Source: a virus
Direction: 5' to 3' (one strand)
Virus record (IMG/VR): IMGVR_UViG_3300008266_000341
Span: 1 to 28,905 of that record
DNA length: 28,905 nt
The position numbers were made by a program, and so were the translations under genes. This document shows, one piece after another, positions 1-28,905 of this stretch. The notes below the pieces were generated by a model. That model did no database searches and was not told the origin of the DNA. It was given only the letters and a program-made list of their open reading frames with translations. Numbering within the stretch: position 1 is the stretch's first letter; each line of letters begins with the position of its first letter.

Positions 1-437
1 GGGCGGCGGAGCGTGCCGCGTCTGCTCCCGTGCCGGCCGTGGCGTCGCTCGATGACGGGACGATCCAGCAGCGCATCGCGAGACAGAACGTCCTGGTCAG
101 TCGTGCGCGTGACGTCTGGCAGGCGGCGATGGAGACGGGCGACCGCGACCAATCCAAGTACCATACGCAGTACAACCAGGCGACCGCCAAGCTCATCGAC
201 CTCGAGGCCGAGGCGGAGCGTCGAGCGCTGATGGCTCGCGAATACATCAAGGCCTCGGAAGCCAAGGAGGCGATGCTTCACCTGACGGGCGAATGGATCG
301 AGGCGATGGAGCGGATGCCCAGCGAGCTCGGCGAGGCGTGCAACCCGAACGACCCGCCCAAGGCCATCGCCGTCTTGCAGGCCTACGTCCGCAAGGTGCG
401 GGAAAAACTCAGCGGCCATGACGAAGCGCAAGCCTAA
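1..437 (+). CDS. Probable terminase small subunit, C-terminal part (5' end outside window)
   Basis: The reading frame is open from base 3 to a TAA at 435-437, so the gene probably enters from upstream; a GTG at 30 is the first possible internal start and would give 135 residues. The visible part is a largely helical, charged protein with long Glu/Arg/Ala-rich stretches and no HTH, as expected for the oligomerisation and large-subunit-binding part of a small terminase. Its role would be to recognise phage DNA and load the packaging motor. The call rests on position, directly before the GpA-type large subunit, not on a diagnostic motif. The missing N-terminus should carry the DNA-binding HTH; the gene cut at the other end of the window ends in one. 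Alternative: an unrelated small coiled-coil protein. Confidence 0.55.
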   Translation, partial: AAERAASAPVPAVASLDDGTIQQRIARQNVLVSRARDVWQAAMETGDRDQSKYHTQYNQATAKLIDLEAEAERRALMAREYIKASEAKEAMLHLTGEWIEAMERMPSELGEACNPNDPPKAIAVLQAYVRKVREKLSGHDEAQA

Positions 438-555
438 GCCAAGGCGCAAGCCGATGCCTAAGCCGACGCGACCGCACAAGGACAAGCGCCGCAAATGGTC
501 GGAGGTTTCAAAGGAGCTGTATCGTCTGCTGAAGGAGGCAGGCCTCTATGACTAA
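418..555 (+). CDS. Small basic Lys/Arg/Pro-rich protein between terminase genes
   Basis: A 45-residue frame starts at ATG 418 inside the end of the preceding gene and stops at TAA 553-555, overlapping the large terminase start (ATG 548). The N-terminal half is extremely basic and proline-rich (repeated K-P, R-K and P-K steps), followed by a short amphipathic helix containing WSEV and LYRLLKEAGLYD. It could bind nucleic acid or act as an HNH-like remnant, but no Cys or catalytic His motif is present. Its end contains the SD site of the next gene, so its translation may be coupled to large terminase synthesis. No family recognised. It is short enough that most gene callers would skip it. Confidence 0.45.
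   Translation: MTKRKPKPRRKPMPKPTRPHKDKRRKWSEVSKELYRLLKEAGLYD
532..538 (+). promoter_or_regulatory. Strong Shine-Dalgarno site of the large terminase gene
   Basis: AAGGAGG lies nine bases before ATG 548 and fixes that start. It is a textbook SD site. This matters because most other genes in the window lack one, so the host does use an ordinary anti-SD sequence at least part of the time. Confidence 0.75.
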
Positions 556-2368
556 GGACGAGCTGCTGGCCATCGGCCGCGAATCCCTGACGCCGCCCGA
601 CAACGCCGACCCGGTCAAGTGGCTGGCGAGGAACATCACCCGCGTCCCTGCCGGTGCTTTCGCCGGCGGTTACAACCCGAGCCGCTGGCCGTGGATCGCG
701 GAAAGCCTGCGCCTGTTCCTCGACCCATCGACGCGGACGATGGTTGACCTCTGGTCGATTCAGACGGGCAAGACCCTGAAGGCACGTCTCGCGGCGACTT
801 ACCTGATGGCCAACGACCGAGGCAACATGGTCATCTACATGGACAACCAGGTGAACGCGGCGGACTTCACGATCCGTTACCTCCGGCCGATGTTCAACAT
901 GGTCGAGGAGGTGCGTCGTCACATCTCGCCGGCTGATAACCCGAAGAGCGACATCATCGACTTTGCGGACGGGACGATCGTCTACAACAACTCGGCCACG
1001 ACGGAGAAGGACTTGCAGCGCATCTCGACGCGGTACGTCATCGGCGACGAAATCTGGCTATGGAAGAAAGGCGCTGTGGCGCAGTCGATGGCCCGAACGA
1101 AGGCCTACGAATGGACGGCCAAGAAACTGTATCTGTCTCAGGCCGGCATGGTGGGCGACGACCTGGACAACATCTGGCAGATGACCACGCAGCACGAATG
1201 GAACTTCGTCTGTCCGCATGAGGACTGCCGCAAGCTCCAGCCCTGGGATTGGGCGTTCGTCCGTTTCCCTGAGCAGGCCAAAAGCCCGGCGGGATGGAAC
1301 CACCTGATGGTCGAGAAGAACACGACCTACGAATGCGCCGGGTGCAAGCGCCACCTCCCCGACACGAACGAGACGCGCATCGCCTGCAACGCCGTCGAGA
1401 ACGGTGCTCAGTTCGTGCAGATGGCCCAGCCTCAGAAGACGGGCTGGGTCGGGACGCACGTCAACGCCTTGGCTTCGACTAGCTGGGGCTCGCTGGCCGT
1501 GGACATGATCAAGAGCAAGGAGGCCTCCGACGCCTACGGCGACGAAGAGGGCCGGAAGATTTTTAAGACCAAGTATCTCGCCATCCCCTGGAGCGACGAC
1601 GGCGGGGCAATGGTAGTCTCTACGGAGTCGTCCGATTACGCGATGGCCGACGACTGGGAGGCCGAGGCCGTGATCACGCCGACGGGGAAGGTCGTCGACA
1701 GGGAGGGAGCGCCGAACGGCAGCATCCCTTTCCGCGTCGTCGGAATCGACGTGCAGCGAGGACACTTCTATGCGGTCGCCCGGAGGTTCGCCAAATCAGG
1801 CCATAGTCGCCTGATGGCGTTTGAGAAGCTGGAGACGTGGCAAGACCTGGACGAGTTCGTCAAGAAAGTTGGAGCCCATAAGGCGATGGTAATGGTGGAC
1901 TCAGGTGACCAGTCCCAACTCGTCTACCAGCAGACGGCGATCCGCGGCTGGAAGTGCTCGAAGGGTTCAGGCGCTGAGACGTTCGCCGTGGGCGACCGGG
2001 ACGGGAACACCGTCCGCCGATTTTATTCGGAGAAGCAGGCCATCCTTGTGCCGGGGACGACGGCTCGCGCGTGGCTCATTTCGTTCTCGAACGTGCAGGC
2101 TAAGGATTTGCTCCACGGCCTGAGGTCGAGGAAGGTCACGACATTCGCCCGGGATGCCTCCCCCGAGTATGTGGATCAGCTCAACTCGGAGGTGCGCGTG
2201 CGTGACCGGCGCACGGGCAAAGCGACCTGGATTCTTCCCCAGGGGAAGCGGGACAACCACGCCCTCGACTGCGAAATCCTTTGCCTGCTGGTCGCCGTCC
2301 GTTGGGGCGTCGTCGGCCGGGAAGCCACCGCGGACGACTTGCAACCCGGGGAAGGTTCGTCAACATGA
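548..2368 (+). CDS. Terminase large subunit, phage lambda GpA type
   Basis: ATPase-nuclease motor that packages DNA into the prohead and cuts concatemers. The 606-residue length suits the GpA family (lambda gpA is about 640). The N-terminal ATPase has a Walker A-like SIQTGKT at residues 70-76 and a Walker B YVIGDE at 163-168. A zinc-ribbon-like insertion follows, with C222/C227 and C263/C266. The C-terminal RNase H-like nuclease has acidic residues D401 (GIDVQ), D451 (VDSGD) and D574 (NHALDCE). The start is fixed by a perfect SD site and by overlap with the preceding small ORF (ATGACTAA). GpA-type motors usually go with cos-type or related packaging, but no cos site could be identified by eye. 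Confidence 0.95.
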   Translation: MTKDELLAIGRESLTPPDNADPVKWLARNITRVPAGAFAGGYNPSRWPWIAESLRLFLDPSTRTMVDLWSIQTGKTLKARLAATYLMANDRGNMVIYMDNQVNAADFTIRYLRPMFNMVEEVRRHISPADNPKSDIIDFADGTIVYNNSATTEKDLQRISTRYVIGDEIWLWKKGAVAQSMARTKAYEWTAKKLYLSQAGMVGDDLDNIWQMTTQHEWNFVCPHEDCRKLQPWDWAFVRFPEQAKSPAGWNHLMVEKNTTYECAGCKRHLPDTNETRIACNAVENGAQFVQMAQPQKTGWVGTHVNALASTSWGSLAVDMIKSKEASDAYGDEEGRKIFKTKYLAIPWSDDGGAMVVSTESSDYAMADDWEAEAVITPTGKVVDREGAPNGSIPFRVVGIDVQRGHFYAVARRFAKSGHSRLMAFEKLETWQDLDEFVKKVGAHKAMVMVDSGDQSQLVYQQTAIRGWKCSKGSGAETFAVGDRDGNTVRRFYSEKQAILVPGTTARAWLISFSNVQAKDLLHGLRSRKVTTFARDASPEYVDQLNSEVRVRDRRTGKATWILPQGKRDNHALDCEILCLLVAVRWGVVGREATADDLQPGEGSST

Positions 2369-2454
2369 AGGCAAGAGGGACGGTTCTGAAGCGTCGAAGG
2401 ATGTGCGCCTTCGGAGGCATAGGGTCGGGGCCGTCCCTCCCACCCGTTGCCTAG
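2365..2454 (+). CDS. Possible 29-residue basic peptide
   Basis: ATG 2365 overlaps the terminase stop in an ATGA arrangement and the frame runs to TAG at 2452-2454. The peptide is Arg/Lys-rich at the front (LKRRRM) and Gly/Pro-rich at the end, with no recognisable domain. Translational coupling is the only positive evidence; the stretch may simply be spacer between the terminase and connector genes. Its last codons overlap a copy of the TTGCC...CCGCAG element. Confidence 0.22.
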   Translation: MKARGTVLKRRRMCAFGGIGSGPSLPPVA

Positions 2455-2462
2455 ACCCGCAG
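2447..2462 (+). promoter_or_regulatory. TTGCC...CCGCAG start-proximal element, copy 1
   Basis: TTGCCTAGACCCGCAG ends four bases (attt) before ATG 2467. The following gene has no SD site. The element resembles the copies at 5454, 6866, 8717 and 12808. Its function is unknown; being this close to the start, it would act in translation or RNA processing rather than as an ordinary promoter. Confidence 0.5.
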
Positions 2463-2466
2463 ATTT

Positions 2467-2736
2467 ATGCAAGGATTGTTCATCGGACTATCGGAAGACG
2501 AGCTGCTGGCCATCAAGACCAAGGCGGTCGAGATGATCATGCAGGGCAAGGTGCTCATGTCCTACGCCGACTCCTCCAGTTCGGCGACGAAGCAGTTCGC
2601 CCTCCCGCCCAAGGAGATGCTTGCGGAAGCCCTTGGCGCGCTCAGCCAGCTCGATCCTGCCAAGTATGGTCGCCGTCGGAACGTGATCAACGTCCGCTAC
2701 GACAACCGTAACAACGACTCTAACTATGGCCTCTAA
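2467..2736 (+). CDS. gpW-like head-tail connector protein
   Basis: An 89-residue protein between the large terminase and the portal, the place of lambda gene W. gpW-type proteins bind the portal after packaging and form the platform for the tail. Two features match that small family (lambda gpW is 68 residues): an N-terminal helix with AIKTKAVEMIMQGK, then a Ser-rich segment around SYADSSSSATKQF followed by a second helix, LAEALGALSQL. The Asn/Asp-rich tail (DNRNNDSNYGL) looks disordered. The gene overlaps the portal start by 11 bases. The ATG follows an ATTTATG context and the CCGCAG element rather than an SD site. Family assignment is by eye. Confidence 0.65.
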   Translation: MQGLFIGLSEDELLAIKTKAVEMIMQGKVLMSYADSSSSATKQFALPPKEMLAEALGALSQLDPAKYGRRRNVINVRYDNRNNDSNYGL

Positions 2737-4276
2737 GTCTACGAAGAAGAAAGTCGTAAAGCCTGCCACCAAGGCGCCGAAGAATCCGGTCATCGCCGGC
2801 GGTCCTGCGCCTAAGCAACAGGCTTACTCGGAAACCTTCGGCGGCGGAGGCTATCCGGCTGGCCCTCGATGGGAAAGCGTGACCCAAAGCAACGGCCGAC
2901 AAATCCTTTACATGGGCTCCAACGTGGACGCCCGTCGCGACCTCCGTTCCCGCGATCGCAACGTGATGGTGCGCAAGTGCCGCAACGCGGAACGCAACTA
3001 CGGGATGTACAACCAAATCCTCAACGACATGGTGTTGTACACTTCGGGAGACGGCATCCGTCCGCAGTCGCACGCGAGCACGCCCGAGGCCGCAAAGGCC
3101 TATGAGGAATACTTCGCAGAGCAGGCCAAGCGCATCGACATCACGAACCGCTTCTCGTTCTACCAGTGCCAGGGGATGCTAGTCCGCGCGCTCATCCGTG
3201 ACGGCGACTGCTTCGCCGCCAAGGTCCGCAACGGCCGAGACGAGGCGAAGATTCAAATAATCGAATGTCACCGAGTGGGCGACCCTGCCGACCGTGACAC
3301 GCCTGACCGATGCTGGGACGGCGTGCAGTTCGGAGAGTACGGCGAGATCGTAGGCTATTACGTCTACCGCTCCGACGGCTCTAGCCGGTTCATGCCGTCC
3401 AACTCCGTTATGCACGTTGTGGACCTTACCTCGTCAAGCGCATCCCGAGGCACTCCTTTGCTTCAGCATTCGGTCAACAGCTTGGCCGATCTCGACGAGA
3501 TCCTCGAAGCCGAGAAACGCGCGGTCAAGGACCAGTCGGAGGTTACGCGCGTCCTCAACAAGGCAGGCGGTTTCATCGACGACAACATGGCGGCCGAACT
3601 AGGCGGCGGAGACCGATGCTACTCCGGCATGGTCGAGCAGGCCGGCGGCAAGCTCATCGTCCTTGAACCCAACGAGAAGCTGGAACATCAGGAATCAAAG
3701 CGACCCAGCCAGACCTTTAACGGATTCGTGACCGAACTTCAGCGGGACATCGCCTTTGGCTCCCTGCCGTTTGAGTTCGTCGCGAATCCTCAAGCCCTGG
3801 GTGGAGCGTCCATTCGACTAGTCACTGCGAAGGCCGCGCGAGTCTTCGGAAAGTATCAGACTGTCATCATCGAAACCTTCTGTCAGCCGACTTGGGATTA
3901 CATCATCGCCGACGGCATCGCCAAGGGACTGATCCCTGACGACCCGCAGTGGTACGTCACGTCCTGGACCACGCCGAAGAGCGTGACCGTGGACGGCGGA
4001 CGAGACGCCGCGAACGACCGCGCCGACGTCGAGCTCGGGCTCCTGAGCATGAGCGAGCTCTACGCCCAGCGAGGCCTCGACTTCAGGACCGAACTCCAGA
4101 AGCGAGCCGACGACATGAACTACGTCATTGGCCTGGCCAAGGAAAAGAACCTCCCCGTGTGGATGCTTTACAAGCCCGGCTTCAACTGGCTTCAGCAGGG
4201 GCAGGCCGTCTCTCAGACTCCGAACGACGTGGCCGAGAATCTCGACCTCCCAACCCCTCCTCCTTCCAACCCCTAA
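2726..4276 (+). CDS. Portal protein, lambda gpB type
   Basis: Dodecameric ring at the unique capsid vertex, the channel for DNA entry and exit and the docking point of terminase and neck. The length of 516 residues is close to lambda gpB (533). The N-terminus is basic and disordered (KSTKKKVVKPATK). The core has the expected helical pattern, including YGMYNQILNDMVLYTSGDGI near residues 92-111, which matches the lambda-type portal style. A Pro/Gln-rich end (VSQTPNDVAENLDLPTPPPS) is probably flexible. The gene overlaps the connector and is followed after five bases by the protease GTG, in standard lambda B-C order. Confidence 0.92.
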   Translation: MASKSTKKKVVKPATKAPKNPVIAGGPAPKQQAYSETFGGGGYPAGPRWESVTQSNGRQILYMGSNVDARRDLRSRDRNVMVRKCRNAERNYGMYNQILNDMVLYTSGDGIRPQSHASTPEAAKAYEEYFAEQAKRIDITNRFSFYQCQGMLVRALIRDGDCFAAKVRNGRDEAKIQIIECHRVGDPADRDTPDRCWDGVQFGEYGEIVGYYVYRSDGSSRFMPSNSVMHVVDLTSSSASRGTPLLQHSVNSLADLDEILEAEKRAVKDQSEVTRVLNKAGGFIDDNMAAELGGGDRCYSGMVEQAGGKLIVLEPNEKLEHQESKRPSQTFNGFVTELQRDIAFGSLPFEFVANPQALGGASIRLVTAKAARVFGKYQTVIIETFCQPTWDYIIADGIAKGLIPDDPQWYVTSWTTPKSVTVDGGRDAANDRADVELGLLSMSELYAQRGLDFRTELQKRADDMNYVIGLAKEKNLPVWMLYKPGFNWLQQGQAVSQTPNDVAENLDLPTPPPSNP

Positions 4277-4281
4277 CTCCC

Positions 4282-5067
4282 GTGCGTTTCCTTTCCCAAG
4301 GCCTCCGAGGCCTCGAGCCTCTCCTCATCAATCCCGTCCGCGCGAAGGATTACGTCGAAGCGTCGAAGGCCGCCGGCCTCGGCGACATGATCGCGCAGCT
4401 CTTCGGCGAATCGCCCAAGCCCTACGTCGTCGGCAACGTGGCGGTCGTCCCGCTGTCTGGCCCCATCGGCAAGGGCGTCTCCCCTGTCGAGCGAATGATG
4501 GGCGCGGCCGACGTTGACGTGGTGTCGGGCTGGCTCGACGAAGCCGCCGAGAACCCCGCCGTGGAGAAGGTTCTTCTCTTCGTCAACTCCCCTGGCGGAA
4601 CGGTCACCGGCGTTCCTGAACTGGCCGCCAAGGTGGCCAACTTCCCGAAGCCGACCCGCGCCTTCGCGGATAACATGGCCGCCAGCGCCGGCGTGTGGGT
4701 GGCCTCGCAGGCTGACGAGTTCGTCGTCACGCCCTCCTCCCAGATCGGAAGCATCGGCGTCTACATGGTCGTCCCGAATCTCGAAGAGTACTACGCCGCC
4801 CAGGGCATCAAGTTTGAGGTCATCGCCGCCGGCGTCCACAAGGCTGCCGGAGCCGAAGGCCTTCCCCTCACGCCCGACCAACGCGCTTACCTTCAGGCCT
4901 CTGTCGAATCGACCCGTGACCAGTTCCGTGCCGCGGTCCGCAACAAGCGCCGCTTCGTGCAGGACGCCGACATGGAAGGCCAGCTCTTCTCGGGTAGCGA
5001 AGCCGCCGCCCGTGGTCTTGCCACCGGCATCGTCCAGAACTTCCGCGAAGCCCTCGCCTCTTTCTGA
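4282..5067 (+). CDS. Prohead protease, S49 / SppA-ClpP-like (lambda gpC type)
   Basis: A 261-residue serine peptidase expected to trim scaffold and portal during head maturation. The GTG at 4282 is chosen because the frame upstream lies inside the portal gene and homologues begin near this point; there is no good ATG. The fold signature is clear: a glycine motif VNSPGGTV at about 101-108, the nucleophile Ser135 in DNMAASAGVW, and the general base Lys187 in AAGVHKAAG, the Ser-Lys dyad of S49 peptidases. The stop overlaps the next ATG (TGATG), so the scaffold-containing gene is translationally coupled. In lambda, the scaffold Nu3 is made from an internal start in gene C; here it is a separate downstream gene. 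Confidence 0.9.
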   Translation: MRFLSQGLRGLEPLLINPVRAKDYVEASKAAGLGDMIAQLFGESPKPYVVGNVAVVPLSGPIGKGVSPVERMMGAADVDVVSGWLDEAAENPAVEKVLLFVNSPGGTVTGVPELAAKVANFPKPTRAFADNMAASAGVWVASQADEFVVTPSSQIGSIGVYMVVPNLEEYYAAQGIKFEVIAAGVHKAAGAEGLPLTPDQRAYLQASVESTRDQFRAAVRNKRRFVQDADMEGQLFSGSEAAARGLATGIVQNFREALASF

Positions 5068-5918
5068 TGTCCGTCCCCGTCCCTGACTACGTTTCCGAAG
5101 CCGCACGGCGCGGCCTTGAGTGGCACGCCGAAGGCAAGTCAGGGGACGGCGTGACCGACCAGACCATCCGCGAGGCTCGCGACATGGTGGCCGGAGAAGT
5201 GTCAGACGACAAGGTCCGCCGCATGGGGCCGTGGTTCCAGCGTCACCGGGCCGACATGGACGCACCCAAGAACAAGCCCGACAACGAAGATTTCCCCGGT
5301 GCGGGAGCCGTGGCCTGGGCGTTGTGGGGTGGACCGACCTCCGGCGACATCATGCGAACCGCCAAGTGGGCCGAAGACGAAGCCGCCCGTCTGGATCGTG
5401 AGGACGAAGACGACGATAATGGTGACGACGACGACCGCTCCGCGTCCGCCAAGTTGCCCACCTCCGCAATTTTTAAGACCATGACCATCGAAGAAAAACT
5501 CGCCGCCGCCGAAGCCCTCGTTGCTTCCGCCTCTGCCGAACGTGACGACCTCCGCGCCACCGTGGAGAAGCTCACCGTCGGCGCTTCCTCGGAAGTCGAA
5601 GCCCTCAAGGTCGAGGCCGCCAGCAAGGACGCCAAGCTCGTCGAGCTCGAAGGCCTCCTCGCCGCCTCCGCCAAACAGGTCGAAGAACTGACCGCCAAGG
5701 TCGCAGAACTCTCGGCCGTCCAGGTCAGCGCCTCGGCCGAAGCCGCGGCCATCGTGGCCAAGGTCGGCGTCGCCGCCGTGGACCTTCCCCAGGGCGACAG
5801 CCCGGTCCGTGCCACGGACAAGGAGATCGCGCAGCAGTACGCCTCGATGCCTGCCGGCCCCGAGCGTCTCGCGTTCCTCAAGAAGAACCGCGCCGCCATC
5901 TTCAACGGCAACAAGTAA
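5067..5918 (+). CDS. Two-part capsid scaffold protein with N-terminal phage morphogenesis domain
   Basis: 283 residues in two halves. Residues 1-100 carry a compact domain with ARRGLEWHAEGKSGDG, a central MGPWFQRHRADMD and AWALWGG, a combination I recall beside prohead proteases in other phages; its role is unknown. An acidic linker follows (DREDEDDDNGDDDD). Residues 139-283 form an Ala/Glu/Lys-rich coiled coil (about 140-235) and a short C-terminal helix with RLAFLKKN, as in scaffolding proteins that bind capsid protein through a basic C-terminus. Position between protease and capsid fits a scaffold. ATG 5481 (M139) is probably also used as a start, giving scaffold alone. The gene starts in a TGATG overlap with the protease. 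Confidence 0.75.
   Translation: MSVPVPDYVSEAARRGLEWHAEGKSGDGVTDQTIREARDMVAGEVSDDKVRRMGPWFQRHRADMDAPKNKPDNEDFPGAGAVAWALWGGPTSGDIMRTAKWAEDEAARLDREDEDDDNGDDDDRSASAKLPTSAIFKTMTIEEKLAAAEALVASASAERDDLRATVEKLTVGASSEVEALKVEAASKDAKLVELEGLLAASAKQVEELTAKVAELSAVQVSASAEAAAIVAKVGVAAVDLPQGDSPVRATDKEIAQQYASMPAGPERLAFLKKNRAAIFNGNK
5454..5469 (+). promoter_or_regulatory. TTGCC...CCGCA element inside the scaffold gene, copy 2
   Basis: TTGCCCACCTCCGCAA, then 11 bases, then the in-frame ATG 5481. Its first 15 bases are identical to copy 3 before the neck gene at 6886. Elsewhere the element precedes genuine gene starts, so its presence here argues that M139 is an initiation site. Within the long ORF these bases encode part of the linker (LPTSAIFKT). 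Confidence 0.5.
5481..5918 (+). CDS. Predicted internal-start product: free scaffold protein (Nu3-like)
   Basis: In-frame ATG 5481 (M139 of the long protein) would yield a 145-residue scaffold consisting only of the coiled coil and the C-terminal capsid-binding helix, without the N-terminal domain and acidic linker. Three things support it: the domain boundary falls exactly here; the start-proximal TTGCC...CCGCA element ends 11 bases upstream with the same spacer style (tttttaagacc) as the tail-tube gene (tttcaaagact); and lambda makes scaffold Nu3 from an internal start in a protease ORF. No SD site is seen. This is a prediction from context. Confidence 0.5.
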   Translation: MTIEEKLAAAEALVASASAERDDLRATVEKLTVGASSEVEALKVEAASKDAKLVELEGLLAASAKQVEELTAKVAELSAVQVSASAEAAAIVAKVGVAAVDLPQGDSPVRATDKEIAQQYASMPAGPERLAFLKKNRAAIFNGNK

Positions 5919-5955
5919 CCCTTTCCCCATCCCCCTAACTTCATCCTAAACTAAC

Positions 5956-6810
5956 ATGTCCAACACCATCGCAGCCCAGCTCATCGTCGATACGCTGGCC
6001 GAACAGTCCAAGACCGTTCTCGCCAACCGCCTCGCCGCCCTCTCCCACTTCGCGTCCGACTTCTCGGGCGACGTCAAGAAGCCGAACGACACCATCCAGG
6101 TCTCGATCGCTTCCGCCACGGCCGCCACTCAGGTCAACCCGACCGCGTTCAACAACATCGGCGGCACGACCCTCTCGGCCACCGCGGTCTCCCTCGACCA
6201 CGTCTACCAGCCCTTCGGCCTGGAGTACTCCGACATCCAGAACGCCATCCGCCTCGAGCGCCTGGTGAAGATCAACCTCGACGCCCTCGCCGACAAGATC
6301 TGGGCTCTCGCCACCGCCCCCATCACCGTCGCCAACTTCGGCGCCGCCACCGTGACCGCCGCTGACTCGGCCGTCACCCCGGGCTCTGCCAACCTCAAGG
6401 CTCTCTGGGCTGGCGTCTCCAAGGCCGGCCGCAAGGCGCTCATCGTGAACCCTGGCATCTACAGCCAGCTCATCCCGACCAGCACCACCAGCCTGCCCCT
6501 CTCCGAAGGCGCTTACGGCTTCGACGGCGGCGTCTACTACGCCTCGCAGTTCCCCTCCGAACTGAAGCTGGCCGGCTTCGCCTGCTCCAGCGACGCCATC
6601 GCGATGGCGGCCGCGGCCCCTTCCCTCGACCACGTCCGCGACGGCATGCTCGTCTCGGAAGTCGTGACCCTCGAGAACCTGGGCATGAACATCTACTACA
6701 ACGTCTGGGCCGACAAGAGCACCCGCTCCCTCGTCGCCTCGGCCGAGCTGATGTTCGGCGCCTCGAAGGCCGTCACCTCGGGCACGATCGCCTCGGTCTA
6801 CAACCCGTAA
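5956..6810 (+). CDS. Major capsid protein
   Basis: A 284-residue protein directly after the scaffold, the usual place for the HK97-fold shell protein. The N-terminal segment is helical (AAQLIVDTLAEQSKTVLANRLAALSHFASDF), followed by alternating beta-rich, Thr/Ala/Val-dense stretches and a C-terminal MNIYYNVWADKSTRSLVASAELMFG, the kind of beta strand and hinge seen before the end of such proteins. Compositional bias is strong, with heavy use of GCC, ACC, GTC and CTC codons, as expected of the most highly expressed phage gene. The leader (taaccctttcccc... to ATG 5956) is C-rich with no SD site. A strong terminator lies 29 bases downstream. The family call depends on context and length. Confidence 0.85.
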   Translation: MSNTIAAQLIVDTLAEQSKTVLANRLAALSHFASDFSGDVKKPNDTIQVSIASATAATQVNPTAFNNIGGTTLSATAVSLDHVYQPFGLEYSDIQNAIRLERLVKINLDALADKIWALATAPITVANFGAATVTAADSAVTPGSANLKALWAGVSKAGRKALIVNPGIYSQLIPTSTTSLPLSEGAYGFDGGVYYASQFPSELKLAGFACSSDAIAMAAAAPSLDHVRDGMLVSEVVTLENLGMNIYYNVWADKSTRSLVASAELMFGASKAVTSGTIASVYNP

Positions 6811-6815
6811 TCGCC

Positions 6816-6830
6816 GGGGCTTAAAGCCCC
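6816..6830 (+). repeat. Small palindrome after the capsid gene
   Basis: GGGGCTTAAAGCCCC is self-complementary (seven pairs around one central A) and lies six bases after the capsid stop. It can form a short hairpin upstream of the main terminator, perhaps protecting the 3' end of capsid mRNA. It has no T tract of its own. Confidence 0.5.
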
Positions 6831-6838
6831 ACCAAACT

Positions 6839-6867
6839 AGACCCCCAGAAATGGGGGTCTTTTTTTT
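6839..6867 (+). terminator. Rho-independent terminator after the major capsid gene
   Basis: Perfect eight-base-pair stem AGACCCCC / GGGGGTCT around the loop AGAAAT, followed immediately by seven Ts. It is the clearest terminator in the window. It would end or attenuate capsid transcripts so that head-completion and tail genes, which are needed in fewer copies, are transcribed mostly by read-through. The T tract runs directly into the next TTGCC...CCGCAG element. Confidence 0.9.
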
Positions 6868-6881
6868 GCCCACCTCCGCAG
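6866..6881 (+). promoter_or_regulatory. TTGCC...CCGCAG start-proximal element, copy 3
   Basis: TTGCCCACCTCCGCAG ends four bases (aagt) before ATG 6886. It shares its first 15 bases with the copy inside the scaffold gene 1.4 kb away. Here it is not in frame with the following gene, so conservation cannot be explained by protein coding. No SD site is present. Confidence 0.55.
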
Positions 6882-6885
6882 AAGT

Positions 6886-7266
6886 ATGAGCCTATACGGT
6901 CAAGAGTTTTTGGACGACGCCAAGGAGATGACCTATGACTTCGGCATCCCGTGCGCCACGGCCGGCTCGACCGTCACCTTCTCGGCCCTCATCTCGGAAC
7001 CCGCCTACACCACCGTCCTCGAATCAGGGGGGTATTGTGAGCGGACCCAGTACACCGTCCGCCTCCCCGCCGCAACGGCCTCCTGGACGAAGCCAGACGG
7101 GTCTAATGGGGCATCGGCGGCCGTCCTCTCAGGGGGCGTCCCCATCCCCGCCCTGGGCATCGGCAAGAAACTGACGGTCGGGGGCAAGGTGGTCCGCGTC
7201 ACCAGCCAGACCTACAAGACCCTTTCGGCTTGGATCACCCTGATCGTCGTTGACGACAACCAGTGA
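6886..7266 (+). CDS. Probable head-closure / head-tail joining protein
   Basis: A 126-residue beta-rich protein directly after the capsid gene, the place of neck proteins such as lambda gpFII. The pattern of strands around STVTFSALISEP, YTVRLPAATASWT, IGKKLTVGGKVVRVTS and AWITLIVVDD fits a small beta barrel of the kind that seals the portal and accepts the tail. The ATG follows a CCGCAG element; the end overlaps the next frame (GTGA). No diagnostic motif; the assignment is from order and predicted fold. Confidence 0.5.
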   Translation: MSLYGQEFLDDAKEMTYDFGIPCATAGSTVTFSALISEPAYTTVLESGGYCERTQYTVRLPAATASWTKPDGSNGASAAVLSGGVPIPALGIGKKLTVGGKVVRVTSQTYKTLSAWITLIVVDDNQ

Positions 7267-8270
7267 GCGCCGACGCCCGAATACTCCCCCGCAGCCGTGA
7301 CGAGTTCATGGCGGCCATCAACCGCTTTTCCATGGGAACGAAGGACGGCCTAATCGACGTCTTCCTGGAGCAGGCCGCCTTGTGCTGCCGCGACTCCATG
7401 ATCTTCACCCCTCCCATCGTGAAGGCCGGCGGCGATGGCATGAGCAAGGACGCAAAGGCCATCGGCGAGAACGCCATCAAGGGAGACGTGCATTCGGTCG
7501 TCGTGGGCCAGCGCTCAGGTTCGACGAACGGCCGCCGCGGTCGCCTGTTCCGCAAGATGGGGACGGCGGCCTTCATGAACAACCCCGCCAAGTTCTGGAA
7601 ACTGGCCACCGAAAACGCCGACCTTCTCGCCGGCGGGGCTAACAAACTTTACGCCCGGATGTTCAATAAAGGCTTCGGAACGGAGAAGTCGTTTAACAAG
7701 CTGAGGAACTACTTCAACCGCATCGGCCAGGAGGAAGCGGGGAATACATTCAACCGCGCCACCATCGAGGAGATGGACGGCATCAAGCAAATTCACGAAT
7801 CCTTCCGCAGGAAGTTCGGGGGACGCATCAAGAAGAACGGCGGTCCTGGTATCAACTTCTTCCAGCGCGTCGAGGCCAAGGACGAAGTCCTGCGCAACTA
7901 TATCAAGATGCGCCAGCGTGCGGTCGGCCGCATCAAGGCCGGCTGGGTGGACGCCCTGGCTAAACTCCCCAAGCCTAAAGGCCTTAGCGGTCCCGCCTCG
8001 CGCAAGAACGCCGGACGCTCTGGCATCCCTGCGTGGATTAAGCGCCACTCAAACTCGGACGGCATCGTGACCATGACACGCCGCGAGGCAGGCGAACTCG
8101 CCTTCGAGCTGAGCGTCGGGAACCGTAACGGCGACAACGATGGCGTTGCAACCGACGCGGACGTGAAGAACCTCGTCTATGGCAACCGCGTAAAGCAGAT
8201 GCCTGCCATGATGGAAGCCATGCTCAAAGCCCACACTGAAAAGTTTAACCGCAAACACGGACTCAAATAA
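7263..8270 (+). CDS. Putative minor tail / tail-completion protein (gpZ-like position)
   Basis: A 335-residue basic protein between head closure and the probable tail terminator, where lambda-like phages encode gpZ or HK97-gp10-type tail completion proteins. The first third has a helix and the phrase CRDSMIFTPPIVKAGGDGMSK, typical of that group, in which a product that must face assembled DNA has a conserved TPP...G segment. The rest is Lys/Arg-rich (FRRKFGGRIKKNGG, HTEKFNRKHGLK) and appears unique. GTG 7263 overlaps the preceding stop as GTGA; an in-frame ATG at 7308, preceded by a CCCCCGCAG stretch, is the alternative start and would shorten the protein by 15 residues. Confidence 0.5.
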   Translation: MSADARILPRSRDEFMAAINRFSMGTKDGLIDVFLEQAALCCRDSMIFTPPIVKAGGDGMSKDAKAIGENAIKGDVHSVVVGQRSGSTNGRRGRLFRKMGTAAFMNNPAKFWKLATENADLLAGGANKLYARMFNKGFGTEKSFNKLRNYFNRIGQEEAGNTFNRATIEEMDGIKQIHESFRRKFGGRIKKNGGPGINFFQRVEAKDEVLRNYIKMRQRAVGRIKAGWVDALAKLPKPKGLSGPASRKNAGRSGIPAWIKRHSNSDGIVTMTRREAGELAFELSVGNRNGDNDGVATDADVKNLVYGNRVKQMPAMMEAMLKAHTEKFNRKHGLK

Positions 8271-8272
8271 CC

Positions 8273-8713
8273 ATGCCCGGAACCACCTCCCCCCGCCACA
8301 TCGTCGAGGCCGTCATCGACTCCTTCCTGACCGCCGAGTCCGGCCTTGCCGGCGTGGCCGTCTACACGGGCGACAGCGCCGAGATCAACGTGCTTCCCAA
8401 GTGCGTGGTCCTATGCGACTCCGCCCGAACCCCTGGCGAACTGCCCGAGGGGGCTGGCAATTATTTCTGCTCCGTCCGCATCACCCTCTTTTCCAACGCC
8501 GACGACACGACCCTATCCGACCACCGCGCCCGGTGCGCCGCGATCGCCGGGGCGATGTCTGACGTGGCCGGCATCAAGGCCGCCTTCGTCGCCGACGGCA
8601 CGGCGCTCTGTTATGACGCCATCCCGGAGTCCGAGGACGAAGGCCGAGACGAGCGCTCCTGGGCGACCGTCCTTTCCTACACCGTCCCGATCGTCGTGAA
8701 CCCGACCCCGTAA
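8273..8713 (+). CDS. Probable tail terminator protein (gpU-like)
   Basis: 146 residues with an alpha/beta layout: N-terminal helix (HIVEAVIDSFLTA), strands around KCVVLCDSARTP and YFCSVRITLFSNADD, a long helix with HRARCAAIAGAMSDV, and a final strand (WATVLSYTVPIVVNP). This order resembles the minor tail protein U / tail-terminator fold that caps the tail tube once it has reached the tape-measure length. It lies between the Z-like gene and the tail tube, as expected. ATG 8273 is two bases after the previous stop; no SD site is visible. Confidence 0.55.
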   Translation: MPGTTSPRHIVEAVIDSFLTAESGLAGVAVYTGDSAEINVLPKCVVLCDSARTPGELPEGAGNYFCSVRITLFSNADDTTLSDHRARCAAIAGAMSDVAGIKAAFVADGTALCYDAIPESEDEGRDERSWATVLSYTVPIVVNPTP

Positions 8714-8716
8714 GGG

Positions 8717-8732
8717 TTGCCCGTTCCCGCAG
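8717..8732 (+). promoter_or_regulatory. TTGCC...CCGCAG start-proximal element, copy 4
   Basis: TTGCCCGTTCCCGCAG followed by the 11-base spacer tttcaaagact and ATG 8744. The spacer length equals that of the copy inside the scaffold gene. The gene could formally start at the TTG at 8717, but ATG 8744 is a better start for a tail-tube protein. Confidence 0.5.
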
Positions 8733-8743
8733 TTTCAAAGACT

Positions 8744-9124
8744 ATGGCTGCTATCCTCAACGGCACTTCCTGCATTTACGGCATCGGCACTGGAACCGTG
8801 GCGAACTTGTTCGTCCAGTCCTTCTCCGTTTCGTCCGGCTTCAACAACGAAGACACCGTCCAGAACGAGGCCGGCATCACCGTCACCCACCGCCTTGACG
8901 ACCGCAAGACGACCCTGTCCATTGACGGCATCTGCAAGACCGGCACTGTCCCCGTGCTCGGCACGACCATTAGCTTCACGACCAACACCTCCTCCGCTTA
9001 CGGCGGCGGCACCGCCTCGACGACCTTCTCGGGAGTGGTGACGAAGGTGGACGAGAAATCCGCTAATAAGGGTTTCTGCTCCGTGTCCATCGAAGCGGTC
9101 GATTACGAAGGCATCACCTATTAA
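8744..9124 (+). CDS. Probable major tail tube protein
   Basis: 126 residues, beta-rich, with repeated Ser/Thr/Gly segments (LFVQSFSVSSGFNNED, GTTISFTTNTSSAYGGGTASTTF) and a last strand GFCSVSIEAVDYEGI. Small, Thr-rich all-beta proteins upstream of the chaperone and tape measure are usually the tube protein, which stacks in rings to build the tail. At 126 residues it is short for this role (lambda gpV is 246 but includes a C-terminal Ig-like domain). Start chosen at ATG 8744 because the upstream codons belong to the start-proximal element. A head-tail connector of similar fold remains possible. Confidence 0.55.
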   Translation: MAAILNGTSCIYGIGTGTVANLFVQSFSVSSGFNNEDTVQNEAGITVTHRLDDRKTTLSIDGICKTGTVPVLGTTISFTTNTSSAYGGGTASTTFSGVVTKVDEKSANKGFCSVSIEAVDYEGITY

Positions 9125-9158
9125 TTGACACCGCCCCGAGAGGGGTAGCATCAAGGGC

Positions 9159-9770
9159 GTGGACGGAAGATTCCTACGCGCCTTCACTGATCCGACGGCC
9201 AAGGTTAAAATCCTTGGTCGTTCTGTTTATCCCTTTTGCCTGAAGTACCGCGTCAGGCTCATGGCCATCGAGTCGCCCCTGGTCACAGGTAAGACCGAAC
9301 CCACTCCGCTCGACCTGTTGACCGCGGTCAAGATATGCGCCGAGGAACCGATCGGCGAGCTGGATTCGTCCGAGGTCGGGCTGGTGAAGCACCTGGACAA
9401 ACACCCGGGCAAGTTCCTGACCGAGGTCGAGCGCTTCGGGGAATACTGCATGATAAGCTGCTGGCCTAAGTTCTGGGATACGCCCGAACACAAGAAGGCC
9501 TCGGCCGAGGACGCCGGCATCCCTTGGCCCCTGATAGTGGTGGCCTCATTGATAAAGCAGGGGATAGAAGAAAAGAGGGCATGGGAAATGCCCGAGTGTC
9601 AGGCCATATGGCTTAACGCCGCCTGGGCTGCGGCCGCCGGCTCCGAGTCAAAACTTCTGACCACCGATGAGGAGGCCTTCATGGAGGAGCAGGAGAAGGC
9701 CGAAGCGGCCGCCAAGGTTGCCTCCTCCGCAGAGGTAAAGAACACCGAGAACAATGGGCCAAAAACTTGA
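9159..9770 (+). CDS. Putative tail assembly chaperone
   Basis: A 203-residue protein placed between the tube and tape-measure genes, as tail assembly chaperones (lambda gpG/gpGT) are. The protein is helical with an acidic, Ala/Glu-rich C-terminus (EEAFMEEQEKAEAAAKVASSAEVKN broken by Ser and Asn), typical of chaperones that coat the tape measure. GTG 9159 is preceded by AAGGG with very short spacing; no better start is apparent. Unlike lambda G/GT, no convincing slippery heptamer or downstream -1 extension is visible. The last 17 bases overlap the tape-measure start in another frame. Confidence 0.55.
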   Translation: MDGRFLRAFTDPTAKVKILGRSVYPFCLKYRVRLMAIESPLVTGKTEPTPLDLLTAVKICAEEPIGELDSSEVGLVKHLDKHPGKFLTEVERFGEYCMISCWPKFWDTPEHKKASAEDAGIPWPLIVVASLIKQGIEEKRAWEMPECQAIWLNAAWAAAAGSESKLLTTDEEAFMEEQEKAEAAAKVASSAEVKNTENNGPKT

Positions 9771-10971
9771 ATATGAACTAAAGGGAAAGTCCGACGTCGA
9801 ACAGGTCACAGGCCGTGCAAAGAAGTCGGTCGAGTCCCTGGGCGACTCGTTCAAGAAGGCCGGCAGCGACATCGGCAAGAAGATCGCGGGGATGTTCGCG
9901 GCGACCGTCCTCTTCGACAAGGCGCTGAGTTTCCTGACGAACACGTTCCGCCAGCTCGGGGAAGTCTCCGATCAGGTGGACCGAAGCGGCCTGTCGGCCG
10001 AGCAGTTCCAAGGGCTGGCCTATGCCGCGCAGCAGTCCGGCGTGTCCGTCTCCGTCCTGGCCAAGGCGACCCGTCAGCTGCGCGTGGACATGGCCGAAGC
10101 GGCCGCCGGCACGGGCAAGAAGGTGGAGATGTTCAAGGCCTTGGGCATCACCCTCGAACAGCTGAAGTCGGGCGACGCGACGGCAGTCTTCCTTGCCATC
10201 TCCGCGGCGCTAGGCGGCGGGGCTGACGACTCCGAGCGACTGCTCATCACGACCGCGCTCTTCGGCGACAAGATCGGCAACGACATCCTCCCTCTCCTGG
10301 CCGACTTCGAGAAGCTCCAGAAGGACATCGCCGACGCCCCCATCGTGGACGCAAAGACCCTCAAGGCAATCGGCGAGTACAACGACGGCATGGACCGGCT
10401 GAACGCCAGCATGGTCAAGCTCGCCGCCAGTTTCATCAACGTCTACGACAAGTACAACAAGTGGGTGCAGAAGATCACCGAGGACGCGGCCACTGGTGTT
10501 TTTAACTTCCTCAACAGGTTCGGCCTTGGCGGTGCTGCCTCCGACGCCGTAAGCGGTGCGCTGTCCATCGGTCCGTCTGGCGCGCTGGTCGCTATGGGTG
10601 CGGACGGCTCGACAACGCCGACAGGCCGCGGAACTCCGGCCAATACGGCCAACCGCTCGAAAGCCCTGCTCGACGCCATCAAGGCGTCCAAACCTACGAC
10701 AGAAAAAGAAAAGGCCGCCGACACCAAGGCAGGCTCTTCCAGCCTTTCCAACGTGGGAGGCAACGTGATCGGCGTCGGCCAGAACCCGGTCGTCACCGCC
10801 CTCCAGGAGCAGCAGGGCATCGCCCTCCAACAGCTCAGCGTTCTTCAGCAGATCGCGGCAAAGTTCGGATATCAAGCCAGCGTCCTGGACATCACGGCCT
10901 CAGGCGCAACTCCGTTCACCCCTGCCAACTCCTCAACCAACCGCAGCGCAACCGTCACTAAGACAAAATAA
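9754..10971 (+). CDS. Tape measure protein (short)
   Basis: A 405-residue helical protein. The N-terminal part (MGQKLEYELKGKSDVEQVTGRAKKS, here in two pieces either side of residue 15) has the repeating hydrophobic pattern of tape-measure starts, with a membrane-like or amphipathic segment IAGMFAATVLFDKALSFL at about 48-65. Central helices contain the phrase LSAEQFQGLAYAAQQSGVS, typical of phage tape measures. The C-terminal third is Ser/Thr/Pro-rich and then Gln-rich (ALQEQQGIALQQLSVLQQIAAKFG). The protein sets tail length at roughly 1.5 angstrom per residue, so about 60 nm here, short for a siphovirus. It overlaps the chaperone gene by 17 bases. Confidence 0.75.
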   Translation: MGQKLEYELKGKSDVEQVTGRAKKSVESLGDSFKKAGSDIGKKIAGMFAATVLFDKALSFLTNTFRQLGEVSDQVDRSGLSAEQFQGLAYAAQQSGVSVSVLAKATRQLRVDMAEAAAGTGKKVEMFKALGITLEQLKSGDATAVFLAISAALGGGADDSERLLITTALFGDKIGNDILPLLADFEKLQKDIADAPIVDAKTLKAIGEYNDGMDRLNASMVKLAASFINVYDKYNKWVQKITEDAATGVFNFLNRFGLGGAASDAVSGALSIGPSGALVAMGADGSTTPTGRGTPANTANRSKALLDAIKASKPTTEKEKAADTKAGSSSLSNVGGNVIGVGQNPVVTALQEQQGIALQQLSVLQQIAAKFGYQASVLDITASGATPFTPANSSTNRSATVTKTK

Positions 10972-10974
10972 CAA

Positions 10975-11820
10975 ATGGCTATCGTAAAATTTGGTAACGA
11001 CCTGACCGGGAAGTTCGTCCAGCCAGGAGGCTCGTTCACGAACGACGGCTACGGCCTGATGACCGCGCGTGCCACCTACATCGTGGACAAGTCGGTCGGA
11101 GGCACTGCGGTATTCACTGGTCAGGTGCATCCTGATTACACCGACTTCTTCGTGCACAAGTTCAACCTCAGCCGCGGGGCTTTGGAGTTCGACACGATTG
11201 ACGCGGAATACGTCGGCATCGACAGCGCCGTGGGCAGCATCACGAACCCGAACGTGACGGCCTCGCACGGCCTGACCTCGGAGCACATCACGACCCACCC
11301 CAATTTCTTCGGTCCTGCCACGGGCTTCACCACGTCCATCGCCGGCGACGGAACGACCTTTACGGCCTCCACCATCAACGTCGAGGAAAGGGTGGGAGGA
11401 GTATTCGGCGCCCACTTCAAGGGGACGGCCACGAACGCCGGCGGCTTCGTCGGCTTCAAGGATTCCAGCACGGCGTCGAAGCAATACTATTACGGCAAGA
11501 CCCATTACCTGTCCCCGATCACTTCGTTCTCCGGCGTCATCTACACGAAGAACCTGGGCGACGTCACGACCATCAAGAACGCCGTCGGCAAGACGTCCGC
11601 AGACAATAACTTCGGAGGCATCAAGCTGCTGCCTGACCACATCGGCACGACGTGGACGGCCACGGTCAAGGGAACGGTCCGCAACACCATCCTCCTTTCG
11701 CAGGCCTCCTTCGAGGATTACTGCGTGCTCTCCGGCGGCACGCCCAAGATCGTCAAGATCAACTACGAAATCCGCTTCAACCGCGAAGGCTACCCGGCTG
11801 AAGTCTACGCCAGCGTATGA
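10975..11820 (+). CDS. Tail protein of unknown function, first after tape measure
   Basis: 281 residues, strongly beta-rich with many Gly/Thr/Phe residues (AGDGTTFTASTINVEERVGGVFGAHFKG). There are two aromatic segments: YYYGKTHYLSPITSF and the C-terminal KINYEIRFNREGYPAEVY. Its position directly after the tape measure is where siphoviruses encode the distal tail protein or tail-tip hub. No family recognised. The start is ATG 10975 after aacaa, with no SD site; the stop overlaps the next ATG (ATGA). The length and lack of a hydrolase motif argue against a tail lysin. Confidence 0.5.
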   Translation: MAIVKFGNDLTGKFVQPGGSFTNDGYGLMTARATYIVDKSVGGTAVFTGQVHPDYTDFFVHKFNLSRGALEFDTIDAEYVGIDSAVGSITNPNVTASHGLTSEHITTHPNFFGPATGFTTSIAGDGTTFTASTINVEERVGGVFGAHFKGTATNAGGFVGFKDSSTASKQYYYGKTHYLSPITSFSGVIYTKNLGDVTTIKNAVGKTSADNNFGGIKLLPDHIGTTWTATVKGTVRNTILLSQASFEDYCVLSGGTPKIVKINYEIRFNREGYPAEVYASV

Positions 11821-12389
11821 ACCTCCAACCTGGCGCCGGCTACGGCTTCACCTCCAGCGGCTACGGTATCAGCATAGACTCATCCAATCCTTTCCCGGAC
11901 GACACGGCTCGTCCTAGCACGCCGTTTTATGTCATCGTCCTGGGGGTTGTCTCCGGGGGCTTGCGCTATCAGGTAGTCAGCGGGACGTTGAACAACTTGG
12001 TCCCAGAGATGGATGACGTCGTGTCTTCCACTGAGATGCTCCTCGACCATACGACGGCAGGCGTCCCGACCCCTCCGACAGGCGTGCTCTCCATCAGCTC
12101 CTCGACCAAGGAGTCGTGGGTGTACCTCAGGGCCGGCGCCGACACGGCACCCCCTTACGATTTCCCTGACGCGAACATCACTAACGTGGCTTACCCTAAG
12201 GTCATATCGTCCGACCTCGAATTGTCCGACACTGATACCGAGGGGTATGTCCTGCTCGCCAAGGTGAGCGTTGACAACGCAAGCTCCCCGACGACCTGGA
12301 CGGTTTTCAGGTACGTCTCAAACTCCCTCTGGGGCGACCGCATCAAACTCGGGACGAATACCGCCCGGTACTATTACGCCCGAATCTGA
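11817..12389 (+). CDS. Tail-associated protein of unknown function
   Basis: 190 residues, ATGA-coupled to the preceding gene and itself overlapping the next by one base. It is Ser/Thr/Pro-rich and beta-like, opening with a Gly/Tyr/Ser-rich stretch (GAGYGFTSSGYGISIDSS) followed by strands such as FYVIVLGVVSGGLRYQVVSG. The C-terminus is aromatic (NTARYYYARI). Composition resembles tail-tip or baseplate wedge proteins that carry receptor-binding parts. No known family identified. Confidence 0.5.
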   Translation: MNLQPGAGYGFTSSGYGISIDSSNPFPDDTARPSTPFYVIVLGVVSGGLRYQVVSGTLNNLVPEMDDVVSSTEMLLDHTTAGVPTPPTGVLSISSSTKESWVYLRAGADTAPPYDFPDANITNVAYPKVISSDLELSDTDTEGYVLLAKVSVDNASSPTTWTVFRYVSNSLWGDRIKLGTNTARYYYARI

Positions 12390-12787
12390 TGGGAGAGATG
12401 ATCGGACAAGGGAGCGGTCCTTCGACCTGGGCGCAGCTTCGAGACGTTGTCTCGAACGGTGGTTCGGCTACGTTCGGAAGCCACAATTCGGTCTATTCTT
12501 CCGGCGGTGGATGGTTCAAGACCATCGAAGGCAACGGCCTGCTTAGGCGACGAACAGAAGCGTCTGGCCCTGAACTGTTTTTCTCTGAGGCCACGGCCCC
12601 GGTCGAGGACTACTTTGCATTCTTCGGCATGGCAGACCCTTATCCCGTGCAGCTCGTAGGCAGGACGGTGGCGACTAGCACCAGTTCATTCACCATCATC
12701 GCGGATGCTTTCACGATCGGACAGCCGGCCGGGCTTAACGGCACGTCCCCGATCACCAGCGTCGAATGGTTTGAGCCGTTGCCCTGA
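12389..12787 (+). CDS. Small tail-associated protein of unknown function
   Basis: 132 residues, Ser/Gly-rich at the start (SGPSTWAQLRDVVSNGGSATFGS is the longest visible low-complexity stretch), then mixed beta. Two ATGs lie nine bases apart; the second (12398) has GGGAGAG directly before it, too close for a standard SD spacing, so the first, coupled to the previous stop (TGATG), is preferred. It shares the size and composition of its neighbours and is probably a tail-tip component. No family recognised. Confidence 0.48.
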   Translation: MGEMIGQGSGPSTWAQLRDVVSNGGSATFGSHNSVYSSGGGWFKTIEGNGLLRRRTEASGPELFFSEATAPVEDYFAFFGMADPYPVQLVGRTVATSTSSFTIIADAFTIGQPAGLNGTSPITSVEWFEPLP

Positions 12788-12807
12788 AAGCCAAGGTCTT
12801 TGACGGG

Positions 12808-12823
12808 ATGCCCGACCCCGCAG
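12808..12823 (+). promoter_or_regulatory. TTGCC...CCGCAG-type element, copy 5 (ATGCC variant)
   Basis: ATGCCCGACCCCGCAG followed by 14 bases and ATG 12838. The first T is replaced by A, which creates an ATG that automatic callers would take as the start. The flanking GGG before and TTTT after match copy 4 (GGG-TTGCCCG-TT-CCCGCAG-TTT). Confidence 0.42.
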
Positions 12824-12837
12824 TTTTAGACCTGCTT

Positions 12838-13158
12838 ATGGCCGACACCGTCACGATTTCCCAAGGCAACACCTTCGCCGCCACGTTCACTTGGACGCCT
12901 GGGGCGACCGGCCCTGCCAACCTCACGGCCACGACCTTGACCTCTTCCTTCGAGGACAAATGCGGCCACGTCTACGAGCTCGACATCGCCAAAGCCCTTG
13001 ACGGTCTGTCCTTCGTCGTCAGCTACGCAGGCTCGACCGCGGACTGGTCGCTCGGCCTCGGCCGATGGGACATCAAGTTCGTCTTTCCCGGCACGCCGTC
13101 CACGGTATCGCGCACGGAAATCTTCCGGGTCCAGGTCATCGAATCCGTCACGGAATAA
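12838..13158 (+). CDS. Small beta-rich tail protein before the fibre
   Basis: 106 residues beginning MADTVTISQGNTFAATFTW, an opening that resembles N-terminal domains of baseplate upper proteins in which a first strand is followed by a polar loop and a second strand. Later strands include AKALDGLSFVVSYAG and GRWDIKFVFPG. ATG 12838 is preferred over ATG 12808 because the intervening bases belong to the start-proximal element; the longer form would add ten residues. It lies directly upstream of the fibre gene and probably anchors or assembles the fibre. Unknown family. Confidence 0.5.
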   Translation: MADTVTISQGNTFAATFTWTPGATGPANLTATTLTSSFEDKCGHVYELDIAKALDGLSFVVSYAGSTADWSLGLGRWDIKFVFPGTPSTVSRTEIFRVQVIESVTE

Positions 13159-13161
13159 TTT

Positions 13162-14976
13162 ATGCCCTACGGAACCATCACGTCCACGGAGAACACCTTC
13201 GGAACGGTCAACGGCGCGTTGAGCGGAACGGTCGCCGGAACCCTAACGGGCAGCGTCGGCGTCCCCGGCCCCGGCGTCCCGACGGGTGGAACGGCTGGTC
13301 AGGTTCTGGCCAAGGTTGACGGCGTGGACTACAACACGACCTGGGTGAACCAAGCCGGCTCCGTCCTTTGGGGCCAGATCGGCGGCGTCCTCGCCAATCA
13401 GCTCGACCTACAGGCTGCCCTCAATCTGAAGGCCGACCTCGCGAGCCCCGTCTTCACGGGAGATGCTCGCGCCGTGACCGCCCCTTTCGGCGACAACGAC
13501 ACCTCCATCGCGACGACCGCCTTCGTCCAGGCCGGCCTCCTCGGCGGCACGGCCAACGCCCGGAACCTCGAGGTCGAAGTCCGCAACCAGTCCGGCTCGA
13601 CCATCCCTGCCGGCTCCATCGTCTACATCTCCGGCGCCACTGGCAACCGCCCCCTGATCACGCTCGCCCAGGCGAACAATGACGCGAACTCCGCCCAGAC
13701 GATGGGGTTCACGAAGACGAGCATCGCCAACAACGGCACGGGCTACGTCATCGTCCGCGGCGAACTCGAGAACATCGACACCTCGGCGCTGACCGAAGGC
13801 GCTCAACTCTACCTTTCCCCGACCACCCCTGGAACGTGGACGACCACGAAGCCCTCGGCCCCTCAGCATCTCGTCTACGTCGGCATCGTCGTCCGTTCCC
13901 ACCCTACGCTCGGCACGATCCTCGTCGCCGTGCAAAACGGTTACGAGCTCGAAGAGCTGCACAACGTCAAAATCACCTCGGTCGCAAACGGCCAGGTTCT
14001 GAAGTACGACTCCGCCCAGTCCCTCTGGGTCAACGGAACGGACTCCTCGGGCGTGGCCTGGGGCGGGATAACCGGCAGCCTCTCCGCGCAGACAGACTTG
14101 GTCAACGCTTTGGCGGCCAAGTATGACGCGAGCAACCCCTCTGGCTTCCAGACCGCCTCGCAAGTCTCGACGGCCCTCGCCACATACCTCCTCAGCTCGA
14201 CGGCCGCGAGCACCTATCAGACCTTGTCGGGAATGTCGTCGTACCTAACGACGAGCGCAGCAGCGTCCACCTATTTCACCATCGCGTCGGCCGCCGGCAA
14301 GGCGAACCTCTCCGGGGCTACCTTCACGGGCAAGGTCAACTTCTCGCCTGTCGCTGGAGTGGCCGGACTGAACGTCGGCATCGGCGGGACGAGCGCGGCC
14401 TCGACCACGGCCGGCGACCTCTGGATCGCCACGGGCGGCGTCAACCTGAACTTCCGCGACGGCACGGGAGCCTGGCGAGTTTGCGCGGTCACGACCTCGA
14501 CTAACTCCTTCGCGTCTCCGCAGATCATCGACACGACGGCCGCGACCGCCGGCCTTCGCATCACGCAGAAAGGAACGGGCAACGCCATCGAGGTCGAGGA
14601 CAGCACGACCCCCGACTCGACCAAGTTCGTCGTGGACCAGTTCGGCAAGGTCGGCGTGGGTGTCGCCCCGGATGCGACCGCCGCGCTGAAGGTGGACACG
14701 AACGGCATCATGTTCGGCGACGGCACGACCCAGACGACGGCAGGCATCGCCTCCGTCTATTGGAGCGAAATCCAAGGCGTGCTTTCCAATCAGACTGATT
14801 TGCAGTCCGCCCTCGATGCTAAGTACGACGCGAGCAACCCGTCAGGCTTCATCCCCGACTGCCCGAACGACGGCTACCTTTACGTCCGTTCAAACGGTTT
14901 CTGGTCTGGCCCTTATCAGTCCCAGTCCGTCACGATTGACGGCACGACCTACAATCTAATCGTCTCCGTAAATTAA
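13162..14976 (+). CDS. Tail fibre / receptor-binding protein with internal repeats
   Basis: 604 residues rich in Ser, Thr, Ala and Gly, typical of trimeric fibres. A collagen-like GPGVPTGG element lies at about 36-43. A module of roughly 30 residues recurs three times, starting at residues 68 (VLWGQIGGVLANQLDLQAAL), 298 (VAWGGITGSLSAQTDLVNAL) and 532 (VYWSEIQGVLSNQTDLQSAL), each followed by K-A/Y-D. A segment with TAASTY and AASTYFT repeats lies between copies two and three. The C-terminus is aromatic and polar (NGFWSGPYQSQ) and may be the receptor-contacting tip. It binds the host surface at infection. ATG 13162 has the ATTTATG context with no SD site. Confidence 0.75.
   Translation: MPYGTITSTENTFGTVNGALSGTVAGTLTGSVGVPGPGVPTGGTAGQVLAKVDGVDYNTTWVNQAGSVLWGQIGGVLANQLDLQAALNLKADLASPVFTGDARAVTAPFGDNDTSIATTAFVQAGLLGGTANARNLEVEVRNQSGSTIPAGSIVYISGATGNRPLITLAQANNDANSAQTMGFTKTSIANNGTGYVIVRGELENIDTSALTEGAQLYLSPTTPGTWTTTKPSAPQHLVYVGIVVRSHPTLGTILVAVQNGYELEELHNVKITSVANGQVLKYDSAQSLWVNGTDSSGVAWGGITGSLSAQTDLVNALAAKYDASNPSGFQTASQVSTALATYLLSSTAASTYQTLSGMSSYLTTSAAASTYFTIASAAGKANLSGATFTGKVNFSPVAGVAGLNVGIGGTSAASTTAGDLWIATGGVNLNFRDGTGAWRVCAVTTSTNSFASPQIIDTTAATAGLRITQKGTGNAIEVEDSTTPDSTKFVVDQFGKVGVGVAPDATAALKVDTNGIMFGDGTTQTTAGIASVYWSEIQGVLSNQTDLQSALDAKYDASNPSGFIPDCPNDGYLYVRSNGFWSGPYQSQSVTIDGTTYNLIVSVN
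13363..14851 (+). repeat. Three diverged in-gene repeats in the fibre
   Basis: Repeat units begin at 13363, 14053 and 14755, each about 90-100 bases, encoding a W-x-x-I-x-G-x-L-x-x-Q-x-D-L module. Copies two and three are closest; for example AAGTAYGACGCGAGCAACCC is shared at 14119 and 14821. Such modules are common trimerisation or spacer units in fibres and can recombine to change fibre length. Confidence 0.6.
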
Positions 14977-14979
14977 TTT

Positions 14980-15111
14980 ATGATTACCGCAATCGTCTCG
15001 TTCCTTCTCGGTCTCGCCACGGGTATGCTCGTGATGAGGAAGCATAAGGCCAAGGCCGACGCCATCGAGGCAAAGGGCCGCAGCCTGCTCGACATCCTGA
15101 AGGGTCGCTAA
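14980..15111 (+). CDS. Small single-pass membrane protein
   Basis: A 43-residue frame from ATG 14980 (ATTTATG context) to TAA 15109-15111. The N-terminus is one membrane segment (MITAIVSFLLGLATGMLVM), followed by a basic helix (RKHKAKADAIEAKGRSLLDIL), an inner-membrane arrangement with a charged cytoplasmic tail. It opens the membrane-protein cluster that includes the holin-like genes, so a role in lysis timing is possible, for example as a holin regulator. Too short to be assigned by motif; neighbours and codon use support it being real. Confidence 0.55.
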   Translation: MITAIVSFLLGLATGMLVMRKHKAKADAIEAKGRSLLDILKGR

Positions 15112-15115
15112 GTCT

Positions 15116-15865
15116 ATGCGCCTGCTCCTGGTCATCGCCCTTGTGGCCCTGGCTGGGTGCAAGTCTAAGCCCGTGGACGAGCCGCTGCCTAAGCAGCCGG
15201 ACGCCCCGACCAAGCCAGACGTCGTCGCGACCCTAGGCAAAGACCTCGACAAGACCGACCACCGCGTCGCCTCTGCCCTGGTCGCCATCGAGCGCAACGC
15301 CGACAAGCCCAAGGTCGTGGTCGCTGAGTCACGCCTCGCCCAGTCCTATCTGCCCCAGCCCCCCGAGGCCGACGTCGCCTTCGCGATGGCCCGGGCCACA
15401 AAGGCAGACCCCGTGGACTACCAGAAGCAGATGGCCTTCGGTCGCCAACTCGCCACCGCCGTGAACAAGGCGTGGGAGAAGCTCGAAGCCCAGCAGGCCG
15501 AAGCCCTCCGCGTCTCTCAGCTGAAGGACGCCCGGATCGCGGAACTCCAGAAGGAGGTCGAGCGCGTGAAGCAGGAGGCCAGCAAGAACGTCTGGACCCT
15601 CCTCGGCGCCGGCCTGTTCGCGTGCGGGGCGTTGACCACGGCCTTCCTCGGTCCTCGCCTTGGCGTCCCGCTCCTGGCTTGCGCTGCTCTGGCCGGCTCG
15701 GTCCCGTTCATCTACGACTCCCCTGCCTTCATGTGGGTCGCCATCGGCACGGCGGCGATCGCCTCAGGGCTGTGTCTCTGGTGGCTCTGGGACAAGGTCC
15801 GGGATGCGGTGAATAAGCCCTCCCAATCTACGCAAGACGATGAGCAAGCCCCGCCCCAAGTCTGA
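15116..15865 (+). CDS. Lipoprotein with coiled coil and C-terminal membrane segments; possible unimolecular spanin
   Basis: 249 residues. The N-terminus is a lipoprotein signal with lipobox L12-A-G-C15, so the mature protein would be lipidated at Cys15 and probably outer-membrane anchored. A periplasmic region follows, Pro/Lys/Asp-rich, then a coiled coil at about 110-157. The C-terminal part has hydrophobic segments at about 160-180, 183-200 and 204-225. A lipid anchor at one end and membrane helices at the other, with a coiled coil between, is the layout of u-spanins (T1 gp11), which fuse the two membranes in the last step of lysis. It differs in having several C-terminal helices and being longer. 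A superinfection-exclusion lipoprotein is an alternative. Confidence 0.55.
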   Translation: MRLLLVIALVALAGCKSKPVDEPLPKQPDAPTKPDVVATLGKDLDKTDHRVASALVAIERNADKPKVVVAESRLAQSYLPQPPEADVAFAMARATKADPVDYQKQMAFGRQLATAVNKAWEKLEAQQAEALRVSQLKDARIAELQKEVERVKQEASKNVWTLLGAGLFACGALTTAFLGPRLGVPLLACAALAGSVPFIYDSPAFMWVAIGTAAIASGLCLWWLWDKVRDAVNKPSQSTQDDEQAPPQV

Positions 15866-16157
15866 CCCTCCCGCGGTCAAATACGCGGAGCCTCACTTCA
15901 CCTTCCGCATCCTGGGCAAGGCCAAGCCGTCGCATAATCCGAACTGCAAGACACCCTTCGGCTACTGCTGGAAAGGCTACGGCGACATCCACATCGACCC
16001 CCGCCAGCCCGAGCATGAGCTCATCGACACTGTCGTGCACGAGCTCATCCACGACACCTATCCGTTCCTCGACGAAGACGCGGTCGAAGCCGGAGCGACA
16101 CGCATCGCCGAATCCCTGTGGCGCATGGGCTACCGCCGAACCATCATCAACCCATGA
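15840..16157 (+). CDS. Small HELIH zinc-metalloprotease-like protein
   Basis: A 105-residue protein overlapping the lipoprotein gene by 26 bases and coupled to the holin (ATGA). It carries the zinc signature H67-E68-L-I-H71 with a possible third ligand E83 in DAVEAGATRIAESL, an arrangement of the SprT-like or gluzincin kind. Two Cys (C36, C43) precede it. No signal peptide is seen. Cleavage target unknown: it could act on a host or phage protein, or on peptidoglycan cross-links if it is released when the holin opens. Its location among lysis genes favours the latter only weakly. Confidence 0.55.
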   Translation: MSKPRPKSDPPAVKYAEPHFTFRILGKAKPSHNPNCKTPFGYCWKGYGDIHIDPRQPEHELIDTVVHELIHDTYPFLDEDAVEAGATRIAESLWRMGYRRTIINP

Positions 16158-16537
16158 GCGCCTCGCCCATCGACCCGGAAACCATCCCGAAGGAGCTGAA
16201 GGACGGCGTCGTCGCATCGGTCCTCGGCGGCCTTGCCATGACCGCCCGTCTCCTGCTTTCGACGGAGCCCGTGTCCTTCGGCTGGGTCGTTCGCCGTGTC
16301 CTCGCCGCCGCGATCACCGCCGCCTTGGTCGGCTACGGCATCCAGGAACACATCTCCAGCCCGGGCCTGCGGATGGCCGTCGTCGGCGCGGCCGGCTACG
16401 CTGCCCCCGAATGCCTCGATTACCTGATGCGTTACATCAAGGCGCGCGGGGAGAAGGAAGTCGCGGCCGTCACCGCTAAGGTCAAAACCAATGGCAAAGG
16501 CAAAACCAGCAAAGCAGCAGGCAAGCGGAAGCGATAA
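16154..16537 (+). CDS. Holin, LydA / superfamily III-like
   Basis: A 127-residue membrane protein with three likely membrane segments (about 18-36, 47-64 and 72-88) and a strongly basic tail (TNGKGKTSKAAGKRKR). The phrase VVGAAGYAAPECLDYLMRYI after the last helix matches LydA-type holins, where GYAAPE(x)LD is a common ending. Holins form inner-membrane lesions at a set time and release the endolysin. Start at ATG 16154, overlapping the previous stop in ATGA; an upstream TTG at 16118 is less likely. It overlaps the next membrane-protein gene by 47 bases. Confidence 0.7.
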   Translation: MSASPIDPETIPKELKDGVVASVLGGLAMTARLLLSTEPVSFGWVVRRVLAAAITAALVGYGIQEHISSPGLRMAVVGAAGYAAPECLDYLMRYIKARGEKEVAAVTAKVKTNGKGKTSKAAGKRKR

Positions 16538-16823
16538 TCTCCTGCTAGCGGTCGCCCTCATTACGGGCTTCGCGGGAGTGTCTGCTTTCTCTTCGGCCTA
16601 CATCGCCGGCTTTGTCCTAGACCAGTTGCAGTCTACCGATGCCCTGGTGATGATCGTGACCGACGCCGGCCTGAAGTCCGACTCGGCCGACCTAGAGCGC
16701 AACCTGTCCTGGGCGACGATGGCCCTGAAGTCAGTCCGCGACCTAGGGTGGGCCTTGGCAGTGGGGTGCTTAGGGGTGGGGGTGGCGGTCTTCCTACGTT
16801 CCCGCCGTCAAACGGCCTCCTGA
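16491..16823 (+). CDS. Two-helix membrane protein, possible second holin or antiholin
   Basis: 110 residues starting within the basic tail of the holin gene. The N-terminus is basic (MAKAKPAKQQ), followed by a membrane segment at about 17-43, a polar loop (TDAGLKSDSADLERNLSW), then a second segment at 84-102 and a basic end (RSRRQ). Both ends would be cytoplasmic. Phages often encode a paired holin/antiholin with overlapping reading frames, so this may tune lysis timing. No motif links it to a particular family. It closes the lysis cluster; a 146-base AT-richer gap follows. Confidence 0.5.
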   Translation: MAKAKPAKQQASGSDNLLLAVALITGFAGVSAFSSAYIAGFVLDQLQSTDALVMIVTDAGLKSDSADLERNLSWATMALKSVRDLGWALAVGCLGVGVAVFLRSRRQTAS

Positions 16824-16871
16824 GGGCAAGGAGAGGCCTTTAATGGGGTGTCCTATGGGCGACCCTAGGCT

Positions 16872-16893
16872 GGCTTTTGACCCCCTAAAAGCC
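16872..16893 (+). repeat. Inverted repeat in the late/early module junction
   Basis: GGCTTTT (16872-16878) and AAAAGCC (16887-16893) form seven pairs around an eight-base loop GACCCCCT. No T tract follows, so it is a weak terminator at best; it may be an operator or RNA hairpin. It overlaps the first of three TTTGAC boxes in the junction. Confidence 0.5.
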
Positions 16894-16924
16894 CCTGTCA
16901 AAGATTTATGCTTAATTGTTTGAC
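16877..16924 (+). promoter_or_regulatory. Candidate promoter/operator region with three TTTGAC boxes
   Basis: TTGAC at 16877 and its complement GTCAA at 16897-16901 form an inverted pair 15 bases apart; a third TTGACT lies at 16919. Between them is an AT-rich stretch (aaagatttatgcttaattgttt), rare in this window. This is the longest gap between convincing genes and lies where lysis genes give way to DNA metabolism, so it is the best place for a promoter of the right half. No good -10 at 16-18 bases can be matched to any of the -35-like boxes. Confidence 0.35.
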
Positions 16925-16973
16925 TGAATGCAGTCCGTGTCCGAATGTAGTCGGGCACAACCGCACACCATGA
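16908..16973 (+). CDS. Possible 21-residue leader peptide
   Basis: ATG 16908 in an ATTTATG context opens a frame encoding MLNCLTECSPCPNVVGHNRTP and ends at TGA 16971-16973, overlapping ATG 16970 of the next gene in ATGA fashion. The same ATTTATG context precedes three other genes here. It contains three Cys. It could be a leader that couples or attenuates translation of the next gene, or chance. Confidence 0.25.
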   Translation: MLNCLTECSPCPNVVGHNRTP

Positions 16974-17203
16974 CCCTAAGCCCCACCGCCTCCCAACTCC
17001 AGCAGCTCGCCGACATGAAGGCCGAGTGCGCCGTCTTCCGCAAGCGCATCGACGCCCTGATCCGCAAGGTCCGTAAGGCCTACAACTCCGGCGCTCCCCT
17101 CTCCGCCATCGAAGAACTGCACACCGCGGTCAACGACTGCGAAGACGCCTACATCATCCTGGTCAACAACACGAACGCCTTCGCTCGTTCCATCAACGCC
17201 TAA
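16970..17203 (+). CDS. Small helical protein, first gene of the right half
   Basis: 77 residues, highly helical: LQQLADMKAECAVFRKRIDALIRKVRKAY, broken by GAPLS, then IEELHTAVNDCEDAYIILVNNTNAF. Looks like a two-helix coiled-coil dimer. ATG 16970 is preferred over the upstream ATG 16928 because it follows a CAACCGCACACC leader like those of other right-half genes. As the first gene after the candidate promoter, it may be early expressed. No family recognised. Confidence 0.55.
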   Translation: MTLSPTASQLQQLADMKAECAVFRKRIDALIRKVRKAYNSGAPLSAIEELHTAVNDCEDAYIILVNNTNAFARSINA

Positions 17204-17215
17204 TTGCCCACGCAC

Positions 17216-17359
17216 ATGAAAGCCCTCGCCTCCCTCTTCGCCATCGGCCTGATCTGCTGGCTCGCCGTCGTCACCTTCTGCGGTCCCGAACTCTACCGCA
17301 TCATCAACGGCCCGGAGCCCGTCAAGGCCAAGGCCGTCCGCCACCACCGCGCCAAGTAA
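17216..17359 (+). CDS. Small single-pass membrane protein
   Basis: A 47-residue frame from ATG 17216 to TAA 17357-17359. An N-terminal hydrophobic segment (LASLFAIGLICWLAVVTFC) would span the inner membrane, followed by a short outer part and a basic tail (VKAKAVRHHRAK). The leader TTGCCCACGCAC has no SD site. Could be a host-takeover or superinfection peptide; nothing more specific can be said. Confidence 0.5.
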   Translation: MKALASLFAIGLICWLAVVTFCGPELYRIINGPEPVKAKAVRHHRAK

Positions 17360-17364
17360 CCGCC

Positions 17365-18249
17365 ATGCTCGACGAAATCTTCGGCAAGATTGAAAGGCAG
17401 TTCAACGTGCGTCCCTCCACGCGCAAGCCCTCCGCCCCCCGTGGCGTGGCCATGCTGGCCAAGACCTACTGCGGCGAGGCTCCGGCCTTCTACGCGGTCG
17501 AGCCCAAGGTGGACGGCGTCCGCGTGATCGTCACCGCCGACCTCGACAACGGCGTGGTGACCTTCGCCTCCCGCCGTGGCAATCCCCTCCGCTCCCTCGA
17601 CCACCACGCCGACCAGGTGCTCGACCTCTTCGGTTCCTTCCGCGGCATCTGGACGCTCGACTGCGAGGCCGTCGCCGGCAAGGGGTTCTTCAACGACGTC
17701 GGCGAAATCCGCTCCGAGGCTCCGGCGCTCGACGCCCGTCTCTGGGTCTTCGACCTCCCCTGCATGAGCACCAGCACCTACCGCGAACGCCGCAAGGTGC
17801 TCGCCGACATCTTCGAGGCCGCCATGCCTAAGCCCGATTCCCTCCTCCTCGTCCCGTCCCTGGTCGGCGTCCTCCCTGAGGAGGCCTTCCGCGAGTTCAC
17901 GGCGCAAGGCTTCGAGGGCGTGATGGTCAAGGATGCCGACGCCTACTACTCCCACGGCGTCCGCTCCGCAGCTTGGCAGAAACTCAAGGCCTCCGACACC
18001 GTGGACGCGGAGATCGTGGACGTCGTCGAAGGCAAGGGCAAGTGCGCCCACATGGCCGGTCACATCGTCGTGCGCCTCGGCCGTCGCTACGTCAACGTCG
18101 GCACGGGCATGAACAACGCCACCCGCCGCGATCTGCTCGCCCGTCGCGCCCAGGTCATCGGCCAGACCGCCGAGGTCGCCTTCCACTGCGTCACCCCGGA
18201 CGCCTCCCTGCGCCACCCTTCCCTCGTCCGCATCCGCGGCGACAAGTAA
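17365..18249 (+). CDS. ATP-dependent DNA ligase
   Basis: A 294-residue ligase that seals nicks during phage replication and recombination. The adenylation domain contains motif I E46-P-K-V-D-G-V-R53 with nucleophile Lys48, the Arg motif FASRRGNP at about 67-74, motif III-like WTLDCEAV, motif IV GFEGVMVKD and motif V AWQKLK. An OB-fold follows with EIVDVVEG and VRLGRRYVNVGTGM. Size and layout resemble short phage ligases of the T7 type (359 residues), somewhat reduced at the N-terminus. Start ATG 17365, five bases after the preceding stop, with no SD site. Isolation from other DNA enzymes by small genes is typical of this genome. Confidence 0.9.
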   Translation: MLDEIFGKIERQFNVRPSTRKPSAPRGVAMLAKTYCGEAPAFYAVEPKVDGVRVIVTADLDNGVVTFASRRGNPLRSLDHHADQVLDLFGSFRGIWTLDCEAVAGKGFFNDVGEIRSEAPALDARLWVFDLPCMSTSTYRERRKVLADIFEAAMPKPDSLLLVPSLVGVLPEEAFREFTAQGFEGVMVKDADAYYSHGVRSAAWQKLKASDTVDAEIVDVVEGKGKCAHMAGHIVVRLGRRYVNVGTGMNNATRRDLLARRAQVIGQTAEVAFHCVTPDASLRHPSLVRIRGDK

Positions 18250-18272
18250 TCTCCCCCAACCCACAAACGCAC

Positions 18273-18611
18273 ATGACTACCAAATCCGCCAAGGCCGAAC
18301 TCGTCCCCGACAAGGCCATGCAAGAACTACTCAAGCGCAAGGTCATCGCCTTCCGCGAGGCCGCCAGCGTCAAGGACAAGGACGGCTACGTCCGAGGCAT
18401 CGGCTCCTACGCCCTGTACGGCATCTCCCACTCCCGCGGTCAGCTCGTCGTCCTGGCGAGCGAACCCACGGCCGGAGACTTCAACCAGTACGTCACGGCC
18501 AAGGCCAAGGCCAGCGCCGTCGCCCTCTACGATCACGTCGTCGAGTACCGCGACGCCGGCTCCCACACCCGACCGAAGGTCACCATCCTCTGCTGGCACA
18601 AGGCCGAGTAA
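18273..18611 (+). CDS. Hypothetical protein
   Basis: 112 residues, mixed alpha/beta. The start helix (AMQELLKRKVIAFREAA) is followed by strands (YVRGIGSYALYGISHSRGQLVVLASE) and a helix with TAKAKASAVALYDHVVEY, ending in a strand KVTILCWHK. No recognised motif; the size and a Lys/Arg-rich surface would suit a small nucleic-acid or protein-binding factor. Start ATG 18273, after the leader CCCAACCCACAAACGCAC, shorter than the longest open frame, which extends back into the ligase gene. Confidence 0.55.
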   Translation: MTTKSAKAELVPDKAMQELLKRKVIAFREAASVKDKDGYVRGIGSYALYGISHSRGQLVVLASEPTAGDFNQYVTAKAKASAVALYDHVVEYRDAGSHTRPKVTILCWHKAE

Positions 18612-18632
18612 TCTTCCCAACCCAAACCGCAC

Positions 18633-18890
18633 ATGAACCAAGAACCCACCGACATCGTCACCATCGGGGACAGGCCCATCCGCCTGACCCGCCCGGTCCT
18701 CCCCCACGCCGCTCGCCGTCTGGCTGGCGTGCTCCCGCAGCTCAACGCCCTGAACGCCGCCGGCAAGTCGCAGTCCGACGCGGCCGCCGCCCTCGGCGTT
18801 TCGGTCGGCTCCATCCGCACGTGGATCGGGCTGGCCGGTATCTCATGGTCGAACCTCAACCGCCGCGGTCCGTACAACCGCCAGAAGTAA
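18633..18890 (+). CDS. HTH protein
   Basis: 85 residues with a helix-turn-helix at about 46-66 (KSQSDAAAALGVSVGSIRTWI), of the kind seen in transposase-like and sigma-region-4-like HTHs. Upstream is a helix (AARRLAGVLPQLNALNA). The C-terminus is basic (NRRGPYNRQK). It probably binds DNA and may regulate phage transcription. ATG 18633 follows the leader TTCCCAACCCAAACCGCAC. Next to a second HTH gene (18896), five bases after its stop. No metal-binding or catalytic residues are seen. Confidence 0.65.
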   Translation: MNQEPTDIVTIGDRPIRLTRPVLPHAARRLAGVLPQLNALNAAGKSQSDAAAALGVSVGSIRTWIGLAGISWSNLNRRGPYNRQK

Positions 18891-18895
18891 CCGCC

Positions 18896-19333
18896 ATGCC
18901 TAAAGGACAAGCCCCCCGCAAGCCGAAGGCCACGCACGAAATCAACGGCGTGAAGATGAGCAAACTGAAGCACGACCGCATCCTCGCCTTCAAGGCTCAA
19001 CTCCCTCAGCTCGACGAACGCGAGCGCCTGAACGCCCCCGACATCGCCGCCCGTCTCGGCTGCTCATCCAGCAACGTCAACCTCTGGCTCCGCATCCTCG
19101 GCCACCGGCTGAACAACCATAACGGCCGGACCTTCTTCAAGCACGACACGACGGACTGGGCCGCCAAGATTCTCCCGATCTACAAGGCGACAGGCTACAT
19201 GGCCGGCAAGACCGCCGAGGCCGTAGGCCTGGACAAGTCCGTCGTCTACCGCTGGCTGGCCAACAACGGCCACCTGAAGCGCAAGTACGCCGAACGCGAC
19301 ATCTCCACCCTTAAGTTCCAATCCTACCGCTGA
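18896..19333 (+). CDS. Double-HTH protein
   Basis: 145 residues with two HTHs: one at about 47-67 (NAPDIAARLGCSSSNVNLWLR) and one at 105-124 (KTAEAVGLDKSVVYRWLANN), joined by a basic, His-rich linker (GHRLNNHNGRTFFKHD). The N-terminus is Lys/Arg/Pro-rich. A tandem HTH could read a bipartite operator. The first HTH shares its sequence style with the neighbour at 18633, suggesting duplication. ATG 18896 chosen (leader taaccgcc), not the upstream start inside the previous gene. The stop overlaps a following ATG (TGATG at 19331-19335). Confidence 0.6.
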   Translation: MPKGQAPRKPKATHEINGVKMSKLKHDRILAFKAQLPQLDERERLNAPDIAARLGCSSSNVNLWLRILGHRLNNHNGRTFFKHDTTDWAAKILPIYKATGYMAGKTAEAVGLDKSVVYRWLANNGHLKRKYAERDISTLKFQSYR

Positions 19334-19365
19334 TGCCCGACCCTTCCCACCGACCCTACCAACCC

Positions 19366-19731
19366 ATGACCATCATCCGACCCGACTCCCTCCCCCGCTT
19401 CTGGTGGCTCTACCCCTGGAGCATGGCCCGTCAGTTGCACCGCAACTGCAACGCGCTGCGCAACCTGTGCGACCGCCTCGACGACGTGATCCGCGGCAAG
19501 ACGCAGAAGCGTCCCCGCTGGTCCATCTTCATCTCCGGCCTGCCCGGCCCCGAGCGGAGGTATCTGTTCCTCGACAACGAAACCAACGAGAAGAACTATC
19601 TCGCCCGTGGCATCGACCTAGGCAAGGCGCTGCATTACGACGGCCCGAACAAGGCCTTCACGTCCTTCTCCGACCCTGAGGCCGCGATCATCTTCTGCCA
19701 GCACCTCAACAGCCAGGAGGAAACCAAATGA
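19366..19731 (+). CDS. Hypothetical protein
   Basis: 121 residues starting MTIIRPDSLPRFWWLYPWSM, Trp-rich near the front, then a helix (ARQLHRNCNALRNLCDRLDDVI), and a basic loop followed by strands (WSIFISGLPGPERRYLFLDNE). No family recognised. Two starts are possible: ATG 19333, overlapping the previous stop, or ATG 19366, preceded by a CCC/ACC-rich leader like other right-half genes; the latter is preferred. The gene ends in ATGA with its neighbour. Confidence 0.5.
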   Translation: MTIIRPDSLPRFWWLYPWSMARQLHRNCNALRNLCDRLDDVIRGKTQKRPRWSIFISGLPGPERRYLFLDNETNEKNYLARGIDLGKALHYDGPNKAFTSFSDPEAAIIFCQHLNSQEETK

Positions 19732-20018
19732 GCGGCTCCTTCCAGCACCTCGACGGGATGGCCGCCCTCCTCTCCGAGCTCTACGAAATCAACGAGCGCA
19801 TCATGTGCGGCGACATCGTGTCGGCCAAGGCCGCCATCGCCTCGACGCGCATGACCAAACTCCTCCGGCATTACCACGAAGCCCTCTCGGAAGACGGGGC
19901 GACCTCAATCAGCCTGGACGTCTTCATCGCGGCCGGCGGCTGGGTCGGCATTACCTACTCCTACCAACTGTCGGACGGCTTCGTGATCTCCGGCTCCCAG
20001 ACCCCTCGACGCGTATGA
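19728..20018 (+). CDS. Hypothetical protein
   Basis: 96 residues, coupled by ATGA overlaps on both sides. The N-terminal half is helical (MAALLSELYEINERIMCGDIVSAKAAIASTRM in two pieces around residue 27), then HYHEALSEDG and a beta-like end (FIAAGGWVGITYSYQL). No motif recognised. Its position in a chain of coupled small genes suggests joint expression with them. Confidence 0.5.
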   Translation: MSGSFQHLDGMAALLSELYEINERIMCGDIVSAKAAIASTRMTKLLRHYHEALSEDGATSISLDVFIAAGGWVGITYSYQLSDGFVISGSQTPRRV

Positions 20019-20470
20019 GCGAAGACTTTAAAATCTGGTGGCATAGGGAGGGAAGCGGAATGCCTCCGCTTAAGGGCGAAGATACTTGTGAACACGTCGA
20101 ACGCGTCAGCGCCATCGCCTGGTCTAACGGCGCATACAAAGCGACCGAAGCGCTCAAGGCCGATAACGCCCGCCTCAAGGCCGAGGTCGAGCGGCTGACC
20201 AAGGAACGTGATAAGGCTCTTACGGACTTCTGGTATATTCACGAAGGATACTTTAGATTGCAAGCAGAAGTAAATAGGCTGACCGCCTTCACCACCCGCA
20301 CCATCATCCCGAACAAGGAACTGCAAGCACAGGTCGAGCGGCTGACCAAGGCCGGGGATGCGATGGCTGTCCACCTTGCAGGATGCTATCGTAGCGAAGG
20401 TTATGACCCAAAAAAATGTCGTGCGATTGACATCTGGAACGCCGCCAAGGAGGGCAAGCCCCGTGCATAA
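20015..20470 (+). CDS. Coiled-coil protein with AT-rich core
   Basis: 151 residues. Two coiled-coil stretches share the phrase (A/E)xVERLTK: DNARLKAEVERLTKERDKAL and ELQAQVERLTKAGD. Between them lies an aromatic segment (DFWYIHEGYFRLQAEV). The C-terminal part has YRSEGYDPKKCRAIDIW. The stretch at about 20220-20280 is clearly lower in GC than its neighbours and uses codons such as ATT, AGA, TTA and AAA, so part of the gene may be recently acquired. ATG 20015 overlaps the previous stop; the longer open frame extends into the gene before it. No function can be assigned. Confidence 0.6.
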   Translation: MSEDFKIWWHREGSGMPPLKGEDTCEHVERVSAIAWSNGAYKATEALKADNARLKAEVERLTKERDKALTDFWYIHEGYFRLQAEVNRLTAFTTRTIIPNKELQAQVERLTKAGDAMAVHLAGCYRSEGYDPKKCRAIDIWNAAKEGKPRA

Positions 20471-20474
20471 GCCC

Positions 20475-20918
20475 ATGCGCCCCTTCTCCATCGTCGCCCT
20501 GCTGCTCCTCGGCTTCAACGCCGCGGCCGCAGCTGAGGCCACCCTCCTCGAATGCATCGCCGTCGTCGAGTCAGGCCAGAACCGCAAGGCCATCGGGGCC
20601 GCCGGTGAACGCGGGATGTATCAGGTCGGCAAGGCCGCATGGGACGACGCAAACGAGCGCCTGAAGCGGGAAGGCCACCATCATTTCCAGTGGTCGAAGT
20701 GGCGGGACGCGACCGCCCAGGACATGATCGCGGCCGCCCACCTCCGCACCATCCGCGACAACTTCGCCCGGATCGGCGTCGTCGCCCCGACCCCCGAACA
20801 ACTCGCCCTGGTCTGGAACGTGGGATGGTCAGGCGCGGTCGAGCGCCGTTTCAAACCGAACGACTACGCCGAACGCGTCGGCAATTTATTCCGCTCGCAA
20901 AAGGTTTTGACCCGCTGA
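20475..20918 (+). CDS. Secreted lytic transglycosylase-like peptidoglycan hydrolase (possible endolysin)
   Basis: 147 residues. The N-terminus is a Sec-type signal (MRPFSIVALLLLGFNAAAAA), probably cleaved after the Ala run. The core has the lysozyme/SLT pattern: catalytic Glu32 in AVVESGQN, then KAIGAAGERGMYQVG at 38-52, equivalent to the GAxGxMQ signature. The last part contains ALVWNVGWSGAVER, as in the Y/W-N-x-G motif of this family. It would cut glycan strands; with its own export signal it need not wait for the holin, unlike a canonical endolysin. ATG 20475 lies five bases after the previous stop; GTG 20463 is an alternative. Its distance from the holin cluster is unusual. Confidence 0.75.
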   Translation: MRPFSIVALLLLGFNAAAAAEATLLECIAVVESGQNRKAIGAAGERGMYQVGKAAWDDANERLKREGHHHFQWSKWRDATAQDMIAAAHLRTIRDNFARIGVVAPTPEQLALVWNVGWSGAVERRFKPNDYAERVGNLFRSQKVLTR

Positions 20919-20928
20919 CCATCCCCTC

Positions 20929-21393
20929 ATGTCGCACATGATCGTGGGAGTGGACCCCGGAGCCAACGGGGCTTTCGTCTGGTCCGTTGACGGCCACGGC
21001 GTCGAGTCCCGCAAGATGCCCGACAGCGACGTGGAAATCTGCGAGCTCATGGCAGAGCTCTCCTGCAAGACGAAGAGCGTGGCGCTCTACCTTGAGACGC
21101 CTTCGATGGCCGGCTACGGGCCGAAGATACCCGGCGCCTCAATCGCCAAGCTTCAATTCAACGTCGGCGTGATCTACGGCGCTTCGGTCGCGATGGGCTG
21201 GCAAGTCCGTCGCATCGACCCGAAGGCCTGGCAACGCACGCACCCCGTCGGCAAGAAGGCCGACCACGGCGCAGGCTGGAAACGACACCTGAAGGCCCGG
21301 GCGAAAGAGCTCTTCCCCACGACCGACGTCTACGACTGGAACGCAGACGCCTTGCTCATCTACGACTCCGCCATCCGCGGCGTCATCAACTGA
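20929..21393 (+). CDS. RuvC-like Holliday junction resolvase
   Basis: A 154-residue RNase H-fold nuclease. Catalytic carboxylates are visible: D9 in VGVDPGANGAF, E56 in LYLETPS, and D140 in DWNADALLIYDSA (with D136 and D146 close by). The middle contains WQVRRIDPKAWQ, the usual KxW position of RuvC-like enzymes. It would cleave branched DNA produced by recombination and packaging. It lies near the ERF/RecE recombination genes. Start ATG 20929, with a second ATG at 20938; a TTTTGACCC sequence lies about 26 bases upstream. No SD site. Confidence 0.88.
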   Translation: MSHMIVGVDPGANGAFVWSVDGHGVESRKMPDSDVEICELMAELSCKTKSVALYLETPSMAGYGPKIPGASIAKLQFNVGVIYGASVAMGWQVRRIDPKAWQRTHPVGKKADHGAGWKRHLKARAKELFPTTDVYDWNADALLIYDSAIRGVIN

Positions 21394-21408
21394 CACCTTT
21401 CCCAACCT

Positions 21409-21645
21409 ATGAAGAAATCCGCACCCAAGAACATCCCCGAGGTCAAGGCCTACGCCGTCATCCCCGGCACGCGCTACATCCTGCTCCACGACGGCGTCCT
21501 CGCGAAGCCCCTGACGAGCACTATGAAGCCCTCCGGCCCCGCCTACAACATCGTCATCGACGGCAAGGTCCGCCAAGTCCCGCTCTCCGTCCTCCAGGAG
21601 TCCATCGGCCAGCCCGACATCCGCGACCTGATCCGCAAGGACTGA
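21409..21645 (+). CDS. Hypothetical protein
   Basis: 78 residues. A beta hairpin (YAVIPGTRYILLHDGVLAKPL) is followed by YNIVIDGKVRQVPLSVLQESIG and a C-terminal helix. This resembles small beta-barrel or transcription-control folds but no motif is diagnostic. ATG 21409 follows the leader CACCTTTCCCAACCT. It lies between the resolvase and the annealing protein and may be co-expressed with them. Confidence 0.55.
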   Translation: MKKSAPKNIPEVKAYAVIPGTRYILLHDGVLAKPLTSTMKPSGPAYNIVIDGKVRQVPLSVLQESIGQPDIRDLIRKD

Positions 21646-21659
21646 CCTCCCCTTTCCCT

Positions 21660-22250
21660 ATGCCTAAAGAACCCACACCTACCAACCCGTCCGCCGCCTT
21701 TGTGGCCGCCCTCAAGGCGCTTCACAACCCAAAGGCCAATGCAATCAACCCGGCTTTCAAAGCGAGGTACGTCAAACTCGATTCGCTTTTGGACGCCATC
21801 AAAGAAGGGTTCGCCGATCACGACGTCACTCTCGTCCAACACATGGCGAGCGACGAGAACAAGGTCGGCGTCGTCACCTATCTACTCCACGGAGCATCGG
21901 GCGAGACGCTGCCGAAGGAACCGAAGGCCGTCATGGTGAACGCGCAGGGACTGAGCGCTCAACAGATCGGGGCCAACGTGACCTACCTTCGACGAATGAC
22001 CGCCGCGACCGCCACGGGCATCAGTGTGGACACGGATGATGACGGCGCTACGGCCTCACGCCCGACCATCACCGGCTCGGGTCGCCCGTGGACCGCATTC
22101 ATCCCCGCCGACCTTACGGAGAAGGCGAAGGCCTACGTCGTCGGCAAGGGCTGGCTCAAGGACGGCCAGCAGCTCATCGACCTACCCCAGGAGCACGTCA
22201 CCACGATCCTCGGAAACCAGACCGCTTTCCTCAACGTCATCCGCCGATGA
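21660..22250 (+). CDS. ERF-family single-strand annealing protein
   Basis: 196 residues. The core matches the ERF recombinase family: NPAFKARYVKLDSLLDAIKE (residues about 30-49), then VGVVTYLLHGASGETL and QQIGANVTYLRRMTAATATGI, ending in DTDDDGA. ERF proteins bind and anneal single strands, like Red beta and RecT. Here it works with the RecE-like exonuclease encoded about 1 kb downstream. The C-terminal 70 residues (RPWTAFIPADLTEKAKAYVVGKG in two parts) are less conserved. Leader CTCCCCTTTCCCT before ATG 21660; the end overlaps the next gene in ATGA. Confidence 0.85.
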   Translation: MPKEPTPTNPSAAFVAALKALHNPKANAINPAFKARYVKLDSLLDAIKEGFADHDVTLVQHMASDENKVGVVTYLLHGASGETLPKEPKAVMVNAQGLSAQQIGANVTYLRRMTAATATGISVDTDDDGATASRPTITGSGRPWTAFIPADLTEKAKAYVVGKGWLKDGQQLIDLPQEHVTTILGNQTAFLNVIRR

Positions 22251-22486
22251 GCAAGCCCGACGACTTCGACCCCTTCGACCCCATCAAGGCCGCGATGGGC
22301 TCCATGCACAACGCCAACCTCCTCGCGGCCAAGGACGCCCGAATCCGTCAGCTGGAGGAACGCCTGGAAGGGATGCGCGAGGCAGGCGACCAACTCTGGT
22401 ACTGCATCCGCCACGCCCAGCGCATCGACGCTGAAGAACGAAACGAAGCCGTGCAGGAATGGCAGGAGGCCCGTAACCATGGCTGA
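22247..22486 (+). CDS. Small coiled-coil protein
   Basis: 79 residues starting MSKPDDFDPFDPIKAAMGS, then a long charged helix (RIRQLEERLEGMREAGDQLW, and IDAEERNEAVQEWQEA). Likely an oligomeric coiled coil. Located between ERF and further small genes, coupled by ATGA to ERF; it contains the SD site of the next gene (AGGAGG at 22464). No function assigned; helper for the recombination proteins is conjecture. Confidence 0.5.
   Translation: MSKPDDFDPFDPIKAAMGSMHNANLLAAKDARIRQLEERLEGMREAGDQLWYCIRHAQRIDAEERNEAVQEWQEARNHG
22464..22469 (+). promoter_or_regulatory. Shine-Dalgarno site of the gene at 22479
   Basis: AGGAGG nine bases before ATG 22479. One of the few clear SD sites in the window; spacing equals that of the large terminase gene. 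Confidence 0.7.
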
Positions 22487-22697
22487 AGACCACGCCGAGT
22501 TCTGGATGAAGGCCTGTCGGCACGCCGAGGAACGGTCGGCCAACCAGATGCAGACCATCGCCGAACTGCGCTTCGCCGGCAACGAGCTCGTCCGCGTCCT
22601 GAACGACCTCGCCGACTACCATCAACTCGACGCCATCTCCAAGGCCGTGGTGATCGCCACCATCGCCAAGTGGAACCGCGCAAAGACCGGCCAATGA
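22479..22697 (+). CDS. Small helical protein
   Basis: 72 residues, nearly all helix (HAEFWMKACRHAEERSANQM, LRFAGNELVRVLNDLADYH). It has a clear SD site, unlike most neighbours, and overlaps the genes on both sides. It belongs to a chain of short coupled genes between ERF and RecE-like exonuclease. Function unknown. Confidence 0.5.
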   Translation: MAEDHAEFWMKACRHAEERSANQMQTIAELRFAGNELVRVLNDLADYHQLDAISKAVVIATIAKWNRAKTGQ

Positions 22698-22933
22698 GCG
22701 ACACCCCCAAGGGCATCGAGCGGATCGCGGCCACCGTCCGCGGCCAGTACGCCCTGCTCCTCCTCCTGGACGGCTACCCTTACGTCGAACTGACCGCCCG
22801 TAAGCACGCCGATTTCCTGACCGACCTGAACGCCTGGAAGCGCAAGACCTACCCGTCCCTCGCCCGTTCGGTCGTCCGATTCTTTACGCTCGCTCCGAGC
22901 GGCGAGGTCAAAGAACTTACCTTCACCAAATGA
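22694..22933 (+). CDS. Hypothetical protein
   Basis: 79 residues from ATG 22694, overlapping the preceding stop in ATGA and followed by a gene with the same overlap. It has a helix (KGIERIAATVRGQYALLLLLDG), a middle with KHADFLTDLNAWKRKTYPS, and beta strands at the end (VVRFFTLAPSGEVKELTF). No motif recognised. Confidence 0.5.
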   Translation: MSDTPKGIERIAATVRGQYALLLLLDGYPYVELTARKHADFLTDLNAWKRKTYPSLARSVVRFFTLAPSGEVKELTFTK

Positions 22934-23277
22934 CGAACCGCGAATACCTCAGGAACCTCCTGACGCAACTAGCCGGCGAACTGGCCACCCTCCGCCCGAC
23001 CTCTTTCGAGGGCATCGCCGGTGACGCCAACGCGCTCGCCGAATCCATCATCGCCGCCAACAACGAGCTCGACGCCCTGGACGCCGAGAAGATTGAGGAG
23101 GCCTACCACGTCAAACCCATCTACGACCGCATCAAGGCCGTCGTCGCGCACGAACGCGTCCTGCGCAATCAGCTCGACCGAATCGCCCTCGCGGCCGACA
23201 ACGCCATCGACCTCTGCAACCTCATCTCCGCGCACGTCGAAGAGCACACGCCCGGAGAAGACGACGCAGCCCTCTGA
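22930..23277 (+). CDS. Helical protein of unknown function
   Basis: 115 residues, almost entirely helical and acidic. Segments include EYLRNLLTQLAGELATLRP, NALAESIIAANNELDALDA, VLRNQLDRIALAADNAIDL and the tail VEEHTPGEDDAAL. Coiled-coil dimer likely. It ends the coupled chain; a C/A-rich leader then precedes the exonuclease gene. Function unknown. Confidence 0.5.
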   Translation: MTNREYLRNLLTQLAGELATLRPTSFEGIAGDANALAESIIAANNELDALDAEKIEEAYHVKPIYDRIKAVVAHERVLRNQLDRIALAADNAIDLCNLISAHVEEHTPGEDDAAL

Positions 23278-23304
23278 CCTTTCCCAACCCAAACGCATAC
23301 ACCC

Positions 23305-24108
23305 ATGCCTCAGATCAGCACCCGCACCGAATACGACACCACGCAGGCTCTTAATTACAGCCTGGCAAAGGCCATCTTGGTATCCCCTGCCCACGGCAAG
23401 GCCTACCTCGAAAGCCCCCGCGAACAGACGCCGGCCCTCCGCCTCGGCTCCGCGATCCACTGCTCCGTCCTCCAGCCTGAGCTCTACGCTCAGACCTACG
23501 CCACCGCCCCCGAAGGCCTGGACCGCCGCACCAAGGCCGGCAAAGAGGCCTACGAGGCCTTCAGCGCCGCCAACGTGGGCAAGACCATCCTGAGCGCCGA
23601 CGAAGCCGCCCTGACCGAAGAGGTGACCATCGCCGCCACCGCTCTGCTGGCCCGTCACGGCGTCCTCATCGAGAAGGCCGAAGTGATGTACGCAGTCGAG
23701 TACTGCGGCGTCCCGCTCAAGTCGGCCATCGACCTCGTCGCCAAGGACGGCTACCTCTGGGACCTCAAGACGTGCGAAGACGCCTCGCCCCGCGGAGCCC
23801 TCAATGCGCTGCGCTCGTACCGCTACAACCTTCAGGCACACTTCTATCGCACCGTCTACGAGATCGTGACCAAGGAACGCCCCCTCGGCTTCCGCTTCGC
23901 CTTCGTCGAGAAGAAGCCCCCGTATGCGACCGCCGTCTACGAGATCGGCCCCGAGCTGATGTCCTACGCCGTCGCCGATTTCGAGAAAGCCGTGACCCTC
24001 TACAAGTCGTGCACCGCCCTGGACGAATGGCCGGGCTACCCGACCGAGGTTCAGGTGCTCGACATCAACGCTCCGGCCACCGCCGCCTCCACCATCACCT
24101 TTGCCTAA
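23305..24108 (+). CDS. RecE-like PD-(D/E)XK exonuclease
   Basis: 267 residues. It has the PDDEXK core of RecE/DUF3799-type exonucleases: a GSAIH motif at about 49-52 (H52), D143 in LKSAIDLVAKDG, the pair D153/K155 in LWDLKTC, and Q177/Y181 in YNLQAHFYRTVYE. The enzyme degrades one strand of duplex DNA from ends, giving tails for the ERF annealer; together they form a Red-like recombination system. Leader TTTCCCAACCCAAACGCATAC before ATG 23305, no SD site. The next gene begins one base after its stop. Confidence 0.85.
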   Translation: MPQISTRTEYDTTQALNYSLAKAILVSPAHGKAYLESPREQTPALRLGSAIHCSVLQPELYAQTYATAPEGLDRRTKAGKEAYEAFSAANVGKTILSADEAALTEEVTIAATALLARHGVLIEKAEVMYAVEYCGVPLKSAIDLVAKDGYLWDLKTCEDASPRGALNALRSYRYNLQAHFYRTVYEIVTKERPLGFRFAFVEKKPPYATAVYEIGPELMSYAVADFEKAVTLYKSCTALDEWPGYPTEVQVLDINAPATAASTITFA

Positions 24109-24109
24109 C

Positions 24110-24577
24110 ATGGAACCCAACAACGAAAAGACCCCCCTGTCTGACATCTCCGTCAGCGGGACCTACAAGCTCAAGCTCTTCCCGATGAAGTTCGGCAAGT
24201 TCTACCAGGACACGAACCGCGAGACTGGCAACCCGACCGGCACGATCTCCTACCGTTTCTTCTTCTGCGACGATAAGGGCAACTGCCTGAGCAAGTACTT
24301 CAGCAGCCGAAGCCCGAAGGCGCTGAACCTCCTCCGCGCCAAGTTCGGCGGCGGCTGGGCCGAAGACAAGGACCTCCTCCGCTCCGACTGCACAGAAGCC
24401 GAGTTCATCGAGTTCATGCGCCCGGCTTTCCTTCAGACCTGTCTCGTCGGCGTCGAAGTGACCGACAAGGGCGTCGGCTCCACTGGACGAAAGAAATACG
24501 CCTACTCGCTTACCTACCCACGCGGCTCCCAGAAGCCCACGGTCGCCGAGCCCACGCCCGAGAACCCGCCCTTCTGA
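24110..24577 (+). CDS. Putative single-stranded DNA-binding protein
   Basis: 155 residues with a beta-rich, OB-like arrangement (GTYKLKLFPMKFGKFY, then GTISYRFFFCDDKGNCLSKYF) and a disordered tail ending NPPF, similar to the acidic tip (DIPF) that SSB uses to recruit partners. Located directly after the RecE-like exonuclease, where phages often place an SSB-like (DUF669-type) protein that coats exposed strands. Classical SSB motifs are not obvious, so the family is uncertain. Start ATG 24110; the longer ORF from a TTG at 24101 is less likely. Ends in TGATG with the kinase-like gene. Confidence 0.5.
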   Translation: MEPNNEKTPLSDISVSGTYKLKLFPMKFGKFYQDTNRETGNPTGTISYRFFFCDDKGNCLSKYFSSRSPKALNLLRAKFGGGWAEDKDLLRSDCTEAEFIEFMRPAFLQTCLVGVEVTDKGVGSTGRKKYAYSLTYPRGSQKPTVAEPTPENPPF

Positions 24578-25158
24578 TGCAACCCATGTCCGCCCCGACC
24601 CTTGTCCTGATCTCCGGCTTCGCAAGGGCGGGGAAGGACACCCTCGCGGAAGGCATCCTTGAGTGGTCACGCCGCCCGTCGCGCAAGACCTCCTTCGCCG
24701 CCCACCTGAAGGACGCCGCGAACGACTTCCTCTGGTCGCTCAACATCGAGGCCGACTTCCATAACGAGGCCTTCAAGGTGAAGCATCGGGACGTGCTCGT
24801 CACCCTAGGCAAGTTCGCCCGGTCGCTCAACCCGGACATCTTCGCCGAGAACCTCGCCCACTACGTCCCGATCCAGATGACGCCCGACGAGGTCGCACCC
24901 GAGACGGTGGTCTGTTCCGACTGGCGCTACATCAACGAGCTGCGCGTCTGCCAGTCCATCCTCTGGGACTTGGGCTGGAAGGTCCGCACCGTCTACGTCT
25001 CCACCGCCGGCGTCGGCCCCGCGAACGACGAGGAGCTCGACAGCATCTGCGAGATAAAACAGTTCCACTCGTTCGACCAGGAGTTCGTCTTCGCCCCTAA
25101 CTCCCGGCAGTGCATCCTGGCCGAGGGCCGCCACCTCGCGAAGACATGGAACCTCTGA
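24577..25158 (+). CDS. Deoxynucleotide monophosphate kinase-like P-loop protein
   Basis: 193 residues. The N-terminus has a P-loop G14-F-A-R-A-G-K20-D-T22, as in dNMP kinases of T4 gene 1 type (GxxxxGKDT). Then FAAHLKDAANDFLW, with a helix in the NMP-binding position, VVCSDWRY (Asp-Trp-Arg, a typical central motif) and the C-terminal EIKQFHSFDQEF. It would phosphorylate dNMPs to dNDPs, feeding phage DNA synthesis. Two ATGs: 24577 (overlapping the previous stop) and 24586; the first is used here. It overlaps the next gene by 13 bases. Confidence 0.8.
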   Translation: MQPMSAPTLVLISGFARAGKDTLAEGILEWSRRPSRKTSFAAHLKDAANDFLWSLNIEADFHNEAFKVKHRDVLVTLGKFARSLNPDIFAENLAHYVPIQMTPDEVAPETVVCSDWRYINELRVCQSILWDLGWKVRTVYVSTAGVGPANDEELDSICEIKQFHSFDQEFVFAPNSRQCILAEGRHLAKTWNL

Positions 25159-25481
25159 ACCTAGGCGAGGCCATGTCGGCCGACGAGCGGATCGCGTGGG
25201 CCAAACGCGCAGGCCTGACCGAGGAGCGCATCGCCTTCCTGCTCGCCTGCCCGAAGTTCACGCGCACGGGACGCAACGACAAGCCGGCCTTCATCAAGAC
25301 CGAGAACCCGAACCACCACCTCCAGAAGCTCGGCGCCTGCTGGTGGCTGCGCATCCGTCGGCGCAAGACCGACATCCTCCACAACCTTGGCAAAGACCTG
25401 GAGACGGCCAGACGCCACCGCGACGAGATGCTCGCAGCCTACGACGCCGGCCTGCCCATCCCGCACCTCCAAAGCAAATGA
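25146..25481 (+). CDS. Hypothetical protein with basic C-terminal half
   Basis: 111 residues. The first part, MEPLNLGEAMSADERIAWAKRAGLTEERIAFLLAC in pieces, is helical; the centre has a strongly basic strand-like stretch (GACWWLRIRRRKTDILHNLG) and a helix (LETARRHRDEMLAAYDAG). This looks like a small DNA-binding domain. ATG 25146 is chosen over the ORF-start ATG 25110, because it is the best of several nearby starts inside the kinase gene end. Coupled to the metallophosphoesterase gene by ATGA. No family recognised. Confidence 0.55.
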   Translation: MEPLNLGEAMSADERIAWAKRAGLTEERIAFLLACPKFTRTGRNDKPAFIKTENPNHHLQKLGACWWLRIRRRKTDILHNLGKDLETARRHRDEMLAAYDAGLPIPHLQSK

Positions 25482-26239
25482 GCAAACTGACCAAGTTCAT
25501 CTTCGCCTCAGACAGCCACGGCGACATGGCCGACCCGGAGGCCTTGGCTGCCCTCTACGAGTTCACGAAAGACTTCGGCGGGAGCAGCGTCCTCAAGATC
25601 GCCGGCGGCGACCACTACGACTTCCGCTCCCTGCGCAAGGGCGTCGGCACGGACAAGGAAGGCGCTGAATCCCTCCAGGCTGACATCGAGGAGGGCAAGG
25701 ACTTCTTCACCCGCTGGCGTCCTAACGTCTGGCTCTGGGGAAATCACGAACACCGGCTCGATGCCGCCCAGGGCTCAGGCTCCGCTCTCGTCCGCGACTA
25801 CTGCCAAGGCGTGAAGGACCACATCAATGCCCACGCGCGCAAATGCGGAGCAAAGGTCATCCTGCCTTACCACGCCGACAAGGGCGTCTACCGCCTTGGC
25901 CCTGTGGCGATGATACACGGATACGCACATGGAGCCAACGCCACCGTCGTACAGGGGCTCCATTACAGCCCGTTCGGCGGCGCTCTGATCCACGGCCACA
26001 CCCACAACCTGGCGAGCATCGCCCTGACGAAGCACGGGGGCGGCAACGCCTTCTCGGCCGGCTGTCTCTGCCGTAAGGAGGACATGATCTATTCGGCTCA
26101 GCGCCTAGCCTCAGCTCGTTGGGGGTCGGGCTTCGTGGCCGGCTTCGTGACCGCCGGCGGCCAGTACAAAGCTTGGCTCGTCCACAAGATGGGAAGCCAA
26201 TGGATTTGGACCAAAGACCTGAAGACCTTCACCCCCTGA
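25478..26239 (+). CDS. Calcineurin-like metallophosphoesterase
   Basis: 253 residues with the complete two-metal signature: D12-x-H14 (SDSHGD), G-G-D45 (GGDHYD), G-N89-H-E (WGNHEHR), H147 (IHGYAH) and G-H174-T-H (HGHTHN). The substrate may be a phosphoester or nucleic acid: phage members of this family include DNA-end nucleases, nucleotidases and cyclic-nucleotide phosphodiesterases. No accessory DNA-binding domain is seen, and the position next to dNMP-kinase and helicase genes suggests a nucleotide or DNA substrate. Start ATG 25478 (ATGA overlap); a longer open frame begins inside the preceding gene. Confidence 0.85.
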   Translation: MSKLTKFIFASDSHGDMADPEALAALYEFTKDFGGSSVLKIAGGDHYDFRSLRKGVGTDKEGAESLQADIEEGKDFFTRWRPNVWLWGNHEHRLDAAQGSGSALVRDYCQGVKDHINAHARKCGAKVILPYHADKGVYRLGPVAMIHGYAHGANATVVQGLHYSPFGGALIHGHTHNLASIALTKHGGGNAFSAGCLCRKEDMIYSAQRLASARWGSGFVAGFVTAGGQYKAWLVHKMGSQWIWTKDLKTFTP

Positions 26240-26243
26240 GCTC

Positions 26244-26534
26244 ATGGCCAAGTCAAAGAAGAAGATGCTCTACACCCGCGTCGGCAACGACCCGGTCCTG
26301 CTCGCCGTGATGGCCGAGATTAACCGCAGCGCCGTGAAGCCGCCGAAAGGCTTCCTCACCCGCGACCAGTGGGCGGCCAAATGGAAACTCAAGGCCGGCC
26401 ACACGGCCAGCATCTACATCAAGAAAGCCCTCGCGATCGGCGCCCTGGTCAAGGCTCGTTACCGAATCCTGATAGGCAAAAGCAAACGGCTCCGCGCCGT
26501 GGACCATTACGGGCCACCGCCCCGCAAGCGGTAA
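26244..26534 (+). CDS. Small basic winged-helix-like protein
   Basis: 96 residues, Lys/Arg-rich at both ends (MAKSKKKM...KSKRLRAVDHYGPPPRKR). The middle contains FLTRDQWAAKWKLKAGHTASIYIKKALAIGALV, a helix-helix-strand order reminiscent of a winged helix, in which HTASIYIKKALA would be the recognition helix. A DNA-binding role before the helicase, for example as loader or origin-binding factor, is possible but unproven. Start ATG 26244, four bases after the previous stop. Confidence 0.55.
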   Translation: MAKSKKKMLYTRVGNDPVLLAVMAEINRSAVKPPKGFLTRDQWAAKWKLKAGHTASIYIKKALAIGALVKARYRILIGKSKRLRAVDHYGPPPRKR

Positions 26535-26582
26535 AACATTTGACCACGCCGACGCACATCGGCACAACCCCACCTCCCTCCT

Positions 26583-27929
26583 ATGCCTCTCCCATCCGCC
26601 ATCGACGCGGAACGCCACCTCCTCGGCGTCCTGCTGCGCGATGCCCTCCCTCTCCCTGACGGCCTGATCCCTTCGGACTTCCACGAACCGAAGCATCAGG
26701 ACATCGCCTCGGCCATCAAGGCCGTCTCCGACACCGGCGTCCCGCCTGACGAACTGGTCGTGACCAACAAGCTGCGCGAGGCCAAGTCTCCCGCCGAAGC
26801 CCACTACATCTCCGAACTGACGACCAACGTCGGCGCGTCCCTCCTCAACGCCGGCTGGGCCGACCTCATCAAGCGCAAGGCCGCCCTCCGTCAGATCAGC
26901 CTCACGGCCAGCCGACTGCTCGCCCACGCAAACGAGGAAGGCGCTGACCCCGAAGCCCTGGTCGCATTCACGGAAGGCTCCCTCAAGGTCGCCAAGGGAC
27001 GCACGGACAAACGGGACACGGCCGAACTGATGCCCCTCTCTGTCCTCCGCTCGTTCGACGCGGACAACGACCCCACCTGTCTCGTCGGGAACCGCTGGCT
27101 CTGCAAGGGCGGCTCCCTGCTTCTCGTCTCGCAGTCGGGCGTCGGCAAGTCGTCCTTCACGTTGCAGATGCTCATCTGCCTAGCCATCGGCCGTCCCTTC
27201 TTCGGCATCCAAGCCAAGCGGCCTTTGCGTATCGTCATGGGGCAGGCCGAGAACGATTCTGGAGACGTGGCGCAGGCTTTCCAGAGCATTTGCCAAGGCC
27301 TGATGCTCTACCCGGACGAGGAACGGCTGCTCGACGAGAACCTCCACATCTACCGCGACACCCACTCGGTCGGCCCTGCCTTCATCGAGCGGATGCGCGA
27401 ACTGATTATCCGGCACAACGCGGACTGGTACACTTGCGACCCCCTGATGAGTTTTTGTGGGATAGAGGTTTCTGATCAGAAGCAGATGACCGAGTTCCTG
27501 CGCCACGGCATCAACCCAGTCCTGGAAGAGACGGGGGCCGTCTTCATGGCCGTCCACCACACCACGAAGCCCCGCTCGGCCAAGGACAAGGAAGGCCAGA
27601 CCGTGGCCGACCTCGCATACGCGGGGAGCGGGAGCTCAGAACTCACGAACTGGGCTCGCGAGGTCGCGTGCCTCCAGCGCTGCCAGGGAGACGAACCCGT
27701 CTTCAAGTTCGCCCTGACCAAGCGCCGCGGCCGTGCCGGCCTCAAGGACCACGCCGACGACTTCGCCAACGAGATCACCATCCGCCACGCCCGGCAGAAA
27801 GGGGTCGTCCGTTGGGAGTACGCCACCCCCGAGGAGGCCACCCCCGCCCAAACGGCGACCAGACCCGTCCGCAGGGATGGCGATTCCAGCCCCGCCAAGG
27901 GGTCGCCAAGGCGTTTCCAAGCCGACTGA
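26583..27929 (+). CDS. Replicative helicase: DnaB N-terminal domain joined to RepA/RecA-type ATPase
   Basis: 448 residues. Residues 1-100 resemble the DnaB N-terminal domain (DAERHLLGVLLRD, later HYISELTTNVG). After a linker, an AAA_25/RepA-like motor begins: Walker A S183-Q-S-G-V-G-K189-S-S, a catalytic Glu223 in MGQAEND, Walker B WYTCDPLMSF with D286, and VHHTTKP at 324-330. A basic, Pro-rich tail (RPVRRDGDSSPAKGSPRRFQAD in two parts) ends it. It would unwind DNA at the replication fork; no separate primase or polymerase is found. ATG 26583 has no SD site and is preceded by a 48-base leader with TTTGACC at 26540 and a C/A-rich end. Confidence 0.85.
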   Translation: MPLPSAIDAERHLLGVLLRDALPLPDGLIPSDFHEPKHQDIASAIKAVSDTGVPPDELVVTNKLREAKSPAEAHYISELTTNVGASLLNAGWADLIKRKAALRQISLTASRLLAHANEEGADPEALVAFTEGSLKVAKGRTDKRDTAELMPLSVLRSFDADNDPTCLVGNRWLCKGGSLLLVSQSGVGKSSFTLQMLICLAIGRPFFGIQAKRPLRIVMGQAENDSGDVAQAFQSICQGLMLYPDEERLLDENLHIYRDTHSVGPAFIERMRELIIRHNADWYTCDPLMSFCGIEVSDQKQMTEFLRHGINPVLEETGAVFMAVHHTTKPRSAKDKEGQTVADLAYAGSGSSELTNWAREVACLQRCQGDEPVFKFALTKRRGRAGLKDHADDFANEITIRHARQKGVVRWEYATPEEATPAQTATRPVRRDGDSSPAKGSPRRFQAD

Positions 27930-27954
27930 GGGTCAACCCCCTCATCCCCCACCT

Positions 27955-28077
27955 ATGACCCCCCTTTCCCTACCCCCTCAAGGTCCGACTCAAGGTCCGA
28001 CTCAAGGTCCGTCCTTATCTTACGATAAGGGGTTCTTCGGGCTTACCCCCTCCGCTGGAGCGTCGGGACGCCCTTGA
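27955..28077 (+). CDS. Possible 40-residue low-complexity protein
   Basis: From ATG 27955 (leader TCATCCCCCACCT) to TGA 28075-28077. It encodes a Pro/Gln/Gly repeat (PTQG)2-like, then SLSYDKGFFGL. It overlaps three 12-base direct repeats and a hairpin, so the coding look may be secondary to a DNA or RNA role. No RNA-binding or enzyme motif seen. Confidence 0.3.
   Translation: MTPLSLPPQGPTQGPTQGPSLSYDKGFFGLTPSAGASGRP
27977..28011 (+). repeat. Three 12-base tandem repeats (iteron-like)
   Basis: CTCAAGGTCCGA occurs at 27977-27988 and 27989-28000, then CTCAAGGTCCG at 28001-28011. They lie about 50 bases after the helicase gene and directly before a hairpin. Short direct repeats next to a helicase gene are typical of replication origins, but repeat-encoded peptide and slippage expansion are also possible. 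Confidence 0.6.
28013..28030 (+). repeat. Hairpin next to the iteron-like repeats
   Basis: CCTTATC (28013-28019), loop TTAC, GATAAGG (28024-28030): seven perfect pairs. The stem is AT-richer than its surroundings. No T tract follows, so it is a poor terminator; an origin or regulatory hairpin is more likely. Confidence 0.55.
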
Positions 28078-28102
28078 ACGCTGTCCAATTCAACCCCCCG
28101 AG

Positions 28103-28486
28103 ATGACCCAACCCAAACCGAGGAAGGCCACCCCTTCCCAACTCCGCTACCTAGCCGTCAAACGGCGCTGGACTAGGATCAGGCTCAAGGCCTGGAGGGA
28201 GATGCCCGACAGGATGGAAGCGGCCAGACGCGAGGCCACCAAGGAGGCAGCAAGGAAGAGGAGAGACAAGAACGACGGACTCCGTCAGGTCGTGGCTACT
28301 TGGCCGGACACCCTGACCGTCCCTGAGCTGAGGGAACGGATCGCGGCCGACATCGACTACAAGGGCAAGCCGTCCTCCCTGGTCTGGCGTCTACGCCGGC
28401 ACGGGATGCTTTCGTTCCGCGAGGACGGACGATGGGTCAACCTTTGCACCTTGAAACCGAGGAATGATGGGCAACCTGTTTTGTAA
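28103..28486 (+). CDS. Basic protein with predicted DNA-binding C-terminus
   Basis: 127 residues, Lys/Arg-rich (RKATPSQLRYLAVKRRWTRIRL; EAARREATKEAARKRRDKN). The C-terminal half has LTVPELRERIAADIDYKGKPSSLVWRLRRHGML, a winged-helix or HTH-like order. It could be a regulator or a packaging-associated factor. ATG 28103 follows the leader AATTCAACCCCCCGAG; its stop overlaps the next ATG by one base. No family recognised. Confidence 0.55.
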   Translation: MTQPKPRKATPSQLRYLAVKRRWTRIRLKAWREMPDRMEAARREATKEAARKRRDKNDGLRQVVATWPDTLTVPELRERIAADIDYKGKPSSLVWRLRRHGMLSFREDGRWVNLCTLKPRNDGQPVL

Positions 28487-28905
28487 TGGCCAAACAACTG
28501 CACGACCTGGAGGCGCCTGCCAAGGACGCCCGGTCGTTCGATGCCTGGTTCTTCGGCCTGCCCAAGGCGCAGCAGGACAAGCTGCGGGAAGGCGGCGTGC
28601 TTCCCTACCGCGAGATGGTTCAGCCTCGCCGCGTCTGCGAGGTCCAACCGTGGCGGCGTATCTGGAACTCGACCGAACAGGAGCAACGGATCGAGACGGA
28701 TTCGTTCATAAGTCGAGAGCACGTCGGGTCCATGCTCAAGGCCTTCATCGACGCGCTGGCCATGACGGACTGCTACCTTGTGCGCCGGCACGTCGAGCTC
28801 GTCAGGTGGGCGCTGGACCTACCCGGGTGTCTGCCTGCTCCCGACATCGCAAAGATGTACGGCGTGAGCAAGCAGGCCATCCACAAACGAGCCAAGCTGA
28901 TGCGC
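28486..28905 (+). CDS. HTH protein, possibly the terminase small subunit N-terminus (runs off window)
   Basis: ATG 28486 overlaps the preceding TAA by one base; 140 codons are open to the window end. A helical, Arg/Gln-rich front (DKLREGGVLPYREMVQPRRV) leads to an HTH at about 119-138 (PDIAKMYGVSKQAIHKRA), the DNA-recognition type found in small terminases and sigma factors. Its position, last before the edge, with a terminase small-subunit tail opening the window, suggests the genome continues from this gene into the terminase genes. The two pieces do not join in one frame if the edges are abutted directly, so bases are missing or they are separate genes. Confidence 0.6.
   Translation, partial: MAKQLHDLEAPAKDARSFDAWFFGLPKAQQDKLREGGVLPYREMVQPRRVCEVQPWRRIWNSTEQEQRIETDSFISREHVGSMLKAFIDALAMTDCYLVRRHVELVRWALDLPGCLPAPDIAKMYGVSKQAIHKRAKLMR

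Follow-up and report, generated by a model that had tools for sequence, protein, structure and literature searches.

In the window, by which we mean the whole 28,905-base IMG/VR virus record that was analysed, a short element with TTGCC as its left box and CCGCAR as its right box constitutes a nucleotide-level signal that is specific to virion genes, is kept at homologous gene starts in relatives and is absent elsewhere. Judging from its position and geometry, we propose that it acts as a lineage-specific late promoter that would give leaderless or short-leader mRNAs in these phages, and we assign this reading a probability of about one half.

The virion module found in the window is that of a siphovirus-like phage. 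Gene calling relied on a simple codon-usage caller. Family searches identified the terminase, portal, S49-type head protease and tape measure; the scaffold, major coat and tail tube genes are assigned from their position, not by family match. The major coat protein had no relatives among 50,697 annotated phage records, and the terminase is 24% identical to that of phage P8625, which was cultured together with IMCC8625 and is the sole cultured Verrucomicrobia phage found in the collection. Since relatives of the coat protein occur in genome collections on MAG contigs labelled Verrucomicrobiota, Opitutia, Chthoniobacter and with two other labels, we consider a bacterium of the Verrucomicrobiota to be the probable host; contigs in bins give weak evidence on this point.

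An earlier note had listed five copies of the element, and their sequences, coordinates and CAG-to-ATG spacers were all reproduced on re-checking (Table 1). Its argument that some copies lie out of frame with the following gene is right: the distances from the start of the element to the ATG are 20, 27, 20, 27 and 30 nt at 2447, 5454, 6866, 8717 and 12808, respectively. The exact pattern TTGCCYNNNYCCGCAR had four matches in the window, all on the plus strand and directly before virion genes, compared with none in 100 shuffles, and thus is not equally common within genes or in shuffled sequence; the fifth copy, at 12808, begins with ATGCC instead of TTGCC. With two mismatches allowed, 15 matches were found versus 13.8 expected in the window, which is the chance level, so that loose matching masks the signal revealed by the exact form. 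The element is followed by a mostly T-rich tract and a fixed pyrimidine–purine (Y-R) step, and genes with overlapping stop and start codons mostly lack it.

Table 1. Element sites and other features of the window (site sequences are given as left box-middle-right box + following bases)
Feature	Position	Strand	Sequence or description	Gap to ATG	Putative +1	Context
Site A	2447..2466	+	TTGCC-TAGAC-CCGCAG + ATTT	4 nt, ATG 2467	A of ATG, 2467	89-aa gene preceding the portal gene
Site B	5454..5474	+	TTGCC-CACCT-CCGCAA + TTTTT	11 nt, ATG 5481	A, 5475	scaffold-like gene, then major coat gene
Site C	6866..6885	+	TTGCC-CACCT-CCGCAG + AAGT	4 nt	A of ATG, 6886	
Site D	8717..8736	+	TTGCC-CGTTC-CCGCAG + TTTC	11 nt, ATG 8744	A, 8737	putative tail-tube gene (by position)
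Site E	12808..12827	+	ATGCC-CGACC-CCGCAG + TTTT	14 nt, ATG 12838	A, 12828	gene preceding the tail fibre gene
Site F	9718..9736	+	TTGCC-TCCT-CCGCAG + AGGT; 4-nt middle	21 nt, ATG 9754	A, 9737	end of gene 9159-9770, upstream of the tape-measure gene
Terminator-like hairpin	6839..6866	+	intrinsic-terminator-like hairpin + T-run; 9 pairs, 6 GC			behind the major coat gene, abuts site C
ORF	5067..5918	+	spans site B and continues in frame into the scaffold-like gene			follows the protease gene
Winged-HTH-like protein	26244..26534	+	96 aa; candidate partner			between phosphoesterase and DnaB-like helicase genes
Two small helix-turn-helix proteins	18633-18890, 18896-19333	+	further candidate regulators			

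In the window, site B lies within a long in-frame ORF, but it falls between genes in relatives such as L009, L012 and L014; the additional gene upstream is missing from relatives such as L009. As this ORF is continuous with the scaffold-like gene, the internal start at 5481 is expected to yield the scaffold as a separate protein, similarly to lambda C/Nu3.

For the analysis of conservation, 80 relatives were fetched by coat protein; they are mutually related and do not represent independent samples. The core pattern occurred in them 128 times in the forward and once in the reverse orientation, and nearly all forward copies precede homologous virion genes of the ~45 closest relatives, which keep the core at these starts. 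Core identity was 95–100% per site (18–25 unique sequences), versus 61–89% for the 30 bases upstream, 60–89% for the flanks and 75–87% for the middle, and upstream flanks fell to 61% identity where the core was at 99–100%. A scan with a class-balanced matrix, built from aligned relatives and applied to five close genomes, separated true sites cleanly from other matches: intact close genomes gave five sites each with scores of at least 20.9, the next best match scoring at most 13.8, and G004, which is truncated, gave four. The reverse strand was without true sites. At one end of G001, a long contig of a relative, ~9 kb is unrelated sequence; this part was excluded from the scan. In L084 (positions 1–9300; the record of L005) we observed a ~9-kb end apparently unrelated to the phage, with low complexity, different codon use and repeated QQYVT-like motifs, which is likely to reflect a chimeric assembly.

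Across all of IMG/VR, the extended motif was found in this phage family only, except for a few single matches outside it (L106, L108, L111 and L112). It was not enriched in MAGs holding relatives of the phage, and a host signal was rejected on this ground.

The earlier note had also pointed to weaker look-alikes at 9718 and 7276. The latter is missing from the matrix scan and is no site, whereas the former is a genuine sixth site (F), conserved in 23 unique relatives with the same 21-nt gap to the tape-measure gene. Within the coding sequence that it overlaps, the site F codons GTT, GCA and GTA are kept in 23, 23 and 22 of the 23 unique relatives, and neighbouring third positions vary; these codons are rare, accounting for 5%, 7% and 3%, respectively, of the codons for their amino acids in the same relatives. 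Retention of rare codons among varying third positions indicates that site F is under selection at the nucleotide level, even though its gene could be translationally coupled.

Among the relatives, the gap between element and ATG is 4 nt at sites A and C, 11 nt at B, 11–12 or, in some relatives, about 38–43 nt at D, 4–14 nt at E and 21 nt at F; B, most copies of E and the short form of D together span 10–14 nt. A pyrimidine and then a purine occupy positions 4 and 5 past the element in 30/30 unique spacers of sites A, C, D, E and F; at site B the step comes one base later (6/6 unique spacers). At sites A and C this purine coincides with the first base of the ATG, and at such sites the step is partly imposed by the start codon; in a far clade described below, a C or T precedes the start in 32/32 cases. 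Bacterial transcription starts usually prefer a Y-R step. The terminator-like hairpin that abuts site C is also present in window-clade relatives, and T-runs or terminator-like hairpins lie upstream of site C in G041, in G042–G044 and in the far clade.

The absence of Shine–Dalgarno (SD) sites at the element, as previously remarked, stands but is not unusual: some members of Verrucomicrobia are listed as SD-scarce (PMC10783764), so the missing SD sites look host-like. Several early-gene starts of the window (16970, 17216, 18273, 18633, 21409 and 23305) follow a C/A-rich run, e.g. CCCAACCCAAACGCAC-ATG, which is possibly a second start-associated motif.

Other lineages carry other words at the same gene starts. 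In a sister clade with ~70–75% coat identity, AACC-[TTACC or CGAACT or TTCCC]-spacer-CAATAG-TAT stands before the same genes, and related-genus forms at these starts read CTTACC/CGAACT-N7-CAATAG or TTGCCAATN4GCARG. In G041, TTGCCAATNNNNGCARG lies upstream of A–E. In G042, G043 and G044, as many as five starts have the exact 15-mer TTGACTCCCGCGTTG, with no further copies on either strand; it is placed 4 nt from the ATG at A, C and E and 17–22 nt at B and D, and N3-Y-A always comes next. A more distant clade has TTTGACA-N13-RTG upstream of many starts. The type of left box was uniform across all sites of a genome in 67/69 loci versus a permuted mean of 41, a difference whose significance is overstated because the relatives are not independent. 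In different lineages, the copies have thus been rewritten all together. That copies within a genome agree and sites change together suggests a reader acting in trans; recognition by a phage or host factor, as envisaged in the earlier note, is probable on the same evidence.

In the far clade (L046, L048 and L052–L082; e.g. L046 6303), many virion genes have TTTTGACA upstream of their GTG/ATG at a distance of exactly 13 nt. GTG starts are unusually frequent there, and a consensus palindrome CACGCC-N6-GGCGTG spans the start codon. A covarying hairpin was considered and rejected, since arms shuffled among sites paired equally well (4.09 vs 4.06 of 6), which points to a consensus palindrome and not to a structure. 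A stretch resembling the far-clade TTGACA motif, TTGACACCGCCCCGAGAGGGGTAGC, is found at 9127–9159 of the window between the tail-tube gene and GTG 9159, with a similar stretch in G001.

In the late promoter that we propose, the two boxes, 15–16 nt in total, would be read on DNA as a unit, and transcription would begin at the purine 5–6 nt past the right box, right after the pyrimidine. Sites A and C would give mRNAs starting at the ATG; for sites B, D, E and F, leaders between 6 and about 38 nt long would result. Every site would stand at the front of a set of virion genes coupled in translation, and at site C transcription would resume right past the terminator that follows the major coat gene. 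Specificity would be conferred by a trans-acting factor, encoded by the phage or the host, and a change of this factor between lineages would shift all sites together. Observed directly are the element with its conservation, strand and positions, the Y-R step, the terminator-like hairpin and the versions of the lineages; we infer a role in transcription, the location of the 5′ end and a protein reader. Several points count against a promoter: the element fits none of the recognised promoter classes, a mere 5 nt separate its boxes, the Y-R step is off by one at site B and the middle of site F is 4 nt long.

The earlier note had favoured a translation-start or an RNA-processing signal. If a long late transcript were instead cut at the Y-R step past the element to release leaderless or short-leader mRNAs, the fixed geometry would be just as good a mark of a 5′ end; site F, moreover, sits in a transcribed coding region. 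However, we found no conserved RNA structure. The UUGC/GCAR stem comprises 3–4 bp at most and is missing from the homologous sister-clade element (TTACC...GCAA), for which reasons an RNA hairpin was rejected, and the element matches no Rfam family. Cleavage also leaves the terminator-like hairpin abutting site C unexplained; this hairpin directly upstream of the site, together with the Y-R step, makes a transcription start better supported, and we regard RNA processing, which heads the alternatives, as unlikely. A signal for translation initiation in the SD-scarce host group (PMC10783764), recognised by ribosomes or by some translation factor, would account for the position of the element always shortly upstream of starts, for its scarcity at overlap-coupled genes and for the far-clade gap of often exactly 13 nt. 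It fits poorly with an ATG distance of 4, 10–14, 21 or about 38–43 nt, where the Y-R step is fixed instead of the ATG, and with the lack of enrichment in MAGs, and we rank it after RNA processing, as improbable. Pairing with stretches CUGCGG and GGUAA, which we take to belong to h45 of 16S rRNA, was judged to be due to chance, the order being wrong for a simultaneous duplex.

An asymmetric element in a single orientation, uniform within a genome and containing the partial inverted repeat TTGC-N8-GCAR, might also be expected of an operator or stoperator on which a phage DNA-binding protein keeps late genes off or blocks elongation, and the phage encodes several small HTH proteins. Yet the sites are limited to late starts, a roadblock has no need of a Y-R step 4–5 nt downstream, and neither repressor nor lysogeny genes were recognised in the window; this reading ranks below the two preceding ones and seems quite improbable. 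That the element is a functionless leftover of shared ancestry or module recombination is very improbable. The family is mosaic, as G004 illustrates, and sites lie at module borders, but the contrast between core and upstream flanks, the rare codons retained at site F and the different sequences that different genera have at the same places appear to have largely refuted it. Compared with all of these, the late promoter remains our preferred reading.

The search for a reader gave leads of unequal value. Phage RNA polymerase had no match in the 23 records searched, in which the control was likewise silent, leaving the search without a positive control; a T7-like promoter, suggested by CAATAG/CTAAAG look-alikes, was rejected as no polymerase gene was found. 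No member of an RNA_pol or sigma factor family was recognised among the window proteins, and the window has no ORF longer than 606 aa. A candidate is the winged-HTH-like protein (Table 1), whose syntenic counterpart in other element types is a two-domain protein that diverges fast; in several of these types it lies between the same two neighbours (L237 6005–6502; L248 8802–9260). Neither it nor these counterparts matched a Pfam family above the cut-off, and the window protein matched its longer syntenic relatives weakly, with E-values of 0.03–0.05. Between TTACC and CGAA types the protein is 26% identical, versus 80–92% for the neighbouring genes. The correlation with element type is broken by G004, where early genes of CGAA-like type accompany a TTGCC late region, and by G041, which has a TTGCC element and a TTACC-like protein; we therefore treat this gene after the phosphoesterase gene as no more than a lead to the partner, and it may be a replication protein beside the helicase. 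The combination in G004 also argues against a factor encoded by early genes. G004 (L026/L090/L091) looks like a natural recombinant, with the late region of the window clade and early genes ~90% identical to a CGAA-type sister lineage; the junction lies near the tail fibre gene and may be an assembly chimera.

Literature searches found no description of such an element for these phages. In function it appears closest to the Start-Associated Sequences (SAS) of cluster K mycobacteriophages, repeats of unproven function that are absent from the host, have an AGGAG core able to pair with 16S rRNA and accompany non-structural genes at a distance of 3–7 nt from the start (PMC3203893, which also names the stoperators of cluster A). 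Both are short, asymmetric, single-orientation repeats just upstream of many starts and are kept at homologous genes. The window element nevertheless falls outside the SAS because it lacks the SD core AGGAG (TTGCCYNNNYCCGCAR), heads virion-module genes at all sites and is not confined to 3–7 bp from the start codon (4 to ~43 nt); it further differs in its fixed Y-R step. Cluster A mycobacteriophage stoperators are short asymmetric sites in one orientation that are bound by the phage repressor. For the window element no repressor is identified, and its sites are few, restricted to late genes and fixed in geometry relative to a possible 5′ end. Phage late promoters may depend on a phage-encoded specificity factor, as in the T4 gp55 type. 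The element resembles these as a short lineage-specific signal heading late operons, with a phage factor as the proposed reader, and differs in that the window phage has no recognised sigma-like protein and the element has two boxes at about −20 to −5 and no TATA-like −10. Sigma-70 promoters (TTGACA-N16-18-TATAAT) had one candidate in the region (shuffle mean 1.7), and none at a site. Sigma-54 promoters carry GG/GC at −24/−12 with fixed spacing; in the element, the spacing from GC to GC falls short of this by one, and at site F by more. P8625 (NC_029047) is similar in that TTGACA and then an inverted repeat stand immediately ahead of virion genes such as gp08, gp15 and gp22, and dissimilar in sequence and spacing, with TTGACA 30 nt before the ATG; the paper on this phage does not discuss promoters. 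In the P8625 record (L104), TTGACA or TTGACC with an imperfect GTATCC...GGATAC-type inverted repeat was observed just before virion genes at 5448, 10772, 15594 and 17541.

A bolder and more tentative proposal, drawn from the sequences compared here, is that the element represents a new promoter class with recognition at about −20 to −5, no −10 box and a Y-R start that is often the A of the ATG, such that Verrucomicrobiota phages would make leaderless late mRNAs and a fast-evolving phage factor would have rewritten all sites. Almost nothing is known of late-gene expression in phages of Verrucomicrobiota, an abundant freshwater phylum. If our reading is true, annotators would gain expression signals that mark true start sites and operons, and there would be a lead to the specificity factor. 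The lineages would provide a natural series in which a single regulatory code has been rewritten into at least five versions, all placed at homologous positions; the finding would also suggest that leaderless or near-leaderless late mRNAs are widespread in a host group in which SD sites are scarce.

Follow-up and report, generated by a model that had tools for sequence, protein, structure and literature searches.

The long gene that follows the head maturation protease in the window, by which we mean the whole 28,905-base stretch analysed here (IMG/VR virus record IMGVR_UViG_3300008266_000341), is highly likely to contain two in-frame starts, from which a domain-tagged scaffold and a bulk free scaffold would be produced, with an exchangeable slot upstream of the inner start. 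At the sequence level, the gene and its relatives were found to combine a conserved ATG and leader, differing upstream modules on near-identical scaffolds, and an open frame. A second start signal very probably lies inside the scaffold gene of this uncultured phage family. Translation from both starts, the ratio of the products, their co-assembly and the delivery of a cargo are what we infer from this arrangement, the main features of which are as follows.

4282-5067, plus strand: S49-family head maturation protease, a separate gene with a GTG start assigned by inspection
5067-5918, plus strand: long gene for the putative domain-tagged scaffold, 283 aa; the in-frame fusion is also present in relatives
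5067-5396, plus strand: conserved N-terminal domain (module A, residues 1-110), related to part of phrog_2859, of unknown function
5397-5453, plus strand: acidic linker of variable length, of low confidence in the AlphaFold2 model
5454-5480, plus strand: leader also present in domain-free relatives, where it fills the gap from the protease stop to the scaffold start
5481-5918, plus strand: nested gene, candidate free scaffold of 145 aa from ATG 5481 (M139), proposed from sequence conservation
5956-6810, plus strand: presumed major capsid protein, by position only

The product of the gene at 4282-5067 was identified as a protease by both Pfam (Peptidase_S49, 4.7e-27) and PHROG (phrog_53, head maturation protease, 3.5e-54), and its TGA stop overlaps the ATG at 5067 of the long gene (TGATG). 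For 5956-6810, Pfam and PHROG gave no family match, and the major capsid assignment was thus made by position only. A model of the long product built with AlphaFold2 from 31 homologues consisted of the N-domain, a disordered acidic stretch (residues 118-131, pLDDT under 50), a helix spanning residues 141-233 and C-terminal helices. The predicted fold of residues 141-233 with the C-terminal helices looks scaffold-like, and this fold and the position of the nested part together suggest a scaffold function. The PHROG scaffold match was 4.5e-4 for the whole protein, and the nested part alone showed no significant one (best scaffold family, E 0.12); a tblastn search of 50,697 phage records with the scaffold part returned no match at E 0.1, scaffolds being proteins that diverge fast. 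Both the layout and the model confirmed the location that the sequence-only reading had assigned to ATG 5481, namely the junction between the N-terminal domain with its acidic linker and the coiled-coil scaffold.

In a first alignment of the best 80 of 113 relatives, with the window, an in-frame ATG marked the junction in all 80 rows that cover it, window included. It occupied the M139 column in 75 rows and stood two or three codons further upstream in the remaining 5 (ATG-GCC-CTT in L016 and L018; ATG-AGC-AAR in L054, L061 and L069), while the linker in front of it varied freely. Homologues without a Met at this point, which according to the sequence-only reading would refute the internal start, were not encountered among these rows. 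Three profile scans took the best 80 of 540, 476 and 511 relatives, respectively, and the census comprised 315 loci with the scaffold, 5 of which were truncated before the ATG position, leaving 310 covered. A script searching up to 7 codons either side of the profile start found the junction ATG at, or no more than 3 codons before, that start in 309 of these 310 loci (292 at offset 0, 6 at -2 and 11 at -3). The exception, L128, also has an ATG, reading ATG-ACC-ATC and then a stop within the scaffold; this stop, near 3000, lies three codons past the scaffold ATG, and may reflect either an error or a dead gene. These rows come from best-80 lists, share ancestry and include some repeated contigs; since contigs recur among the census loci, 230 distinct DNAs remain.

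These 230 DNAs comprised 95 free scaffolds, 72 fused to domain A, 39 fused to a HAD phosphatase domain and 13 carrying both A and HAD in a single frame, together with 5 carrying A as its own gene before a HAD fusion and 6 that were truncated. The junction ATG was kept whatever lay upstream, be it domain A, the HAD domain, both or nothing. At the free loci, the protease stop was located within 60 nt before the ATG in all 122 cases with a protease detected (3 had none). The proposal that M139 serves as an internal start for a free scaffold was therefore supported at the sequence level, as many relatives devoid of the domain appear to begin at the equivalent ATG.

Clear cases of modules differing on one and the same scaffold, independent of any tree, are apparent from the sequences of two sets of loci: L071 (domain A), L185 (none) and L186 (HAD), whose scaffolds are identical at 133-135 of 135 residues, and L269 (none), L273 (HAD) and L274 (A-HAD), which carry nearly the same scaffold. 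L185 and two similar loci retain an apparent domain-A remnant, MKVPD, fused straight to the linker with the domain interior missing. For module comparison 304 of the 315 loci were retained; those in which the script located no ATG, or that were shorter than 120 aa, were dropped. A tree was built from 96 scaffolds after thinning each module class separately at 95% identity and excluding the 6 truncated loci. On this tree the module labels needed 35 changes, close to the shuffled mean of 38.4, and thinning within class raises this count by keeping near-identical scaffolds with different modules; the starred branches alone force at least 15 changes for A, 12 for free and 7 for HAD. The tree, made by a quick method from few columns, shows changes without the direction of domain gain versus loss. 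A search for domain A in 16 records chosen from loci lacking it, with the window as positive control, came back negative, as did a search of four further records without a positive control, and any of these records may be fragments. In 15 loci, among them L145, L274 and L112, one frame runs through domain A, HAD and scaffold with an ATG at each junction; since the ATG of the HAD domain itself was kept in all 15 A-HAD fusions, three nested in-frame starts are possible, judging from sequence, where both modules are present.

This conservation of the HAD start codon is also what would be expected if the internal start were used and the tag were not, the upstream domain either acting alone or being a by-product of same-frame read-through. 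Likewise, in five loci (L194, L196, L197, L199 and L200) domain A has a gene and a stop codon to itself, upstream of a HAD-scaffold fusion, and hence can work unfused. This explanation is nevertheless unlikely in view of how the frame is preserved: the 72 distinct domain-A fusions have 16 linker lengths, all in frame (although "in frame" is here part of the class definition), the 39 HAD fusions keep the frame over 8 linker lengths, and at the census loci no stop codon was seen to interrupt the stretch from an adjoining upstream module to the start of the scaffold. The only unfused neighbours were these five loci and L128, the stop of which lies inside the scaffold. Since the frame stays open across linkers of so many lengths, the fusion itself is probably kept too.

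With regard to the modules themselves, a fold search with domain A gave no PDB match at E under 1.8, and BFVD located it in other phage head proteins as well as a domain-A-like fold in an uncultured phage HAD-like protein. As with the matched part of phrog_2859, domain A occurs within head-region genes; in contrast to its position on the scaffold in the window, it lies within the prohead protease of Pontimonas phage phiPsal1 and in a gene of Roseobacter phage CRP-821 that carries a major capsid protein annotation. The stretches of cultured-phage head genes holding domain A were L343 2501-2716, L344 2501-2704 and L345 2501-2686, and the annotations of these genes were prohead protease, major capsid protein and minor head protein. 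The HAD module, which is present in relatives and absent from the window, was modelled with a pLDDT of about 90 over residues 1-110 and gave a Foldseek match to the T4 Pnkp 3' phosphatase, 5uj0 (E 1.9e-5, TM 0.68 on target), a PHROG match to phrog_415 polynucleotide kinase (1.1e-8) and Pfam Hydrolase_6 scores of 28.3 bits in L124 and 23.4 in L140 against a cut-off of 27. Six residues, D7, D9, T11, T37, K74 and D93, were invariant in 15 sequences, and we take them to be the catalytic motif positions of a HAD phosphatase. The module of the relatives thus has both the fold and the catalytic residues of the HAD class, of the T4 Pnkp type, and is a putative phosphatase; its fold matches that of the 3' phosphatase domain (HAD superfamily) of T4 polynucleotide kinase, but it lacks the kinase half and is fused to a scaffold. 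The HAD-scaffold gave no match in the phage records, and is therefore known here only from metagenomic viruses.

The conserved ATG is preceded by a conserved leader. When the free loci were paired with their nearest fused relatives (89 pairs with a mean scaffold identity of 95%; a fused neighbour within the 80% limit was available for 89 of the 95 distinct free loci), identity was 0.72-0.91 at positions -1 to -24, and 0.14-0.27 at -31 to -60 and 0.25-0.40 from -61 to -90. The upstream DNA common to both thus amounts to some 24 nt directly preceding the ATG, with little beyond. Other fused clades, and the HAD group, have this leader in another reading frame, which indicates that it is conserved as nucleic acid rather than as protein. 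In the window it contains TGCCCACCTCCGCA, a copy of the element TGCCCNNNNCCGCA, the copies of which are located as follows.

5455-5468, plus strand: copy at the scaffold start, before ATG 5481
6867-6880, plus strand: copy before ATG 6886
8718-8731, plus strand: copy before ATG 8744
12809-12822, plus strand: copy before ATG 12838
2448-2461, plus strand: copy with one mismatch, before ATG 2467

The element occurs four times exactly in the window, always on the plus strand, compared with expectations of 0.13 copies for both strands (order-1 model) and 0.06 for the plus strand (order-2), and every exact copy lies just upstream of a gene start (5481, 6886, 8744 and 12838); if the one-mismatch copy at 2448 is counted, it precedes five gene starts. 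It was present in 8 of the 18 records searched, with 30 exact copies in total that lay on a single strand within each record, and was absent from the other 10, which are more distant relatives; the reversed control gave 3 matches in total in the 18 records. The copies precede four orthologous starts, with element-to-start distances of 12 nt for the scaffold, 5 for the gene after the capsid gene, 5-15 for gene 12838 and 12 or 13 for gene 8744. The distance for gene 8744 increases to 41-42 nt in a few loci, and a ribosome site of fixed spacing is hardly possible there. The interval 6840-6886, which separates the presumed capsid gene from ATG 6886, holds a terminator-like GGGGGTC with a T-run, followed directly by the element. 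A hairpin, UUGC-N8-GCA, was considered within the element and dropped because, by eye, UGC is replaced by UUC in other clades with no matching change in GCA. As a host signal the element was likewise rejected, not being enriched in two Verrucomicrobiota MAGs (10 exact matches versus 30 for the reversed control). Judging from these sequences, it is a phage-specific leader restricted to the phage clade of the window. The start-proximal element described earlier from the sequence is real, although its spacer measures 12 nt rather than 11, and among homologues it is the leader of about 24 nt that is common to free and fused relatives, TGCCCNNNNCCGCA itself being limited to 8 of the 18 records searched.

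A Shine-Dalgarno (SD) sequence at 5481 was looked for and rejected: none was found, and the element is not one but, if anything, resembles the anti-SD strand. SD-like 4-mers were present at only 4 of 37 hand-picked window starts, compared with 15% at random positions, and because SD is not enriched in the window, its lack at 5481 is not evidence against a start there. The local RNA structure was also assessed, as the minimum free energy of the 60 nt around each in-frame ATG, in 126 of the 129 distinct fused genes. In 116 of these 126 genes no other in-frame ATG was less structured than the scaffold ATG, which had a median structure percentile of 2.7% versus 52% for 655 other in-frame ATGs, a low value to which AT-richness contributes. 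Synonymous change over all 83 distinct fused genes was lowest at about residues 133-156 (0.52-0.6 of expected; median 0.95), although in the clade of the window alone (17 genes) this dip was not the lowest of the gene.

Such properties bear on the alternative that only the full-length protein is made, Met139 being structural and any free scaffold arising by protease cleavage in the linker. The adjoining gene does encode a head maturation protease, and the acidic linker was modelled as disordered. However, cleavage would leave unexplained that free relatives start at the junction ATG with no domain upstream, that the Met, although in certain clades it sits two or three codons away, is never lost, that the upstream DNA is conserved in different frames, and that the local RNA structure is minimal at precisely this ATG, and we regard this alternative as very unlikely. 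That the free scaffold begins at TTG 5454 instead, which is in frame 27 nt upstream of ATG 5481 in the clade of the window and is the first codon past a stop in L097-L099, is highly improbable, since this TTG is absent or out of frame in the HAD group and other fused clades, and since, in L169, an in-frame stop comes after the TTG that holds the corresponding position ahead of gene 8744. By the same stop, TTG 8717 was judged probably wrong as the start of gene 8744; the longest-ORF starts 8717 and 12808 are both probably wrong, the likely ones being 8744 and 12838.

Under the two-start explanation, start 1 (ATG 5067, overlapping the protease stop) would yield a probably scarcer scaffold with the N-terminal domain, and start 2 (ATG 5481, behind an unstructured, SD-less leader) would yield the bulk free scaffold. 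The two forms would co-assemble via the common coiled coil, and the tagged form would thereby bring its domain into the procapsid. The slot before start 2 would be exchangeable, accommodating domain A, the HAD phosphatase domain, the A-HAD tandem or nothing. More tentatively, the 5' end of the scaffold gene may represent a recombination slot in which cargo domains are exchanged, stacked or dropped before a fixed inner start, so that plain scaffold is always made and, optionally, some copies carry into the procapsid an enzyme-like domain, either the conserved head-associated domain or the Pnkp-like 3' phosphatase.

In lambda, the scaffold Nu3 is made from an internal start in gene C. As in C/Nu3, the putative scaffold of the window forms the in-frame 3'-terminal part of a longer head gene, before the capsid gene, with an S49-type protease function adjacent and two products, here predicted, having the scaffold part in common; at the sequence level, the internal start codon is conserved and has its own leader. 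In contrast to lambda, the longer product is not the maturation protease, which is unfused and encoded by its own gene at 4282-5067, but a swappable small domain plus scaffold, and the inner start is SD-less. This bears out the earlier remark that the gene comes after the protease, differing from lambda, and we file the arrangement as one that would work like C/Nu3, not as a member of that class. According to PMC8508860, protease and scaffold share one gene in lambda and P2; the same article cites Shaw and Murialdo 1980, on the overlap, by title. Within the accessible portions of the open-licence literature, the scope of the search, no report of the present arrangement was found.

As for the host, domain A had only two matches in the genome collection, both of them Verrucomicrobiota MAG contigs (4.3 and 14.9 kb), and the assignment of a phage contig to a bin gives a weak hint of a Verrucomicrobiota host. 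PMC10783764 describes some Verrucomicrobia as SD-scarce, and the scarcity of SD-like 4-mers at the window starts fits such a host.

If the two-start explanation is true, nested scaffold genes are not bound to the protease as in lambda, and would offer a general route for loading procapsids. The many natural swaps supply pairs of scaffolds that are nearly the same but differ in whether a putative cargo is attached, and TGCCCNNNNCCGCA would represent a start-associated element in an SD-poor phage. ORF callers that give the long gene only would miss what is likely its main product.
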